A stretch of 64,000 nucleotides of DNA. It comes from Carbonactinospora thermoautotrophica (GTDB lineage: Bacteria > Actinomycetota > Actinomycetes > Streptomycetales > Carbonactinosporaceae). The position numbers were made by a program, and so were the translations under genes. The notes beneath the pieces were generated by a model that worked only from the letters and a program-made list of their open reading frames with translations, made no database searches and was not told the DNA's origin. Each line of letters starts with the position of its first letter. Position 1 is the first letter of the stretch. Where the stretch lies: positions 1 through 64,000 of the forward strand of contig NZ_JYIJ01000009.1 of the NCBI RefSeq assembly GCF_001543895.1. Reading direction: 5' to 3'. Shown one piece after another: positions 1 through 64,000 of the stretch.

Positions 1-108
1 AACCTCGATGACCGCGTACCAGGACCCACGTGGCCACCCACCTGGATCACCCCGCGGCCGTTAGCACCCTCCCCCGGTGCCGGGCCGTCGTGTGCGCGTC
101 TCGCCGGC

Positions 109-2140
109 GTTGCGACCCCTCGTAGGGGCGATGAGGACACCTTCGGCCGGCGCGCCTTGGCGAACGGGTTCCACTGTTGCGACCCCTCGTAGGGGCGATG
201 AGGACCCGTGGCCGGTCGCCTACACCCCGCGCGGCCGCAACGTGTTGCGACCCCTCGTAGGGGCGATGAGGACGCCTCAGTGCCAGATCAGCTGTTGGTT
301 CTGCCACAAGTTGCGACCCCTCGTAGGGGCGATGAGGACCGATCTGACCCGGCTGTCCACACCCACAGTGGACGTGGTTGCGACCCCTCGTAGGGGCGAT
401 GAGGACACAACACCGCCGCCGAGGACATGCGCCGCGTCCTGGGTGCCGGGTTGCGACCCCTCGTAGGGGCGATGAGGACCCGGTGCTGGATTTCCTCGCG
501 TGCCATCTCCAGGCTGAGTTGCGACCCCTCGTAGGGGCGATGAGGACCGATCTGACCCGGCTGTCCACACCCACAGTGGACGTGGTTGCGACCCCTCGTA
601 GGGGCGATGAGGACCCGCCTACGCGCCGGATTCGTGTCGGTCAAGTTCGGTTGCGACCCCTCGTAGGGGCGATGAGGACCTGGGCGCGTGGGGGTCAACC
701 GGCCGGCCAGTGCCGGTTGCGACCCCTCGTAGGGGCGATGAGGACGATGAGCAGCCGCACCCGCCCGATGTCGGTGGTGTAGTGTTGCGACCCCTCGTAG
801 GGGCGATGAGGACCCGACCCAGACCTCGGTCCCGCGGTACGACTCGGCATGTTGCGACCCCTCGTAGGGGCGATGAGGACACGCGCACGACCTAGGCGTA
901 CCGATCACCCGTATCTGGTTGCGACCCCTCGTAGGGGCGATGAGGACGGGATGGCCAGGACTGGTACGTCGGTCCTCAGTACCTGTTGCGACCCCTCGTA
1001 GGGGCGATGAGGACACCCGTGTCGAGTACGCCCTGCCCTCGCCCACACACATGTTGCGACCCCTCGTAGGGGCGATGAGGACTCGCCACCACCACTGCGG
1101 CCTACCTCGCCCGCCTCACGTTGCGACCCCTCGTAGGGGCGATGAGGACAGGGCCCGAGCGAGCTGATCAAGCAGTACCGCAAGTTGCGACCCCTCGTAG
1201 GGGCGATGAGGACGTGTTGTCCGCCGGCTTCTGGTAGACGCCCCGGATGAAGTTGCGACCCCTCGTAGGGGCGATGAGGACGTCAAGGTCACCGAGGGCA
1301 ACGTCATCGACTACCCGAGTTGCGACCCCTCGTAGGGGCGATGAGGACCCTGCCGGCGGTCCTCGCCCTCGCCGGTGTATACGTGTTGCGACCCCTCGTA
1401 GGGGCGATGAGGACCGCTACACCCGGCACGCCCATCCGCCTGGACGTCCTGTTGCGACCCCTCGTAGGGGCGATGAGGACTCGGAAACTGACGTTGGTGC
1501 AGTGTCACCAACGGGTTGCGACCCCTCGTAGGGGCGATGAGGACTCTCGCAGACCGATGAGGCGTGGGCGAGGGCGCTTGCGTTGCGACCCCTCGTAGGG
1601 GCGATGAGGACCGGTTCGCGAACCGAGGCGGAGGCGCGGTCATCGTCTAGTTGCGACCCCTCGTAGGGGCGATGAGGACCCGGGGTTTTGCTGGCCGAAT
1701 GCTAGGGATCATGGCGTTGCGACCCCTCGTAGGGGCGATGAGGACTCCAGCTCGGCCGGATCGGCCGTCTGGCGTTGGTGTTGCGACCCCTCGTAGGGGC
1801 GATGAGGACCTCGCGGTTGCCGAGGACCTGGAGCAGCGCTCGGTGTTGCGACCCCTCGTAGGGGCGATGAGGACCCGACAGCACCAAGCCATGCGTGAGC
1901 AGATCAAGGGTTGCGACCCCTCGTAGGGGCGATGAGGACGACTGCCGCGATCGTGCCCGGGAGATCCGGGCCATGATGTTGCGACCCCTCGTAGGGGCGA
2001 TGAGGACTCCGCCAAATAGGGCGGGAGCACGCTGAAATAGAAGGGTTGCGACCCCTCGTAGGGGCGATGAGGACACTTCAGGTACGCCTCGACGTCCCCC
2101 CGCTGGATCGGTTGCGACCCCTCGTAGGGGCGATGAGGAC
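109..2140. CRISPR. CRISPR array, 31 repeats and 30 spacers
   Basis: Thirty-one copies of a 30-bp repeat that starts GTTGCGACCCC and ends GGGGCGATGAGGAC, the first at 109-138 and the last at 2111-2140. I saw no mismatch in any copy. The repeat centre is a short hairpin, CCCCT-CGT-AGGGG. Spacers are 34-43 bp. Spacer 4 (340-376) and spacer 7 (548-584) are identical. Read on the minus strand the repeat ends GGTCGCAAC, which resembles the 3' handle of many type I/III repeats. So transcription is probably leftward, with the leader beyond 2140; this is inference. No cas gene lies in the window, so the type cannot be assigned. Confidence 0.98.
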
Positions 2141-2684
2141 CCGAGGGTAAAGCCCGAGGTCGGGGGTTGTTTCCCTCGGTGGAACGAGGGTGGTTTTGCA
2201 GCGGACCGCCGGTCGTGCACGCGGCCTCGGCGTGTCGCTGCAGAACGGCGTGGCCGGACACCTTTACAGGATCCTTCACAGGATGGGTTCGGGTTCGCCT
2301 GGGCCAGTGCCGGTGGGGGTCGCGGGCGCGGCCGGCGGGAAGGGTGAGTTGATCGTAGTCCGTGGTCGGGGGGCCGGGCCCTGTTCCTGGTCGTTCCGGA
2401 TTCGCCGGGCTGGTCCAGGGTGGGCGTGCCCTGGTACGTGTCCGCCTCTCGAACCGCGGCTGGCTTCTCGTGCGTCCTCGCGTGCGCGCGCACGCGCGCC
2501 CGAGCGATCGCGCGCCCTCGCGTGTGCGAGGAAGCGGGGGCTCGTGTGCTGCGGGCCGGTGGGCGGCCCTATGGTGTGCGCCTGTCAGCCCGGATCTCGC
2601 GCGCCCCGGCGGCTGCCCGGGACGCGCGGAGGCCGGGGCGTTATGTCAGGAGCCGTCACCAACCGAGGAGAAAGGAACCCGCTT
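2141..2684. other. Non-coding stretch between CRISPR array and parA
   Basis: No convincing gene; the long open frame that runs into parA has no sensible start here. The first 40 bases hold an inverted pair CCGAGGG (2141-2147) / CCCTCGG (2173-2179) next to the last repeat, possibly part of a CRISPR leader. Around 2475-2530 there is an unusual run of alternating CGCG/GCGC, CGAG and GTGCG words, of the same kind that fills the downstream partner gene. It may be a partition or regulatory site, but that is a guess. Confidence 0.5.
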
Positions 2685-3509
2685 ATGGCACAACAGCCCT
2701 CACGCAGGCGCAGGCGCGTCGCCATCGGCAACAACAAGGGCGGCACGGGCAAGACGGCCGCCACCGTCAACCTCGCCGCGTCGCTCGCGGCGCGCGGCCT
2801 GGACGTCCTGGTCGTGGACATGGACCCGCAGGCGAACGCGACACGGCGGCTGGCCGTGAAGCTCACCCCGGACATGCCGGGCATCTCCGAGGCGATCAAG
2901 GCGAACGCCGACGGGGTGGCCGCCGACGTGTTCACCCCGTGCGGGTGGGACGGGCCGCTGGGCGAGCGCATCCAGGTCGCGCCGGCCCGGTTCGAGCTGG
3001 AGAACCGCATCAGCGAGGCCGGGACCCTGGGCGCGGTCGAGCGGCTGCGCCGGGCGCTGGACGGCGCGGACGAGGACTTCGACGTCGTGCTGATCGACTG
3101 CCCGCCCAGCCTCGGGCACCTGACGATCCTCGCCCTGGCCGCCGCCGACGTGGCGCTGTGCACGATCGAGCCGGAGTACGACGCCGTGGAGGGCGCGGTC
3201 CGGTACCGGGACCTGATCGACACCCACCGCGGCCAGTTCGGCAACCCAGACCTGGAGCTGGCCGGCGTGCTCGTCGGCCGGGTACGTGCCGGCGTCGGCG
3301 CCCACACGTTCCAGCTCGAGGGGTTGCCCGAGCTGTTCGACGAGAAGCTGATCTGGCGTCCGTACATCCCCGAGCGGGCCGCGATCAAGGACGCCATGGA
3401 CGCCGCAGTGCCGCTGCGGGCGTTGAACACCGCGCCGGCAAACGCGATGGCGGGCCTGTACGACGACCTGAGCGCGCGCCTGGTCGACGCCCTCGGTGGG
3501 AGCCGGTGA
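2685..3509 (+). CDS. parA: ParA-family partition ATPase
   Basis: A 274-residue ParA/MinD-type ATPase. The Walker A motif KGGTGKT lies about residue 17, followed by DMDPQANAT (Walker A') and DVVLIDCPPSLG (Walker B), the standard order for ParA proteins that segregate plasmids, integrative elements or chromosomes. The ATG at 2685 is preceded by a strong GAGGAGAAAGG ribosome site; upstream in-frame sequence lacks family similarity. It overlaps the next gene by one base (TGATG), so the two are probably translated together as a ParA plus partner pair. The lack of a long N-terminal HTH region resembles small ParAs (type Ib). Confidence 0.93.
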   Translation: MAQQPSRRRRRVAIGNNKGGTGKTAATVNLAASLAARGLDVLVVDMDPQANATRRLAVKLTPDMPGISEAIKANADGVAADVFTPCGWDGPLGERIQVAPARFELENRISEAGTLGAVERLRRALDGADEDFDVVLIDCPPSLGHLTILALAAADVALCTIEPEYDAVEGAVRYRDLIDTHRGQFGNPDLELAGVLVGRVRAGVGAHTFQLEGLPELFDEKLIWRPYIPERAAIKDAMDAAVPLRALNTAPANAMAGLYDDLSARLVDALGGSR

Positions 3510-4291
3510 TGGCCAGGGTGGTGCGTCGCCGGCCGGAGGGAGTGTCGCCGCTGCGGCGGGAACCGGAACCGCTCCAGATCGGATCCTCCGCGCCCACGCC
3601 CGAGCCCGTGTCCGCGCCTGCTCCCGTACCCGCGGGCGAGCCGACGGGAGGGCGCGAGGACGCGGGGGCGGACGCGAGCACGTCCGGGGGCGCGAGTGTT
3701 CGCGCGCCCGAGCGGGAGAGTGCACTCATGCCAGCGCGCGAGCACGTGCGCGCGCCCGAGCGGGAGAGCGCACTCGAGTCCGCGGATGGGAGCGCAAGCG
3801 CGGTCGAGAGTACGCTCGCGCGCGCGTCCACGCGCGAGCATGTACGCGATACCGCGCAGGAGAGCGCGCTCGAGTCCGCGGATGGGCGCGAACACGAGCC
3901 CGAGAGCACGCAAGCGCTCGCGTCCGCGCACCCAAGAGAGCGCGCGAGCGCGAACGCGGGAGGACGCGAGGACACGCGACCGAACGTGGGCGCTGGAGCG
4001 AGTACGGGCGGAAACGCTCTGGCGCGGGCGAAGGCGCGCAAGGGTTCGCGTTCGCGTGATCGCTCACCCGCGCGGGCCAGCGACCGGAAGATCGCGCGGC
4101 TGCGCCGGCTCGTGGACGTGGAGGCGTTGCGGGTGGTCGCAGCCCGAGCCCGGCTGGACGAGCGCGAGGCCGACCTCGCCGACGCGGTGCAGGCCGCGCT
4201 CGACGGCGGTGCCACGCCCGAGCAGGTGCGCGCTTGGCTGGCCGAGGCCGGCGTGACCGAGCCACCGCCCGGCGTCGCCGGCCTGCTGTAG
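3509..4291 (+). CDS. Repetitive ParB-like partner protein, putative
   Basis: A 260-residue protein directly coupled to parA. I recognise no catalytic domain. Residues ~35-185 are low complexity, built from loosely repeated Glu/Ser/Ala/Arg blocks such as APERESAL and ESALESADG. At the DNA level this is a dense array of CGCGAGC-type words. The C-terminus (from about residue 190, DRKIARLRRLVDVEAL) is a basic then acidic helix pair that could bind ParA or DNA. Position and coupling suggest a ParB-type centromere-binding adaptor; this is inferred from context, not from homology. Confidence 0.6.
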   Translation: MARVVRRRPEGVSPLRREPEPLQIGSSAPTPEPVSAPAPVPAGEPTGGREDAGADASTSGGASVRAPERESALMPAREHVRAPERESALESADGSASAVESTLARASTREHVRDTAQESALESADGREHEPESTQALASAHPRERASANAGGREDTRPNVGAGASTGGNALARAKARKGSRSRDRSPARASDRKIARLRRLVDVEALRVVAARARLDEREADLADAVQAALDGGATPEQVRAWLAEAGVTEPPPGVAGLL

Positions 4292-4779
4292 GCCGATTTC
4301 GACCGGTTGACCAGCGCAAACGCCCGAGAAGGCCGTTAAGCGGGCCGCAGAGCCGCGAAGATCCCTTGCTAAGTGGATCAGTCGCACCCGTACGGGAAAA
4401 CGGCTCAGCGGCCCGCTCCAGCCTTTCTCGGGGCGGTTGTGCGCCGGGAAGCCACCCCCGCCGACAGACCCGACCCCAGGGCCCCGCCGTGTCGGCTGCC
4501 CCGGCTGCCGCCGACGCGGGCCGGCGACACGGCCAGAGGCAAGCTTTCTCGCGCTCGCGTGCTCGAGCGCGAGCGTCCGCGCGTACGCGAGGACGCTTGT
4601 ATGAGTACTTCAGATGTCCGCCCGGATCTACATGGCCAGGTCGGAGCCGGACCGGGCGGTACGGCCGGTCCGCGCGCGTATCCACCCCCGACGGCGTGCG
4701 TGGGCAACGGATCGCGTAGCCGGGTTCCCGAGATGAATTCACGCGCGGCCGGGCGGGGTCGGCGGGCAGGATCAGACGG
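4292..4779. other. Intergenic region, possible 60-residue ORF
   Basis: About 490 bp with no gene I can name. A run of CTCGCG/GAGCGCG words (4548-4590) repeats the composition of the preceding gene. An ATG at 4601 opens a 60-codon frame ending at 4783 (starts MSTSDVRPDLHG) that overlaps the next gene's GTG. It has no clear ribosome site and no known family, so I do not call it a gene. Confidence 0.35.
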
Positions 4780-5660
4780 GTGAGCACGAGGCTTCCCGAT
4801 CGCGGGGGCAGCGCCCAGGCGGTGGCGGCGGCGGTGGCCGTGGCCCGGGCGCACGGGGTGCGGTGCGCCGATCCGGTGGTGCTGGCGGACCGCTACAACG
4901 TCCGGGTACACCTGCGGCCGGCTCCGGTCGTGGCCCGGGTGGCGACGACGACCGCGCTGGTCCGCCCCGACCCGCTGGCCTCGCTGCAGCGGGAACTCGC
5001 CGTCGCTGGGTTCCTGGCCGGGCGCGGGGCGCCGGTGGTGCCGTCCAGCGACGAGCTGCCACCCGGCCCGTACCGGTACGACGGCCTGGCGGTGAGCTTC
5101 TGGCGGTTCGTCGCGTGCGGCCCGGACCGCACCCCGCGCCCCGACCAGGCCGGGCGGCTGCTGGCCGAGCTGCACACGGCGTTGCGGGACTATCCCGGTG
5201 CGCTGCCCTACCTCGCGCCGTGGGAGGAGCTGGGGCGCGTCCTGGACGCGCTGGAGCGCACCGCCGATCCCGGCGCGCGGGACCCGGCGCCGCTGCGGGA
5301 GGCATACCAGCGGCTCACGCCCGTGCTGCGCACGCCTCGGGGGCCGGTGCGGGCGCTGCACGGCGACGCGCACCCGGGCAACCTGTGCGTGACCGCCGGT
5401 GGTGTGCTGTGGAACGACTTCGAGGAGACCTGCGCCGGCCCGCTGGCCTGGGACCTGGCGTGCCTGCGCCGCACCTCGGCCTGGACGGGCGGGCCGCGCT
5501 GGAGGCCTACGGGCACCCGCCGGATGACGCGGAGCTGGAACCCTACCTCCAGGCCCGGCGGTTGCAGTCGGTCGCCTGGTCACTGCTGCTGGCCCGGCGC
5601 CTTCCCCGGCACGCCGAACACGCGGCGGCCCAGTCGCAGCACTGGCGGGAGTGGGCCTGA
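4780..5660 (+). pseudogene. Aminoglycoside phosphotransferase-like protein, frameshifted
   Basis: An APH/choline-kinase-fold phosphotransferase-like protein of about 293 residues if repaired. The catalytic loop is visible (ALHGDAHPGNLC, nt ~5355) with the metal-binding segment NDFEET shortly after. After LACLRRTSAW the frame breaks. The natural C-terminus (AALEAYGHPPDDAEL to HWREWA) continues one base back from about 5493, inside GGGCGGGCC. One base is missing there, by error or mutation. Start is GTG 4780. Such proteins phosphorylate small molecules; the substrate is unknown. A second family member lies at 25.9-26.8 kb. Confidence 0.75.
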
Positions 5661-5930
5661 CCGGCCGCGCCCGGGTTGGTGGCATGCCGACGTTGGGGAT
5701 AGATAACAGGCCTAAGCTCTCCACCCATCCAACCCCACACACCAAACCAACATCTTCACAACCAACAACCGCGAACAATCTCCGAAGCGGTAAGCGGAGC
5801 TGTGCATGGTTGGGCGGAGGGGGAGCGGATGGGGTTCACGGTGGTTCGGCATGGGTTCGCGTGCCGTGCAATGGGCCTGTTATCGCTGGTTTTAGGGATA
5901 GGGTGGCGGTGGGATCAGTAGCCTGCGCGC

Positions 5931-6530
5931 GTGGCAGAACTCCGTGTCGCGTACGCCGACGAGTCCTTCCTCGCGCACGACGGGACCGGTGTCTATGTGC
6001 TTGCCGCGGCACTCCTGCCCGAGGCGAGCTGGGAAGACGCGCGGGACGTCATGCGAGACCTGCTGCGCGCTCAGCGCCCGAAGGCGCCGCCCGGTGCCAA
6101 GCTGCACTGGGCCAAGATGCCCGCACGTGCCCGGATCACAGCGACGAAGACTGTGGCCGATGTGGGGGGATTACACGTCGTGGCGGTGGGTGCGCCCTGC
6201 CCGTCAAAGCGCCAGGAACGTGCCCGCGCCGCGTGCTTGAAGGAGCTGGTGCGTGAGCTGTACGACTTCGGGGTTCGGGTGCTGCGCATGGAGGCGCGTG
6301 AGAAGGAGCTGAACGACCGGGACCGTGCCGTCGTCAACCAGGCTCGTCAGATGCTCGGCCTGGATGCCGAGGGGTTCCGCGTTGAGCACGTGCCCGGCCC
6401 CGTAGAACCGCTGTTGTGGTTGTGCGACATCGTCGCGGGCGCGGTACGCCTGCACCGGCTCGGCGAATCCATGTACCGCGAGGCGCTGGGGGATGTGGTC
6501 TTGGACTTCGACGTGGTGACGGACTGCTGA
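5931..6530 (+). CDS. DUF3800-family protein
   Basis: A 199-residue protein starting at GTG 5931. It opens with RVAYADESF, matching the start of DUF3800 proteins (an RNase H-like fold family often seen in mobile elements), and ends with the family-like segment PVEPLLWLCDIVAGAV. The biochemical role is not established. It stands alone, about 270 bp after the phosphotransferase-like gene; that gap begins AT-rich around 5700-5780 and probably holds its promoter. A broken relative with a matching EPLLWLPDAVIG segment lies at 48.9-49.2 kb. Confidence 0.7.
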   Translation: MAELRVAYADESFLAHDGTGVYVLAAALLPEASWEDARDVMRDLLRAQRPKAPPGAKLHWAKMPARARITATKTVADVGGLHVVAVGAPCPSKRQERARAACLKELVRELYDFGVRVLRMEAREKELNDRDRAVVNQARQMLGLDAEGFRVEHVPGPVEPLLWLCDIVAGAVRLHRLGESMYREALGDVVLDFDVVTDC

Positions 6531-6691
6531 TCCGGGCCTAGACATGCGCCGGGCCAGGCTCCCGGTCATACCCCAGGTCACCTGGCCCCACGTCTACCGT
6601 GTCCGCCGCAGCGGCCGGCTTTCTGCTTCCCATTCTGGGGGAGTAGGCGGTGTCTGGCAACCAAGTTTCCAGCGGCTGGGGGAGCGGCGGT

Positions 6692-8020
6692 CTACCCCGT
6701 GTCGGCGTGGCGGGCGGCGCGTTCGCGGCGGGCCCGGGCGAGGGCGGCGGCGTGGATGCGTCGGGCCTCGGCGGCTCGGGCGGCGCGACGCTGCTCGTCG
6801 GGGTCGAGGGCGATGCCGAGTTCGGCGAGGTGGGCGCGGAAGGCCTCTTCGGGTTCGCGCAGCCACCCGCTGGCCGTATGGGTGGTGGCCTGGGGTTGGG
6901 TGTCGCGGGCGTCCCGGGCGGCGTGCAGTGCCTGGTAGGCGGCGGCTCGCGCGGCCGCGCGGCGGCGCTGCAGCTCGGGATCGTTGGCGGCTGCGGCGAG
7001 CGCGGCCCGGTGGGCACGGACGGCAGCCGCCTTCGCCCGCAGCTCCGGACTGGGCTCGACGGGCCACTGGTCGAACGGTAGGCGGGACCGCACCAACCGC
7101 CACAGCCGGTGGGCGACCACGCCGGCGAGGGAGTCCGCCGAGCGGGTCTGGACGGTGATCTCCTCGACCAGCTCGGCCTCGGTCGCGCGGCGCAGGGCCT
7201 CGACCAGCAGTGGCACCAGCCGGCGTTGTGCGTCCAGGCCCAGCACGCGGTCGCGGCCGCGTTGGCGGGCCCACCACGGCCTGGCGCGGCGCAGTACCCG
7301 CCACGCGGCGGCCTCCAGGCGGGCCTTCTCCTGCGAACTGATCTCCCCTTGGCCCCTCGGCGCGCTCGCTCGCGTCCATCCCACGGCTACAGGCGCACTA
7401 AGGGGAGAGGAGCCCTCTATGGAAATGGACACGCTGGAAGTCATCCACAGGCCGGGTTCGGCGCCGCGCTCGTTGTCCTGGCTGTCGGTCTCGGGCTGAG
7501 GCTGGTCGACGTCCTCCGGCACAGGCGGTGGGCGATCCGCCCGGGTGCATGGGCGGGGCCCGTACAGGTCCTCGTCGGTGATGAGGTCCAACTGCAGGGC
7601 GAGCTCGGTGGGCAGGTCACCCGGGTCGTCCCGGATCCACGGGGGGATGGCCAGGGCGTAGCGGGCGCGTCGGCCGGCGGCCGCGGCCTGGACGAGTACC
7701 AACAGGCCGGCGTCGACCAGCCGGCGCCGGTCGGTGCGCCAGGTGCGGGTCGACACGTGGTGCGCGGCCGCGTACGTGCCGGCCAGCTCGACATCGTCGG
7801 GCAACCGGCCGTCACGGCGGTTGGCGAACCACGACACGTGCTTCGCGGCGCGTAAGGCGTAGTCATCGATCACGCCCCGGCGGTGGAGCAGTGCCACCAG
7901 CCGGTACCACGCGCGCCGTGCGGGCGGATTCGGTTGTGCATCTGCGGCCAGCGCCGCACGCTTCGGCGTGTCGGCAGAAGGCAATACTGGGCTGGCCGCC
8001 GGACCAGGTGATATTGTCAA
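6692..8020 (-). CDS. Winged-helix protein, possible plasmid replication factor
   Basis: A 442-residue protein. Residues ~33-125 look like a winged helix-turn-helix (WYRLVALLHRRGVIDDYAL ... TWRTDRRRLVDAGLLVLV). The middle is variable, and the long C-terminal helical region (from ~residue 290) is rich in Ala/Arg (ELQRRRAAARAAAYQAL, ALARARRERAARHADTG). This layout recalls HTH proteins near parA and tra genes of actinomycete plasmids, some tied to replication; that role is inference. The TTG at 8020 is the longest start but has a poor ribosome site; a shorter N-terminus is possible. Confidence 0.6.
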   Translation of the reverse strand: MTISPGPAASPVLPSADTPKRAALAADAQPNPPARRAWYRLVALLHRRGVIDDYALRAAKHVSWFANRRDGRLPDDVELAGTYAAAHHVSTRTWRTDRRRLVDAGLLVLVQAAAAGRRARYALAIPPWIRDDPGDLPTELALQLDLITDEDLYGPRPCTRADRPPPVPEDVDQPQPETDSQDNERGAEPGLWMTSSVSISIEGSSPLSAPVAVGWTRASAPRGQGEISSQEKARLEAAAWRVLRRARPWWARQRGRDRVLGLDAQRRLVPLLVEALRRATEAELVEEITVQTRSADSLAGVVAHRLWRLVRSRLPFDQWPVEPSPELRAKAAAVRAHRAALAAAANDPELQRRRAAARAAAYQALHAARDARDTQPQATTHTASGWLREPEEAFRAHLAELGIALDPDEQRRAARAAEARRIHAAALARARRERAARHADTG

Positions 8021-8174
8021 CGGCGGTACCTAACTCGATCAGGCAACACGAAGTCCCCGCGGTACCAACTGATCGCGGCAACACGCACGACGGGTCGTGT
8101 CTGATCGGGTGGTCCCTCAGCTCTGGGTTGGCAGCCACTTGGCTGAGGGGACGGTTATGAACTTGTTCGGTCTA

Positions 8175-8205
8175 GGCGCCCTGGTTGGGGAAGAACCAGG
8201 GCGCC
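8175..8205. terminator. Perfect 12-bp stem-loop
   Basis: GGCGCCCTGGTT (8175-8186) pairs exactly with AACCAGGGCGCC (8194-8205) around a 7-base loop. A second weaker pair, CCCTCAGC / GCTGAGGG, sits just upstream (8114-8149). No long T-run follows on either strand. It is probably a terminator-like structure between leftward genes. Confidence 0.6.
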
Positions 8206-8575
8206 GCTGCTTTGTGCGGCGCTTCTAGGCGACCTCCTCGGCGATCTCGAGAGTTCGGTCAGCGAAACAGACTGTCACGATCACGCCGCAGTTGACCAAC
8301 AGCGTGTCGGCGTGTCGCGTTTAGATCTTGCTGGAACGTGGAACCCTGTCTCGTTTCAGCCCTCGACCTCCTGGGTGTCCAACGAGCCGTGGGGCCTTTC
8401 GGTCGCTGTACGGCGAGCACCCAGGGTTCTCCGGGGGCAAGCCGACCCGGCGCGCAGGCGCCGCCAAGGCGCCGAGCACCGGAAGCGGCGCGGCAGCCGG
8501 CGCCCGGCACCACGACGGCGAGCCAGGAGGCCATGGCGCCGTATACGGCCTGTACCGGGCGTCCCGGCGACATGC
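8206..8575. other. Gene-free stretch
   Basis: About 370 bp with no supported gene. The open frames here are continuations of shadow frames of the dehydratase gene. Nothing else recognised. Confidence 0.5.
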
Positions 8576-8851
8576 TCAACCGCTGAGCTCCTCGATCCGG
8601 CGCGCCAGCTGGAAGTCCTTGTCGGTCAGGCCGCCTGCTGAGTGGGTCGTGAGGCTGAGCGTGACCTGGTTCCACCCGTGGATGCTGATGTCCGGGTGGT
8701 GGTTGGCCTTCTCGGCGAGAACGCCGATCTCGACCACGAACGCGAGGGCTCGCCGGAAGTTCTTGTGCTTGAAGGTCTTCACGATCTTGTCGCCCTGGCG
8801 TTCCCAACCGGGCAGCTCAGCCAGCGCCGTGGTGATCTCGTCTTCGGTCAT
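8576..8851 (-). CDS. Pterin-4a-carbinolamine dehydratase
   Basis: A 91-residue protein of the PCD/DCoH family, which dehydrates 4a-hydroxytetrahydropterin and can also act as a dimerising cofactor. Family signatures are clear: LPGWERQGDKIVKTFKHKNF, then KANHHPDISIHGWNQVTLSLTTHSAGGLTDKDF, with the catalytic His pair in NHHPD and a third His in THSAGGLT. Its ATG overlaps the stop of the GntR gene (ATGA), so it is the second gene of that operon. A complete metabolic enzyme gene inside an element backbone is unusual and may be cargo. Confidence 0.93.
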   Translation of the reverse strand: MTEDEITTALAELPGWERQGDKIVKTFKHKNFRRALAFVVEIGVLAEKANHHPDISIHGWNQVTLSLTTHSAGGLTDKDFQLARRIEELSG

Positions 8852-9624
8852 TCCTGCTCGCCTCCTCCCGTGCTCGTCGGCAGCCGGTACCGCATCGTGA
8901 ACCGATCCGCCGCCATGACCGCCGCCATGACCGCGACGGGGCGTCCGTCCCGGTCGTACGTCACGCGTACATGCCGCAGGACCGGGGTCCCCTGTGGGAT
9001 CTTGAGCAGGCCGGCCTCGTCCGGCGTGGGCATGCGCGCGGACACCTCTTCGTCTACGAAGCCCAGCTGGATACCGAGCCGTTCGAGGGCGCCGTTCTCG
9101 CCGCCTCGCATCTTCGCCCGTCGGGCGAGCTCCGTGTCTGCGGCGATCCGGGCCGGGTAGTAGCTGTCCGCCAGCTGCACCGGCTCGTCCTCGATGAGCA
9201 GCAGCCGACGTCGTACGACGACCTGTTCGCCATCCTCGAGGCCAAGCCGGCCTGCGATCTCGGTCGGTGGATCGATTACCGAGACCTCTCGTATCCGCTG
9301 GCTGCCAGACAGGCCCTCACGGGCCAGCTCCGAGGTCCAGGTCGGCCAACCGTCCGCGCCCCGGGTCACGTAGTCGGCGCTGATGTGGATGACGGGCCGC
9401 TGCTCCCGTACGTACGAGCCGCGGCCGTGTTCGACGACGACCAGACCTTCGGCCACGAGCTGCCGGATCGCCTTGTTGATCGTCGTCCGGTTGAGCCCGA
9501 ACTGCTGGGCCAGCTGGGATTCGCTGGGAAGCGCCTGGCCAGGCCGGTACTCCCCAGCCGTGATCGCCCGGCGCAGGTGCTCGGCTACCTGCTGGTAGCG
9601 AGACCGGGGTGGCGTGATGCCCAT
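8848..9624 (-). CDS. GntR-family regulator with UTRA domain
   Basis: A 258-residue repressor-type protein. The GntR winged helix is residues ~7-72 (GQALPSESQLAQQFGLNRTT), and the UTRA effector domain ~90-240 (VVVRRRLLLIEDEPVQLADSYYP ... FTMRYRLP). I chose ATG 9624 because AGGAGA precedes it and it aligns with usual GntR N-termini; the frame stays open about 39 codons further. It is divergent from the BldC-like gene, and the shared region has strong palindromes that are its likely operators. In actinomycete integrative elements a GntR protein of this kind (KorSA of pSAM2) represses transfer and replication genes. Confidence 0.9.
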   Translation of the reverse strand: MGITPPRSRYQQVAEHLRRAITAGEYRPGQALPSESQLAQQFGLNRTTINKAIRQLVAEGLVVVEHGRGSYVREQRPVIHISADYVTRGADGWPTWTSELAREGLSGSQRIREVSVIDPPTEIAGRLGLEDGEQVVVRRRLLLIEDEPVQLADSYYPARIAADTELARRAKMRGGENGALERLGIQLGFVDEEVSARMPTPDEAGLLKIPQGTPVLRHVRVTYDRDGRPVAVMAAVMAADRFTMRYRLPTSTGGGEQE

Positions 9625-9775
9625 TGCGCCGTCTCCTTTCGTGTCCATCGCCTCGATCGTAGGCCAACACGTGACACGTGTCGCGACCACCTTGACAAGA
9701 TCTCGACGCGCTTCTACACCTTTAGTCGTGACACGTGTCACGTGTCACCTATTCCAGATGGATCGGAGGTTCTGC
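9625..9775. promoter_or_regulatory. Divergent promoter region with palindromic operators
   Basis: Two palindromic sites flank a rightward promoter: CACGTGACACGTGTCGCG near 9668-9685 and GTGACACGTGTCACGTGTCAC near 9728-9748. Rightward promoter: TTGACA (9692-9697), 17-bp gap, TACACC (9715-9720). A leftward promoter can be drawn as GCGACA, 17 bp, TACGAT (complement of 9656-9661), with a palindrome inside its spacer. Binding here would shut both genes, so autoregulation by the GntR protein is the simple reading. The sites are seen; the binding is inferred. Confidence 0.75.
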
Positions 9776-9967
9776 ATGACCGCTCAGACTCAGGACACCG
9801 ACCGGCTGCTCACGCCCAGCGAGGTCGCCCAGATGTTCCGCGTGGACCCGAAGACCGTTGCCCGCTGGGCCAAGGCCGGCAAGATCACCGCGATCCGGAC
9901 CCTGGGGGGGCACCGCCGCTTCCCGGCCAGCCAGTTCCGCGACCTGCTCACCGGATCGGGCAACTGA
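9776..9967 (+). CDS. BldC-like MerR-family DNA-binding protein
   Basis: A 63-residue single-domain MerR-type HTH protein. LLTPSEVAQMFRVDPKTV, WAKAGKITAIRTLGGHRR and the overall length match BldC, the Streptomyces developmental regulator that binds DNA cooperatively on direct repeats. In integrative elements small MerR-type proteins also serve as excisionases, so a recombination directionality role is an alternative. ATG 9776 follows GGAGG at ideal spacing. It is controlled from the palindrome-rich region upstream and followed by a strong terminator, so it is a one-gene unit. Confidence 0.85.
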   Translation: MTAQTQDTDRLLTPSEVAQMFRVDPKTVARWAKAGKITAIRTLGGHRRFPASQFRDLLTGSGN

Positions 9968-9970
9968 AAG

Positions 9971-9999
9971 AGGCCCCGGTGTTGGAGCCACCGGGGCCT
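9971..9999 (+). terminator. Strong stem-loop after the BldC-like gene
   Basis: AGGCCCCGGTG (9971-9981) pairs perfectly with CACCGGGGCCT (9989-9999) around a 7-base loop, 3 bases after the stop codon. No U-tract, as is common in high-GC actinomycetes. Confidence 0.8.
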
Positions 10000-10040
10000 G
10001 GAGCCAGCACCACTCCCCGCGTCAGATCTGGAGCAGTGCC

Positions 10041-10172
10041 ATGACCACGGTACCCCTGTCGTCCCTTTACGGGACGACCGTCCGCACTGACACGATCCCC
10101 CGCCCCCGTCTGGGCTGCCTGGGCCGTATCGACGAGCACCAGGCCAACCTGATCGCTCCCGAGGGGCGGTGA
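10041..10172 (+). CDS. Small hypothetical protein upstream of WhiB
   Basis: A possible 43-residue protein (starts MTTVPLSSLYGTT, ends NLIAPEGR). It runs to 10172, just before the WhiB ATG, so it would be the first gene of the WhiB/transfer operon. No known family; the ribosome site (TCTGGAGCAG, about 10 bases upstream) is plausible. Confidence 0.4.
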   Translation: MTTVPLSSLYGTTVRTDTIPRPRLGCLGRIDEHQANLIAPEGR

Positions 10173-10177
10173 CGGCG

Positions 10178-10429
10178 ATGGACTGGCGTCACCGCGCCGC
10201 GTGTCGGGACGAGGACCCCGAACTGTTCTTCCCGGTCGGCAACACCGGCCCGGCGTTGCTGCAGATCGAGGAGGCCAAGGCCGTCTGCCGTCGCTGCGAG
10301 GTCATCGACGCCTGCCTGCGGTGGGCGCTGGAGACCGGCCAGGACGCCGGCGTGTGGGGCGGCATGTCGGAAGACGAGCGCCGCGCGCTCAAGCACCGCG
10401 CCGTCCGCGGCAGGAGGCGGACGGCATGA
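10178..10429 (+). CDS. WhiB-family iron-sulfur regulator
   Basis: An 83-residue WhiB-like protein (86 if the GTG at 10169 is used). The four iron-sulfur cysteines are seen in AACRDEDPE, VCRRCEV and DACLRW, followed by the family turn GVWGGMSEDERRAL and a basic tail RGRRRTA. These redox-sensitive proteins act through the sigma factor. ATG 10178 is preferred because GAGGGG lies 11 bases upstream, while GTG 10169 has almost no spacing. Its stop overlaps the next start (ATGA), so it leads the transfer operon and may set when the element transfers. Confidence 0.95.
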   Translation: MDWRHRAACRDEDPELFFPVGNTGPALLQIEEAKAVCRRCEVIDACLRWALETGQDAGVWGGMSEDERRALKHRAVRGRRRTA

Positions 10430-12087
10430 GGCTGGACCTGAGGACAGCGCTCGGGTACGGCGCGGACCACCCCGGTTACGTGCTCGCCGCGGCGGCGCTC
10501 ACGGTGGTCGCGCTGGCGATCCTCGCCCGCCTCGTGCGCGCCCTCGGCGGGGCCGGTGCCCAGGCCGGCCAGGAGGCCGGCGAGCAGGGTGGCCAGCAGG
10601 ACGAGACGGGCAGCAAGACCCGCCTGGAAGACGTGATCACGTTCGTGGCCGCGATCGTCGCCACGGGCGTCTCCCTCCAGGGCATGTGGGAGGTGTTCAG
10701 CGACAAGCTGTCGGACGTCCCCGCCTGGCTGCGGGTCGTGCTGTTCGGCTTCATCGAGCTGGCCATGCTGGCCAGTGCGTTGCGGGCCCGCCGCAACATT
10801 CGGGAGACCGGAGACGGCGATCCGGGGCTGGACGCCACGGCGGTGCGGGTGCTGACCGCCATCACCGCGATCCTGTCCTGCCTGGACGCCGGCAGCCTCG
10901 TGGAGGCCTTGCTGCGGCTGGTCGCCCCGGCGATCGCCGCGTTCCTGTGGGAGCGGTTCCTGGCGATCGAGCAGCGCCGGGTTACCGGCCGGGAGCGGCG
11001 GATCCACTGGCGGGTCACGCCCGAGCGGATCGCCGTCTGGCTCGGCCTGGCTGAGGCGTACGACCGCACCGCGAGCGAGGTGGACGCGCACCGCCGGCTC
11101 GCCCGGCTGGCGCGGGCGGCCAAGCGGGTTCGGACGTTGAACGAGGCGCGCGTGACAGGCCGGCGTCTGCGCAAGGCGCTGGCGGAGCTGGACCGGGCGA
11201 TGGAAGACGCGGTCGAGTACGCCGGCCTGGCGACCGACCCGACCCGCCAGCAGCAGCTGATGGACTACATCGGCGCGCTTTACAGCGCCGCCACGTTGGC
11301 CGACCTGAACCCGCACGCGCCGTGGCACCCGGCCGCACCGCCAGTCGAGCCGGGTGCGCTGCCCCGACTGGTCCCGGTCCCGATCCCGGTGGAGCCGGCG
11401 TCGGCCGACCCAACCGAGAAACCGACCGAGACGGAGTCGAGCGCGACCGTAGACCCGACCGGGGAGTCGGTCGAGGCGATGCCGGTCGAGGAGGAGTCGA
11501 CCCAGACCGAGGAGTCGACCGGGGACCGTGACCCGGCTGGCCGGGGGTCGACCGTAGCGGCGGTCGAGTCGACCGGGTCGGCCGAGGAACCGGCGGTTGA
11601 GCCGGCGGTGGCGTCGGCGCTGCCGCTGCTGCCCTACGCCCCGACTGTGGTGCGCCTGGCAACCGAGGCCCCGACCGCAGAGGTGTTCCCGTGGGACGGG
11701 TCGGGTCGACCGGCCGAGCGGGTCGGGAGCGCGGTGGCGGTCGGGCTGACCCCGACTGAGGAATCGACCGGGGCGGCACCGGTCGAGGGGAAGTCGGTCG
11801 AGCCGACCCGGCCGAGGGTTCGCGCGGTGGCGGTCGGGCCGACCCGACCCCGGCGCGGCGTGCGGGCTCGGGTACCCGTCCCGCCGTCCGCCCGGTCGAG
11901 GCGGGTCAAGCGCAGCGACGAGGAGCTGCTGGCGGCCGCGCGGGAGCTCGCCGAGCAGCGGGGCGTGCCCGCGCACGAGCTGAGCGCGGAGGCGATCCGC
12001 GTAGGGCTGCGGATCAAGGCCGGCAAGGCGCGAGAGCTACGCGACCGGCTGCGCGCCGCGGCCGAGGAGTCGGAGGAGGCCGCCTGA
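10426..12087 (+). CDS. DUF2637 membrane protein of the transfer operon
   Basis: A 553-residue protein. The N-terminal half has four likely membrane helices: about residues 15-38 (YVLAAAALTVVALAILARLV), 68-86 (DVITFVAAIVATGVSLQGMW), 100-120 (RVVLFGFIELAMLASAL) and 140-168. This is the DUF2637 pattern found in actinomycete plasmids and integrative elements, beside tra genes. A long Pro/Glu/Thr/Ser/Val linker follows (~residues 305-480). The C-terminal ~70 residues (SDEELLAAARELAEQRG ... RLRAAAEE) look like a small helical DNA-binding or wHTH segment. It overlaps WhiB and the next gene by a few bases. Likely a spread or transfer accessory protein; exact role unknown. Confidence 0.8.
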   Translation: MRLDLRTALGYGADHPGYVLAAAALTVVALAILARLVRALGGAGAQAGQEAGEQGGQQDETGSKTRLEDVITFVAAIVATGVSLQGMWEVFSDKLSDVPAWLRVVLFGFIELAMLASALRARRNIRETGDGDPGLDATAVRVLTAITAILSCLDAGSLVEALLRLVAPAIAAFLWERFLAIEQRRVTGRERRIHWRVTPERIAVWLGLAEAYDRTASEVDAHRRLARLARAAKRVRTLNEARVTGRRLRKALAELDRAMEDAVEYAGLATDPTRQQQLMDYIGALYSAATLADLNPHAPWHPAAPPVEPGALPRLVPVPIPVEPASADPTEKPTETESSATVDPTGESVEAMPVEEESTQTEESTGDRDPAGRGSTVAAVESTGSAEEPAVEPAVASALPLLPYAPTVVRLATEAPTAEVFPWDGSGRPAERVGSAVAVGLTPTEESTGAAPVEGKSVEPTRPRVRAVAVGPTRPRRGVRARVPVPPSARSRRVKRSDEELLAAARELAEQRGVPAHELSAEAIRVGLRIKAGKARELRDRLRAAAEESEEAA

Positions 12088-12350
12088 TGGCCGGCTACCG
12101 GATCAAGAAAGGCGCGGGCCCGACGCAAGCCCAGCGGCGGGCCGAGCGGCGCCGGGCTCGGCTGGCCGAGCGGATGGCGGCCGCATCCACCCCGCAGGAC
12201 CGCATCGCAGCCGCCGCCGAGCACCTGCGCGGCGTGGTCAAAACCGCCCCGGCCCACGTGGCGGAGCGGGCCGCCGCCCAGGCGGTCCAGGTGCTGTGCG
12301 GCCTGGCCGAGGAGCTGCTGGCCGCCACGACGAGGAGGAGGGGAGCGTGA
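12087..12350 (+). CDS. Small basic hypothetical protein
   Basis: An 87-residue protein, Arg/Ala rich, starting MAGYRIKKGAGPTQAQRR. It shares one base with the genes on both sides (TGATG), which supports its reality and puts it in the transfer operon. No family recognised; predicted mostly helical with no membrane segment. Confidence 0.65.
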   Translation: MAGYRIKKGAGPTQAQRRAERRRARLAERMAAASTPQDRIAAAAEHLRGVVKTAPAHVAERAAAQAVQVLCGLAEELLAATTRRRGA

Positions 12351-12811
12351 TGACCAAGACTCCGGCGACTACGCACCGTGAGGCCGCACACCGCACACCG
12401 CACTCATGTGCGGACACGGAGAACACCGCCAACGCGGCCCCGCGCGCGCCCGCGCGCGCGAAGGACACCGAGCAGACCGCACTCACGCACCGTGACCGCT
12501 GGTCCGGGCTGCTGGACCGGTTGGCGGGGGAGCTGACCCCGCCCACGGTGTGGGCGGACCGGCCGGCGAGCCTGCGGGAGATCTCCCGCTACGCCCGTCA
12601 CGGGGCCTGGACCACCGAGACCGGGGCCTGGCGCACGGCCGGGGTGTGGTGGTGCCGGCTGGTCGCCATCCCGGTGTCCACCCTCGCCTACTACACCGCC
12701 TGGATCGCCCAGCGCCCCTCGCGGACCGTCGTGGTCACGGTCCTGTACGTCGTCGCCGCCCACACCACGCCCGGCCGGGTGCTGCTGCCGTGGCCGGCCT
12801 GGCTGCCCTGA
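12350..12811 (+). CDS. Small membrane protein of the transfer operon
   Basis: A 153-residue protein coupled to the previous gene by TGATG, with GAGGAGGGGAG just upstream. The first ~60 residues are polar, and a C-terminal hydrophobic region (VWWCRLVAIPVSTLAYYTAWI, then RTVVVTVLYVVAAHT) gives one or two membrane spans. Comparable small Spd-type membrane proteins assist intramycelial plasmid spread in Streptomyces. That role is by position only. Confidence 0.6.
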   Translation: MTKTPATTHREAAHRTPHSCADTENTANAAPRAPARAKDTEQTALTHRDRWSGLLDRLAGELTPPTVWADRPASLREISRYARHGAWTTETGAWRTAGVWWCRLVAIPVSTLAYYTAWIAQRPSRTVVVTVLYVVAAHTTPGRVLLPWPAWLP

Positions 12812-12840
12812 TCCACCACCCATCGGAAAGGAGTGAGGAG

Positions 12841-13287
12841 TTGTCTGGTCTGGCAAGCGCCGCAGCGGTCGCGGTCGTGTGCCTGTTCGTCGCCGTCGTG
12901 CTGCACAAGCGCCGCAAGGCGCCCAAGACGGTCGGCGTGCTGATGCTGCTGGCCGGGTTCGGCATCAGCGGCCTGGTGGGGCAGTTGCTGTACCGGTTGG
13001 GCGCGGCGCTCGGCCACGTCGCGGCGGTCGGCACCGCGCGGCTGTTCGGCGTCGCGGTCCCCGCCGCGGTGCTCATCGCCGCGGGGGTGTGGCTGTTCTT
13101 CGACCTGCACCCCAAGGAGGGCAAGCCGAGCAAGGCGCTGCCGGTGCTGGCGTTTGTGTTCCCGACCTTGTTGAGCGTGCTCGGCGGGGTCTACGTCGGC
13201 CTGGGCGGGCAGGTGCTCACCACGATCGGCACCGGGGTGAGCGAGCTGGCCACCACCGTGTTCACCACTACCGGCGGGGGGCGGTGA
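12841..13287 (+). CDS. Multi-span membrane protein of the transfer operon
   Basis: A 148-residue protein starting at TTG 12841, chosen because GGAAAGGAG lies 7 bases upstream and the sequence begins directly with a membrane helix. Hydrophobic segments: residues ~4-23 (AAAVAVVCLFVAVVLHK), 30-52, 62-88 and 100-128, so about four spans. Probably a spread-type accessory membrane protein; no named family recognised. Confidence 0.65.
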   Translation: MSGLASAAAVAVVCLFVAVVLHKRRKAPKTVGVLMLLAGFGISGLVGQLLYRLGAALGHVAAVGTARLFGVAVPAAVLIAAGVWLFFDLHPKEGKPSKALPVLAFVFPTLLSVLGGVYVGLGGQVLTTIGTGVSELATTVFTTTGGGR

Positions 13288-13290
13288 CCG

Positions 13291-14197
13291 ATGGACCTGT
13301 TCACGCTGGTGGTCCTGATGTGGGTGGCCCGGCTCACCGCCACCGACATCGCGTACGCGGTGCGCGGCAAGACCCCACCCCGGGTGAAGCTGCGCATCGC
13401 GGAGCTGCAGGCCGCCGCCGTCGCCGTGGCCGGCGGCCGGCCGCTACGGGGCGCGCGACTACTTCGTCGACCTGTGGCACGACGCCTGGGAGGACGCCCG
13501 CGCCGCCCGCGAGGAACGCCGCGCGAAGAAGCAGGCCGAGAAGCGGGCCGAGCTCACGGTCACCGTCGAGCCGGCCACGTCGGCCGAGCCTGTCGAGGCG
13601 AAGCCGCCGACACCCGACCCTCAGCGGGCCGAGGAGCCCGCTTCCCAGGCCGCGCCCCCGGCCGCCCCCGCCCCGGCTCCCCAGCGGGCCGGCGAGGCGA
13701 AGCCGCCAGCCGACCCTGAGCCGCCGGCCGAGCCCGCGACCGGGCCAGCCGAGTCGAAGACCCCAGCCCTCCCGCCCGCCGCTGTGGCGGACCCCCAGAC
13801 CCCGGCCCCCGGGCAGGGCCCGGCGCCGGAGACGGCGCCAGCGGACGAGCCGCTGGCGACCGTGACCCCGATCAACTCCCGCATGGTTCAGGAGGACACC
13901 GTGAGCGCGATCAACGGCGAGACCCACACCCTGGCCGCGGCCAAGCAGTACGCGGCCGAGATGACCAAGGCCGCGGGCGCGGCGGTCGCCTCGATCGAGC
14001 AGTCCATCGCCCACCTGCAGGCCCGGGAAGTCACCGGCCCGGTCCTGGACCGACTGGCCGAGGCGAGCGAGCTCGCCGCCGCCCTGCAGGCGAAGTTCGT
14101 CGAGGTGTCCACCCTCCTGGCCGGCCAGGACGTCGTGGCCGAGGCCTACGCCGCGGTCCCGCACGCCGGGAGCAAAAAGTTCCTCACCCAGGAGTAA
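13291..14197 (+). CDS. Membrane-anchored transfer-operon protein, frameshifted
   Basis: Two frames together make one sensible protein of ~301 residues. Codons from ATG 13291 give MDLFTLVVLMWVARLTATDI and run to about 13435. The continuation one base on (from ~13442) reads YGARDYFVDLWHDAWEDARA, followed by a Pro/Ala/Glu linker and a helical C-terminus (AAKQYAAEMTKAAGAAVAS ... KKFLTQE). The span is 3n+1, so one extra base sits in the GGCCGGCGGCCGGCC tract. The protein looks like an N-terminal membrane helix, a charged coiled coil, a linker and a helical domain. Whether the frameshift is an error or real is open. Confidence 0.6.
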
Positions 14198-14263
14198 CCG
14201 GTCGCGCCGGCCGGGGGTGGCGGCCCCTGGCCGGCGCTCATCCCCTGTGAGAGGAGGAGTTCC

Positions 14264-16267
14264 ATGGTCCACCCGGCCCAGCCCGCTGACGAGCAGGCCC
14301 GCGAGGACCTGACCGGCGGCGCGGGCGCGCGTACCGCCTGGGGTACGAGGCTGGCCGCGCATCGGCAGGGGCGGATGCGGCACCGGCTGCGCCGCCAGCT
14401 CCTGCCGCACTACGCGGTGGGTGGGCTGCTGCTCGCCGGGGAGGCCGCGCACCTGGCCGGGCTCGCAGCCGGAGACCCGGCAGCGGTGGCCGGGCTGGTG
14501 GGCGCGTCGGCGGCCGGGGGCGCGCTGGTGGCCGGGACGATGCTGCGCGAGCGCATCCCTGCCGACCGGAAGCGGTGGGCGGCCGCCTGCGCGGCGGGTG
14601 GGTGCGCGTGGCTGGCCACGGCCGCCGGCGCTGGGGTCACCTGGGACACCGCCGCGCTGCTGCTCGCTGGCGGCTACGCCCTGGCGTTGCCGCACTGGCG
14701 CCGGCACCGCATCCCCAACCCGGGCGCGGTGCCGCTCGCCGATCCCGCAGCGGTCGAGGACGCCACGTCGATCCCGCAGTTGTGGCGGGCCAACGTGGGC
14801 GCCCTGGACGGGCCGCTGCCCGGCTCGTACCTGACCGACCGGGCCGAGATCCCGTACGGGGAGGCGTACACCGTGCAGCTCAAGCCGGGCCGGCAGTCCC
14901 TGGCCACGGTGCTGTCCAACCTGACCCTGATCGGCACCGGCCTGCTGGTCTACCCCGAGGATCTGGTCGTGGACAGGCACCCGTCCGGCGACTCCTCCAA
15001 GGTGCTGCTCAAGGTCCTCACCCGGTCCCCGATCCGGGAAACCGTCTGGTTCACCGGCCCGGCCTACGACCCGGCGACGGGCACGATCGCGCTGGGCCCC
15101 TTCGCGGACGGCCAAGGCGAAGCCCGCTGGCGGCTGTACAGCGAGAACTCGATGTGGGGCGGGGTCCTCATCGGCGGCCCCGGCTCGGGCAAGTCGAGCC
15201 TGATCGAGAACATCGCGATCTCCGCCGCCAGCACCGGGTACACGGTCATCCTCTACGGCGACCCGCAGGAAGGCGCCAGCTCCCCGGCGCTGGCCCGCCA
15301 CGCCGACTGGCCCGCGCTCGGGGTGGATCAGATCCTGGACATGCTGCGCGCCCTGGAACGCGCGTCCCGGTGGCGGGCCAAGGAGAACGCAGCCTACGGG
15401 CTGCGCGGATTCACCCCCAGCGTCGAGCGGCCTGGCGTCCTGGCGATCATCGACGAGTGCCACCGGGTGTTCGGGATCGAGGAGGCGCGCGAGCTGGCCG
15501 ACTGGATCGCCCGGGAGGGCCGCAAGGTCGGCATCGCCCTGCTGGTGGCCAGCCAGTACGCGGGCCTGCCGACGTTCGGCGGCTCCGAGTCGCTGCGGTC
15601 GTCGATCATGGCCGGCAACGCGGTGGTGCTGCGCACGGCCAGCAAGACCACCCGTGGCATCCTTGCGGGCCTGGAGTTCGACCCCGCCGAGCTGCCGGCG
15701 ATCCCCGGATACGCCTACCTGATCGACGCCACGGGCAAGGGCCGCACCGCGCCGTTCCGCGCCCGCTACGTGGCCGATCCCGAGGGCTGGCTTGAGCGCA
15801 CCCCGCAGGCCTCCCTCGACGCGTTCTTCGTCAACGCCCTCGGCGCCGTCTACACCGAGCGCCGTGCCCGCGCCGCCGCCGCCATGGAGGTGCTGCGCGC
15901 CGAGGTCGAGGCCCTCAAGGCCGGCGGGGCCGCCCTCCCGACCAAGCCCGAGACGAGGACGACCCCGGCGCCCGCCCGTGACCACGCCCGCCCAGCCGGC
16001 TCCGGCCTGGGCGCGGTCGTCGCCTTCCCCGCCTTCCCCGCCCCGGCCGGGCGCGGGCGCGACGGCGCGCAGGTCACCCAGGCGCAGGCCGCCGTGCTCG
16101 CGGCCATCGCCGCCGGGCACACCACCCCGGCCGCGATCCGCGCGGCCACCGGGTGGGGCGAGACCTACGTGCGCCGGCTGCTCGGCGAACTGCTCGACAA
16201 AGGCCTGATCACCAAGCCCGCGTCCGGCCGATACGCGCTCGTCGAGCAGGACCAGGCCACCGGCTGA
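14264..16267 (+). CDS. FtsK/TraB-type DNA translocase
   Basis: A 667-residue FtsK/SpoIIIE-like motor. Hydrophobic segments near residues 45-145 anchor it in the membrane. Walker A GGPGSGKSS is at ~residue 304 and Walker B VLAIIDECH at ~391, followed by an arginine-rich P-loop ATPase tail. The last ~65 residues form a winged helix (AIRAATGWGETYVRRLLGEL), as expected for a gamma-like DNA-reading domain. In Streptomyces elements the single TraB/TraSA protein moves double-stranded DNA between cells, and this is its likely role here. ATG 14264 follows GAGAGGAGGAG. The 66-bp gap before it carries a GC-rich imperfect hairpin. Confidence 0.92.
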   Translation: MVHPAQPADEQAREDLTGGAGARTAWGTRLAAHRQGRMRHRLRRQLLPHYAVGGLLLAGEAAHLAGLAAGDPAAVAGLVGASAAGGALVAGTMLRERIPADRKRWAAACAAGGCAWLATAAGAGVTWDTAALLLAGGYALALPHWRRHRIPNPGAVPLADPAAVEDATSIPQLWRANVGALDGPLPGSYLTDRAEIPYGEAYTVQLKPGRQSLATVLSNLTLIGTGLLVYPEDLVVDRHPSGDSSKVLLKVLTRSPIRETVWFTGPAYDPATGTIALGPFADGQGEARWRLYSENSMWGGVLIGGPGSGKSSLIENIAISAASTGYTVILYGDPQEGASSPALARHADWPALGVDQILDMLRALERASRWRAKENAAYGLRGFTPSVERPGVLAIIDECHRVFGIEEARELADWIAREGRKVGIALLVASQYAGLPTFGGSESLRSSIMAGNAVVLRTASKTTRGILAGLEFDPAELPAIPGYAYLIDATGKGRTAPFRARYVADPEGWLERTPQASLDAFFVNALGAVYTERRARAAAAMEVLRAEVEALKAGGAALPTKPETRTTPAPARDHARPAGSGLGAVVAFPAFPAPAGRGRDGAQVTQAQAAVLAAIAAGHTTPAAIRAATGWGETYVRRLLGELLDKGLITKPASGRYALVEQDQATG

Positions 16268-16342
16268 GCCGGCGTTGCCCGCGGCTCCCGGCCCCGCGCC
16301 GGGGCCAAGGAGAGCGCCGGACAACCACCGGGCTCGCTGTGC

Positions 16343-16386
16343 CCGGGGGCGCGGCCCAAGCCGCCAAGCCAACGCCGCGCCCCCGG
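16343..16386 (+). promoter_or_regulatory. Intergenic hairpin with GCCGCCAAGCCA loop, copy 1
   Basis: CCGGGGGCGCGGC (16343-16355) pairs perfectly with GCCGCGCCCCCGG (16374-16386). The loop contains GCCGCCAAGCCA, which is repeated in the loop of a second hairpin at 17192-17234. It lies in the spacer after the FtsK gene. It could be an attenuator or RNA-stability element within the operon. Confidence 0.65.
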
Positions 16387-16425
16387 CCCTCAACACCAGC
16401 CTCAAGACCAGTGGAGGTACCACCA

Positions 16426-16809
16426 GTGTCCACCACCCTCACCCGGCCGGCCCCGATCGCCGAGCAGCTGCGCGTCGTCGCCGAGCATGTCCGCACCGCG
16501 CGGGAGCATCTGCGCCTCGCCGAGGCCGGGTCGGTCGTCGCCGCGCATGACTGCCGGGTCGACCTCGCCGTGCTCCTGGTCGACGTGGACGCGCTCACGG
16601 CCCGGATCACCCAGGTCCTGGCGCTGCGCGCCACCGCCGAGCAGCGGCTCACCGAGCTGACCGCCGCCGCCCGCGCCGCGCTGGCCAGCGGCGACCCGGC
16701 GTACCTGACCGCCGTGCTGGACAAGTGGGGCGTGGAGCGCCCGGCCGACCCGCGGCCGCTCGCCGTCCTCGCCCAGCCGCTCGACCCGCACCAGGTCGCG
16801 GGGCGGTGA
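16426..16809 (+). CDS. Hypothetical helical protein
   Basis: A 127-residue protein starting at GTG 16426 with GGAGGT 8 bases upstream. It is predicted nearly all-helical (EQLRVVAEHVRTAREHLRLAE, DVDALTARITQVLALRATAE), with no membrane segment or metal motif. Its stop overlaps the next start (TGATG). Small helical proteins of this kind are common behind TraB in actinomycete elements. No function assigned. Confidence 0.7.
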   Translation: MSTTLTRPAPIAEQLRVVAEHVRTAREHLRLAEAGSVVAAHDCRVDLAVLLVDVDALTARITQVLALRATAEQRLTELTAAARAALASGDPAYLTAVLDKWGVERPADPRPLAVLAQPLDPHQVAGR

Positions 16810-17183
16810 TGGGCATGCGCATCACCGGCCACGTGCCCAACGACCACCCCGCCGCGCGGCTGCTGCTCGCCGCGCGGGAGCTCACGGCGCTCGAGCTCGC
16901 CGGCGAGGCCCTGGTCCCGGTGCTCAAGGTGACCGCCGACGCGGTGACCGAGCTCGCCCAGGCCGCCCGCGCCTGGACCGAGCGGGAGGCCCGGCGACAG
17001 AGCGAGTCCGCTCGGCTCTACGGCATCTCGGCGTGGGCGAACGCCCCGACGGGGCGGCTGTTCAACGCCCGCGTCGCCGCGGACCGGTTCGCCGCCCACC
17101 TGCGCGAGGCCTGCGAGCTGCTCACCAAGGAGTTCACGGCGAGCCGAGCGGCCGAGACCGACGAACAGCCGCACACCCCCTGA
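16809..17183 (+). CDS. Hypothetical helical protein
   Basis: A 124-residue protein coupled by one base to the previous gene. It starts MGMRITGHVPNDHPAARLLL, is mostly helical and has the segment WTEREARRQSESARLYG in the middle. No family recognised. It is paired with the preceding gene in the transfer operon, and hairpins bracket the pair. Confidence 0.65.
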   Translation: MGMRITGHVPNDHPAARLLLAARELTALELAGEALVPVLKVTADAVTELAQAARAWTEREARRQSESARLYGISAWANAPTGRLFNARVAADRFAAHLREACELLTKEFTASRAAETDEQPHTP

Positions 17184-17191
17184 CCCGCCAC

Positions 17192-17234
17192 CCGGGCGCG
17201 GCCCGCACGCCGCCAAGCCACAGGCCGCGCCCGG
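17192..17234 (+). promoter_or_regulatory. Intergenic hairpin with GCCGCCAAGCCA loop, copy 2
   Basis: CCGGGCGCGGCC (17192-17203) pairs perfectly with GGCCGCGCCCGG (17223-17234). The loop again contains GCCGCCAAGCCA. It begins 9 bases after the stop of the previous gene. Confidence 0.65.
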
Positions 17235-17281
17235 CACTCCCACCAGCTCACCCACACGACCCGGAAGGGAGCAGCAGCATC

Positions 17282-18121
17282 ATGACCGAGATCTACACCG
17301 TCGGCGAGGCCGTGGCTGTCACGGAGGAGTCCCGGGCGTTAGCCCGGTTCGCGACCCGGGGTGGGGGCGTGGTCACCGTCTACCTCGTCCGCAGGCAGTT
17401 GCCGGGCTACGAGCGTCACATGGAGAGCGCGTACTGGCGGTGTGACTGCGGCAACGGCAGCGACCTGGAGCCGCTGTGGCGCGCTAAGCGTCTGGCGCAC
17501 GAGCATGCCGAGGACTGCCGCGCCATCTCCGCCGACCTGGACACCCCACCGGCCACGTACGTGGCCGGCGTGCTCGACGGCATCTGCGACCGGCTGGGTG
17601 AGACGGTCCGGGAGCTGTGGGGGATCAACCAGGGCGTCGGCGACCTGGTCGAAGCGGTCAAGGGCGACCCCGAGGAGCGAGTCTGCGAGCGGCTGGTCCG
17701 CCAGATCGACGAGACACGGGTGGAGACCCGCAACGCCGACGCCAAGGCCGGGCTTTTGTTGGCGTTGGCCGGGCTGGCGGTCGCCAACCCCGACAAGCTC
17801 CCCCGCGGGGTGTTCGCTGCAGCCGGCCACGCGCTCGCCTACGCGGCGATCCTCCTCCTGCTGTGGGCGGTCCTGCCCCGCCTCGGGCCACGCCGCCGTC
17901 CGTTCGGGGCGCGCACCGACTTCCCCGGCTGGGCCCGCCGCACCACCGCCGGCGACGTGGAGTTCGACGTACGCGCCGGCTTCGCCAGCCCGCTCACGCT
18001 GGCCGAGCGGCTTCACGTCCTCGCCCGGCTCGCGGTGCGCAAGTACCGGCTCATCCAGGCCGCCGTCGTCATGCTCGCCGCGGCGGCCGCCCTGTACGGG
18101 ATCGCCGCCCTCCTGAGCTGA
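17282..18121 (+). CDS. Pycsar-effector-like membrane protein (DUF5706 type)
   Basis: A 279-residue protein. The C-terminal ~140 residues follow the PycTM/DUF5706 pattern: DETRVETRNADAKAGLLLAL leading into a membrane helix, a second helix (AYAAILLLLWAVLPRL), a polar loop, then LARLAVRKYRLIQAAVVMLA forming the last helix. Known PycTM effectors disrupt the membrane when a cyclic pyrimidine nucleotide made by PycC rises during phage infection. The N-terminal ~110 residues are different and carry a Cys/His set (WRCDCGNGS, HEHAEDC), perhaps a small metal site. No cyclase gene is next to it, so it may serve another purpose. ATG 17282 follows GGAAGGGAG. Confidence 0.7.
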   Translation: MTEIYTVGEAVAVTEESRALARFATRGGGVVTVYLVRRQLPGYERHMESAYWRCDCGNGSDLEPLWRAKRLAHEHAEDCRAISADLDTPPATYVAGVLDGICDRLGETVRELWGINQGVGDLVEAVKGDPEERVCERLVRQIDETRVETRNADAKAGLLLALAGLAVANPDKLPRGVFAAAGHALAYAAILLLLWAVLPRLGPRRRPFGARTDFPGWARRTTAGDVEFDVRAGFASPLTLAERLHVLARLAVRKYRLIQAAVVMLAAAAALYGIAALLS

Positions 18122-18130
18122 AACAGACGT

Positions 18131-18158
18131 GGGGCCGGGTGTTGGCGCGCCCGGCCCC
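18131..18158 (+). terminator. Stem-loop after the Pycsar-like gene
   Basis: GGGGCCGGG (18131-18139) pairs with CCCGGCCCC (18150-18158), about 10 bases after the stop codon. It ends the rightward transfer operon, facing the leftward regulator gene. Confidence 0.75.
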
Positions 18159-18292
18159 GCTTGGCGGTGGGGAGCTTGCACCTCCCCGCCGCCGAGGCGT
18201 AGCTGACAGCCACAGGTAGCCGGCCCCTGGGTCCGATAGCCAGGGAGCGGGGCGTCAGCCGACATACCGCCTGAGAGGAGATCGGGCCCGGG

Positions 18293-19645
18293 TCAGGCGA
18301 GGAGCACCGTGTGCAGGTGGTCGTCGACCTCCGCGACCCAGGGCTCGTGGCGCCAGGGATTGAGCGCTGATCGGACCTGGGAGATGCGTTGAGTGGCGAC
18401 CCTGCCGCGGGTGGCGGCGGTCAAGGAAATGCACTCGTGGAGGTCCTGGGCGGCGGTTTGGGGATCGCCGCCGCGGAGCCGTGCCAGGGCCAGGTCGGCG
18501 GTCACGATCGCGCGCTGCACGCGGTCGCGGGGTCGGGTGAGAGCGTCCCGGCAGCGTTCCAGGTGGGTCTGGGCCGAGTTGACGTGGCCAAGGTGCAGGC
18601 GGACCACGCCTTCGAAGCCTCCCAGCCGATCCTCGCTGAATCGGCCGCTGGCAGGGTCGCCGTTCGTGTCGGCGTCGGCGTGATGCCAGGCCAGTTTCAG
18701 CGCCGGCAGCGCGCGGCGGTCAGCGCCGGCGCGGGCCGCCATCTCCGCCTGCAGCGCCGCGGCCCGGGCGCGCATCAGGACACTGCTGCCGGCTGCGGCA
18801 TGCCGCGCAGCGGCATCGGCCAGGCGACGCGCGGCCTGCAGATCTGCGGTGGCGTAGTAGGTGACCATGGCGCGGCTGGTGAGGACCGCCGCGACCGTCC
18901 AGGGGTCGGGCAATTCGCCCGCCGCCTTGGTCGCCTGCCCGTACAACGCGACCGCGGCCTGGTCGTCACGCAGCTCGAACGCGACCCGCGCGGCGAGCGC
19001 GAACGCGTCCGCCGCGACCGCGGCCAGCTGCTGGCGCACCGGTGCGGGCTGCGCGCCTGCGCGTAGCCGGTGGCAGGACTCGACCAGCGGGGCGAGGCCG
19101 ACCTGCAGCCGGGCGAACGGCACCTGGCCCACCTGTCCGGCGAGGGTGGTCACCGCGTGCCCGAGCTGGACGAGACAGTCCTCGCCGACCCGATCGGGGT
19201 CGACCAAAGCGCCGGCCAGGTCAGCTTGCAGGGTGGGGCTGAGCCATGCCGGCAGGCTCGTCGACCGGCCGGTGTCGAAGGCCACGGTACGGGCGATCGT
19301 CTCGCTCAGCTCGCGCAGGCGATCCTCGCCGACGCCGAAGGCTGCGAGCGCCTCCAGCAGGTACGCAAAGTCGCTGCCCGATCCCAGCGCGACTCCGCCG
19401 GCGGGGCTCCGCGCGTACAGGTAACCGAGGAGTACCTGGTACCGCTCGTCGGGCCGGGTCGGCCGCGTAGGCGACTCCCACCGGCACACATTGCGGCGCA
19501 GATTCTCCAAGTCCGACCGGGCTATGGTGGTGAATCCCAACTGCGCGGCGGCGTCCCGTAACGCGCGGGTCAGATCGCGCCACGACCATCCGCGCCGGGT
19601 CCGCAGATCAGCCAAGGCCCGGGCGCCGCGATGCTTGTCCGTCAC
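18293..19645 (-). CDS. XRE-type HTH regulator with TPR-like C-terminal region
   Basis: A 450-residue regulator. The N-terminal ~70 residues form an XRE-like helix-turn-helix (ALADLRTRRGWSWRDLTRAL, ARSDLENLRRNVCRWESP). The rest is a superhelix of degenerate tetratricopeptide-like repeats (for example DDQAAVALYGQATKAAGELP, RAIVTADLALARLRGGD). Such HTH-TPR proteins are frequent in actinomycetes and usually sense a peptide or protein partner. It is in line with the SLOG gene and points away from the GT4/HprK operon, so it may control this cluster. Target unknown. Confidence 0.8.
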   Translation of the reverse strand: MTDKHRGARALADLRTRRGWSWRDLTRALRDAAAQLGFTTIARSDLENLRRNVCRWESPTRPTRPDERYQVLLGYLYARSPAGGVALGSGSDFAYLLEALAAFGVGEDRLRELSETIARTVAFDTGRSTSLPAWLSPTLQADLAGALVDPDRVGEDCLVQLGHAVTTLAGQVGQVPFARLQVGLAPLVESCHRLRAGAQPAPVRQQLAAVAADAFALAARVAFELRDDQAAVALYGQATKAAGELPDPWTVAAVLTSRAMVTYYATADLQAARRLADAAARHAAAGSSVLMRARAAALQAEMAARAGADRRALPALKLAWHHADADTNGDPASGRFSEDRLGGFEGVVRLHLGHVNSAQTHLERCRDALTRPRDRVQRAIVTADLALARLRGGDPQTAAQDLHECISLTAATRGRVATQRISQVRSALNPWRHEPWVAEVDDHLHTVLLA

Positions 19646-19741
19646 TTCTACCCCGCTGCGGTTTCCGGACAGAACGTTGCCGTCAGGGTAGTCCTGTGAA
19701 GCGGTTCGTGGCCCGGATATGCCGATCTGGTCGCTCGGTAT

Positions 19742-20209
19742 TCAGACGGGAATGATCAGCCGTGGCAGGCCCCGGCCCGCGCCGTAGTCCAGCGTGTACC
19801 AGGTGCCGCTGCCGGCGTCACTGGCGCTGTGGGGGAAGCCGATGACGAATTGCGACCGGTCGACCATCCACCGGTTCCGCGCGTGGTAGGAGGCTGCACA
19901 CAGCCCCGCTGGGTGCCGCAGCTCCACCAGCGCCTCTAGCCGGCCCGCCGCCCGCGCGGCCGCGACCGCCGCCTGGGCCTCAGCCGGCTGCGCGTCGAGG
20001 GTGACCGGGACAACCACGGTGATCGGGCACGTCGTGTGCTCGGCCAGCCAGCGCAGCGTCAACGTGTCGATGCCGACTGCTCCGCCGATGTACCAGCGCG
20101 GGCCCGACGCCGCCCACGGCCCCAGGTACTCGGCGAACAGCCGCTCGTACTCGGCAAGCGGCCGGTGCCCGGTCGACCGCGTCCCGGTGATCGTGATCGC
20201 GTGCGGCAC
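19742..20209 (-). CDS. SLOG-fold (DprA/LOG-like) nucleotide-binding protein
   Basis: A 155-residue Rossmann-like protein. AITITGTRSTGHRP opens the fold, and RWYIGGAVGIDTLTLRWL gives the GG-x-GID nucleotide-sensing loop seen in SLOG/DprA-type proteins. A conserved NRWMVDRSQFVIGF and a final beta-strand follow. SLOG proteins bind nucleotide-derived ligands or act as nucleotide-processing enzymes in many defence and signalling loci. It is 96 bp from the XRE-TPR gene on the same strand and divergent from the glycosyltransferase. Confidence 0.8.
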   Translation of the reverse strand: MPHAITITGTRSTGHRPLAEYERLFAEYLGPWAASGPRWYIGGAVGIDTLTLRWLAEHTTCPITVVVPVTLDAQPAEAQAAVAAARAAGRLEALVELRHPAGLCAASYHARNRWMVDRSQFVIGFPHSASDAGSGTWYTLDYGAGRGLPRLIIPV

Positions 20210-20670
20210 AAGCCTCTCTCCTCACGTGTTCCGCTCGCGACGACACCCCGCACCCTGCCACGACCCGCGCACTGTCGGCCACCCCGCGCCTGAAGCTTGT
20301 CGCCGGATGTCGCCTTCCCGGCTCCCATCGTGGGGACTTCACTCGAAGACGTGATCGCCACACGGCCGTCGACGTCCTCACCCCGGTACGCGACCCGCAC
20401 ACCTGCCACGGCCACCCTGCCGGCGAGGACGCCGTCGCCCGCCGCACCCCGTGGCGCGCTGCCCGGGCGACGCCCCACCACGCCCGGGCAGCACCCACTC
20501 CAGGGCTGTCCGCCGCAGTCATGCACTGGCCGCGAACGCTGCCCGCGGTTGTGTGCGGGCGTCCCAGGCTGACCCCGACAGCGGGGCGACCCGCGTCTGT
20601 CGTTCGGAAGGGGCGCCCTGCCGGCGCCTTCACTACCGAACTACCGACCCGCCACGTTGAGGAGGAACCC
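20210..20670. promoter_or_regulatory. Divergent intergenic region, SLOG / GT4
   Basis: About 460 bp between divergent genes, with no supported coding sequence. It should hold promoters for both directions. I see no clear -10/-35 pair. A good ribosome site, GAGGAGGAA, lies just before GTG 20671. Confidence 0.5.
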
Positions 20671-21912
20671 GTGCGGATCGTCATGGTGCTGGACACGCCG
20701 AACATCTGGGCCGGGGTTCCGGTCGCTGGCACGCCAGCACGCATGGCGCAACTCGCGCGGGCCCTGTCCGGGGCCGGCGCCGATGTCGTCTTCGTGTTAT
20801 GCGACAGGGGCATCACCGCGACGGCGTTAGCCGCGTGGCCGTTTAACGGACTGCTGGTGCATCCGGAGGTGCTGTACGGGCCGCCGCCGCTACTGGCCGA
20901 GCATCTGCGCCCGTACGCTCCCGATCTGCTGGTGGTCACCGACGCCGAGGCCGTGGCCACGAACGCCCGCGCGTGGGCTGATCTCCTCGGCTGCCGGTTG
21001 GTGTATGAGGCGCACGACGACGAGGCCGCGCTGTCCCGGTCGCTGGGCGAGCCGGCCGCGTTGACTGCCCGCCGTCGTGCCTGGCAGGAGGCCGCGGCCC
21101 GGGCCGCGGATTACGTCACCGTGCTGTCGGCCCGGGAAGCCGCGACGATGCGTGGCTACGGGGTGGACCCCGCGCGGCTGCTCGTCGCACCCAACGGCGT
21201 CGACCTGTCGGCGCGTACTCCATGGGGCCCGAATCCCCCCGCCCGGCGCCTGCTGTTCATAGGGAATCTGCACTACGCGCCGAACGCGCGAGCCGTGCAG
21301 CTGCTGGTGGAGCTGGTTGCCGCGCTGCGGGAGCGTGGCGTGGAGGTGTCCGCACGCGTGGTCGGCCGCGGGCCGGGTGACGTCACCCGACCCGCAGCGG
21401 GGGTGGAGTTCCGCGGGCCCGTAGTCGACCTGGACCCAGAGTTGGCGGACGTGACCGTGGCCGTGGCCCCACTGGTCGCGGGATCCGGGATGAAGATGAA
21501 GGTCCTGGACTACCTGGCGGCTGGGCTGCCGGTGCTGGCCACGAGCGAGGCCGTCAACGGCCTGCCGCCCGACTCACCGGGTGTCATCGTCTGCGACGAG
21601 CTCGATCGCTGGCCTGGCCTGGTCGCCGAGCTGTTGGACGACCCCGCCCGCCTGCAGACCCTCGGCGCGGCCGGCCGCGCCCGGCTGCGACCGGACCACG
21701 AATGGGCCGGCATCGCCGCGCGGGTCCTGGCCGCCTACCGCTCGTGGCTTGCCCTCCCGGCACCGCCGCGGCCACCTGCAGCACTCCCGCCTGGGGCTGG
21801 TGAGCCACGGTGGCTTGTGGAACACGCCCAGCAGCAGGCCCTCAAGACCCCTGCCCTGACGACCGCCCAGCCGGTGATTCACCTGCCGGCCGGCATCCCA
21901 CACCCCGCGTGA
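20671..21912 (+). CDS. GT4-family glycosyltransferase
   Basis: A 413-residue retaining glycosyltransferase of GT-B fold. The N-terminal acceptor domain starts RIVMVLDTPNIWAGVPVAGT. The C-terminal nucleotide-sugar domain has LLFIGNLHYAPNARAVQLLV, then VAPLVAGSGMKMKVLDYLAAGLPVLAT, where the E-x7-E region is replaced by the GMKMKVLDYLAAG form common in GT4. GTG 20671 follows a strong GAGGAGGAA. The last ~45 residues are Pro-rich. Its stop overlaps the HprK-like gene by one base, so both were once one operon. Sugar and acceptor unknown. Confidence 0.88.
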   Translation: MRIVMVLDTPNIWAGVPVAGTPARMAQLARALSGAGADVVFVLCDRGITATALAAWPFNGLLVHPEVLYGPPPLLAEHLRPYAPDLLVVTDAEAVATNARAWADLLGCRLVYEAHDDEAALSRSLGEPAALTARRRAWQEAAARAADYVTVLSAREAATMRGYGVDPARLLVAPNGVDLSARTPWGPNPPARRLLFIGNLHYAPNARAVQLLVELVAALRERGVEVSARVVGRGPGDVTRPAAGVEFRGPVVDLDPELADVTVAVAPLVAGSGMKMKVLDYLAAGLPVLATSEAVNGLPPDSPGVIVCDELDRWPGLVAELLDDPARLQTLGAAGRARLRPDHEWAGIAARVLAAYRSWLALPAPPRPPAALPPGAGEPRWLVEHAQQQALKTPALTTAQPVIHLPAGIPHPA

Positions 21913-22394
21913 TGAACCGCGACGGAACCATGCCCACCCGCCGGTACAACTGCCACGCCGTCGCATTGGACGTACACGCTCCCGACGCGGTGTTACGCGA
22001 GATCGACGTGTACTTCGCCGCGATGCCCGCCGCCCCGCGCCCACCCAATACCGTGCAGCTCACGCTCGTCCACAATGCCCGCGAGACGCGGCGCCGCCTG
22101 GAGCAACTGGCCCACCGTCCCCACGACGGTCACGCCCAGGGGCACCCCCAACTCGTCTACCGGCTGTGGCAGCGCGGGGACGGCGGCCGCCTCCTCGCAC
22201 CCACCACCGGGGACCCGCACCTGATCACGGTCGCTGCGGGGCCGCGCACGCTCCATCGCGACGTCGCGGTCCGGATCACCGCGGCCAGCTCGGCGACGCT
22301 CACCCGGACCGCGATCCGGGTCATGCGCCAGCTCATGATCCGGTACGCCGAACGAGAGGGAGCGGTCAGCGGCCACGCTGCCGCCGTCGTGCTA

Positions 22395-23557
22395 GTGCCT
22401 TGTCCAGGAAGGTTAATCATGTAACTGGTTGATCAGCTGCTGGGCTGGGAGGTGGGTGTGGCTCGTCCGCCGGATGTGTTCGTGCGGCCGCTCGCGATGG
22501 CGGAAGGGCGTCGTTTGCAGCGGATCTGCCGGACGGCGAGGGATCCGGTGAGGCTGCGGCGGGCGATGGTGGTGCTGGCCAGTGCGCAGGGTTGGCCGGT
22601 GCCGCAGATCGCGCGGCTGGCACAGACGTCGCAGCGGTATGTGCGGGGTGTGATCCACGATTTCAACGAGGTCGGGTTCGCCGCGCTGGACCCAAAATGG
22701 AGCGGGGGCAGGCCGAGGACGATTTCTGAGGCGGCCCGCGCTGAGATCTGCCTGATCGCCCGGTGCTGCCCCCGCGACGTGGGTTTGCCGTTCGGCGCCT
22801 GGAGCCTGAGCAAGCTGCGCGAGTACCTGATCGACCGGGGCGTGGTGGCCTCGATCAGCCGCGAGACGATCCGGATCATCCTGCGTGGGGCGGGGATCAG
22901 CTGGCAGGCGACCAAGACATGGAAGGCCTCGACCGATCCGGACTTCGCATCGAAGATGCGCCGGGTGCTTGCCCTGTACGATCATCCGCCCGAGGGCGGC
23001 CGGGTGGTCTGCGTCGATGAGTTCGGGCCGCTGAACCTGCGGCCGCGTCCTGGCCGGGGCTGGTACCCGGCTGGGCGTCCCGCCCGGATCCGCGCCACCT
23101 ACACCCGCACCCTGGGGGTGCGGCACATGCTTGCCGCGCTGGACCTGGCCACCGGCAAGATTTTCTACCGGATCCGCGACCGGAAACGCTGGCGGGAGTT
23201 CCTCGCGTTCTTGAAGGTGCTGCGCCGCCGCTGGCCAACCGAACGGCTCTACGTGGTCGTGGACAACTTCGCCCCGCACCGGCACCCGAAGGTGCGCGAG
23301 TGGGCCGTTGACCACGACGTGGAGCTGGTGTTCCTGCCGACCTACGCGTCCTGGCTGAACTGGATCGAGCCCGAGTTCACCGGCGTGCGCTACTTCGCGT
23401 TGAACGGTTCGGACTTCACCAGCCACGACCAGCAGAACGCCGCCATCGCCGCCTACCTCCGCTGGCGCAACCAGCACGCCGAACCCAAACGCGACTTCGC
23501 TGTCAGCTCCAAGATCCGCCAACCCGATTACGTGATCAACGTTGCTTGACGCGGCAC
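22395..23557 (+). mobile_element. IS630-family insertion sequence
   Basis: About 1.16 kb. Ends are imperfect inverted repeats of ~34 bp: left begins GTGCCTTGTCCAGGAAGG, right (complement) begins GTGCCGCGTCAAGCAACG, both continuing GTT(A/G)ATCA(T/C)GTAA. A TA dinucleotide flanks both ends (22393-22394 and 23558-23559), the IS630 target duplication, within CTAG. The transposase looks complete, so the element may be active. Confidence 0.92.
22452..23549 (+). CDS. IS630-family transposase
   Basis: A 365-residue DDE transposase. An N-terminal HTH (PVPQIARLAQTSQRYVRGVI) is followed by a linker and the catalytic core. The acidic triad is visible in VVCVDEFGPL, YVVVDNFAPH and SWLNWIEPEF. GTG 22452 is the longest start; GTG 22458 is an alternative. 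The gene is intact and its stop lies within the right inverted repeat. It transposes the element at TA. Confidence 0.93.
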   Translation: MGVARPPDVFVRPLAMAEGRRLQRICRTARDPVRLRRAMVVLASAQGWPVPQIARLAQTSQRYVRGVIHDFNEVGFAALDPKWSGGRPRTISEAARAEICLIARCCPRDVGLPFGAWSLSKLREYLIDRGVVASISRETIRIILRGAGISWQATKTWKASTDPDFASKMRRVLALYDHPPEGGRVVCVDEFGPLNLRPRPGRGWYPAGRPARIRATYTRTLGVRHMLAALDLATGKIFYRIRDRKRWREFLAFLKVLRRRWPTERLYVVVDNFAPHRHPKVREWAVDHDVELVFLPTYASWLNWIEPEFTGVRYFALNGSDFTSHDQQNAAIAAYLRWRNQHAEPKRDFAVSSKIRQPDYVINVA

Positions 23558-23575
23558 TAGCCGGATCCGCTCTAG

Positions 23576-24626
23576 ATGGTTGATGTGAATTTCGTTGCTG
23601 GTGGCGACACGCGTGGCGGGTAGGGGCGGAGAAGGCGGAGAGTGTCCAGGATCGGCGTTGCACACCCAACGTCGACCATGGGGGCCGCGTGGACGCCGAC
23701 CTGGACACTCTTCTGATCGCACTCTACGTGGCCTTGGAGGATCACATCATCCCGGCCAGACGGACACGCCGGGCCGGTCCGGGCCGCCGGCCAAAGGTCA
23801 CCGATGCCGAACTGGTGTGCCTGGCCGTGGCGCAGGCGCTGCTGCGCTACCCCGATGAGCATCACTGGCTACGTGCCGCACCCGCCCGGGTCGGGCACCT
23901 GTTCCCGCGGCTGTTGTCGCAACCGGAGTACAACCGCCGGCTCCGCGCCGCCGCTGACCTGATGGAAGACGCGCTGCGGTGGCTGGCCGACCACACCCCG
24001 GCCACCGCCGAACCGCTGCGGCTGATGGACGGCACACCGGTGCCCTGCGGCGCCTCCCGGACCACCGCGAGGCGCTCGAACCTGTTCGGCTGGGCCGGCT
24101 ACGGCCACGACACCTCCCACCACCGCTTCTACTGGGGTACCAGGCTGATGCTCCTGGTCACCGCCGAGGGCACCATCACCGGGTTCGGGCTGGCCAACCC
24201 CAAGCTGGTCGGCGAACGCCAGCAGGTGCTGGGCCTGCTCGCCCGCCGCAAGAACCTGCCGTCCCCAGGCAGCACGATCGTGTGTGACAAGGGCTTCGCC
24301 GGCCGAGACTTCGCCATCGCCCTGGCCGGCAAGGCCCTGACCGTGCTCCGCCCGGCCCGCAAGGACGAACCCGACCCGGGCATCTTCCCCCACTGGCTAC
24401 GCCAACGCGTCGAAGCGATCATCTGGACCTTGAAAGGCCAACTCCACCTCGAACACCACGGCGGGCGCATCCCCACCGGCCTGTGGGCCCGCATCGTGCA
24501 GCGTCTGCTCGCCCTCAACGCCGTGATCTGGCACAACTGGACCATAGGCGCACCAGTCAAGCGCTCCCTGATCCCCTACGACCACTGACCAAGGCCCTGA
24601 CCAGCCCACAAATTCACATCAACGAT
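23576..24626 (+). mobile_element. IS982-like insertion sequence
   Basis: About 1.05 kb. Inverted ends: GATGGTTGATGTGAATTT (from 23575) on the left, and the complement of the right end reads GATCGTTGATGTGAATTT. CTAG flanks both ends (23572-23575 and 24627-24630). Because CTAG is itself palindromic it may be target duplication or part of the repeat. The family is assigned from the transposase. Confidence 0.85.
23689..24588 (+). CDS. IS982-family transposase
   Basis: A 299-residue transposase. It opens MDADLDTLLIALYVALEDHI, with GRRPKVTDAELVCLAVAQAL, the start typical of actinomycete IS982-type proteins. LRLMDGTPVPCG and TIVCDKGFAGRDF supply the first two acidic residues of the DDE set, and an Arg/Glu-rich segment (RQRVEAIIWTLKGQLHLEHH) the third. 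The GTG at 23689 has little ribosome-site support but gives the family N-terminus. The gene is intact. Confidence 0.88.
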   Translation: MDADLDTLLIALYVALEDHIIPARRTRRAGPGRRPKVTDAELVCLAVAQALLRYPDEHHWLRAAPARVGHLFPRLLSQPEYNRRLRAAADLMEDALRWLADHTPATAEPLRLMDGTPVPCGASRTTARRSNLFGWAGYGHDTSHHRFYWGTRLMLLVTAEGTITGFGLANPKLVGERQQVLGLLARRKNLPSPGSTIVCDKGFAGRDFAIALAGKALTVLRPARKDEPDPGIFPHWLRQRVEAIIWTLKGQLHLEHHGGRIPTGLWARIVQRLLALNAVIWHNWTIGAPVKRSLIPYDH

Positions 24627-25234
24627 CTAGTGGTGGCCGGCCGGCCCGGGTCGGGCAAGACAACGGTGGCGCTGGGCACGGCCGCCCGGTACGGTGCGGC
24701 GCTGCTCGCCGGTGACCGAGTGATCTGTCACCCCGACCTCGCACGCGGCACCTGGCAGGTCATCGGCCTGCCGCTGGCGTGGCGTATCGCCCCCGGCACC
24801 GCCCGGTCCGTGCCGACGCTGGCCCACGCGCTCGCCGCGGGTCTGAACCCCCGCCGCGGCGAGGCCCTGGTGGACGGCAAGTACGAGCTGACCGGCGCGG
24901 AAACCGCCGGCCTGTTCGGCGTCCCCGTCCTACCTGTCGCCGCATTGGGTCGCGTCGTCGTCCTCGAACACGCCCCAGGGCAGGCGGTCAGCGTCACCGA
25001 GCTCGCCCCCGATGACCGGATGCCGGCACTCGCCGAGACCCTGTTCCACCCCGACGACCAGCTCTTTACCACCGACTGGCTGGGAGTTCACCCCCCGCTG
25101 ACGGGGGCGGCCGTCGCCGAACGCGCGGCCCGCCTCGCGCAGACGGTCCCGGTGTACCGGGTGACCTGGCCCGAGCCCGCAGCGCTGGCTGTACTGCCGG
25201 ACCTGCTGGTCGGCCTCCCAGCCGGCCTGACGCA

Positions 25235-25936
25235 ATGAACGGCGTGATCATCGCCGGTATCTCCGGGGCGGGGAAGACCACCCTGCACCGGGCCGTCATC
25301 GCCGCCCTGGCAGGTGCCGGCCGGGAAACCCTCCTGGCGTTCCCGCAGGCGATGACCACCACGGCGCACCTGCACCTGGCCGGCAACCCCGCCGCGCACG
25401 CCGCCGCACTCCTCGACTGGTTCCACGACGCCGTGGCATTCGCCGAGCGGGTCATGCACCAGGCCACCGCCGGGGGACTCCTCACCCACCCCCGCTACGG
25501 CCGCCACTGGACGCCCACGCTGGTGCTCGAGGGGTTCATCTTCGACATCCCGACCCACGGCTATCCGATTCCTCGCGCGGCCGTCCGGCCGCTGGAACGC
25601 CGACTTGCCGCGCTCGACGTCACCCTCGTGGTGCTGCGCGTGCCTCCGGATCACATCCAACGCCAGTGCGTGGAATCCACCCGCCGCCACCGCGGCGAAC
25701 GGTGGGCGGCCCACCTGGATCGGCTCGGTCGCAGCGACGCGGAGCGGGCCGCGCACTTCCGCCGCCGGCAAGACGATCTGCTGGCGTGGGTTGCCGACAC
25801 CCCGCTACCCGTCGTGCAGCTCGACACCTCACCGGGACGCTGGGACGACTACACGCGCCGTATCGTCGACCTGTTCACGCCGTCGCGCCACCCTCACGGG
25901 TCGGTGTCCAGCCACGCTGCGAACCGGGATCGGTAG
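25235..25936 (+). CDS. P-loop nucleotide kinase-like protein
   Basis: A 233-residue protein with an N-terminal P-loop GISGAGKTTLHRAV at residues ~7-20, followed by a thymidylate/adenylate-kinase-like layout: LVLEGFIFDIPTHG as the second strand, then LVVLRVPPDHIQRQCVESTRRHRGERW, a lid-like Arg-rich segment. Function not known; probably phosphorylates a small molecule or nucleotide. It overlaps the HprK-like gene by 4 bases and belongs to the GT4 operon. The HprK insertions may cut its transcription. Confidence 0.8.
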   Translation: MNGVIIAGISGAGKTTLHRAVIAALAGAGRETLLAFPQAMTTTAHLHLAGNPAAHAAALLDWFHDAVAFAERVMHQATAGGLLTHPRYGRHWTPTLVLEGFIFDIPTHGYPIPRAAVRPLERRLAALDVTLVVLRVPPDHIQRQCVESTRRHRGERWAAHLDRLGRSDAERAAHFRRRQDDLLAWVADTPLPVVQLDTSPGRWDDYTRRIVDLFTPSRHPHGSVSSHAANRDR

Positions 25937-26837
25937 TCCGCGCCCAGCGCCGTGTCGCCGACGTGGTGCCAGTAGGCGATCCCGGACAGCCATTCCAGGC
26001 CCTCGCACACCCACTGCCGAGCCTCGAACCCGGGAAGGTGCCCGCCAGCGTCCCGGTACCCGGCCAGGAACGGCTCGGCCGTGCCTGGGTACGCCTCGAA
26101 CACCCACGCCCGCAGTTTCACGAAGTCCGCCGCAGCGTCCCACCAACGCGCGTGCTCGAAGTCCAGCAGCCCGACCATCCGTGCGCCGTTGACGAGTACG
26201 TTCGGCAGGTGCAAATCCAGGTGTGTCAACGCTGGACGCACCAGCGGGGCGACCCGGCGGGCCGCCGCCCGCAACCGCGCGGCCGCAGCCGTCACCACCG
26301 CTGGCGGCAGCAGTCGGAGCGCGTGGTGCTCGCGCTCCAGCTCCGAGGCCCGCGCTGCGACCACTTCATCCCAGGACACGCGCGCAGCGTGGCCGGTGAA
26401 CGCCCCGCCCGTGGTCGCGTGCATCCAGGCGACCGCCTGTCCCCAGGGAACGCGACCGCCCGCCGGTCCTCCACCGTCAGGCCCGGCCAAGCCGCCACCG
26501 CGTCCACCCCAGGCAGCCAGTCGAACACCAGCAGCGGACGCCCCAACGGCGAACGGTCGACCACCAGGCGCAACCGTGCCACCGGCACCCCGGCCGCGTA
26601 CGCGGCGCGGTGCATCACCGCGTGGCGGCGTGCCCGGTCCGGGTCCGGCTCGCGGAGGGGAAGCTTCACCAGCAGGTCACCGTCCGGGCCGCTCGCCCGC
26701 CACGTTCGATGACTGCGACCACCCGCCACCGGCACTATCGCGCAGACGCCGGCCAGGCCAGGCAACGCCCGTACGACAGCGAGCACCTGGCGGTCGAAGT
26801 CCGGTGCGGTGTCGACAGCAGCAGCCCCAGCAGTCAC
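25894..26837 (-). pseudogene. Aminoglycoside phosphotransferase-like protein, frameshifted
   Basis: An APH-fold protein of ~314 residues when repaired. The N-terminal lobe (VCAIVPVAGGRSHRTWRA, DGDLLVKLPL) and the catalytic lobe (LTHLDLHLPNVLV, VGLLDFEHARWW) are in different frames. The switch is near 26445, inside CCCCAGGG, with one base missing. Start taken as GTG 26837. It converges with the P-loop kinase (43-bp overlap of tails) and is divergent from the Nudix gene. The HLDLHLPN catalytic loop has the Asp and Asn needed for activity. Substrate unknown. Confidence 0.75.
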
Positions 26838-26910
26838 GGCCTGTGAGCGTAGACTGACTTCGCCCGGCCTGCCCGGGTTTTTGCTATCCGCCACCCCAGG
26901 GAGCAAAACC

Positions 26911-27354
26911 GTGCCACCTGCCACCGAGGTCATCGCACGCGCCCTCATCGTGGTCGACGATCACGTGGTACTCGCCCGGCAGGTCGGCCGGGCCTGGTCG
27001 TTCCTGCCCGGTGGCCACGTCGACCCCGGCGAGCCGGTCGTCGCCGCCCTGGGCCGCGAGCTGGCCGAGGAGCTGGACGTCACGATCGCCGCAGCCGAAC
27101 CCATCGGGGTCGTCGAGCACGCCTACCAGGAGAACGGCCCGCGCCACGAGCTCAACATGATCTTCTCCGTACAGATCAGCCAACCGCACGGCGACCTGCG
27201 CAGCAGGGAAAATCACCTCGAAATCCACCTCGTGCCCCTGGCCGACCTGCCCGCCGTCGACCTGCGGCCCGCGCGACTGAAGGACGCTCTCGCCCAGTGG
27301 ATCACCACCGGCGCGCCGTTCTACCGACTCCTCCACACCGCTCTCGTCCCCTGA
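26911..27354 (+). CDS. Nudix hydrolase
   Basis: A 147-residue Nudix pyrophosphohydrolase. The Nudix box GHVDPGEPVVAALGRELAEELD fits G-x5-E-x7-R-E-x2-E-E, with the metal-binding glutamates present. GTG 26911 follows AGGGAG at good spacing. These enzymes split nucleoside diphosphates linked to another group. Divergent from the phosphotransferase-like gene across ~70 bp. Its place beside the kinases, SLOG and GT4 suggests a role in making or clearing a nucleotide-linked small molecule; that is inference. Confidence 0.9.
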   Translation: MPPATEVIARALIVVDDHVVLARQVGRAWSFLPGGHVDPGEPVVAALGRELAEELDVTIAAAEPIGVVEHAYQENGPRHELNMIFSVQISQPHGDLRSRENHLEIHLVPLADLPAVDLRPARLKDALAQWITTGAPFYRLLHTALVP

Positions 27355-27547
27355 TTGACCACTACTGCGGCAGCGGTCCAAGACCCGTCCCCGGAGCAAC
27401 CAGGGCCGACACCCTACGGCGCGTTATCACGTAGATGTACGTCCGTGATGCGGTCGCCTACGACCCGGTTGTCCACGCCGCCGGCGATGACCCCGCCCAC
27501 GTTGAAGGAAGAGCGACATCCCACCTCGCGATGTCTCGCAAAACCCG

Positions 27548-27575
27548 AAGGCCTCTGGGATCCCTGAGGGCCTTT
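27548..27575. terminator. Bidirectional stem-loop in a 368-bp intergenic gap
   Basis: AAGGCC (27548-27553) and GGCCTT (27569-27574), with TC/GA extending the stem, between the convergent Nudix and coiled-coil genes. The strand ends in CTTTCCC. The rest of the 27355-27722 gap holds no gene; it has a small palindrome ATCACG...CGTGAT (27426-27449). Confidence 0.65.
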
Positions 27576-27722
27576 CCCATGCGGTCCCGGCGCGCCAGCT
27601 GACCGGGCGCCCCGTACGCGCGCCGGCTGTCGGGAAGGACGTGCGGCGTGGCGTCGTACGTGAAGCGTCGGCCCGCGTCGTGGCCGAGGTGGGCCGGTAG
27701 GGGTTCGGTTGGCTGAGGCGGG

Positions 27723-28790
27723 TTAGCGCTTGCGGCTCCGCGGCGGTGTGCCCGCGGGTTCCTCGGCCGATTGCGGCTCGCCGCGGCGGGCGAGCTCGCG
27801 GTGCAGCTCGTCCAGCCGGGCCTGGAGTTGGCGGGCGTGCTGCTCGGCCTCGGTGGCCCGCTGCTCGGCCGCCTGGCGGGCCTGCGCCTCGGTTTGCAGC
27901 AGGCCGCGCAGCGTGGCCAGCTCCTCGCGCAGCCGCGCGCGGTCTTCTTCGGCCTCCCGGCGGGTGCGGTCGCGCTCGGCTTCTGCGGCGTCGCGCACCC
28001 GCTCGGCGGCCTGAACGCGGGCCTCCGCGGCCCGCTCCGTGGCGCTGATGGCGGCTTGCGCGTCGCGCTCGACCTGGTGCGCGCGTTCCTCGGCGGCCTT
28101 GGCCTCAGCCCGGGCCCGCTCGGCCTCCGCGCGGGCGGCGTCGCGCTCGGCCTCGGCCTGCTCGCGGGCCCGCTGCGCGCTGGCCACCTGCTCGGCGGCC
28201 TCGGCCCGGGCACGCTCGACCTGCTGTGCAGCCTCGGCGCGGGCCTGCTCGACAGCGGCCTGTGCCTCGGCCTCCATGGTGGCGATCCGCTCGGCGGCCT
28301 CCGCCTGGGCGCGCTCGGTCTCGGCGCGCGCCTCCTCGAGCTGTTCGCGGGCCGCTTCGGCCTCCTCCACCGCGGCAGCCAGGCCGGCCTCGGCCTCGGC
28401 CAGCCGCTCGGCCATCTCACGCCGCTCCTCCTCCGCGCGCAGCACGCGGGCCTGGGCGTCGGCGAGCCGGGCCTGCACGGCGGCCGGGCGGGTCTGGTCG
28501 CGCTCGGCGCGCAGCTGCGCCACCAGCGGGGCGGCCCGCCGAAGCAGGTCGGCGAGCTCGACCGCCGGGTCGACCGGATCCTCCGGCGAGCCGACGGCCG
28601 GGTCGGGCGCGGCCGCCGCAGTGCTCCGGGTGGGCCGGGCGGCGTTGTACGTGGCCACCCGGCAGGCATCGGAGCAGAAGCGCCGCGGCGGGCCGGTCTT
28701 GCCGGGCGGCCGCGGCGGAATCAGGTTCCCGCATCCGGGCCGTGCGCAGATCGGCGTGGCCTCCGGGCCACCTACGGGGGTCTCCGTCAT
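27723..28790 (-). CDS. Zinc-finger and long coiled-coil protein (KfrA-like)
   Basis: A 355-residue protein. Residues ~14-50 form a short zinc-binding region (CARPGCGNLIPPR, RRFCSDACRVATYNAARPTR). About residue 90 to 335 is an uninterrupted Glu/Ala/Arg coiled coil with heptad spacing (AEAERARAEAKAAEERAHQV). This layout is common in actinomycete plasmids and recalls KfrA-type proteins, which bind DNA and stabilise plasmids through a coiled-coil tail. The start region has ATG 28790 just left of an AT-rich motif block. No catalytic function suggested. Confidence 0.75.
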   Translation of the reverse strand: MTETPVGGPEATPICARPGCGNLIPPRPPGKTGPPRRFCSDACRVATYNAARPTRSTAAAAPDPAVGSPEDPVDPAVELADLLRRAAPLVAQLRAERDQTRPAAVQARLADAQARVLRAEEERREMAERLAEAEAGLAAAVEEAEAAREQLEEARAETERAQAEAAERIATMEAEAQAAVEQARAEAAQQVERARAEAAEQVASAQRAREQAEAERDAARAEAERARAEAKAAEERAHQVERDAQAAISATERAAEARVQAAERVRDAAEAERDRTRREAEEDRARLREELATLRGLLQTEAQARQAAEQRATEAEQHARQLQARLDELHRELARRGEPQSAEEPAGTPPRSRKR

Positions 28791-28831
28791 GTCCGCACCC
28801 TACCGAATCAAATCCGTATCATCAATAATTT

Positions 28832-28853
28832 GATTTGAATTGGATTTGAATTG
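28832..28853. repeat. Tandem 11-bp repeat in an AT-rich promoter island
   Basis: Two back-to-back copies of GATTTGAATTG (28832-28842 and 28843-28853). A related inverted word, AATCAAATCC, lies upstream at 28806-28815. The surrounding 60 bp (28801-28860) is strongly AT-rich in an otherwise ~70% GC window. It sits in front of the coiled-coil gene and may be its operator or an iteron-like site. Confidence 0.7.
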
Positions 28854-29205
28854 ATTTAGGTTGAGTGATCGAGTCCGGGTCGGCGGGCCGATCCCGCGCG
28901 GGATGGCCGGTGCGCGCCCGGGGGCGGGGCGACGAGGGCCTGGCGCTCCTCGACCGGCCTGGCCGGTGGCTTAGCGTGGACCGCGTGGAGGAGTGGTTGC
29001 GGCCGGACGCCGACGTGCCGGTCGCGGCCGGCTGGGGCCACCCAGTACTGGAGTCGGCGCCACCTCACCCGGGCCAGCCGCCGCGACCGGCGCGTGCGGT
29101 GTTCACCGACCGCTCCTGGCAGCCGGTCACCGTGCTGGCGTGGACGCGCGGGCCGACGGGGATGGGAGGCGCACCTGGCCTACCTCTGGCGGGGGGTGTC
29201 CCTAT

Positions 29206-30654
29206 GGGTTTGGTCAAGTGGTTTGGGTGGCTGGGTGCTGGTAGAGGGTGCCGTCGCGGAGCATGGCGAACAGGACGTCGCAGCGGCGTCGGGCCAGGCA
29301 GATCAGGGCGGCGTTGTGGCGTTTACCTTCGGCGCGTTTCCGGTCGTAGTAGGCCCGGCTGGCCGGGTCGGCCAGGGCCGCGAATGCGGCGAGAAAGAAC
29401 GCCCGTTTGAGGTTCTTGTTCCCGCCGCGGGGTGGGTGTTCGCCCCGGATGGAGGACCCGGAGCGGCGGGTCACCGGGGCCAGGCCGGCGGTGGGCGGCC
29501 AGGTGACCGGCGGTCGGAAAAGCCGCTGCCGTCCCCGACTTCGAGCAGGATCCTGGCTGCGGTCCTGACTCCGATGCCCGGCATCGAGGTCAGGACCTGG
29601 GCAAGAGGGTGCGCATCGAGGATCCTTTCGACCTCGGCCGCGATCTGCGTGCGCTGGTCCAGTACCGAACGCAGTGCCTCGGCGAGGCGGGGCAGGACGG
29701 TCTGGGCCGCGTGAGTGCCGGGGACGGTGACGGTCTGGGTGTCCAGCGCGGCGAACACCTCGGCGATGAGCCGTTCGCCCATGCGGGGTGCGTTCTTGCG
29801 GGCGATGGCCAGCAGGCGGCGCCGCCCGGCGGCGCGCAGGCCTTGGGGTCCGCCGTGGCGGGAGAGGAGCTCCAGCACAGCGGGGTGGTGCAGCCTGGGG
29901 CCGAGGACCCGTTCGAGGGCGGGGTGGATCTGGGTGAGCAGCCCGCGGATGCGGTTGGTGATCCGGGTTGCCTCGCCGGCCAGGTCGTCATCGAAGCCGA
30001 CCAGCACCTCCAGCTCGGCCAGCGCCTCATCGCCGGCATCGACCCGGCGTAGCGTGTGCGGCAAGGTGCGGGCGGCGTCGGCGATCACGTAGGCGTCGCG
30101 GGCGTCGGTCTTGCCCTCCCCCGGGGTGCACGTCGGCCAGCCGGCGCATCGTGAGACCGGGCAGGTAGGCCACCTGACAACCACAGGCACGCGCCACCGC
30201 GACCGGCAACGCGCCGATGGAGGCGGGCTGATCAACGACGACCAGCACCGGGCCGTGCTCGGCGAGCCGGGTGAAGCCCGCAGCCGGGTCTCGTCGTTGG
30301 GCAGCGGCTTGTCGTACCGGCGCCTGCCGGCTGGGTCCAACGCGGTGGCGTGGTGTTCGCCCTTGCCGACGTCCAGGCCCAGAAACACCGCGTACTCGCT
30401 GCTCACGCGGTCTCCTCCCCGTGTGTTCGCCGCACGGCCCGGACGCTGGTCTGGCGACGGTTGCCGGCAGCCACGTGACGAGGAGACCAACCCGCAGGCG
30501 GCCATGTCCCTCTCAGCGGTCCACCGACGCCACCGGGGCCGGTGACAACACCCCCCGGATCATCAACGACAGGGGCAGTAAGTCATGCCGGACCCGGCGA
30601 CCGGGGGTCCTCGATCAAGAGCCACGAAAAAGGTAACGGGAGACCCGGTGCCGG
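29206..30654 (-). mobile_element. IS110-family element, degenerate
   Basis: About 1.45 kb, the usual size for IS110. Ends are estimated from where the flanking gene stops and resumes; no inverted repeats were seen, as is normal for this family. The transposase is broken by several frameshifts, so the element is probably dead. Confidence 0.6.
29214..30406 (-). pseudogene. IS110-family transposase, several frameshifts
   Basis: Start GTG 30406 preceded by GGGGAGGAG. Readable pieces: VFLGLDVGKGEHHATALD (the RuvC-like DEDD Asp), VVVDQPASIGALPVAVARA, then TDARDAYVIADAART, SMPGIGVRTAARILLEVGDG, and finally PVTRRSGSSIRGEHPPRGGNK. These need at least three frame changes (about 30280, 30120 and 29510), so no complete protein is made. 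The family is clear from the order of motifs. Confidence 0.85.
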
Positions 30655-30914
30655 TGGTACCTGTACGACCCTGCACGGCTCATCGCGATCGACGTCGACG
30701 AGCCGGAAGCCTTCGGCGCCGGGCCTTCGTGACATGGGGTACGCGGCGGGCAGCCTCTCCGAGGTCGCGCAGGGTTTCCTCGAGCGCGTGTTCTGCTTGC
30801 TGTCTGCGGCGTCTTTGCCCGCTTTCTGGCCGGTGTTGTGCCGGGCCCGCCTGGGCCGGCACGGGGATGACGCCGGTGCGCTCGTGCTGATCGCTTAGCG
30901 GTGGAGCGAGCTAT

Positions 30915-30972
30915 GGCGAGCGTTGCGGAAAACCTCCCTCGCTGCGCTCGGTCGGTCTTCCGCACGCTCGCC
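30915..30972. promoter_or_regulatory. Large inverted repeat, candidate oriT
   Basis: GGCGAGCGTTGCGGAAAACC (30915-30934) pairs with the complement of GGTCTTCCGCACGCTCGCC (30954-30972), 19 bp with two small bulges or mismatches, around a ~19-base loop. It lies ~115 bp before mobC and the relaxase, where oriT sites of mobilisable elements usually are. No nic consensus is asserted. Confidence 0.5.
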
Positions 30973-31088
30973 GCTCGCCCGCCTCGCTGTGCTCGGCGGG
31001 AGAGGGGAGCCGTCCGGGGGTGGCAGGCTGTTGTTCAAGACGACGACGTACCGGTTGCTTGGGCACGGAGTCGGGTGCGGGGGTTGTG

Positions 31089-31562
31089 GTGAGCCCGGCT
31101 GTGGATGGCGGACCGGCGGAGCGGCGGCGCCGGGGCGGCCGGCCGCTGGCGGTGGAGGGGAAGCGGCGAACGCGCGGCATCACAGTCCGCCTGACGGATG
31201 AGGAGTACGCCGCGTGGGAGCGGGCGGCGACCTCGGCCGGCTACCGGCAGACCGCAGCGTGGGTGCGCGATGTGGTCGCCGCCGCGTTAGAGGGCCGCGC
31301 TCTGGTACGCGGGGTGGGGTTGCCGCGCGAGGTCCTGCTGTTTGTGGCAGAGTTGCGGCACCTGGGCAACGAGATCATCCGCGAGGGGAACAACCTCAAC
31401 CAGGTGGCGCGGTTCATGAACGCCACCGATGGTGAGGTGCCTAAGTACGCGGCTCGATTGCTGCCGCTGGTGCGGCGTAACCAGGAGATGGTCTTGGATC
31501 TGCTGGAGCGGATCCGGGCCGCAGCAGGAAGCATGCCGGACAGCGCCGGGCCGGACCGATGA
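31089..31562 (+). CDS. mobC: MobC-family relaxosome protein
   Basis: A 157-residue protein with an N-terminal ribbon-helix-helix-like start (GITVRLTDEEYAAWERAATS) and the C-terminal MobC signature LRHLGNEIIREGNNLNQVAR. MobC proteins bind oriT and help the relaxase open it. The exact start is uncertain: GTG 31089 (or 31086) is the best fit, with poor ribosome-site support. It overlaps the relaxase ATG by 4 bases, so the two are translated together. Confidence 0.9.
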   Translation: MSPAVDGGPAERRRRGGRPLAVEGKRRTRGITVRLTDEEYAAWERAATSAGYRQTAAWVRDVVAAALEGRALVRGVGLPREVLLFVAELRHLGNEIIREGNNLNQVARFMNATDGEVPKYAARLLPLVRRNQEMVLDLLERIRAAAGSMPDSAGPDR

Positions 31563-34243
31563 TCGCCAAGATCGGCAAGGGCCGGGATTTCGCGGGCCTG
31601 TTCCGCTACCTGTACGGGCCGGGAAAACAGACGAAATCGGGCCGGGTCGTCGAGACACACTTCAACCCGCACATCGTCGCGACCAACCTGCCGGACCTGC
31701 GGGAGCCACCCCGTGATCCGTCCCAGCGGTGCGGGTACGACGTGTCCGGCATGGTCCAGCTGATGCGCGAGGTCGCCGAGCAGAACCACCGGGCGGACTA
31801 TCGGGTCTGGCACACCTCGCTGTCGGCCGCGCCGGAGGACTGTGCGGCGGGGCGGATGCTCTCGGATGAGGAGTGGCAGCGGGTCGCCGAGGACTACATG
31901 CGTGGCATGGGCCTGTACGGCAACGCCGACCGTGGCCACGACGTGCCGTGGGTGGCGATCCGGCACGACAACGGCCGGGAGAAGACCCACATCCACATCG
32001 TCGCCTCCCGGGTGCGCTACGACGGGCGCGTGATCGACGCGCGGAACGACCGCTACCGCTCCATGGCGGTGTGCCGAGAGATCGAGCGCCGGTACGGGCT
32101 GGCCGACGCCAGCGCGGAGGACCGGCAGGTGTCGCGGTTGAGCACGGTGACCCGCACCGAGCGGGAGATCTTCGCTGAGCGCCGGGAGGCGATCCGGCAG
32201 CGGGTGGAGGCTGACCGGCTGGTGGTCGCCGACCGGGTGCGCGCGGCGCTGGCGCGGGCCGGCGGGAGCATGGAGCGGTTCGTCGAGGAGCTGGAGGCGG
32301 CCGGGGTGCTGGTCGAGGCGACCCGCACCCGGGTGGGGGTGCAGAACGGGCTGAAGTTCGGCCTGGCCGGCGCGGTCGACGTGGACGGGCAGCAACGCTG
32401 GTACGCCAGCCACCACCTGCACCGGGACCTGGCCTGGAAGAAGATCGCACCCCAGCTGGGGCTGGACCCTGATGCCTGGCGTCTCGGCCCAGCCCCGACA
32501 CAGGAGGAGACCGGGAAGTCCGCCCAGGTCGTCGACGCGCGCCGCGAGCTGGCCGCGCGGGTGCGCGCCGCGCTGGAGGCCTGCGGCGGGGAGGCCGAGG
32601 CGTTCCACGCCGCCCTGGCCGAGGCGGGGGTGGCGTGGCGGGTCAACCTCGCCAGCACCGGCCGGGTCAGCGGCTACGCCTTCGCCCTCACCGAGGAGGG
32701 CGGAGAGAACGCGGTTTGGTGGCCGGGCAGCAAACTGGGCCGCGACCTGGCCTGGTCGCGGCTGGCGCCCCGGCTACGGGGGGTGGCCGAGGCCGCCCGC
32801 GCGGAGCGCGAACGCAAAGTGGGGGAGGGGGCCGACGTCGTGCTGGATGAGCTGCCGGTGCGGGAGCGGTTGGCGTACCTGGTGCGGCAGGCGGCCGCCG
32901 TGGCCGGCGATGAGGAGGCGTTCTTCGCCCGCCTGGCCGACGAGGGTCTGCGGGTGCGGCGGGTGGAGCGCGCCGGCGCGCTGGTCGGCTACCTGGTCGC
33001 CCTGCCGGGGGACCGCGACGAGCGGGGCCGGCCGGTCTGGTACGGCGCGGACAACCTCGCCCCCGACCTGACATGGGCCCGCATCCGGGATCGGTGGCAG
33101 CCGGCCCCGCCCGGGGCGGGCCTGCCGGCGCCGCGACCCGCCAGCCGCGCGGCCGTCTGGCACCAGGCCGCCGAGGCCGTGGGGGAGGCGGCGACCGCGG
33201 TGGAGGTGGCCCCGGCCGCGGAGGCGGCCGCCGTGGTGGAGAGCGTGCGTGACCTGATCACGGTGGCCGCCACGCACAGCCCGGCGCAGGTGCGCCGGCA
33301 GCTGGTCGCGGCCGCGCGGGACTACGAGCGCGCGGCGCGCGGGATCAACGGGTCCGGTGCGGCCAGCCGGCACGCCAGCCAGGTCCGGGCCGCAGGCCGG
33401 ATGCTGGCCGAGCTTGGACGGATCGCCACCCGCACCGACGGGGCGGGCCCGGCGGTGGCGGTGATCGTCGCCCTGGTCGCCGCCGCGGTGGCGGTGCAGC
33501 GCTGGCAGCACAACCGTCAGCGCACCCAGGCCGCGCAGGCCGCCGCGGACGCGGCCGCCCGGTTGCGGGCCGCCGCCGAGCAGCTGGCACCCGGTCACGC
33601 GGCCGGGAGGGTGGACCCGCTGGGCGGGGTGCCGGCTGCGGAGGTCGCGCGCCGGCACGGCGGGGCGATGGCCGCGCACGCCCGCGCGGTGCTGGGCCCA
33701 GAAGCCGAGCAGGTGGTGGGCAGCGACCGGTGGCCGCAGATCACGGTGGACCTGTACCGGGCGCAGCGGGCTGGCGTCGATCCCGGCCAGGTGTTGGCGA
33801 CCGCGAAGGACCAGGCCCAGCGGCAGGGTGCGCACGCCACCCTGGCCGACGCGGTGGCTGAGCACGCCGCCGGCGCGCGGCGCCGGGCGGAGCAGGCCCA
33901 ACGGGACGCACAGCTGGCGCCGGTGCGGGCCGCGCTGCCCCAGCACGCTGAGGCGATCGCGGCCGACCCGGCCTGGCCGGCGCTGGCCGCCACCCTGGCC
34001 CGGGCCCGCGAGACCGGACACGACCCGGCCCGGCTGCTGGCGGCGGTGGCCGCACAGCGGGAACTGCACACCGCCGACTCACTAGCCCAGGTGCTCACCT
34101 GGCGGCTCCAGCGCCGGCTGGCCGGGCAGGGTGGGTCCGAGCCTGGCCCTGTCACGCCGGCACGGGCCCCAGCCGCGCAGCCCGAGCACCTGCACCGCCG
34201 GCCGCAACTGTCGGGCAGGCTGCGAGGCGGGCCACGCCGGTAG
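31559..34243 (+). CDS. mobA: MobA/VirD2-type (MOBP-like) relaxase
   Basis: An 894-residue relaxase. The N-terminal domain (~residues 1-230) has the three-histidine metal motif HIHIV within EKTHIHIVASRVRYDGR at ~143, and AEQNHRADYRVWHTSL upstream (MobA/VirD2 family). A long helical C-terminus, rich in Ala/Arg, carries repeated WYASHHLHRDLAWKKIAP / VWWPGSKLGRDLAW / VWYGADNLAPDLTWARI segments. Relaxases nick oriT and stay bound to the transferred strand. The catalytic Tyr is not assigned. Overlaps mobC. Confidence 0.93.
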   Translation: MIAKIGKGRDFAGLFRYLYGPGKQTKSGRVVETHFNPHIVATNLPDLREPPRDPSQRCGYDVSGMVQLMREVAEQNHRADYRVWHTSLSAAPEDCAAGRMLSDEEWQRVAEDYMRGMGLYGNADRGHDVPWVAIRHDNGREKTHIHIVASRVRYDGRVIDARNDRYRSMAVCREIERRYGLADASAEDRQVSRLSTVTRTEREIFAERREAIRQRVEADRLVVADRVRAALARAGGSMERFVEELEAAGVLVEATRTRVGVQNGLKFGLAGAVDVDGQQRWYASHHLHRDLAWKKIAPQLGLDPDAWRLGPAPTQEETGKSAQVVDARRELAARVRAALEACGGEAEAFHAALAEAGVAWRVNLASTGRVSGYAFALTEEGGENAVWWPGSKLGRDLAWSRLAPRLRGVAEAARAERERKVGEGADVVLDELPVRERLAYLVRQAAAVAGDEEAFFARLADEGLRVRRVERAGALVGYLVALPGDRDERGRPVWYGADNLAPDLTWARIRDRWQPAPPGAGLPAPRPASRAAVWHQAAEAVGEAATAVEVAPAAEAAAVVESVRDLITVAATHSPAQVRRQLVAAARDYERAARGINGSGAASRHASQVRAAGRMLAELGRIATRTDGAGPAVAVIVALVAAAVAVQRWQHNRQRTQAAQAAADAAARLRAAAEQLAPGHAAGRVDPLGGVPAAEVARRHGGAMAAHARAVLGPEAEQVVGSDRWPQITVDLYRAQRAGVDPGQVLATAKDQAQRQGAHATLADAVAEHAAGARRRAEQAQRDAQLAPVRAALPQHAEAIAADPAWPALAATLARARETGHDPARLLAAVAAQRELHTADSLAQVLTWRLQRRLAGQGGSEPGPVTPARAPAAQPEHLHRRPQLSGRLRGGPRR

Positions 34244-34472
34244 AAGCCCTCCGCAGCAGGGAGCGAGCAAGATGCCCTGCACAGCAGGCGGAGCCTGCAG
34301 GCACTCCGCCCGCCATCGCGGTTGAGGGCGGTTCACGCACAGCGCATGCCTCCCCCGGACTCAGACATGCATCGTGGCCCTGCCATCGGAAGGGCCGCAT
34401 CTAACGCTTCCGGTTTGACTCCCAGCTGTCCTGCTCCCGCTGGCATGATCGGCGTTCGTGCAGGGGGAACAT

Positions 34473-36851
34473 ATGGCCGCGGCCCGCCGGCGGCGGTTGC
34501 GGGGCTGCCTGGTCGCCGCTTTGGTCTTCACGTCGGCGCTTCTCGTCACGGCGCTGGGGTTCGCGACGAATCTCGCCACCGAGCTGGTCAAGGACCAGTG
34601 GTGGGCCGGGAATCGCCCCATGATGCTCGGGGTGACGCTTGTTCTGGCGTTCCTCGTCGCGGTCCTGGCGGTCGCGCAGCACCGGCTGGCGGAAGGCGGT
34701 GCGCAGGAGCCGCCAGCGTCTCCGGCGCTGCCGGAGCCTGACGCGGAGCCGGCGGGCCGGCCGGTGGAGGAGTGGGACCCGTTCGACCTGGGCGTGCACC
34801 GGGCGATCGAGGTGGCCGGAAGCACCGGCGAGCTGCCGGAGTACATCCCCCGCCCCCACGATGAGGAGTTGCGGGACCTGCTCGACCGGGCCGAGCCGCC
34901 CGCCGAGATGATCGTCCTGGTCGGGGGTTCGTCCACCGGCAAGACCCGCACGGCGTTCGAGGCGGTCCGCGACCGGCTCGCAGGGTGGCGGCTGGTCTTC
35001 CCCCGCAGCGCCGCCGAACTGGTTGAGCTGGCCGCCTCCGGGCGGATCGCCGAGCGCACCGTGGTCTGGCTCAACGAGACGCAGGACTACCTGGACGGCG
35101 CCGAGGGCGAACGGGCCGCCACCGCGCTCGCCGGGCTGCTGGACCAGGGCAGACGGTTGGTGGTGATCGGCACGCTGTGGCCGGAGTACTGGAACCGCTT
35201 CACCCACCAGCCCCAGGAAGGCGAGCCGGACCCGCACCGGGCCACCCGCACGCTGCTACGCGCCGCGTGCCGCATCGACGTCCCCGAGGACTTCACCGGC
35301 GCCGACCGGCAGGTGCGTGCGCGCGCCGAGCGGGACCCCCGGCTGGCCGAAGCGGTCAAGCTAGCCGGTCCCTCCCAGCGGATCATCCAGCAGCTGGCCG
35401 CCGGCCCCGACCTGATCAACCGGTACCGCGACGCCGACTGCTACGCCCGCGCCGTGCTCACCGCCGCGATCGACGCCCGCCGCCTGGGCCACCTGTCCCC
35501 CCTGGCCCCGGCCTTCCTGCGCGAGGCCGCCCGCGGCTACCTGACCGGCACCGAACTAGCCGAAGCCGGACCGGACTGGTTCACCCAAGCCCTGGCCTAC
35601 GCCACCGTCAAGGTCCGCGGAGCCCAGGCCCCGTTGGCCCCCACCGGCACCCGACCCGGGCGGACAGACGGCTTCCTCCTCGCCGACTACCTCGACCAGC
35701 ACGGCCGGACCGCCCGCCGGGCCGCCCGTATCCCAGACACACTGTGGAACGCGGCTGCCCACCACGTCCGCAACCCGGATGACCTCGCTCGGCTCGGGCA
35801 AGCCGCCTGGTACCGAGCACGCTACCGGCTTGCCGTGCCACTGCTCACCCAGGCGGCTGAAGCAGGCAACGGGGATGCCGCCTTCCGTCTTGCCGGCCTG
35901 TTGGCCGAGGCTGGCCGCATCGACGAGGCCATCGAGCGGTTCACCCGGCTTGCCGAGGCGGGCAACCCGCACGCCGCCTCCCGTCTTGCTGACTTGTTGG
36001 CCGGGGTGGGCCGTACTGAGGAGGCCATCGAGAGGCTTACCCCGCTTGCCGAAGCAGGCAGTGGGGATGCCGCCTACTTTCTCGCTGACTTGTTGGCCGG
36101 GGTGGGCCGTACTGAGGAGGCCATCGAGAGACTTACCCCGCGTGTCGAGGCAGGTGACCCGATCGCCGCCTCCTGTCTTGCTGACCTGTTGGCCGAGGCT
36201 GGCCGCATCGACGAGGCCATCGAGCGGTTCACCCGGCTTGCCGAGGCGGGCAACCTGCACGCCGCCTCCTGTCTTGCTGACTTGTTGGCCGGGGTGGGCC
36301 GTATTGAGGAGGCCATTGAATGGTTCGCCCGAGTAGCCGAGGCGGGCAACCTGATCGCTGCCTTCCGTCTTGCCGGCCTGTTGGCCGAGGCTGGCCCCAT
36401 CGACGAGGCCATCGAGCGGTTCACCCGGCTTGCCGAGGCGGGCAACCTGCACGCCGCCTCCTGTCTTGCTGACTTGTTGGCCGGGGTGGGCCGTATTGAG
36501 GAGGCCATTGAATGGTTCGCCCGAGTAGCCGAGGCGGGCAACCTGATCGCCGCCTCCTGTCTTGCTGACTTGTTGGCCGGGGTGGGCCGTATTGAGGAGG
36601 CCATTGAATGGTTCACCCGGGCAGCTGAAGCAGGCGACCCGCGTGCCGCCCGCAGCCTCGCCGACTTGTTGGCCGGGGTGGGCCGTATTGAGGAGGCCAT
36701 TGAATGGTTCACCCGGGCAGCTGAAGCAGGCAGCCCGCTCGCTGCCTACCGTCTCGCTGACCTGCTGACCAAGGCAGGCCGCACCGAAGAGGCGAACCGT
36801 CTACGCATGTTCGGGCTCAACGCCGACGGATCGATCTCTGATCCCTGGTAG
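34473..36851 (+). CDS. Membrane NTPase with ten Sel1/TPR-like repeats
   Basis: A 792-residue protein. Two membrane helices (GCLVAALVFTSALLVTALGF, ~10-33; MLGVTLVLAFLVAVLAVAQ, ~50-69) are followed by an NTPase domain: P-loop GGSSTGKTRTAFEAV (~151), TVVWLNETQDYLDG, VVIGTLWPEYW. From about residue 461 to 780 there are ten 32-residue repeats of the form AEAGN..AA.RLADLLAG.GR.EEAIE. This is a STAND/NLR-like layout: a repeat sensor behind a nucleotide switch. Many such proteins act in defence or stress; that is inference. ATG 34473 is preferred over GTG 34458 because AGGGGGAA precedes it. Confidence 0.75.
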   Translation: MAAARRRRLRGCLVAALVFTSALLVTALGFATNLATELVKDQWWAGNRPMMLGVTLVLAFLVAVLAVAQHRLAEGGAQEPPASPALPEPDAEPAGRPVEEWDPFDLGVHRAIEVAGSTGELPEYIPRPHDEELRDLLDRAEPPAEMIVLVGGSSTGKTRTAFEAVRDRLAGWRLVFPRSAAELVELAASGRIAERTVVWLNETQDYLDGAEGERAATALAGLLDQGRRLVVIGTLWPEYWNRFTHQPQEGEPDPHRATRTLLRAACRIDVPEDFTGADRQVRARAERDPRLAEAVKLAGPSQRIIQQLAAGPDLINRYRDADCYARAVLTAAIDARRLGHLSPLAPAFLREAARGYLTGTELAEAGPDWFTQALAYATVKVRGAQAPLAPTGTRPGRTDGFLLADYLDQHGRTARRAARIPDTLWNAAAHHVRNPDDLARLGQAAWYRARYRLAVPLLTQAAEAGNGDAAFRLAGLLAEAGRIDEAIERFTRLAEAGNPHAASRLADLLAGVGRTEEAIERLTPLAEAGSGDAAYFLADLLAGVGRTEEAIERLTPRVEAGDPIAASCLADLLAEAGRIDEAIERFTRLAEAGNLHAASCLADLLAGVGRIEEAIEWFARVAEAGNLIAAFRLAGLLAEAGPIDEAIERFTRLAEAGNLHAASCLADLLAGVGRIEEAIEWFARVAEAGNLIAASCLADLLAGVGRIEEAIEWFTRAAEAGDPRAARSLADLLAGVGRIEEAIEWFTRAAEAGSPLAAYRLADLLTKAGRTEEANRLRMFGLNADGSISDPW
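35856..36815 (+). repeat. Ten 96-bp tandem repeats within the NTPase gene
   Basis: Ten consecutive 96-bp units encode the Sel1-like repeats. Several units are nearly identical in DNA (for example the block carrying GCTGACTTGTTGGCCGGGG recurs in most units, and a two-unit block is repeated almost exactly around 36200-36550). This points to recent repeat expansion or exchange. Confidence 0.9.
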
Positions 36852-36993
36852 GACCGACTGCGTCTACTCCGGACCAGCGGCGGAACACCATCCACTACGC
36901 GGAGCAATCCAGCTCAAGCCGCGATGGAACAGGGGCAGTCTGCGCGGGATGACCCCCGGCGCCGGGGGTCAGGCGGAGCCGGTAGACGGCCAT

Positions 36994-38742
36994 GGAAATC
37001 CGGTTCTGGCCCATATTTCGTGATGAAGTTGGCCCTTGCTGTCAGGTGGCGTGGAGGATGCGTTTGCGGAGCAGGTCGAACTTGGCGCGGCCGTACATCT
37101 GCCTTTTGATCATTTTGATGCGGTTGATGTTGCCTTCCACGGCGCCCGAGCTGTGCGGGAGGGTGAGTCCGTTGCGGACGGCGGTGTAGTCGCGCCTGAG
37201 TCCTCGCACGAAGCGGTGCAGGTGGGGCAGGTCGTCGGCGTCGACCTTGGCCATCCAGGAATCCAGGCGCTCGCCGTGCCGGCCGGTGAGGATCTCGGCG
37301 AACGCCGTGACGTGGGCGGCGGCGGTGTCCAGGTGCGGACAGACGGCGAGGATCTGCTTGAGCTTGGCCTGTTCGTCGGCGTCGAGGTCATCGGGGTGGC
37401 GCAGCATCCAGGAGGTGATGCGGCGGACCTTCGGCACGGCTGGCTGGGCGGGTGGTGCGGCGCCCAGCGCCCGGAACGGCGCGAGGTAGGCGGCGACGGT
37501 GCCCAGGCTGCCCCGGTAGCCCTGTTCGGTGATCTCCCGATAGAGGGTGCTGGCGCCTGTGCAGCCGGCGTTCCAGCGTTCGTGCAGGTAGGGCTTGTAG
37601 GCATCGAGGATGCTGGGCCGTCCGGCGCGGGGTTTGGCCAGCAACTCCTCGACGCTGTCGGCGCGGTAGAAGCGGCGCACGGTCTCCTTGGCCAGCCCGA
37701 GTTCCCGCATGATCGGCTTGATGCCCTTGCCCTGGGCCTTCAGCGCCTGGACCGCGTCGTAGCGGGCCTTGGTGCGCGCCACCAGGCGGGAGTTCTCCCG
37801 GCGCTCGGCGTGAGCGGCCTCGGCCGCCTCGGCGAGTTCGGCGGCGCTGGTCGCCTGAGCCGGGACCTCGAGTGGAATGTCGGCCTCACGGCGCAAACAG
37901 CCGTGGTGGGCGGCGACGGTCTTCTCCACGTACTCGGCGAGGTTGTGCCACACATGCCAGCGGTCCGCGACCTGGATCGCCTCTGGCGCACCGGCTTGGG
38001 CGCCTTCGGCGTAGGCGCCGGCGCGGTCCCGACACACCACCGCGGTGCCGGGATGCCCGGCCAGCCAGGCAGCGAACGTCTCGGCCTGCCGGTCGTCGAG
38101 GACGTCGATCGGCCGGTGGGTGTCCAGGTCGACCAGGACCGTGCCGTAGCGATGGCCACGCCGTAGCGCGAAGTCGTCCACGCCGAGGACCGCCACCGGG
38201 CCGACCTCGGGATCGGGCAGGGCCCGGACCAGACGGAGCAGCACGTTGCGGCCCACCGGCATCCCTAACCTGGCGGCCAGGCGGGACCCGGCTCGGCCGG
38301 CCAGCGCCACCCCGATCGCCTCCAGCATCGCCCGCAGCAGCGCCGTGCGCCGACCGTAGGGCACGGTCAGGCCCGCGACCTGCTCGGCGAACGTCCTGAC
38401 CCGACAGCCTTCGTCGTCACAGAAGAACCGGCGCACCCGCAGCCGAATCACCACACGCCGACCGGCCAGTGCCGCATCGGCGAGCCTGCGCTCATACCGG
38501 CTGTGCACCCGCACCGACTCACAACCGCAGCCGGGACACGCCGCGGCCGCTCCCCGCGGATACGCCCAGATCCACACCGCGCCACGGATCTCCTCGACCC
38601 GCTCGATCACCACACCAGCCAGGTGCGGCAGCAGAACGCTCAGATCGTGATCAACACACGCCCGAACATGATCACAGAGCCCTCGCCAGCACCCCGCAGG
38701 GGGCCATGCCGATCACGAAATATGGGCCAGAACCGGAAATCC
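36994..38742 (-). mobile_element. ISL3-family insertion sequence
   Basis: About 1.75 kb. Left end reads GGAAATCCGGTTCTGGCCC and runs to 37024. Right end (complement of 38712-38742) reads GGATTTCCGGTTCTGGCCC; the two match over 31 bp with two mismatches. No clear 8-bp target duplication was found. A GC-rich palindrome CCCCCGGCGCCGGGGG lies just left of it (~36952-36968). The transposase is complete. Confidence 0.9.
37042..38613 (-). CDS. ISL3-family transposase
   Basis: A 523-residue transposase. The N-terminal zinc-binding region ([31 protein letters not shown]) is followed by the DDE core: [38 protein letters not shown], and near the C-terminus [23 protein letters not shown]. It starts at GTG 38613; the reading frame continues upstream as LLPHLAGV without a standard start, so the true N-terminus may be a few residues longer. 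Intact otherwise. Confidence 0.92.
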
Positions 38743-38804
38743 CTGGAATCGCCGCGCACCGTGCGGAAAATCGGAACAGGAACGGGGTTGATGTGGGGGA
38801 CTCG

Positions 38805-39269
38805 ATGACCGCCACCGAGTTGCCAACTGGCCACCACGAGCGAGCCGACCACCGGCCCTACGTCGACGCCGTGTGTGCCGCGCTAGAAGCCCAAGAGATC
38901 GGCGTCGGCACCCGCTGGACCAGCGCGACGAGGCTGCGCGAGGCCACCGTGCGCCTGGCCCCGGATCCGGAGGAGACCGCGTTCGGCGAGGCCGAGGAGG
39001 TGCTGCTGCGGTGGACCGAGGAAGCCGGCTGGTTCCTGGTCGCGCCGACCGTCCACGAAGGGCAGTGTCTTGAGTTCCCCTGGTACATGGGGTTCGGGGT
39101 GCTGCCCGACCCCGATGAGGTCGCGGTGTGGGTCGACACCCTGCTGATACGGCCGGATCTGACCCCCAGCCGTGAGGACGGCCCGTACCGCCGCCACACC
39201 GACTACGACCCCGAGTTCGAGCAGGCCTTGCGTTCCTACGCCCAAAACCCCGCCGCCGGCGACGACTGA
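38805..39269 (+). CDS. DUF6292-like hypothetical protein
   Basis: A 154-residue protein with GGGGGA before ATG 38805. It starts MTATELPTGHHERADHRPYV and has the pattern YVDAVCAALEAQEIGVGTRW ... VLLRWTEEAGWFLVA that I associate with DUF6292 proteins in actinomycete plasmids. No enzymatic motif. It stops 32 bp before the giant gene, so they are probably one operon. Confidence 0.6.
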   Translation: MTATELPTGHHERADHRPYVDAVCAALEAQEIGVGTRWTSATRLREATVRLAPDPEETAFGEAEEVLLRWTEEAGWFLVAPTVHEGQCLEFPWYMGFGVLPDPDEVAVWVDTLLIRPDLTPSREDGPYRRHTDYDPEFEQALRSYAQNPAAGDD

Positions 39270-39301
39270 TCGCGATCAGCACAGCTAGCACGGGGGGATG
39301 G

Positions 39302-42300
39302 ATGAGCACGCACTCGGAGGAGACCACAGCAGACAAGGCAACCGGCCCGATCGCCCGCGCCCGCGCCGCCGTGGCGGCGCTGGAGGTGCTGGACCGGATT
39401 CGGTCGGACGGCGCCTCACCCACGGCGGAAGACCTCGCCGCGCTGCGCGCGTGGCCGGGGTGGGGGCCGCTGGCGCCCGCCCTGGAGTACCGGCCCACCG
39501 GGACGTGGGCGGAGATCCAGGAGCGCCTCCAGTGGCTTTTGGACCCTTCCGCGTACCGTGAGGCGGAGGCGGCGACCTTCAACGCCTTCTACACCCCTCC
39601 GGAGATCGCGGACGCCTGCTGGCGGATCCTGCGTGACCTGGGGTTCACCGGCGGCACGCTGCTGGAACCCGGGTGCGGTGCCGGGGTCTTCATGGCCCGC
39701 ACCCCGGCTGAGGTGCCCGCCCGCTGGATCGGGGTGGAACGCGACCCCACCACCGCGCGGATCGCCTCCCTGCTGCACCCGGACGCGCAGATCATCAACC
39801 AGCCGCTGCAGGAGACCCAGCTGCCCTCGCGCAGCGTGGACGCGGTGCTGGGCAACGTGCCGTTCGGGGACGTCGCGGTCTACGACCCCACCGCACCGGA
39901 GGAGATCACCACCAACCTGCACAACTACTTCATCTGGCGGTCGGTGCAGGCGCTGCGCCCGGGCGGGGTAGCGGTGCTGATCACCTCCCGCTACACCCTG
40001 GACGCCAAAAGCGAGGAGGCGCAGGCGGCGCGGAAGGCCATCGCGGCCGACGCCGACCTGCTGGGGGCGATCCGGCTGCCGAACGCGGCGCTGGCACCCG
40101 GCGGCACCACCGCCTTGGTCGACATCCTGGTGCTGCGGCGGCGTCGCCCGGGGGAGGAACCCGGCGACGATGCCTGGCTGCGGACCCGGCCGGTGTTCAG
40201 CGGGCAGGAGCACGTCAACGCCTACCTGCTCGACCATCCCGAGCAGGTTCTGGGCGAGCACGCGCTGGATCGGGCACCCCGGTATGGGCGCACACTGCGG
40301 GTCGACACCCGCCCGGACGACCCGCCGCTGGCCGAGGCGCTGGCGCAGGCCGGCCAGCGGATCGTCGAGCGGGCCGCCGCGCAGGGGCGGACCTGGCAGG
40401 TCGACGCCCCGGTCACGCAGATCACCGCGGAGAACTCGCCGTTCCCGACCCGCGCCGATGGCCGCAAGGAGGGCTCGTTCCACCTGGTCGACGGCGTCCC
40501 GCACGAGGTGATCGACGGGAAGCTGGTGCCCGTCGACCCCAAGACCCCCGGGGTCAAGACCGAGCTGCCCCGGCTGATCCGGCTGCGGGACGCCGCGCTG
40601 CGGCTGCTGGAGGCCGAGAGCGACTTCTCGACCCCGGATGAGGAGCTGGAGCCGCTGCGGGCAAAGGTGCGCGCCCTCTACGAGGAGTACGTGAAGGCGC
40701 ACGGGCCGCTCAACCGGTACACGCTCGTGGAGAGCCAGCCCGACCCGGAAACCGGCCTGCCGACCATCAGCCGCCGCCGCCCGACCATGGGCGGGTTCCG
40801 CCGCGACCCGGACTTCGTCACGGTCCTCGCGCTGGAGGACTTCGACGACGAGACCCGCACCGCCAAGCCGGCCGCGATCCTCACCCGCCGGGTCAACCGA
40901 CCGCGCCAGCGCGCCACCCACGCCGACACCCCGGCCGAGGCGGTGGCGCTGTGCCGCGACGAGCTGGGCTACATCGACCCGCCGACCATCGCCCGCCTGC
41001 TGGGCATCCCCGTGGACCAGGTGCCCGAGAAGCTGCAGGGCCTGGCGTTCGAGGACCCGGTCACGCGCCGGTGGGTTCCGGCGGATGAGTACCTGTCCGG
41101 CGAGGTACGCGAAAAGCTGGAGCAGGCCCGGGAGGCCGCCGAGCGTGACCCGCAGCGGTGGGCTCAGAACGTCGCCGCGCTGGAGAAGGTCCAGCCGAAA
41201 GACCTGGAGCCGGAGCAGATCAGGGCCAACCTCGGCGCGGTGTGGATCCCTGCGGTCGACATCGAGGACTTCACCGCCGAGGTGTTCGGCTACCGTGCCC
41301 GGATCTGGCGGGAACCGCGCACCTCCACCTGGAGTGTGGAGGCCAGCCACGCCGCGGAGACCAGCCCGGCGGCGACCGTGGAGTGGGGCACCGAACGCCT
41401 CAACGCCTACCGGTTGCTGGAACGCCAGCTCAACGGCAAGGACGCCACCGTCTACGACGTCATCCTCACCCCGGACGGCGGGGAGCGGCGGGTCCGCAAC
41501 GAGCGCGAGACCCTGCTGGCCGAGGAGAAGGTCAAGGCCATCTGCGCCCGGTTCGCCTCCTGGGTGTGGGAGGACCCCGACCGGGCCGACCGGCTGGCCG
41601 CACGCTACAACCGCTGGTTCAACTCCTCAGTCCTGCGCCGGTTCGACGGGTCGTACCTGACCTTCCACGGCATCGACCCGGAGTTCACGCCGTACCCGCA
41701 CCAGAAGGACATGGTCGCGCGGATCATCGCGACCCCGGCCGCGCTGTGCCCGTTCCCGGTCGGCACGGGCAAGACCGCGATCATGTTCATGGCGGCGATG
41801 AAGCTCAAGGAGCTCGGCTTGGTCCGCAAGCCGATGATCGTCACCACCCCGAGCACCTTGGAGCAGATCGCCCGTGACGGCAAGCGGCTGTTCCCCAACG
41901 CCCGCATTCTGATGGCCAGCCGGGACGAGCTGGGCGACGCCCGGTCCCGCAAACTCTTCGCCGCCAGATGCGCCACCGAGGAGTGGGACGCGGTGGTGAT
42001 CTCCCACACCGCGTTCATGGCCCTGCCGGTTCACCCCACCACCGAGGCGGAGTATCTGGACCGCCTGGCCGCCGAGTACCGGCAGGCCCTGGCCACGGCG
42101 AAGCAGGACGGGGGTCAGCGGCGCATCAAGCAGATCGCCAAGATGGTCAAGAACCTGGAGACCCGGGCGAAGAAGCTGCTGGACCATGCCACCGACGACG
42201 GGGTGTTCTTCGAGCAGCTCGGTGTGGACTACCTGCTGATCGACGAGATCCACTACTTCAAGAACCTGGCCGTGCCGGTCCACACCGACGGGTTCTCGAT

Positions 42301-45300
42301 CAAACCGTCCAAGCGGGCCACCGACCTGGACCTGAAACTCTCCTGGCTTCGCAGGAGCGGACGCAACAAGCACGTCATGGCCGGGTTCTCCGGCACCATG
42401 ATGACGAACACGCTCCTGGAGCTGTACGTCATGCAGCACTACGCCCAGCCGGAGCGACTGGAGAAGCTGGGCATCGCCAACGCGGACGCCTGGGCGGCGA
42501 CGTATGTGCGGTTCGAGACCAACCCTGAACTGACCCCGGACGGGCGGTTCCACCTCAAGCGGCGACCGGTGGATTTCGTCAACATGCCGGAGCTGATGAA
42601 GATCTTCGGCGAGGTCGCCGAGCTGCGCCCCAAGTCGGATTTCCCGGTCAAACGCCCAAAGGCGCACCGCACCACGCTGCTCGTCGACCCCACCCCCGCC
42701 CAGCGCCGCTACCTCGCCAAGCTCAGCAAGCGGGTCGACGCGATCCAGGCTGGCGGCGTCGATCCCAGCGTCGACAACATGCTCAAGATCTGCAACGACG
42801 GCCGGAACGTCGCGGTCAGCGAGCTGCTGGTCGGTCTTGAGCCGGACGAACCGCCGGACAGATCGGGGAAGATCGGCGCTGTCATCAAGAACGTCGCCGA
42901 GTACTACCACGCCACCAAGGACCTGCCCATCCCCGGCGACACCTCGGGGGTCACCGGCCGGTTGCAGATCGTGTTTCTCAGCCGCGGCACTCCCAACAAG
43001 GACGGCCCGCAGCTGTACGGCGTGATCCGCGACGGCCTGATCAAAGCCGGGGTGCCCGCGCAGAAGATCCGGTTCATTCACGACGCCAACACCGACGCCA
43101 AGAAGCTCGCCCTGTACGACGACTGCAACTCCGGCCGGGTCGCGGTCCTGCTGGGCAGCATCGGAAAGCTCGGTGTGGGCGTCAACGTGCAACAACGCGC
43201 CGCCCGGTCGATCATCGTGGATCCCCCGCTACGGCCGGACGAGATCGAGCAGGCCGAGGGCCGCGTGTGGCGGCCGGGCAACCTCAACCCGGAAGTCGAA
43301 CTGCTCCGGGTTGGCACCAAAGGCACCTTCGACGCCTTCTCCTACCAGCTGCTCGAACGCAAGCAGCGCGGCATCGACCAGCTCTTCTCTGGTCAGCTCA
43401 CCGCTCGCAGCATCGAGGACATCGGTGAGGTCCAGCTGAGCTTCGCCCAGATGAAGGCCGAGCTCACCGGCAACCCGCTCCTGGTGAAGCTGCACGAGGC
43501 CAACCGGGAAGTCAACGCGCTGCTCGCCGAGGCCGCCGCCCACGCCCGCAGCATCAAGCGCCTGCGCAAGGAGGTCGCCGACCACGAGGCCCAGATCGCC
43601 GACAAGACCGCCACGGCCACCGCCTTGGATGCCATCGCGGCGGCCGCCGCCGAGGCGCCAGACGAGGCATGGCGCGACTTCAGCGGGCGGGAACTCCCCA
43701 CCGACGACGTGCCCGGCAAGCTGGCCCAACTCGCCGAGGAAGCGCTCCGCGACGGCACCGGGTACCCCACGACCAGCCTCTCCTGGCGCGGCCTGTACGT
43801 GTGGTTCACCGCCAAGAAGCAGTGGCGGGAGGTTGACCTGTCCGCGTGGCTCACCATCCGCGGGCAGCGGGTCCAGGTACCGATCAACCAGTCCTGGCTC
43901 AGCAAGGGCCAGCACTGGCGCATCCTGGACGCCCTCACCAGGACCATCAACGACGCGCCCCAGACCGCGGCCGAGCTTCGGCAGGAAGCCGACGCCCTGC
44001 GCGAGCGCATCGAGCAAGCCAACAAGCTGATCGCCAAGCCGTTCCCCAAGTCGGCCGAGCTTGAGGCCGCCCGCCAGCGCCGCGACGAGTTGGACGCGCA
44101 GCTCCGCCAGGCCGCCGCCGAGGAAGAAGCCGAACGCCACCTCGCCGCCGTTGGAGCCGCGTTCACCCCGTCCACCGGCAACGAGTTGGTTGACGCCGCG
44201 ATCCACGACGCGGCAGCCATGGCCGGGTTCGACCCGGGCACGGCGAGGACGGCAGGGGCCGAGGAGGTGCCCCAGGAGCTCCGCGAGATGGTCGAGGCCG
44301 CGCCTCGCAGCGGCCCGGGCGGGGATGGCGACCCCGCGGAGCAGGGCGGCGAATCGGTCCCGCCGGCAGGCGAACCGGCGGTCGACCCGTACCCGGACCG
44401 GGCGGCGTCACGAGCCGGCGAAGACGCGGTGCGGCAGGCCTTCGAGAGCTGGCGCGAACTCGTACCCGATCCGGCGACACCGGCCGAGCGTGCCCTGGCG
44501 GACACCGGCACCACGGTGCTCGAGGAGACCGCCCGCCGCCGGCGGGAACGGCTCGCGCGCGGCCGGGACGAGGACGTCGACCTGGATGTGAGCCTGTACC
44601 GGGCGCTGAGCACCGCCGCCCACGCGCTGGCCGAGCAGGCAGACCAGTCGCAGGAGCGGATCGCCGCCGTCACCCGCATCGCCGAGGTCGCCGACACCCA
44701 CATTCGGCGCATCGAGGCGACCCTCGACGACGTCGACAACTACGTGCAGTGGGCACGCAGCCCAGAGCCGCTCCTCGACCTCGAACCCGTCGGCCGCGCC
44801 GAGGCGCCCGCCACGACGCAGGATCCCGCCGAGCTTGCAGCGGACGCGGGCGGCGAGTCTGATCCTCGCGGGCGGCAGGATGATGAGGCGAGGGTGGACA
44901 CGCGGCCCACCACTGACCCGGGACCGGCGGGAGAGCCCGCACACGCCGAGCCTCCGCCGTCCGCGCCCGCGGAGCCGCCTACCACAGCGGATCCCGCGCG
45001 TACCCAGGCCCCCGAACAGCGACTAACCCCGCCTGGCGAGGGCCCCCATGCTGCGGAGCCTGAGGCCGAGTCTGGCGCGCTCGCCAGGTTCGACCCGGTC
45101 GAGCAGGCGATGATCCGCAACGCGACCGAGGATTACGCCAGCCGCTACTACGGCGGCCCGATGAGGTTCGGCCGGGATGATGCCGCCCGCTACGTGGCCG
45201 AGGGCCACCTGCGGGACCTGGTGGACAAACACGGGCTCACCCCCGTGTGGAATGCCGTCGCCTCCCTCATCGCGGAACGACCCGAGGTACTCGACCCGAT

Positions 45301-48300
45301 CACCGAAGCCGACCGTGAGCAGCGGATCAGAGCCCGCCAGGACCGCGCGGGGCGGCTAGCCGACGACGCCTATACGGCACTCCTGCGGCACGACTACGAC
45401 CGCGCGTTGGAGCTGATCGGCCAGGCAGAGCTTGTCGACCCCACCTACCGGCCTAGCGGGGCGACGTGGGAGCAGATTCGTGAGGCGATCCGCGAACAGC
45501 GTGACGAGGCCGCCTCAGCGGGGGGCGCGGGTGAGGTTGCCGAGCACCAGACGCCCACGACCCCTGTCCCGTCGTCGCAGACGGCGGCGCCGACGCGGAT
45601 CGTCATCGAGCACCACGACGAGGGCACTCTGGTACGCGGCACGCGCGAGGACGACACGCAGGTACGCCGCGCCCTGAGCGACCACGGGTTCCGGTGGTCC
45701 CGCAGACTCGGCGCCTGGTACCTGCCTCGGCCGTGGAAGTTCGACACCCGGACCAGGCGAGTCGCCCGGCTGCGACGCGACCTGGAACGGCTCGGTCGCC
45801 CGTTCCTCGTGCAGACCGAACCCTCCGCGGCCGTACCCGACGCCCAGCCGGACAGCCCGGCACTCGAACCCCAGCACGTCCCCGCTGACCGCTTCGAGCA
45901 GCAGCCCGCCTCGCCGCTGGTCGAGCCGGACGAACCGCAGCGCGCGGCCCCGCTCGACACGACCCCGGTCGGTGCCGGCGCCGTACTTCCCGCCCCTGAC
46001 CCGGAGCAGGCCGGGGAGGAGCCGTTCGGGACCGGCGAACAACCCGCCATAGACCGCACGGACGAGGTCGCCGGGCGGACGGCCACCGACCCCGCAGCCG
46101 CCGACGAGCAGGCTTCTGCCCCCTCCACCCGCCCGCAGACCCCGCAGCACGCCGAGCCCGCGGCGGTCGAAACGGGCGTCGAGTCCGCGGCGTCCGACGT
46201 CATCCAGGCCAGCCTGTTCGACCTGGGCCAAGACGAAACCGAGCCGGCCGCGACCCCACCCAGACCGGCCGATACCGGGCCTGTCGCGGCCGTCACCGAC
46301 GAGGCCGCAGCCGAGAACACCACCGCGCCCGCCGCCAGCGACCCGGGCAACGCGGTGTCCACTCGCGAGCGGGGCGAGCAAGCCGCCGGCGCCGAGCACA
46401 TGCCGGTCGAAGACGCTGCGCGGCACGAGCACGACCAAGACGACGCGCTCGTCGGCGAGACCGCACCGGCGCTGACCGAAGCCGCACTCGAGCCGGAACG
46501 CGGTGCCGCCGACGCCGAGCCTGCCGTCACGGCGGCGGCCTCCCCGGCCGAGAAGACGGCCGATCCGGCCGAGCCCGTAGCAACTGAGCCGTCCCCGCAG
46601 CTGACCGTGGAGCCGGCCGAGGGAGGCACCACCCAGGAGGAGGTATCGGCCGGGGTGGAGTCCAGCCCTGCCCCCGAAGTCGCGTCCTCGATGCCAGCCG
46701 ACGCCGGCGGCAGGGCCTGGAAGCCCTTGTCGGAGGTCGAACCCGGTGACGTCCTCGAGCACCCGGGCTACGGGTTCGGGCCGTTCGTAGTCCGCGAGGT
46801 CCATGACCGCGATACCCCTGTCGTGACCCTGGTCGGTGATGTCCGGTACGGCGACCCGTCGTGGTCCCTGACACCCCAGCGGGTCACCTGGCAGGTGGCG
46901 AGGAACGGCGGAGACCCGAACATGCGGCTCGCGACTCCACCGCAGCCCGTGGCCGAAGGCAGGCCGGCGCAACCGGTGGAGGCCGAAGCCTCGGTCGAGC
47001 GTCCGCAGGAGGTCCCCATGGAGGCATCCTCCCTCAAGACCGACCACCGCGAGACCGTCCTCGACGGTGACGAGCCCGACACGCAGGAGCCGGCAAGCCG
47101 CGAGGATCCGCTCGACCGCGCTTTCGCCGGTGTGCTCGCCCTGCTGCAGGAGAAGGCAGCACCGCAGGCGGACTCGCAGGGCGAGGCGCAGTCCGCCGCG
47201 ACCTTCGAGGACGTCATCACCGCGGTGCGGCAACTGCGCAGCGAGCTGGCCGGTGTCGTCCCTGACCAGGAGGAGGCGATCCCGGCAGAGGCTGCCACCG
47301 TGGCCGCCGACGCGGGGATGTCGCGCGTCCTGGACGAGGTGGACGACGCCTACGACCAGGCGGCATCCCGGATCGGGCGGTACGCGGACACCCCAGAGTG
47401 GCAGCGGATCCAGAGCATCCGGGACGCGGCCCGTCACCTGTGGGCCACGATCCGCGACGCGGCGGGCAGCTACTACCAGGAGATCGCGGCAGACGTCCGG
47501 GCCCGCGGCTTCCTCACCACCATGGCCGTCCGGTCCAGTCGCGCGATCTCCCACCTGGCATGGCGGCTCGCGGACCGGATGAGCCGTGACGGGCAGCGCG
47601 ACACCCTGGCGTGGCGGGCTGCGCGGCGGCTGCACCGTGCCGCCGACCGCTACGCCACTCGGCTGCTGTTCCGCTCAGACCTGGACCGGTTCGAGGACGT
47701 TCTCTCCACGCTGCGCAGCCTGCGGGACGACCTGGCGGAGACCACGCTGCAGGACGAGCAGCCCACCCGGCGCGGCCCCCGAGACGTGGCGGGCGCGATC
47801 GCGGACAGCCTGCGCCGCCTGCAGGATGCCTACGCCGCAGCGCGCACCCGGGTCGCCGCCTACCTCGGTCCGGAGTGGAACCGCATCACAGCCCTGTGGG
47901 ACGCGGCCGGCGGCCTGTGGGGCGCAGCCGGGCGCCCCTTCATCCGGACCGTCCTGGCCCGCTCCTGCGATCTCATCGAAGAGCTGTCACACCGCTTGGC
48001 GGCCAGTCCAGCTCTGGACGGGCAGCGCGACACCCTGACGCGGCGGGCTCTGCTCAGGCTGAGCCGGGCGGCGGAGGAGCTCGCCGCCCGGCTGCGCGGA
48101 TACCTCCAGCCGGACGAACGGCTCGACCACGAGGCGGCGCAGACCGCGCCCGGTATCGAGCAGCCACTCGACCAGGTGTCCTACGTCTACGCCCACCAGG
48201 GGGTGACGGCACGGGCCGAGCACGGCAGCACCGTGGTGGAGGTCGAGGGTCAGCGCCACCCGGTCGCCGCTCCCATCGACTCCCTGGACGCGTTCTCCAC

Positions 48301-48721
48301 GCAGCTGACGGCCGTGGTCCGCGACGCGCGGCCGATCCAGCAGGTACCGCGCGCCTACTGGCTGCACTACCGGGAAGGATCGGTCACCGTCGCCTACCAG
48401 GGTGGGAAGACCGCGTACCTGCGCGACGGCGAAAGCCCGCAGTGGCAGCGGATCACGGTCCCGGCCGTGGGCTGGGACGCGGCCGCGTTCGCCACAGCCG
48501 CCCGGACAGCCATCACGCGCCCACGAGGCGAGCCCGAGGCCACCCCGGCGTCGACCCCGAGCCCGGGTCGGATCGTCGCGGCGTCCGCCCGCTCCACCCT
48601 GGGGCACCCGCCGGCAGCCGCGCGGCGACGCCCGCCAGCCGGGCCGCCCGCGGCCGCGACGCCGCCCGCGTCGGCTCGGGTACGCCCCCCGGAGGAGAAA
48701 GCGGGCCGCCGGGTGAGGTGA
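39302..48721 (+). CDS. Giant methyltransferase-helicase fusion (DarB-like)
   Basis: A 3139-residue protein, intact over 9.4 kb. Residues ~93-300 form an N6-adenine methyltransferase-like domain: FNAFYTPPEIADACW, LEPGCGAGVF (AdoMet motif, ~121), and GNVPFG (~183) in place of the usual NPPY/F. Residues ~798-1350 are an SF2 helicase: PYPHQKDMV, VGTGKTA (~820), LLIDEIHYF (~979) and EGRVWRPGN (~1320). A coiled coil follows (~1390-1610), then a mid domain (FRWSRRLGAWYLPRPW, ~2130), an acidic Pro/Ala linker, PGDVLEHPGYGFG (~2481) and helical C-terminal domains. The same pairing occurs in phage P1 DarB and related element proteins that protect DNA from restriction. ATG 39302 follows GGGGGATGG. Confidence 0.85.
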   Translation: MSTHSEETTADKATGPIARARAAVAALEVLDRIRSDGASPTAEDLAALRAWPGWGPLAPALEYRPTGTWAEIQERLQWLLDPSAYREAEAATFNAFYTPPEIADACWRILRDLGFTGGTLLEPGCGAGVFMARTPAEVPARWIGVERDPTTARIASLLHPDAQIINQPLQETQLPSRSVDAVLGNVPFGDVAVYDPTAPEEITTNLHNYFIWRSVQALRPGGVAVLITSRYTLDAKSEEAQAARKAIAADADLLGAIRLPNAALAPGGTTALVDILVLRRRRPGEEPGDDAWLRTRPVFSGQEHVNAYLLDHPEQVLGEHALDRAPRYGRTLRVDTRPDDPPLAEALAQAGQRIVERAAAQGRTWQVDAPVTQITAENSPFPTRADGRKEGSFHLVDGVPHEVIDGKLVPVDPKTPGVKTELPRLIRLRDAALRLLEAESDFSTPDEELEPLRAKVRALYEEYVKAHGPLNRYTLVESQPDPETGLPTISRRRPTMGGFRRDPDFVTVLALEDFDDETRTAKPAAILTRRVNRPRQRATHADTPAEAVALCRDELGYIDPPTIARLLGIPVDQVPEKLQGLAFEDPVTRRWVPADEYLSGEVREKLEQAREAAERDPQRWAQNVAALEKVQPKDLEPEQIRANLGAVWIPAVDIEDFTAEVFGYRARIWREPRTSTWSVEASHAAETSPAATVEWGTERLNAYRLLERQLNGKDATVYDVILTPDGGERRVRNERETLLAEEKVKAICARFASWVWEDPDRADRLAARYNRWFNSSVLRRFDGSYLTFHGIDPEFTPYPHQKDMVARIIATPAALCPFPVGTGKTAIMFMAAMKLKELGLVRKPMIVTTPSTLEQIARDGKRLFPNARILMASRDELGDARSRKLFAARCATEEWDAVVISHTAFMALPVHPTTEAEYLDRLAAEYRQALATAKQDGGQRRIKQIAKMVKNLETRAKKLLDHATDDGVFFEQLGVDYLLIDEIHYFKNLAVPVHTDGFSIKPSKRATDLDLKLSWLRRSGRNKHVMAGFSGTMMTNTLLELYVMQHYAQPERLEKLGIANADAWAATYVRFETNPELTPDGRFHLKRRPVDFVNMPELMKIFGEVAELRPKSDFPVKRPKAHRTTLLVDPTPAQRRYLAKLSKRVDAIQAGGVDPSVDNMLKICNDGRNVAVSELLVGLEPDEPPDRSGKIGAVIKNVAEYYHATKDLPIPGDTSGVTGRLQIVFLSRGTPNKDGPQLYGVIRDGLIKAGVPAQKIRFIHDANTDAKKLALYDDCNSGRVAVLLGSIGKLGVGVNVQQRAARSIIVDPPLRPDEIEQAEGRVWRPGNLNPEVELLRVGTKGTFDAFSYQLLERKQRGIDQLFSGQLTARSIEDIGEVQLSFAQMKAELTGNPLLVKLHEANREVNALLAEAAAHARSIKRLRKEVADHEAQIADKTATATALDAIAAAAAEAPDEAWRDFSGRELPTDDVPGKLAQLAEEALRDGTGYPTTSLSWRGLYVWFTAKKQWREVDLSAWLTIRGQRVQVPINQSWLSKGQHWRILDALTRTINDAPQTAAELRQEADALRERIEQANKLIAKPFPKSAELEAARQRRDELDAQLRQAAAEEEAERHLAAVGAAFTPSTGNELVDAAIHDAAAMAGFDPGTARTAGAEEVPQELREMVEAAPRSGPGGDGDPAEQGGESVPPAGEPAVDPYPDRAASRAGEDAVRQAFESWRELVPDPATPAERALADTGTTVLEETARRRRERLARGRDEDVDLDVSLYRALSTAAHALAEQADQSQERIAAVTRIAEVADTHIRRIEATLDDVDNYVQWARSPEPLLDLEPVGRAEAPATTQDPAELAADAGGESDPRGRQDDEARVDTRPTTDPGPAGEPAHAEPPPSAPAEPPTTADPARTQAPEQRLTPPGEGPHAAEPEAESGALARFDPVEQAMIRNATEDYASRYYGGPMRFGRDDAARYVAEGHLRDLVDKHGLTPVWNAVASLIAERPEVLDPITEADREQRIRARQDRAGRLADDAYTALLRHDYDRALELIGQAELVDPTYRPSGATWEQIREAIREQRDEAASAGGAGEVAEHQTPTTPVPSSQTAAPTRIVIEHHDEGTLVRGTREDDTQVRRALSDHGFRWSRRLGAWYLPRPWKFDTRTRRVARLRRDLERLGRPFLVQTEPSAAVPDAQPDSPALEPQHVPADRFEQQPASPLVEPDEPQRAAPLDTTPVGAGAVLPAPDPEQAGEEPFGTGEQPAIDRTDEVAGRTATDPAAADEQASAPSTRPQTPQHAEPAAVETGVESAASDVIQASLFDLGQDETEPAATPPRPADTGPVAAVTDEAAAENTTAPAASDPGNAVSTRERGEQAAGAEHMPVEDAARHEHDQDDALVGETAPALTEAALEPERGAADAEPAVTAAASPAEKTADPAEPVATEPSPQLTVEPAEGGTTQEEVSAGVESSPAPEVASSMPADAGGRAWKPLSEVEPGDVLEHPGYGFGPFVVREVHDRDTPVVTLVGDVRYGDPSWSLTPQRVTWQVARNGGDPNMRLATPPQPVAEGRPAQPVEAEASVERPQEVPMEASSLKTDHRETVLDGDEPDTQEPASREDPLDRAFAGVLALLQEKAAPQADSQGEAQSAATFEDVITAVRQLRSELAGVVPDQEEAIPAEAATVAADAGMSRVLDEVDDAYDQAASRIGRYADTPEWQRIQSIRDAARHLWATIRDAAGSYYQEIAADVRARGFLTTMAVRSSRAISHLAWRLADRMSRDGQRDTLAWRAARRLHRAADRYATRLLFRSDLDRFEDVLSTLRSLRDDLAETTLQDEQPTRRGPRDVAGAIADSLRRLQDAYAAARTRVAAYLGPEWNRITALWDAAGGLWGAAGRPFIRTVLARSCDLIEELSHRLAASPALDGQRDTLTRRALLRLSRAAEELAARLRGYLQPDERLDHEAAQTAPGIEQPLDQVSYVYAHQGVTARAEHGSTVVEVEGQRHPVAAPIDSLDAFSTQLTAVVRDARPIQQVPRAYWLHYREGSVTVAYQGGKTAYLRDGESPQWQRITVPAVGWDAAAFATAARTAITRPRGEPEATPASTPSPGRIVAASARSTLGHPPAAARRRPPAGPPAAATPPASARVRPPEEKAGRRVR

Positions 48722-48823
48722 TCGGGCGGCCGGAAGCGTCCAGCACCGAGAAAGCTTGGTAATAGACGACCACTCCGAACTACTCTGAGGGTGTAGCCGC
48801 CGCTCTGCGGAGCGGTCGGAAGT

Positions 48824-48864
48824 GAGCTCGGGAAGGTCCCGCCGGACGACGGGGTCCCGAGCTC
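48824..48864. terminator. Stem-loop after the giant gene
   Basis: GAGCTCGGGA (48824-48833) pairs perfectly with TCCCGAGCTC (48855-48864), 21-base loop. It lies between the giant gene and the converging broken gene and may stop transcription from either side. Confidence 0.5.
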
Positions 48865-48873
48865 GCGGCATGT

Positions 48874-49175
48874 TCAGGGCCCGATGCTGATGAGCTCGAC
48901 CAGCAGCCGCAGTACCTGCAGGTAGGCCGGTTCCCCGAGCCGGTCGGCCGCCGATGACCGCGTCGGGCAGCCACAGCAACGGCTCGCCCGGCCCGGGCGT
49001 GTGGTTCATGCGCAGCGCCGCCAGCATCCGCAGGTCCGCCTTGTTCTGCTTGCGCTGGCGCCCTTCGACGTACACCCGTTCCGCGCCACGGCGAGGCCGG
49101 CGGACTCCCCGCCCTCCAGCCGCACGAACCGCTCAACGTCACCATCAAGACCGCGGTCAGCAGCAATATCAGCTA
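48874..49175 (-). pseudogene. DUF3800-like gene, broken
   Basis: Three frames together read as one protein tail: ELADIAADRGLDGDVERFVR, then VYVEGRQRKQNKADLRMLAALRMNHT and GPGEPLLWLPDAVIG, then GEPAYLQVLRLLVELISIGP and a stop at 48874. The EPLLWLPDAVIG segment matches EPLLWLCDIVAG of the intact gene at 5.9 kb. Two frameshifts and no start; likely a decayed copy. No other gene in 49176-49444. Confidence 0.55.
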
Positions 49176-49444
49176 ATTCGGCCAGACGACGCGGTCATCG
49201 GCCTCCTGGCAAACGCGACCAGGGAGGCCAGGCAGAGACCGACGAACGGCGGCCCAAGCAGGGGGATGTCCCAGCTGCCCGCAGCGACGGCTTCGACTTA
49301 GGCCAGAGGCAGCCACGCCACCCAGACGGTGAGCACCACGCGTTTCAGTGCCCGGCGTGACAAGGCCGGGCGGCGCGGGAACGGAGCGGTGTCGAGCTCG
49401 GCGAGCGCGCGTTCCCGACATGCCCGCAGCCTTATCCCGGATGC

Positions 49445-49800
49445 TCACCGGCTCGCGGTTGTGCTCGGGGTCGGGCTCGCTGGCGCGACGGCGCCGGGGA
49501 CCGGCTTGGGCTTGCCGGACACGCAACTGTCGACGTAGAACTGCCGCACCTGCTCCCTCCACGTTTGCCAAGGACGCGCGTCCGGGATGTCCTCCGTGGC
49601 GATGGCTTCGAACGCGGCCCCGCAGCGTTTCGCGTCCGGGGTCACCCCCTGACTCGTCATGAGCCGGTGCGCCTCGACCCCCGCTGCGCGGTCTTCCGCA
49701 GGTAAGCCATGCGCTCGTCGTAGCTGACATCACCGCATCCCGCGCCCAGCGCGGCGGCGAGCACGATTCCTGCTACCGTGATGATCCGCCTGGTTCGCAC
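49445..49800 (-). pseudogene. Small lipoprotein, frameshifted
   Basis: GTG 49800 gives a signal peptide with a lipobox: IITVAGIVLAAALGAGCGDV. After RMAYLRKTAQRG the frame breaks in a run of five C's (on the plus strand, ~49678). It continues VEAHRLMTSQGVTPDAKRCG to VDSCVSGKPKPVPGAV. Repaired length is about 118 residues; one base is missing. Probably a secreted lipid-anchored protein of unknown function. Confidence 0.6.
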
Positions 49801-49907
49801 AGTCCGGAGCGTAACGATCTTTCACCGGGCCCACTGGTCGGTCACCGGGGGTGGGCAGTCGCTGGAGGGAAGATCACCTGGTAGCCATCCGGCCGTACCG
49901 TCCGCCA

Positions 49908-50009
49908 TCACGCCCTGCCCTGAACTCGTGCCCGAGCGACCCGCGCGGCGTCCCGGGCCGCGATCAGAAGCGCGAACCCCAGCGAGGCGACCAGGGCCAC
50001 GAACCGCAT
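49908..50009 (-). CDS. Possible one-span membrane peptide
   Basis: A 33-residue frame, MRFVALVASLGFALLIAARD followed by an Arg/Ala-rich tail. One hydrophobic helix with a basic end. No ribosome site of note, and no neighbour links it to a system. Confidence 0.3.
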   Translation of the reverse strand: MRFVALVASLGFALLIAARDAARVARARVQGRA

Positions 50010-50212
50010 CACCCACACGGCGTGAGTATCGGCACGGCCACCGCCGAGGCCGATCGCCCGTGCGGATGAGCGGAATGACAGGCGAGCCTGCCGTCGCCAG
50101 CGGCGGGGCAGGTGACGCGAGACCGACCCCGGGGATGTGAAATCGGCTTGCGGTGTCGCCAGTTTCGGTGACACTCATGATCGGTTGTGCCGGTTTGCGA
50201 GGGGGTGATTGT

Positions 50213-50350
50213 GTGTCGAAGAAGTCGACGCCGGGTGACGGCTCGCACGGCAAGGGCAGCAAGGGCACTCCGGACGGGGCTCCGCGCCGGAGCGTGGCGG
50301 GCTTCGTACGTGGCCTGGTCGCTGGCCTGGCCGCGTTACGGCGCGGGTGA
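50213..50350 (+). CDS. Small basic peptide, possible RiPP precursor or partner
   Basis: A 45-residue peptide starting at GTG 50213, with GAGGGGG seven bases upstream. Gly/Ser/Lys-rich N-terminus (SKKSTPGDGSHGKGSKGTPD), then a hydrophobic-basic tail (GFVRGLVAGLAALRRG). It ends 3 bases before the asparagine-synthetase-like gene, so the two are almost certainly co-translated. Such a pair, with a GNAT nearby, resembles clusters where an asparagine-synthetase-like enzyme cyclises a peptide (lasso type). No lasso core or leader motif is seen, so the role is open. Confidence 0.5.
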   Translation: MSKKSTPGDGSHGKGSKGTPDGAPRRSVAGFVRGLVAGLAALRRG

Positions 50351-50353
50351 GGG

Positions 50354-51702
50354 GTGCTGGAGCCGGTGTTTCGCGGGTCGGACGGCCGGGAGGCCGCCGA
50401 CCCGCTGGCCTTGGTGGACTCGGACTCGCCGCCGGTGGTGGATGTGGCGGCGTTGGCGCTGCTGTTCGCCCCGCCTGCGCTGTACGGGGAGTTCGTGCCA
50501 CGGCCACCGTGGCGGGGCGTGGAGCGGATCCGCACGGTGCCGGTGCCCGCACCTGAGCCGGTGCCGTTGGGCGAGGCGTTCACCTCAGCGGTCGCCACGC
50601 TGGCCGCCGACGTGGAGGTGGTCGGGGTGAAGGTCTCCGGCGGGCTGGACAGCCTGGCCGTCCTGGTCCACGCCGTGCGCCGGGCCGAGGGGCGCACGGT
50701 CGTGGCGTTCACCGCCGACCTGGTCGACGACGCCGGTGTCTCGGCGGCCACCGTCGTGCGCCGCCTGGTCGCCGACCTGGAACTCGGATGCGAGCTGGTG
50801 GTCCTCGACCCGGACCGGCACCGAGCCGTACCGCGCTGGTCGCCGTGCGGGCCTCGGCTGGACGCCCTGCCCGCGGTGAATGCCGCGGTGTCCGAGTTCG
50901 CGGCCGCGCGCGGAGTGGGGGTGCTGCTGTCCGGGGACGGGGCGGATGAGCTGCTGGGCGTGCCCCGGTTCGCCACGGCCGCGATCACCCGCCGCTGGGG
51001 GTGCGGGCCGGGTTGCGGTACGCCGCCGACGTCGGACATACCGGGCCGGGCCTGGCCGGCGAGGTCGCCGCGCTGGTCGCCGCGCTGCTGCCGCCGCGCA
51101 CCCGGGCGCGGGCGTACTGGGCGGCGAACTGGCCGGAGTGGTGCGACCCGGTCGCCCCGCGCGTGGTGGCCGAGCCGTACCGGGAAGCCACGACGCGGTG
51201 GGCGCGGGCGTGGGTGGCCGAGCAGGTCGCCGCGCACGCCGCGGCGGGCCGCTCCTGGGCGCAGGCGGACGCGCACGACGCGCTGTGGCCGCACGATGTG
51301 ATCCCGCCCGCCGGCGAGGTGCCAGAGGCCTCGCCGTTCCTGCATCCGGCGTTCCTGCCTGCCGCGCTCGCGCTGGCGCTCGCCGACCGGTACGACCCGG
51401 CCCTGCCCACCCCGTACCAGCGGTGCAAGGCGCAGATCGTGAAGCTGTTCCCCGAGCCGATGCGGCGAGTGCTCCCGCGCCGCAAGCAGTACTACTCGAC
51501 CACCCTGGTGGCCGCGGCCGCACAGCCGATCGCCGCACCGCGAGCGGTAGCCGCCGGGCTGCTCGACCCAGACGCGCTCGCGGTCGAGACGGATGTCGCG
51601 GTGCGGCTGACCGCAGCGGCCGTGGAGGACTGGCTCGCCGGTGCCGAAGCCGCCGGCGCACAGCTGCCGCGACCGGCCCGCGACCATAGCGGCTTGCTAT
51701 AG
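50354..51702 (+). CDS. Asparagine-synthetase-like amidotransferase, frameshifted
   Basis: About 449 residues when one base is restored near 51000 (in GGGGG). The synthetase domain is clear: VSGGLDSLAVLVH (PPi-binding SGGxDS) and VLLSGDGADELLG (second ATP motif) in the first frame. The C-terminal helices RTRARAYWAANWPEWCDP and PYQRCKAQIVKLFPEPMRRV are in the second. The N-terminal glutaminase domain of asparagine synthetases is short or lost (no N-terminal Cys), so it does not use glutamine as AsnB does. This is the situation in lasso-peptide cyclases, which activate a side-chain carboxylate. Start GTG 50354. Confidence 0.7.
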
Positions 51703-51722
51703 GAGGAGGCTCTATCCGCTGG

Positions 51723-52619
51723 TCAGCGGCGGCGAGTGTAGGAGTGCAGCCGGTCGACCTCGGTGAAGCCCATCGCGTCGTACAAGGCGTTGGCGGCGGT
51801 GCGGTCCCGCTCCCCGCCCGGGGGCTCGTCGTCGTCGACGTACAGGATCACCTCCCGCGCCCCGTGGCCGGCCAGGTGCGCGAGCGCCTGGCGCAGCAGG
51901 GCCCGGCCGATGCCCCGACCCCGGTGGGGCGGAGCGACCTCGATCCACCACAGCACGCCGATCCCGTCCACCGGCTCACCCACGGTGGCCTCACCCGCCA
52001 GCGCCCCCTGTGGGTCGCGGACCTCCAGCCGCCACCCGACCGGGTCCTCGCACGGCGTGACCGTCGCGACCGGGTCCTGGCCCTCGACCTGTGCCGAGTC
52101 GATGCCGGCGAGGTCGCGGCGCATGTACCGCCACAGGTCCCGCCCGGCGAACCCGGCTTCGACCAGGGCGCGGTGGGTGGCGGGCCGGTGCCGCACCGGC
52201 AGGCCTTCCAACCCGAGGGTGAGCGCGGAGGCGAACTCGAACGCGTACACCACCGGGCGGCGGCCCAGCTCGGCGAGCGCATGGCCGACCAGCGCGGCCA
52301 CCATGGCCGGGTCCTCGCGCCCGTGCAACCACAGGATCAGCCCCGCCTTGTCCTCCGGGCGCGCCGCGAACGAGACCACCCCGGCCACCCGGCCGGCCTG
52401 GTCGACCAGCACCTCGGTGCGGGGCGGGTCGAGCTCGGCCCACCAGCCGGCGTCGACCGTGGACCGGCCCGCCACGGCCTCGCCCAGCATGGCTGGGGTG
52501 CAGGCCGGCTGCCCGGGTAACCGGTCGGCGTTGATGAGCTCCAGCACCTGGTTCTCGTCGCCTGCCTGGTACGCCCGGGCGGTCAGCCCGGTTGGCAGCC
52601 GTCTGGTCCGCAGCGTCAT
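51723..52619 (-). CDS. Tandem GNAT acetyltransferase
   Basis: A 298-residue protein with two GNAT-like halves. The C-terminal half is the catalytic one: IGVLWWIEVAPPHRGRGIGRALLRQAL holds the acetyl-CoA R-G-x-G-x-G/A loop. ATG 52619 is preceded by GCGAGGAGGCG. It converges on the asparagine-synthetase-like gene, with 20 bases between stops. It may acylate the product of that locus or be independent. Substrate unknown. Confidence 0.85.
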   Translation of the reverse strand: MTLRTRRLPTGLTARAYQAGDENQVLELINADRLPGQPACTPAMLGEAVAGRSTVDAGWWAELDPPRTEVLVDQAGRVAGVVSFAARPEDKAGLILWLHGREDPAMVAALVGHALAELGRRPVVYAFEFASALTLGLEGLPVRHRPATHRALVEAGFAGRDLWRYMRRDLAGIDSAQVEGQDPVATVTPCEDPVGWRLEVRDPQGALAGEATVGEPVDGIGVLWWIEVAPPHRGRGIGRALLRQALAHLAGHGAREVILYVDDDEPPGGERDRTAANALYDAMGFTEVDRLHSYTRRR

Positions 52620-52744
52620 CGCGTCGCCTCCTCGCGTCGGTGTGTTCAGCCTGCCCGTTCACCCGTTCTGTCGCACCTCCGGTGCTCGCGCCCGTGTCAC
52701 GGCGTGCGAACCGCGTAGTGTTCCGGCTGCGTCGGGCGGGGTCC

Positions 52745-53734
52745 TCACCGGTCGACGGGGAGCAGGTCCAGGGCGCGTTCGCGGTCCTCGGCGCTGGGGC
52801 GGGTGTAGCCGCGGGTGGTCTCCAGGCGGGCGTGGCCGAGCAGCTCGGCGACGATGACCAGGTCGGTGCCGCCGCGCACCAGGGTGGTGGCGAAGGTGTG
52901 GCGCAGGTCGTGGGCGGTGGCCGCGTCCAGCCCGGCGGTGTCGGCGATGCGGGCGAACACGTCGCGGGCGCCGCGCACCGACAGGCGGCCGCCGCGGCGG
53001 TTGAGGAACAGCGCGGGGTTCTCCTGCGCGCCGGGCCAGGTCCTGCGTTCCTCGAGCCAGGCCGCAAGGGCGGCCCGTAGTTCGGGGTGGAGCGGGACCC
53101 AGCGGGGCTTGCCGCCCTTGCCCAGCAGGCGGATCTCGCCCTTGCGGGCCGAGAGCCGCACGTCGTCGAGGTCCAGGCGGACGGTCTCGGCGATGCGCGG
53201 CCCGGCGTAGAACGGCAGCAGGGCGAGCGCCCGGTCCCGCGCGGAGGGTTCCTGGGCGACGGCGCGCAGCCACCGGGTTTGCGCCCGCTGCGGGAGCGAG
53301 CGGCGCGTCGAGGTGGGCAGGTCGAGCCGGTCGGCGTTGGCCGGGCCCAGGCCGCGGCGGGTGTAGAAATCGTCGAGCGCGGCGAGGGCGTTGTTCACCG
53401 TGGCGGGCTTGCGCTTGGCCACGGTGACCAGGTGGGTGCGGTAGTCGCGCACCGCCCAGTCCCGCGCCGCCGGGTCGGCGAGCGGATCACCGTCGACATC
53501 GGCGGCCGCCAGCCAGGCCAGGTACTGGCGGACCTTGGAGGCGTAGGTGCGCCGGGACTCGGTACTCAGCGGCGCCCGCTCCAGCCGCGCGAGGTAGTCG
53601 GCGAGCACCGCCGCCAGCTCGCCCGGCAGCGGCGTGCCGCGCGCCCCGCGCCGGCGCGGGGCGGCCGGTTTCGTGTTCTCGGAAGTAGATTTCGGGTCCT
53701 GCGCGACCTGGTTGTGCGCGTTCTCGGAAGTCAC
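52745..53734 (-). CDS. Tyrosine site-specific recombinase
   Basis: A 329-residue XerC/D-like integrase. The core-binding SAM-like domain covers ~40-130. The catalytic residues are all present: R in GPRIAETVRL, K in KGGKPRW, HxxR in HDLRHTF, H in LLGHARLE, and Y in TRGYTRPS. GTG 53734. The first codons repeat the 11-bp motif described at 53676-53773. It is probably the recombinase that integrates the element ending here; the att site is not identified. Confidence 0.93.
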   Translation of the reverse strand: MTSENAHNQVAQDPKSTSENTKPAAPRRRGARGTPLPGELAAVLADYLARLERAPLSTESRRTYASKVRQYLAWLAAADVDGDPLADPAARDWAVRDYRTHLVTVAKRKPATVNNALAALDDFYTRRGLGPANADRLDLPTSTRRSLPQRAQTRWLRAVAQEPSARDRALALLPFYAGPRIAETVRLDLDDVRLSARKGEIRLLGKGGKPRWVPLHPELRAALAAWLEERRTWPGAQENPALFLNRRGGRLSVRGARDVFARIADTAGLDAATAHDLRHTFATTLVRGGTDLVIVAELLGHARLETTRGYTRPSAEDRERALDLLPVDR

Positions 53735-53773
53735 GCCAGGATCTTACTTCCGAGAAGGAGTGTTCTCGGAAGT
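53676..53773. repeat. Four copies of TTCTCGGAAGT at the integrase start
   Basis: TTCTCGGAAGT at 53676-53686, 53721-53731 and 53763-53773, plus the inverted copy ACTTCCGAGAA at 53746-53756. The direct copies are 45 and 42 bp apart, about four helical turns. Copies 1 and 2 lie in codons of the integrase (SENTK and SENAH); copies 3 and 4 lie in its upstream region. Candidates are autoregulatory or arm-type recombinase sites. Confidence 0.7.
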
Positions 53774-54097
53774 GTGGCGGCGCCGCCGAGGCCCTCGACG
53801 CGCGATGTCGGGTACGAGGGCGTCGGCACTGCGAGGAGCGGGTGAGGGTGGGCGGCCGACCAGGGCGAGGAGCAGCCACGGTCACCGGCGGAAGGCTGGG
53901 TGATCTTGAGCGGCCGGTGTCGATCCTCTCCGGCTGGTCCGCCGCTGGATTGTCGTGGTCGTCCTGGCGCGGGTCGCGCGGGTCGCATCCTCGGCGTCGT
54001 TGTTATCCCGTTGTTATCCGGTGTGCGATTGTCCGTGTACCGGGACGACTGGCATGATCATGTTTTGGTTGTCTCGGGGTGCTGTGAGGGGGCGCGG
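53774..54097. other. Gap between integrase and membrane protein gene
   Basis: About 320 bp without a gene. The only structure seen is a tandem pair GTTGTTATCC (53999-54008, 54010-54019). An element end or att site would be expected near here but is not recognisable. Confidence 0.4.
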
Positions 54098-54367
54098 GTG
54101 GCCATCGACGGCGTGGTCAGCGCGATCGTGGTGGGTCTGATCGTCGGTGCGTTGGGCAGGCTGGTGGTGCTCGGGCGGCAGAACATTCCGCTGTGGTTGA
54201 CGATCGTGATCGGTGTGGTCGCCGCGCTGGTCGGCACGTTTCTCGCCACGCTGCTCGGGGTGGCGGAGACCCGCGGCATCGATTGGATCGAGTGGGCGAT
54301 CCAGGTGGGTCTGGCCGCCGCCGGGGTGAGTCTCGTCGCGGGCGCCTACCGGCGGAGCGGCGACTGA
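54098..54367 (+). CDS. GlsB/YeaQ/YmgE-family membrane protein
   Basis: An 89-residue protein with three membrane helices, in the transglycosylase-associated (GlsB) family: AIVVGLIVGALGRLVVLG, then LWLTIVIGVVAALVGTFLATLLGV and WAIQVGLAAAGVSLVAGAYRR. GTG 54098 follows GAGGGG. Family members are envelope stress proteins of unclear biochemistry. Looks chromosomal rather than element-borne. Confidence 0.85.
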   Translation: MAIDGVVSAIVVGLIVGALGRLVVLGRQNIPLWLTIVIGVVAALVGTFLATLLGVAETRGIDWIEWAIQVGLAAAGVSLVAGAYRRSGD

Positions 54368-54480
54368 CAGGGCCCGGGCGGCTGTCCGGCCAATGCTTTT
54401 GCTTCCGGCCGTACCTGGCGCGCGGCCGCTCACACAGCACCACTATGACCGGATCACCGTCGTTGCAGAAAGGATCTTAG

Positions 54481-54912
54481 GTGAGGGGAAGGACCCGGGT
54501 GTTCCGTGGTGGTCGGCAGGCGGTCACGCTCGCCGTGTGCGGCCTGGCGGTGGCCGCGTGCGGCGGTGCACCGGGTGAGGCCAAGGGGGAGAAGGGCGTG
54601 CGGGATGCGGTGACCGCGTTTGCGCGGGCGCTGGTGGACGACGATCCCAAGGCCGCCTGTGATCAGCTGACCGATAACGCCAAGCGCAACGCCATGGCGA
54701 CCTTCCACGCCGACACGTGTGAGAAGGCCATGGAACGGCTGGCTGCGAGCCTGCACGACTCGACCCGGAAGCAGGCCGAGGACGTGCCCATTGCCCAGGT
54801 GAAGATCGACGGGGGCAACGCCAGCGTGGTGTTCGCCACCAAGTTCATCGGCGAGCAGGACTTCGACCTCAAGCGCGTCGACGGCCGCTGGCTGCTGGAC
54901 GACATCGACTGA
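54481..54912 (+). CDS. Secreted lipoprotein
   Basis: A 143-residue lipoprotein. The signal peptide ends in a lipobox (VTLAVCGLAVAACGGAPGEA). The mature part has a cystatin/NTF2-like plan: VRDAVTAFARALVDDDPKAACDQLTDNA early, then VKIDGGNASVVFATKFIGEQDFDLKRVDGRWLLDD at the end. GTG 54481. Function unknown; many such proteins bind the cell surface. A very strong hairpin follows the stop. Confidence 0.8.
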   Translation: MRGRTRVFRGGRQAVTLAVCGLAVAACGGAPGEAKGEKGVRDAVTAFARALVDDDPKAACDQLTDNAKRNAMATFHADTCEKAMERLAASLHDSTRKQAEDVPIAQVKIDGGNASVVFATKFIGEQDFDLKRVDGRWLLDDID

Positions 54913-54915
54913 CCG

Positions 54916-54971
54916 ATCCGCGGAGGCGCCTTCGCCCAGCCCCGTGCCCGGGCGAAGGCGCCTCCGCGGAT
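54916..54971. terminator. Perfect 22-bp stem-loop, convergent terminator
   Basis: The 22-base arm at 54916-54937 (starting ATCCGCGGAGGCGCC) is perfectly complementary to 54950-54971, with a 12-base loop. It sits between the lipoprotein gene and the converging CNNM genes. Confidence 0.9.
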
Positions 54972-55036
54972 GGCGGGGGAGTCCGCAGGTGCAGCGGAAC
55001 GGTGCCCTGCGGACGGCCGGTTGGCGGGATGCCTGG

Positions 55037-56143
55037 TCAGGGGCGGGGGTGTTCGCGGGTCGGCTGGGCGGTGGGGGTGTCGGTTTCGTCGTCGAATTCG
55101 CCGATCAGTTCCTCGAGGAGGTCTTCGAGGGTGACCAGTCCCAGCACGCTGCCGCCGCCGGTGTCGCCGGTGTCGCGGGGGTCGTGGTGGACGAGGGCGA
55201 GCTGGGCGTGGTGGGCCCGCAGGGTTTGGATCGCGTCGGCGCAGGTGTCGCCGGGACGCAGGAACAGGACCGGGCTCATCAGGTCGGCGGCGGTGGCGGT
55301 CCGGCCGGTGGTGTGGGCGCGGAGCGCGTCGTGGACGTGCACCACGCCGATCGGGTGGTCGTGGTCGCCGGTGACGGGGTAGCGGGAGTGGCCGGTGGCG
55401 CGAGCGAGGCGCTCGATCTCGGCCGCGGGCGTGTGGGCGGGCACGGTGACCGCGTCGGGCCAGGGGGTCATGGCGTCGGCGACGATGGTGCGCTGCAGGT
55501 GCAGCACGCGGGTGAGCAGGCGGTGCTGGTCTGGTGCGAGGAGCCCGTGCTGGTGGGACTGCTCCAGCAGCATACGCAGGTCGTCGGGGCCGTGGGCGGC
55601 GGCGAGCTCGGCCTGGGGTTCGACCTTGATCGCGCGCAGGGCGGTGTTGGCGATGCCGTTGAGCAGGGCGAGAGCGGGGCGGGTGGCGCGGGTGAACGCC
55701 CGGAAGGGGAGGGCGAGCAGGAGCGCGGAGCGTTCCGGGTGGGAGATCGCCCAGGATTTCGGCGCCATCTCCCCGACGACCATGTGCGAGAAGACCACGA
55801 CCGCTAGGCCGAGCAGGAACGCCACGGCGTAGCTGATCTGGTGGGGCAGGCCGAGGGTGGTGAGCGCGGGGTCGAGCAGGTGGGCGAGGGCGGGTTCGGC
55901 GATCGCGCCCAGGCCGAGGGAGCACAGGGTGATGCCGAGCTGGGCGCCGGCCAGCATCAACGACAGTTCCCGGGTGCCGGCCAGCGCGGCGCGGGCCGCC
56001 CTTCTCGCGACGCCGCTGCCGGCGTGGGCGGCCTGTTCCAGGCGGTGGCGCTTGCTGGCGACTAGGGCGAATTCGGCGGCGACGAAGAACGCGTTGCCCG
56101 CCAGCAACAGCACGGAGACGACGAGGGCGACCACGGGGCTCAC
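55037..56143 (-). CDS. CNNM/CBS-domain transporter-like protein (hemolysin family)
   Basis: A 368-residue member of the CNNM/HlyC-CorC family, thought to move or regulate Mg2+/Co2+. The CNNM transmembrane domain covers ~1-185 (AGNAFFVAAEFALVASKR, GEMAPKSWAISHPER, the typical G-E-x-x-P-K signature). Two CBS domains follow (~200-345: RTIVADAMTPWPDAVTV, SRYPVTGDHDHPIGVVHVHD, LGLVTLEDLLEELIGE). The C-terminal CorC domain is missing or truncated. It overlaps the next gene by 4 bases. Confidence 0.92.
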   Translation of the reverse strand: MSPVVALVVSVLLLAGNAFFVAAEFALVASKRHRLEQAAHAGSGVARRAARAALAGTRELSLMLAGAQLGITLCSLGLGAIAEPALAHLLDPALTTLGLPHQISYAVAFLLGLAVVVFSHMVVGEMAPKSWAISHPERSALLLALPFRAFTRATRPALALLNGIANTALRAIKVEPQAELAAAHGPDDLRMLLEQSHQHGLLAPDQHRLLTRVLHLQRTIVADAMTPWPDAVTVPAHTPAAEIERLARATGHSRYPVTGDHDHPIGVVHVHDALRAHTTGRTATAADLMSPVLFLRPGDTCADAIQTLRAHHAQLALVHHDPRDTGDTGGGSVLGLVTLEDLLEELIGEFDDETDTPTAQPTREHPRP

Positions 56144-57498
56144 CGCGCCTCCCTGGGGGTGTCCAGGGCGTGGATGCGGATGACGGCCGGCACCCGGCGG
56201 TGGATCGTCTCCACGACCAGCCGCACCCGTTGCCCGGTTGCCGGTGCGTGATCGTCGTGGCGTGGCACGGTGAGGTCGAGGTGGTCGCCGACGGCGGGGA
56301 TGCGGCCCAGGCGGGCCATGAGCAGGCCGCTGAGGGTGTCGTAGTCGTCGCTGGCGGGCAGCTCCACACCGGTGACGTCGTGGACCTGGTCCAGCCGCCA
56401 GGTCGCGGGCACGATCCAGGAACCGTCGGCGGTGCGGGTGGCGGCGGGGGCGGCGGTGTCGTCCTCGTCGAAGATCTCACCGACCAGCTCCTCCACCACG
56501 TCCTCCAGCGTGACCACCCCGGCGAGCCCGCCGTACTCGTCGACCACGCACGCCAGCTGGCGGTGGGCGCGGCGCAGCTCCTCCAGCAGCCGGGGCAGCG
56601 GCAGTGTCGCCGGGACCAGCAGCGGTGGGTGGGCGACGTCGGCGACCGGTACCCGGTCGCGTGCCTCGGCCGGGACGGTGAGCACGTCGTGGGCACCGGC
56701 CACCCCGACCACGTCGTCGAGGTCGTCGCCGATGACCGGGAAGCGGGCGTGCCCGGTGGCGAGCAGCTCGACCACGCGCCGCACCGGGTCGGCGGCGCGC
56801 ACCACGTGGACCTCGACGCGGGGCACCATGACCTGCTCGGCGGTCAGGTGGCGGAAGTCCAGCGCGCGGTCCAGCAACCGGGACAGCTGCGGATCCAGCC
56901 GCCCGCGTGCCTGGGACTCCTCGATGATCCGCTCCAGCTCCTCCGGGGTGGCGCCCTGCGGCAGCTCCTCCACCGGCTCGATGCCCACCCAGCGCAGCAG
57001 CCGGTTCGCCGCCGTGTCGAACACCCGGATCACCGGGCCGGCCATCGCCAGCCAGACCAGGGTGGAGCCGGCCAGGGCCCGGGCGAGGGGGACCGGGCGG
57101 GCGATGCCCAGATTCTTCGGTGCCAGCTCCCCCAGCACCATCTGCACGACCGTCGCCACGATCAGCGCGAGGGTGAACGCCACCGGGGTGCTCGCCTCCT
57201 GGGGTAGCCCCGCGGCGTGCAGCAGGGGCGCGAGGCCGGCGCCGAGGAACGGCTCGGCGACATACCCGGCCAGCAGGGCGGTGACGGTGATCCCGAACTG
57301 CGCGCCGGACAGCGTGAACGACAACCGGCGCGTCACCTGCAGGGCCCGCCCCGCCGCCCGGTCCCCGCCGGCGGCCAGCTGGGCGAGCCGGGCGCGGTCG
57401 ACGGTGACGTAGGCGAACTCCTGGGCCACGAAGTAGCCGGTGGCCACGGTCAACGCCACGATCAAAACCAGCCCGAGAGCGATCAACACCGCGCCCAC
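56140..57498 (-). CDS. CNNM/CBS-domain transporter-like protein with CorC domain
   Basis: About 452 residues. CNNM domain: VATGYFVAQEFAYVTVDRAR, LGELAPKNLGIARP. CBS pair: EQVMVPRVEVHVVRA, GHARFPVIGDDLDDVVGV, LAGVVTLEDVVEELVGEIFDE. C-terminal CorC domain: DVTGVELPASDDYDTLSGL. GTG 57498 gives the usual N-terminus starting in the first membrane helix; the frame is open to 57564. Downstream partner at 55.0-56.1 kb overlaps by 4 bases, so the pair is an operon. Confidence 0.92.
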   Translation of the reverse strand: MGAVLIALGLVLIVALTVATGYFVAQEFAYVTVDRARLAQLAAGGDRAAGRALQVTRRLSFTLSGAQFGITVTALLAGYVAEPFLGAGLAPLLHAAGLPQEASTPVAFTLALIVATVVQMVLGELAPKNLGIARPVPLARALAGSTLVWLAMAGPVIRVFDTAANRLLRWVGIEPVEELPQGATPEELERIIEESQARGRLDPQLSRLLDRALDFRHLTAEQVMVPRVEVHVVRAADPVRRVVELLATGHARFPVIGDDLDDVVGVAGAHDVLTVPAEARDRVPVADVAHPPLLVPATLPLPRLLEELRRAHRQLACVVDEYGGLAGVVTLEDVVEELVGEIFDEDDTAAPAATRTADGSWIVPATWRLDQVHDVTGVELPASDDYDTLSGLLMARLGRIPAVGDHLDLTVPRHDDHAPATGQRVRLVVETIHRRVPAVIRIHALDTPREAR

Positions 57499-57663
57499 CC
57501 CGCGCCCCCGGGCAACACCAGGATCAACCACGACAGCCGGGCCGCACCCGGCCGCGGACTGCACCCCTCGGCTGTGCCAGCAGTCATGCCCGCCAGACTA
57601 CCAACCGCCCCCGCCCGGCTCCCCCACCGGATACGCCAGCCCCACCCGCGGGCCACCAAGGAC

Positions 57664-57693
57664 GTGGGCCCGGCCTAGGTCGGCCGGGCCCAC
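57664..57693. terminator. Stem-loop between CNNM operon and small gene
   Basis: GTGGGCCCGGCC (57664-57675) pairs perfectly with GGCCGGGCCCAC (57682-57693), six-base loop. It lies 28 bases after the stop of the small gene at 57722-57946. Confidence 0.8.
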
Positions 57694-57721
57694 CCGATCC
57701 CCTACCTGGTCGGCTGGCGGG

Positions 57722-57946
57722 TCAGCTGGCGCTGTCGTGCAGGTCGACCAGCGCCGCGGCGGCCCGGAAGTACCGGTTGCTGCCCAGGTCCGCGATCGTC
57801 TTGACGCCGAAGGCCTTCGCCAACAGCTCCGCGTCCCCCTCGCTGACCCCGGCCAGCGCCGACACCGGCGCCTCCAGCAGCTCGGCCAGCGGCTTGTCCT
57901 CCCACGCCTTGTCCAGGATCTTGTTCAGGTCGGCGGACACCGCCAT
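57722..57946 (-). CDS. Small helix-hairpin-helix-like protein
   Basis: A 74-residue protein: MAVSADLNKILDKAWEDKPL, then APVSALAGVSEGDAELLAKA and FGVKTIADLGSNRYFRAAAA. The middle part reads as a helix-hairpin-helix (SAxH-like), a short DNA- or protein-binding fold. Similar small proteins occur across actinomycetes. Terminator hairpin just downstream. Confidence 0.75.
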   Translation of the reverse strand: MAVSADLNKILDKAWEDKPLAELLEAPVSALAGVSEGDAELLAKAFGVKTIADLGSNRYFRAAAALVDLHDSAS

Positions 57947-58108
57947 CGTCTGTACCCCTCCTTACTTCATTCCTTGCGTCGCATGGCTGTTACGCGGGCG
58001 GGGTGGTGCGCTAACCTCCCCCGCCGTCGGGTCGGGCAGCCGCTCGGATTCGGGCTGTTTCGGCCAACGGCCGCCCGACCCAACGCCTGCACAACCGCAG
58101 GGCCGGGG

Positions 58109-58582
58109 CTAGAAGTCGAACAGGCCCCCCGCGTCCCCGCCCTCCTCACCGGCGGCCTGGGGCTCTTCCTCGTCGCCTTCGAAGACCTCCTCGACGACCT
58201 CACCGAGCACCATGCCGCCCACCACCCCGGCGGCCACCCCTGCCGCGCCCGCGGCGAGCATCGCCCCGGTACCGGGCCGGCTCCCGTGGTACCGGCTCCC
58301 GTGGTACTCGTCGTGGTCATGCTCGACCTTGTGCACCCCGTAGCCGGGCGGCGGATAACCCTCCCCCGCATGAGCCGGGTAGCCGACCGGCGGCTGCGGC
58401 GGATAACCCGGCGGCGGATAACCCGGCTGGGGGTAGCCGGGCGTCGGCGGGGCGTGCAGCTCGGTCCGGACCCGGTGCCCGCAACTCGGGCAGACCTGGA
58501 CCGGCCGGGGCACACCCCACAGCGGGGCGAACATCACCGTCTCCACCCCAGGCCCGTGCCCAGGATCGAAGAAACAGGTCAC
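58109..58582 (-). CDS. Proline-rich protein with Cys pair and glycine-zipper segment
   Basis: A 157-residue protein starting GTG 58582 (GGAGGGAG upstream). The early part has VTCFFDPGHG and a VCPSCGHRVRTE Cys pair, followed by repeated PGYPPPGYP motifs and a hydrophobic Gly/Ala stretch (AMLAAGAAGVAAGVVGGMVLG). An acidic C-terminus ends GGLFDF. The layout suggests a membrane-associated adaptor; function unknown. Confidence 0.65.
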   Translation of the reverse strand: MTCFFDPGHGPGVETVMFAPLWGVPRPVQVCPSCGHRVRTELHAPPTPGYPQPGYPPPGYPPQPPVGYPAHAGEGYPPPGYGVHKVEHDHDEYHGSRYHGSRPGTGAMLAAGAAGVAAGVVGGMVLGEVVEEVFEGDEEEPQAAGEEGGDAGGLFDF

Positions 58583-58790
58583 GACACTCCCTCCGAACAC
58601 GCGACAGCGGTCTGAGGAGCCTGCGTCGACCACACGAGTCGATCAACGGCCCTGCGCTGAGCGTAGCCGCCCCGTCACCAGCTGGTGGCACCGGTAGAGG
58701 AAAGCCACCCCAAACACATGGCGCTTCGCGGCGCGGTTCCTGACCGGCACCTCAGCCCGCTCCCCACCGACCGGTGACCAGCGGCACCAC

Positions 58791-59848
<1,058 letters not shown>

Positions 59849-60226
59849 AAGGTCGGGGACGAACACCGCGCGCTTCCCACGCGACAGCGCGCCCGCGAGC
59901 CGCACAACGCGGGGATCGCGCGGGCCCTGTGGTGTGGCTCCGGGGAGCACCACCACGGCGGGAGCCGGGTTCTGCCCTTGCGGTAGATAAAGGTCACCGG
60001 TGACACCGTCAAGAGTGACGGTCTGGTGCGTGATGGAGCTGGTGAACGGCCGCGGCACCTCACCCCCGAGGGCCTCGGTGGTCGTGGTGGCGGCCTTGAC
60101 GCGAGCTTGAACCGGCGGCAGGGAGGCGAGCCCGGCAGTCAGCAGAAGGACAGCCGCGAACAGGCCCAACCATCTGCTGCGCAGGATGCGTCTCGCCGTC
60201 CTCCTGCCCGCTGGTTCGCTCTGCAA
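59849..60226 (-). pseudogene. Alpha/beta-hydrolase-like gene, 5' fragment
   Basis: N-terminal ~125 residues only. A basic start and membrane/signal helix (WLGLFAAVLLLTAGLASLP) is followed by VTGDLYLPQGQNPAPAVVVLPGA, a typical opening of dienelactone-hydrolase-like esterases. It runs to KRAVFVPDL, where IS3 sequence begins. The rest, including the catalytic Ser/Asp/His, is lost. Confidence 0.65.
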
Positions 60227-60457
60227 CAGCTCGTCAATCCCTCTTCAGGCGCCCGCCCAACGTGTCTCCCCAGCTCGGTGCTGCTGGGTGGCATTTGGTG
60301 GTCACCGGCGCCGCTGTGCGCTGTGTTCACCTCACTGGTACCCGTTGGCAAGCGCGAGCCATCCGGTGACCGAGGGTGCCACGAGGGGTGGTATCGAACT
60401 GCTGGGCATGTCGCATGAGGGGGCCTCGTACTGGCCGTGTCGTCGACGGCTGAAAAC

Positions 60458-62206
60458 GGGCTCTGGCTCGGATTTCGTGATCTTGTGGCGGGGCTTGGTT
60501 GATCGTGATCATGACGGGTGTCGGTCCCGGAGTTGCTCGCGGTCTGGTTCCCGCACCTGGCGGGTGTGCGCATCGGGGGGGTGTTCCTGGCCGGGAGGTC
60601 GGTGCGGAGCAGGGCCAGGACACCAGATCCGGAGGCGGTCTGCCCGGGCTGTGGTGTCGCGTCCCGGTGGGTGCACGGCCGGGCGGAGCGGCGGCTGTCC
60701 GACACCGCGATCGCGGGCCGGGAGACAGTGATCCGGCTTGGGGTTCGCCGGTTCTGCTGCCGCGACGACGAGTGCCAGAAGAAGACCTTCGCCGAACAGG
60801 TCCCTGGGCCGACGGTCCGCTCCGGGTGATGCAGCGTGGGGCTGGGCGATGCGCTGCGGGCGAATCGCTTGGGCGCTGGGCGGCCGGGCGGGGGCACGGC
60901 GGGCCCGTCGGCTGGCCGCGGCCGTGGACCGGATGAGGTTGGCCGCGGCTGCTCCGTGCTCTGCCCGATCCTGCCGTCGCGGTGCCCCGCGTGCTGGGGG
61001 TGGATGAGTTCGCGCTACGGCGTGGCCACACCCTGCGGCACGGTTTGCGGCACGGTTTGCGGCACGGTGCTGGTCGACGTGGAAGCCCGCCGCCCGGTCG
61101 AGGTGCTGGCCGACCGGTCAGCGGAGTCCTTCACCCGCTGGCTGGGCGCCCGCCCCGGGGTGGCGGTGGTCTGCCGCGACCGCGCGGGGTGCTATGCCGA
61201 GGGCGCCGCACGCGGCCCCCGGCGGCGGTCCAGGTCACCGGCCGCTGGCATCTGTGGCGCGACCCCGGCGAAGCCGTCGCGCGGGCCGTCAGCAAGCACC
61301 GCGCCCGCCAGCGCCAGCCGACCGGACCGGGCAGGTCAGCACAGGCCGACGAACAGGCCGGGCCACCCGGTCGACGCCGCGGGCGTTCCCGCACCCGAGG
61401 GCCGGGTGGCCACGCGCACCCGGGAGCGGCACGCGGCCGTCCACGGTCTCCTCGCCGACGGCCACAGCCTCCAAGCGATCGCCCGCGAGCTGCGCCTGGC
61501 CCGCGGCACCGTCCGCCGCTTCGCCCGCGCCGACAGCCCAGACGAGCTGCTGACCAAGGACGGCACCGGCCGCAGGCCCAGCATGCTGGAGGAGTTCACG
61601 CCCTCCCCGTACTGGCGGTGGAACGCCGGGTGCACCGACGCCGCCCGGCTGCGGGAGGAGACCCAGGCCCTGGGCTATCGCGGCAGCTACGCCACCGCGC
61701 GGGACCACCTCCGCCCCTTCCGCTCCGGCACGACCGCACCCGAGCCCGTCCCGGCACCGCCGACGGTGCGCCCGGTGGCCGGGTGGATCATACGCAACCC
61801 CCGCACCCTGGAACCCGGCGAGGAACACCAGCTCAAGGAACACCAGCTCAAGGCCATCCTGGCCCGATGCCCACACCGGAACACCGTCCACGGGCACGTG
61901 CGCGCCTTCGCGCGCATGATGCGCCCGCGGCGCGGAGACCGCCTCACCGACTGGATGGCCACCGTCCTCGCCGCGGACCTTCCCGAACCGCACTCCTTCG
62001 CCACCGGCCTACGGCGCGACCGGCACGCCGTCACCGCCGGCCTCACCCTGCCCTGGAGCTCCGGCCCCGTCGGGGGCCACATCAACCGCATCGAGATGCT
62101 CAAGCGACAAATGTACGGACGCGCCAACCCCGACCTGCTCCGCACGCGAGTCCTACTCGCCGACTGAGACACAGAGGAGCCCTTCACAGAATCTGTGCCA
62201 GAGCCC
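60458..62206 (+). mobile_element. ISL3-family element, degenerate
   Basis: About 1.75 kb. Ends are imperfect inverted repeats: left GGGCTCTGGCTCGGATTTCG, right (complement) GGGCTCTGGCACAGATTCTG. No matching target duplication. The transposase has several frameshifts and two small tandem duplications. Confidence 0.8.
60518..62167 (+). pseudogene. ISL3-family transposase, degenerate
   Basis: Recognisable order of ISL3 parts in shifting frames: VCPGCGVASRWVHGRAERRL and FCCRDDECQKKTF (zinc region, 60518-60829), VLGVDEFALRRGHTL, then PEAVQ..., and the C-terminal SSGPVGGHINRIEMLKRQMY. In the last motif the usual catalytic-region Glu (SGAVEG in the intact copy) is replaced by Gly. At ~61037-61072 a 12-base unit GCGGCACGGTTT is tandemly repeated; at 61829-61858 a 15-base unit encoding EHQLK is duplicated. 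Not functional. Confidence 0.8.
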
Positions 62207-63029
62207 GAATCTTGACCTCCTGGCGATTCCGGATGACCTGTGGGAACGGGTGGCACCGTTGCTTCCGCCGCATCTACCGCGTCGCCGACGCCACCCAGGT
62301 CGGCTGCCGGTCGATGACCGGACGGCCCTGGCCGGCATCATCTACGTCCTGTGCAAGGGCGTGGCCTGGCGCGATGTCCCAGCCTCGGTGGTGGGCTGCT
62401 CGGGGGTGACCTGCTGGTGCCGGCTGCGGGACTGGACCGAAGCCGGCGTGTGGCCTCGGCTGCATGAGGTGTTGCTAGCCGAGCTGCGGGCGGCAGGCCT
62501 GCTCGACATGGAGCATGCCGCGATCGACGGCTCGCACATCCGCGCCCTCAAAGGGGGGACCACGTCGGCCCCTCACCAGTTGACCGAGGCCGCCCCGGCT
62601 CCAAACACCACCTGATCGTCGACCGGCACGGCACCCAGCTGGCGGTCTCCCTGACCGGAGGCAACCGCCACGACGTCACCCAGCTGGTGCCGCTGCTGGA
62701 GGCGATCCCGCCGATCCGAGGCGTGCGCGGCCGGCCCCGTCGCAAGCCCAAGCGGCTGTACGCCGACCGTGGCTACGACTACGACCTCTACCGCCGCCTG
62801 CTGTGGCAGCGCGGGATCAAGCCGGTCATCGCTCGACGCGACACCGCGCACGGCTCCGGGCTGGGAAAGGTCAGATGGGTGGTCGAGCGCACCTTCGCCT
62901 GGCTACGCCAGTTCAAACGGCTGCGCGTCCGTTCCGAGCGCCGGGCCGACCTGCATCAAGGACTGCTTGAACTGGCCTGCAGCATCATCTGCCTTCGCAG
63001 GTTACGGACCTCATTTTGAAACGAGCTGT
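62207..63029 (+). mobile_element. IS5-family element, 5' truncated
   Basis: The transposase reading begins right at the end of the ISL3 element, as LDLLAIPDDLWERVAPLLPP with no start codon, so the ISL3 seems to have landed at, or removed, its left end. The right end is placed near 63029, where unrelated coding sequence resumes. No clear inverted repeats. Confidence 0.6.
62250..63019 (+). CDS. IS5-family transposase in two frames (-1 shift)
   Basis: OrfA (62250-62615) has DDRTALAGIIYVLCKGVAWR and AIDGSHIRALKGG. OrfB (to 63019) continues DHVGPSPVDRGRPGSKHHLI, LYADRGYDYDLYRRLL and KVRWVVERTFAWLRQFKRLR. The switch is a -1 shift at AAAGGGGGG (62550-62558), the kind of slippery run used by IS427-type IS5 elements. 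GTG 62250 is only the first start left after truncation. Confidence 0.8.
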
Positions 63030-63119
63030 TACTGGATCTTGGCGAGGACCTGTACCGAGTTCACCAGGCGATCAGCGCTTTGGAGGAACTGATCACCTTC
63101 AGCGACCGCGGCCGAAGTT
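63030..63119 (+). pseudogene. C-terminal gene fragment
   Basis: A short in-frame tail reads LDLGEDLYRVHQAISALEEL and ends DRGRS, then stop at 63119. It looks like the last ~29 residues of a gene whose 5' part was removed by the IS5/ISL3 insertions. Family unknown. Confidence 0.35.
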
Positions 63120-63177
63120 GAACGCGAAGCATATGTGTATATGTGTAGGGGTGCTGGCATCCCACACACGCGGTAGC

Positions 63178-63738
63178 TCACGGTGGGGGCACGTCCTCGA
63201 CCTGGGGTGGGTCGAGGAGCCTGTGTTGGGCCTCGTGGCCGTGCATGGCTTGGCTGCAGGCGGAAAACGGGCCGTCGGGTGCGCGCAGCTCCCGCATGGT
63301 GGGGTCGAGGTAGTCCCGTTCCCAGGTTTTCAGGCCGAGTCGGCCGGCGGCCGGGTCGGTGAGTTCCTGCCAAGCCAGCCACAGGGAGTGCAGGCGGGTG
63401 ACCGCTTCGGGGTGGGCCCACCAGCGGGGGCACCAGGGGCGGTTGCTGGAGGGCTCGCGCCCGTAGAAGGGGATCAGGACGTCGCGCACCCAGGCGCCGA
63501 GGGCGCGCAGTTCGCGGGCGTACTCCTCGCTGCCCTCGCTGTAGTAGATGAGGTTGAGCTGCTCGGCGTTCTCGGCCTCGGGCTCGTCGGGCTCCAGGCC
63601 TGCGGCCGGGGACGCGGCAAGCTCGCTGACCTGGTCGTGCAGCTCGGCGAGCTGCTTTTCCAGGCGGCGGATGCGCGCGAGGGCGTCCTCCAGGTCGTTG
63701 CGTAGCTGCTCGATGGGGTCGGGTACCAGGTCGGTCAT
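63178..63738 (-). CDS. DUF4913-family protein
   Basis: A 186-residue protein. A coiled-coil N-terminus (IRRLEKQLAELHDQVSELAA) precedes the DUF4913 core: NRPWCPRWWAHPEAVTRLHS, LWLAWQEL, WERDYLDPTMRELRAPDGPFSAC. Found next to conjugation genes in actinomycete plasmids. It overlaps the TraG-like gene by 4 bases, so they share an operon. Role unknown; possibly DNA processing or coupling. Confidence 0.9.
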   Translation of the reverse strand: MTDLVPDPIEQLRNDLEDALARIRRLEKQLAELHDQVSELAASPAAGLEPDEPEAENAEQLNLIYYSEGSEEYARELRALGAWVRDVLIPFYGREPSSNRPWCPRWWAHPEAVTRLHSLWLAWQELTDPAAGRLGLKTWERDYLDPTMRELRAPDGPFSACSQAMHGHEAQHRLLDPPQVEDVPPP

Positions 63739-64000
63739 CGGGTGAGGGCTTTCTTGGCGCGCTCAGCGATCGCGTGTTCCTCGGCCTTGACCGCGGCGGC
63801 GATGCGGTCGGCGCCGGGTTCGGCGTACCAGGGGCGGAGTTTGACCAGGGCGGCGCGGACGCCGGTGACCAGCAGCAGCGCCCGGCCCTTGGGCAGGGCG
63901 CGGATCTTGTCGGCGGGCAGGATCCGTTCCCGGCGGGGGGAGACCGACACCGAGCGGCCGCCGCCGCCCCGGGAGACGGAGGTGACGTCGACGTCGTGCT
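63735..64000 (-). CDS. TraG/VirD4-type coupling protein, C-terminal part
   Basis: The frame enters from the right edge (HDVDVTSVSRGGGGRSVSVS) and ends at 63735 with AKKALTR. The segment SPRRERILPADKIRALPKGRALLL, followed by LVKLRPWY, is the end of the TraM-recognition/TraG C-terminal domain of type IV coupling proteins. The ATPase motifs lie outside the window. Such proteins pass the relaxase-bound strand to a T4SS channel. Confidence 0.8.
   Translation of the reverse strand, partial: HDVDVTSVSRGGGGRSVSVSPRRERILPADKIRALPKGRALLLVTGVRAALVKLRPWYAEPGADRIAAAVKAEEHAIAERAKKALTR

Follow-up and report, generated by a model that had tools for sequence, protein, structure and literature searches.

A single HprK-like gene of Carbonactinospora thermoautotrophica is split by two different insertion sequences, an IS630-family element and an IS982-like element, in the 64 kb stretch of DNA analysed here (the window). 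A preliminary description of the sequence had proposed this, and both the frame obtained by rejoining the flanks and the alignment of uninterrupted relatives bear it out; the gene at this locus is a pseudogene. The double hit is probably the outcome of a target, CTAG, which is shared by the two elements and is rare and clustered, combined with relaxed selection on the gene and without any special hot spot.

The interrupted gene and its uninterrupted relatives

The two elements are bounded by CTAGs at positions 22392, 23557, 23572 and 24627, the first pair enclosing the IS630 element and the second pair the IS982-like element. Intact homologues of the gene are found in Nocardia vulneris (L059) and in genome G521 (L046/L051). 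The locus is composed as follows:

21912 to 22395, plus strand: 5′ part of the HprK-like gene, first CTAG included (alignment with relatives)
22395 to 23557, plus strand: IS630-family element of 1163 bp, or 1161 bp if CTAG is the duplication (transposase profile, ends and copies)
22452 to 23549: IS630 transposase (NCBIfam transpos_IS630, NF033545, 210.9 bits against a cut-off of 100)
23561 to 23571, plus strand: 11 bp remnant of the HprK-like gene between the elements (junction sequence and alignment)
23576 to 24626, plus strand: IS982-like element of 1051 bp, with CTAG on both sides (transposase profile, ends and copies)
23689 to 24588: IS982-like transposase of 299 amino acids (NCBIfam transpos_IS982 and Pfam DDE_Tnp_1)
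24627 to 25238, plus strand: 3′ part of the HprK-like gene, P-loop included (38% identity to L059, 36% to L051)

An alternative start of the gene lies at 21930. When the flanks are rejoined by script, with one CTAG retained per insertion site, a single open frame is obtained that covers 368 codons and a stop, 1107 bases in all, and leaves the P-loop intact, and the insertion points fall about 4 and about 9 residues ahead of the P-loop in the protein. In the ancestral gene the two CTAGs were separated by 15 bp from start to start, with 11 bp in between; the preliminary description was right in calling them neighbours, but its figure of 16 bp has to be corrected. It had also attributed a TA duplication to the IS630 element and a CTAG duplication to the IS982-like one. 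Insertion at CTAG holds for both, while TA and CTAG duplications are indistinguishable at CTAG sites. Two trivial origins of the arrangement were rejected: an assembly error, since the duplications agree at both element ends and the frame is restored, and a chance open frame, since homologues align across the junctions.

Between a conserved histidine and the P-loop, a segment that spans both junctions, the alignment with L059 and L046/L051 is free of gaps, L059 having one extra residue immediately ahead of the histidine. At the junctions, where disagreement between an intact relative and the rejoined frame would speak against a single split gene, L059 and L046/L051 agree with it, and that reading is not refuted. 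More distant homologues vary slightly in this segment: between the histidine and the P-loop, L002, L003 and L007 each exceed L046 by one residue, which L008 lacks. Taken alone, the 5′ part is 36.6% identical to L051 over 82 residues, finds no match in L059 at E 1e-3 and has no Pfam or NCBIfam match. In a comparison of 394 genomes of the class, G521 has the best homologue beyond the own genome (E 1e-21), and L059 is the only relative given by a scan of genome contigs with 406 matching stretches. Of the 293 genomes of the order, 18 have a match to the 3′ part, comprising the own genome and 17 others with 29–49% identity and E values of 2.4e-8 or weaker. When the own genome and 20 relatives were searched at the DNA level, the only matches outside the locus were 24–65 bases long, and no empty site of a close strain emerged; a plasmid search with the 3′ part gave no match.

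When the family alignment is compared with PDB sequences, HprK comes first (1jb1 and 2qmh; E about 6e-6) and AAA-type ATPases follow from 7.5e-5, by way of the P-loop. With the L059 protein modelled at a mean pLDDT of 67, Foldseek ranks 1 to 24 are all HprK/P, and PEPCK comes next. The match to 1kkl has an E value of 3.4e-6 and a probability of 1.00; the best fold match is partial (TM 0.29 by query and 0.56 by target) and even the best rmsd values are high, about 4–6 Å and more. That the interrupted gene would have encoded a kinase of the HprK/PEPCK fold is supported by these model-based comparisons. The label HPr kinase is not supported, because no curated HprK cut-off is reached: Pfam Hpr_kinase_C gives 19.9 and 14.0 bits in the intact homologues, below the cut-off of 33.3, NCBIfam HprK-related kinase B gives only 22.5 bits against a cut-off of 200, and the Hpr_kinase_C family search, positive in 3 of 14 control genomes, was negative in the own genome, which carries the gene in split form. 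HPr kinase/phosphorylase phosphorylates a regulatory serine of HPr. The P-loop and the HprK/PEPCK fold are common to that enzyme and to the protein considered here, whereas the window gene sits in a glycosyltransferase/kinase/NUDIX module and its family scores remain under the cut-offs.

The five-gene module

The other four members of the module are arranged around the split gene:

20674 to 21912, plus strand: glycosyltransferase (GT4/GT1-type), open, at the head of the module (Pfam Glyco_transf_4 and Glyco_trans_1_4, both above cut-off)
25235 to 25936, plus strand: P-loop kinase of NMP-kinase-like fold, third gene (homologues and fold search)
25894 to 26948, minus strand: APH-family phosphotransferase in two frames (Pfam APH in both)
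26809 to 27354, plus strand: NUDIX hydrolase, last gene, open (Pfam NUDIX, 56.1 bits)

The order, glycosyltransferase, HprK-like gene, P-loop kinase, APH-like gene on the opposite strand and NUDIX hydrolase, is the same in L051 and L059, as is the orientation, and the HprK-like gene is uninterrupted in both. The glycosyltransferase is 45% identical to that of L051 over 395 columns and 43% identical to that of L059 over 407 columns, and the NUDIX hydrolase shares 45% and 46% with them, respectively. The P-loop kinase, whose start overlaps the stop of the HprK-like gene, has homologues adjoining the HprK-like gene in both (41% identity in L051, 39% in L059), and a fold search with its model retrieves thymidylate, adenylate and deoxynucleoside kinases. 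Whereas one frame holds the whole APH-like gene in L051 and in L059, the window version is spread over two; this frameshift could be a sequencing error. Damage thus affects two of the five genes, the HprK-like one being split and the APH-like one frameshifted. Since the other three are open, decay of the module is at most partial.

Judged from sequence searches, the module appears to be rare. A profile of the P-loop kinase matched only G521 itself among the 250 genomes of the family of G521, and, at the level of its order, 3 of 345 genomes: G521 again and two others with partial matches (E 2.3e-4 and 3.7e-4). With the same kinase, a plasmid search gave no match and a viral scan no relative among 115 matching stretches. 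A literature search on titles and abstract openings found no description of the five-gene module, which does not disprove that one exists. Genes for a relaxase, a mobilisation-type protein and an integrase surround the module, and the window contains transposases of further families (IS110, ISL3, rve-type and IS4/5-type).

The two elements

The IS630 element ends in imperfect inverted repeats and is present in six full copies in the genome, all listed at 100% (the whole 1163-base query is matched in five, 1161 bases of it in one). Five copies are consistent with insertion at the TA inside CTAG, a 4-bp duplication being equally possible there, and the sixth lies at a non-CTAG site with GC on either side. 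In passing the profile, in its imperfect inverted repeats and in the TA within CTAG of the five copies, the element resembles the Tc1/mariner-like IS630 family; the sixth copy, with its GC flanks, differs. A preference of IS630 for TA inside CTAG is stated in the title of Tenzen and Ohtsubo 1991, cited in PMC2170065.

The transposase of the second element scores 122.4 bits to transpos_IS982 (NF033520), its best NCBIfam match, narrowly under the cut-off of 130, and 33.7 bits to Pfam DDE_Tnp_1. The ends of the element are imperfect inverted repeats that agree at 16 of 17 outer positions; on the assumption that CTAG is the duplicated sequence, each of them reads AT. Besides three full copies, all listed at 100%, the genome has one that is split by other DNA and is 98% identical over its first 1011 bases; all four are at CTAG. 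A fragment of a different IS630-type transposase lies, by eye, about 0.8 kb from the C14 copy. On plasmids, four of the best 15 of 37 matching records are annotated as IS982 family transposase, and most others among these 15 carry no feature name. Both the length of about 1 kb and the size of the transposase (299 amino acids here, about 290 in the family) agree with IS982. In the part of the IS982 review drawn on here (PMC7335449), members of the family are described as having a conserved AC at their ends and direct repeats that vary in length, whereas the present element has AT ends and CTAG at four of four copies. Set against that description, the ends and the target therefore make it a divergent relative of the IS982 family.

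The preliminary description held both insertions to be probably recent. The six IS630 and three full IS982-like copies at 100% accord with this, and such identity suggests that both elements have been active recently.

The CTAG target

A genome-wide count of CTAG insertions, proposed in the preliminary description, yields 5 of 6 for IS630 and 4 of 4 for the IS982-like element, or 9 of 10 copies when both are pooled. The eight copies outside the locus, whose contexts were judged by eye from mechanical open reading frame calls, comprise five intergenic insertions, two IS630 insertions apparently cutting genes and one too near a contig end. The target itself is scarce. In 21 stretches of the own genome, ten of which (window included) had been chosen for their IS copies or because they belong to the same contig, 154 CTAGs occur in 460,465 bases, one per 2990 bp; the 11 stretches not chosen for IS contain 56 in 220,000 bases, one per 3929 bp. 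The window has 23 in its 64 kb, of which two arose through the insertions, a density only mildly above that of these 11. CTAGs are also clustered: gaps of 15 bp or less, the focal pair counted, number 5 of 133, against 0.92 expected at random placement (P 0.003; P 0.0125 with the focal pair left out).

How often a mixed pair would arise by chance was calculated for uniform choice, with 5 IS630 and 4 IS982-like insertions distributed over about 1300–1700 CTAGs. The probability of an IS630–IS982 pair within 15 bp is about 0.0006–0.0008, and about 0.01 within about 1.1 kb, for a double hit that was picked after the fact and for surviving insertions that are confined to CTAGs in dispensable DNA. 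If the accessible CTAGs were a tenth of the total, these figures would rise about tenfold. Given the low chance under uniform choice, relaxed selection must therefore shrink the accessible target considerably, or something local helps. The closeness of the two insertions is notable, and a special mechanism is not demanded by it.

Such local help could come from a hot target, where DNA structure or a bound protein draws both elements, or where one element draws the other. Elements of different families only 15 bp apart, at a uniform-CTAG chance below 0.001, speak for it, as does the ancestral stretch between the CTAGs, which by eye resembles an imperfect palindrome. Nevertheless, we consider it unlikely. 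Symmetric flanks were rejected as a hot-spot signal: mean symmetry is 4.2 of 10 at the nine CTAG insertion sites and 4.1 of 10 at the 154 sampled CTAGs, a weak test with nine sites and a sample that contains them. Moreover, the homologues L046 and L059 are uninterrupted, and by coordinates no such mixed pair is found among the other eight copies, one of which is 52 bases from a contig end.

A model for the double insertion

We propose that the double hit follows from the shared CTAG target and the dispensability of the gene. In the model, the HprK-like gene of the rare five-gene module would have been hit separately by the IS630 and the IS982-like elements. The first insertion would have knocked out the gene just upstream of the P-loop. 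The module would be under little selection; its APH-like gene is frameshifted too, a lesion that fits general decay. A second insertion would then have been neutral, and the other CTAG, 15 bp away, free to accept it. Hence one need not choose between a hot target and selection against the gene, as the preliminary description had it, considering the use of CTAG by nine of ten copies, the clustering, the unremarkable flanks and the frameshift in a second gene of the module.

Selection against the HprK-like gene would imply that the kinase was harmful in this host, for example by phosphorylating something without its proper partner, and that insertions killing it were favoured. Two recent hits in one gene, while the adjoining glycosyltransferase, kinase and NUDIX genes are open, would suit such a scenario, which is nonetheless doubtful: the APH-like gene is frameshifted as well, and selection gains nothing from the second hit because one hit already kills the gene. 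That the outcome was anything but a simple knock-out is very improbable. In such a reading, the end of the IS982-like element would be joined, in frame, to the half of the gene that holds the P-loop, and an internal start would still yield a truncated kinase domain. A frame is indeed open from 24483, inside the element, through the P-loop to 25238, but a sigma-70 scan of 23550–25300, a weak test for an actinobacterium, found no promoter-like site, and the whole part of the protein that precedes the final strand ahead of the P-loop is cut off.

The shared target with relaxed selection makes the double insertion ordinary in kind, the IS982-like element being slightly unusual. A broader proposition, possible but rather unlikely, is that two unrelated transposases have converged on the palindromic CTAG, which is rare and patchy in a high-GC genome, so that they meet in CTAG-rich dispensable segments and leave mixed pairs as their signature; the IS982-like element, which has AT ends and lies at CTAG in all its copies, would then represent a separate subgroup.

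The locus has brought to light a five-gene module that contains an HprK-fold kinase and that, from sequence, appears to be conserved and rare, along with an IS982-like element that departs in its ends and its target from the family description in the part of the published review used here. It warns that a double hit is not to be read as selection, and provides a clean example of how insertion sequences sharing a narrow target dismantle a dispensable gene.

The gene module and its occurrence

The split HprK-like gene belongs to a rare five-gene module (window positions 20674-27354) that comprises a glycosyltransferase, the HprK-like protein, an NMP-kinase-like protein, an APH-like protein and a NUDIX protein, the gene order being common to the window, the Nocardia vulneris locus L059 and locus L051 of genome G521.

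Further insertion sequence copies

The sixth IS630 copy of the genome, placed at 9537-10697 of locus L073 (contig C18), lies at a site that is not CTAG and has GC at either side; it apparently cuts a gene that, judged by eye, is rhodanese-like. Locus L075 (contig C17, 6405-14742) carries a pair of IS630 copies that are identical in sequence, inverted relative to each other and separated by about 6 kb; the pair resembles the ends of a composite element. At locus L076 (contig C14, 8975-12658) an IS982-like copy is interrupted by foreign DNA of about 1.4 kb in which a transposase-like frame is present. A fragment of another IS630-type transposase follows this split copy at a distance of about 0.8 kb on the downstream side, these types being assigned by eye. 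Within the window, an IS110-type transposase frame (29471-30505, part of 29214-30505) seems, on visual inspection, to extend into a second frame at 29214-29474.

Other genes of the window and the CRISPR-like array

The product of the gene at 17033-18121 contains a PycTM domain, as in Pycsar effectors (Pfam score of 46.5 bits against a cut-off of 27.2; PADLOC match with E 3.4e-7). The open frame at 39302-48721 encodes a 3139-aa protein that gave no match in a Pfam search at E 0.001; in PADLOC, part of it matches mads_2 (E 2.9e-14). The window also holds, at 109-2140, a CRISPR-like array in which a 30-nt repeat occurs 31 times without variation; its 30 spacers measure 34-43 nt, and one of them occurs twice. 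A stretch of 21 bases in spacer 25 is identical to positions 46554-46574, inside the gene of the 3139-aa protein, and the spacer agrees at 20 of 21 bases with a site in locus L079.

Follow-up and report, generated by a model that had tools for sequence, protein, structure and literature searches.

Two lasso antibiotics, triculamin and lariocidin, currently attract interest as agents against mycobacteria and resistant bacteria; the ribosomal site that lariocidin hits is a new one. Triculamin is a leaderless lasso peptide of Streptomyces with the core sequence SKKSKPGDGIRGKGVRG (PMC13192320), encoded at the N-terminus right after the start methionine and continued by a C-terminal follower, as represented in the model NF050031. 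Lariocidin, encoded by the lrc cluster of Paenibacillus, has the sequence SKKSKPGDGKFGRGVKRG (PMC12427821) with a Ser1-Asp8 macrolactam and targets the ribosome; the lrc cluster has a leader, B1/B2, an ABC transporter and a clostripain-type peptidase (PMC11451635). Self-resistance to both antibiotics is by lysine acetylation (PMC13352647). A lasso cyclase accompanied by an acetyltransferase is also the arrangement of the albusnodin-type acetylated lasso peptides (PMC9266682), whose clusters have a leader and a B protein.

The 64,000-nucleotide stretch of Carbonactinospora thermoautotrophica DNA analysed here (positions 1 to 64,000 of contig NZ_JYIJ01000009.1, hereafter the window) contains three genes that we are confident constitute a leaderless lasso cassette of the triculamin/lariocidin kind, with a precursor, a cyclase that is frameshifted in this copy, and an acetyltransferase. 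The core, the gene order, the family, the conservation and the frameshift in the assembly are all observed at the sequence level. A preliminary description had rightly suspected a locus for lasso-like peptide modification that includes an acetyltransferase, and a lariocidin/triculamin-family core does lie beside the cyclase and a GNAT; it had also stated that the peptide has no recognisable lasso core, and entertained a new peptide-modification system. The latter two statements do not hold. The system is of a known kind, and residues 2-18 match the lariocidin/triculamin core model just under its cut-off; in leaderless precursors the core is N-terminal and the remainder is follower, which is easily overlooked by eye.

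The precursor is a GTG-started frame of 45 residues (50213..50350, forward strand) made up of the start methionine, the 17-residue core SKKSTPGDGSHGKGSKG (residues 2-18; 50216-50266, forward strand), and a basic follower of 27 residues, TPDGAPRRSVAGFVRGLVAGLAALRRG. Since the core stands directly after the start methionine there is no leader, and neither B1 nor B2 is found within the cassette; nor does it have the ABC transporter or the clostripain-type peptidase of the lrc cluster. The core is identical to that of triculamin at 12 of 17 positions, with five substitutions, and every fixed position of the pattern S-x-K-S-x-P-G-D-G, including Asp8 for the macrolactam, is found in it; as in lariocidin, which belongs to the same core family, an 8-residue Ser1-Asp8 ring is expected. 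Nonetheless, the Met-started peptide falls under the curated cut-offs of all three lasso precursor models, with residues 1-18 scoring 24.8 bits against NF050022, the NCBIfam lariocidin/triculamin core (cut-off 27), and the peptide scoring 22.5 bits against NF050021 (cut-off 40) and 21.4 bits against the triculamin-like equivalog NF050031 (cut-off 65), which does not recognise the window follower; the Val-started form scores slightly lower in the same models. By these scores the window precursor is assigned to the broader lariocidin/triculamin core family only, and not to the NF050031 equivalog.

The albusnodin arrangement suggests another reading, in which the locus, with a leader and B proteins, would be a lasso cluster of the canonical or albusnodin type, but we regard this as exceedingly improbable given the N-terminal position of the core, the absence of B1 and B2 from the cassette, and a score of the window cyclase of 18.8 bits against NF033561 (albusnodin/ikarugamycin macrolactam cyclase), far below the cut-off of 300. 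Moreover, the sole B2 of the genome (PF13471) lies on another contig in a separate, canonical lasso cluster (G000:C18, L079:2862-6731). That cluster also has a possible 40-aa precursor (2862-2984), a 619-aa cyclase, a 108-aa RRE-like B1, and a 385-aa methyltransferase, which by eye looks like a protein-isoaspartate methyltransferase and would suggest an aspartimide-type lasso peptide.

The gene that follows the precursor was initially read as a 315-residue asparagine-synthetase-like ORF (50354-51301, forward strand) with both ATP motifs and no Cys-glutaminase domain. The motifs, SGGLDS and LLSGDGADE, are indeed present in a PF00733 (Asn_synthase) domain matching residues 74-212, and the lack of a glutaminase domain is a family feature, because the intact relatives have none either; complete cyclases among them are 437-445 aa long with about 70 residues ahead of the synthetase domain. 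However, although the ORF does supply the N-terminal half, it is not the whole enzyme, and the break in the gene had been missed. The coding frame of the N-terminal half (50354..50998, forward strand) is lost after residue ~214, the last ~100 residues of the ORF being an out-of-frame translation, and the frame shifts by -1 at a G-run (50997..51001, forward strand) at a point where seven compared relatives are continuous and without the run. The C-terminal half then continues in the -1 frame (50998..51702, forward strand) and aligns with columns 216-439 of the intact relatives. Joined over the break, the two halves align with intact relatives from end to end at 51-65% identity. As assembled, what stands beside the window precursor is a homologous cyclase split by a frameshift rather than a functional ATP-dependent one.

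The start of the cyclase gene also appears altered. In the eight relatives examined, the GTG of the cyclase shares a GTGA with the stop codon of the precursor; this corresponds to 50347..50350 (forward strand) in the window, where a GGGG run behind the GTGA puts that GTG out of frame with the N-terminal half. The ancestral start is seemingly displaced by one base and can be replaced by GTG 50354, which is the likely start in this copy; as the preliminary description noted, the precursor frame stops 3 bases before it.

The peptide is small, basic and tightly coupled to the enzyme, and one could therefore suppose it to be a regulator or partner of an enzyme of asparagine metabolism, as had been proposed, or a chance frame. 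We give these readings almost no credence. The window cyclase reaches only 43.3 bits against the asparagine synthase model TIGR01536 (cut-off 267), in the synthetase domain only, and an intact relative 40.8 bits; plain asparagine metabolism, the grouping against which the enzyme was to be checked, is ruled out by these family scores, and PF00733 has four further matches in the genome. A search beside homologous enzymes in other genomes finds the small frame conserved, in 11 other loci, with its 18 N-terminal residues, which match a named antibiotic core, conserved far above the remainder. Serine or alanine follows the methionine in 12/12 precursors (window included) and PGDG is invariant. Recurrence of the core motif and the gene order in unrelated genomes makes them more than chance. 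For the cyclase fold, the S. alanosinicus relative (L044) was modelled (pLDDT 91.7), and its matches are TsnB9, carbapenam synthetase, asparagine synthetase B, and beta-lactam synthetase; neither the cyclase profile nor the peptide found anything useful when searched against PDB sequences.

Adjoining the cyclase in convergent orientation, as first described, is an intact double GNAT (51723..52619, reverse strand), modelled as a tandem GNAT acetyltransferase with a pLDDT of 87.8 and similar to 7q3a, 3tt2, and 2wpx. It shares 55-65% identity with the GNATs of other cassettes. By analogy with triculamin and lariocidin, it is likely to be the self-resistance enzyme, in a role like that of TriT/LrcE.

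We infer the chemistry, the ribosome target and the resistance role of the cassette by homology, and propose the following route for it. Methionine aminopeptidase would take off the start methionine, freeing the amine of residue 1 (Ser1) without any leader peptidase. The glutaminase-less, asparagine-synthetase-type cyclase would then adenylate Asp8 and close the ring onto Ser1 about the threaded tail, probably holding the basic C-terminal follower as a substitute for leader and RRE. Cleavage of the follower after Gly17 by a putative protease would release the likely product, a cationic lasso with a Ser1-Asp8 ring and a mass of 1595.80 Da, which probably binds the ribosome as lariocidin does; the tandem GNAT would protect the cell by acetylating a lasso lysine. 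A precedent for a lasso cyclase working without a leader is pseudomycoidin, which Zyubko et al. in 2019 reportedly found to be made without leader and leader peptidase, although its precursor naturally has a leader and its core is unrelated. The proposed tie to triculamin and lariocidin is drawn from the precursor core and the gene order.

The relatives were collected by scanning a genome collection with the cyclase alignment, which gave ten loci in Streptomyces, Kitasatospora, and Salinispora; by whole-genome searches, which added one locus each in genomes G197 (L048) and G589 (L067) together with L068 and L069 from two genomes of another family of the same order; and by a plasmid search, which added remnants on Streptomyces and Pseudonocardia plasmids. 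At least eight further actinobacterial loci have the trio of precursor, glutaminase-less cyclase of ~440 aa, and tandem GNAT. Among 392 genomes sampled from the order, eight carry a relative, the window's own included, and no member of these 392 scores over the cut-off of the triculamin precursor model. Weak core matches at L009-L012, L024, and L035 were rejected upon reading as chance matches. In all seven intact cassettes (L037, L038, L039, L042, L044, L048, and L067) the GNAT adjoins the cyclase, usually in convergent orientation; L039, like the truncated L043, has both genes on one strand. Across nine loci, the distances among cyclases correlate with those among GNATs (Mantel r 0.935). No gene beyond the trio is shared in the flanks compared, including any common follower protease or exporter, and since the flanks are unrelated, the three genes form a unit.

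Two kinds of related locus depart from this pattern. L069:2951-4390 (reverse strand) and its counterpart L068 pair a triculamin-like precursor, AKKSKPGDGTEGCGVKG, with an intact cyclase of 38% identity but have no GNAT; the JmjC_2 (PF08007) oxygenase next to both genes could serve in tailoring or protection instead. On plasmid pBCI2-1 of the ant-associated strain Pseudonocardia sp. EC080610-09 (L052:3881-6154), a triculamin-like precursor beginning MAAKSSPGDGSHGRGIRG is found with a cyclase and a GNAT that are both broken into several frames.

With its cyclase frameshifted by -1 at a G-run, the window copy probably no longer makes the peptide, yet it keeps an intact immunity gene. We lean towards a biological origin for the frameshift rather than a sequencing error. 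Errors at AT/GC runs are common in draft assemblies, and there is a substantial, if smaller, chance that this same cassette acquired its frameshift only in sequencing or assembly and that the strain does make the lasso peptide. The break falls at a homopolymer, a draft relative (L040) is likewise broken at a G-run, and the dN/dS of the window cyclase against relatives equals that of the GNAT, with no accumulated decay. Against this, seven apparently intact genes of the window hold 44 G/C runs of at least 5, and 191 runs of at least 4, all unbroken, which disfavours a general homopolymer error. In addition, a second one-base displacement is inferred just past the ancestral GTGA start, and the affected runs number 2/14 as compared to 0/191 (post hoc Fisher p 0.004). 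Alternatively, a low level of full-length cyclase could arise through programmed -1 frameshifting or slippage on the G-run, which would limit production; after a -1 slip, the GGG codon could pair again within the run. We think this quite improbable, as the relatives compared conserve neither run nor shift and read straight through, and the cyclase breaks in other loci are at different positions; frameshifting programmed as a family trait is rejected, given the continuous, run-free frame of the relatives compared.

The window cassette is one of several with a damaged cyclase. Excluding L041 (at a contig end) and L068/L069 (with no homologous GNAT), 15 loci could be assessed, and in eight of them the cyclase is broken or truncated (window, L040, L043, L045, L046, L051, L052, and L070); the frameshift in L040 sits at a G6 run. 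Four of these eight retain an intact GNAT (window, L040, L043, and L045), the other four have a broken GNAT or none (L046, L051, L052, and L070), and a broken GNAT next to an intact cyclase was found in none of the 15. This suggests that loci with a broken cyclase and an intact GNAT are immune non-producers, although a count of four against none falls short of significance; self-toxicity would predict this order, with production lost ahead of immunity. Pairwise dN/dS gives similar constraint on cyclase and GNAT, in the window too (against L044, dN 0.28 and dS 0.74 for the cyclase, dN 0.27 and dS 0.79 for the GNAT), with no sign of relaxed selection on broken cyclases or of stronger constraint on the GNAT. 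With no such decay, the breaks are either recent or, in drafts, sequencing errors. A further idea, which we hold to be speculative and unlikely, is that short G-runs in the cyclase gene act as slippage sites at which frequent one-base changes stop lasso production and might later restore it, with immunity maintained by the separately transcribed GNAT, giving a recurrent and possibly reversible immune non-producer state.

The surroundings of the cassette include a relaxase (PF03432) and a 3139-aa methylase/helicase-like protein with weak family matches only, both within 31559-48721, and, immediately adjoining the cassette, a XerC-like integrase (52745-53734). Together these suggest a mobile element on the 100,465-base contig; a terminal overlap that would make the contig circular was looked for and not found. 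Elsewhere on this contig two adjacent, same-strand 293-aa frames (L050:13439-14320 and 14497-15378) with identical codon-position composition are probably a tandem duplication.

With a precursor that scores under the model cut-offs and a cyclase in two pieces, a cassette of this sort can escape automatic annotation. What the window contributes is a divergent core, from a family in the order of Streptomyces that is represented here by a single genome. Of these observations, only repeated loss of the cyclase with intact immunity might come as a surprise to a specialist. In the loci compared, production seems often to be lost and immunity retained, and this, if confirmed, would be a usable example of self-resistance genes separating from production.
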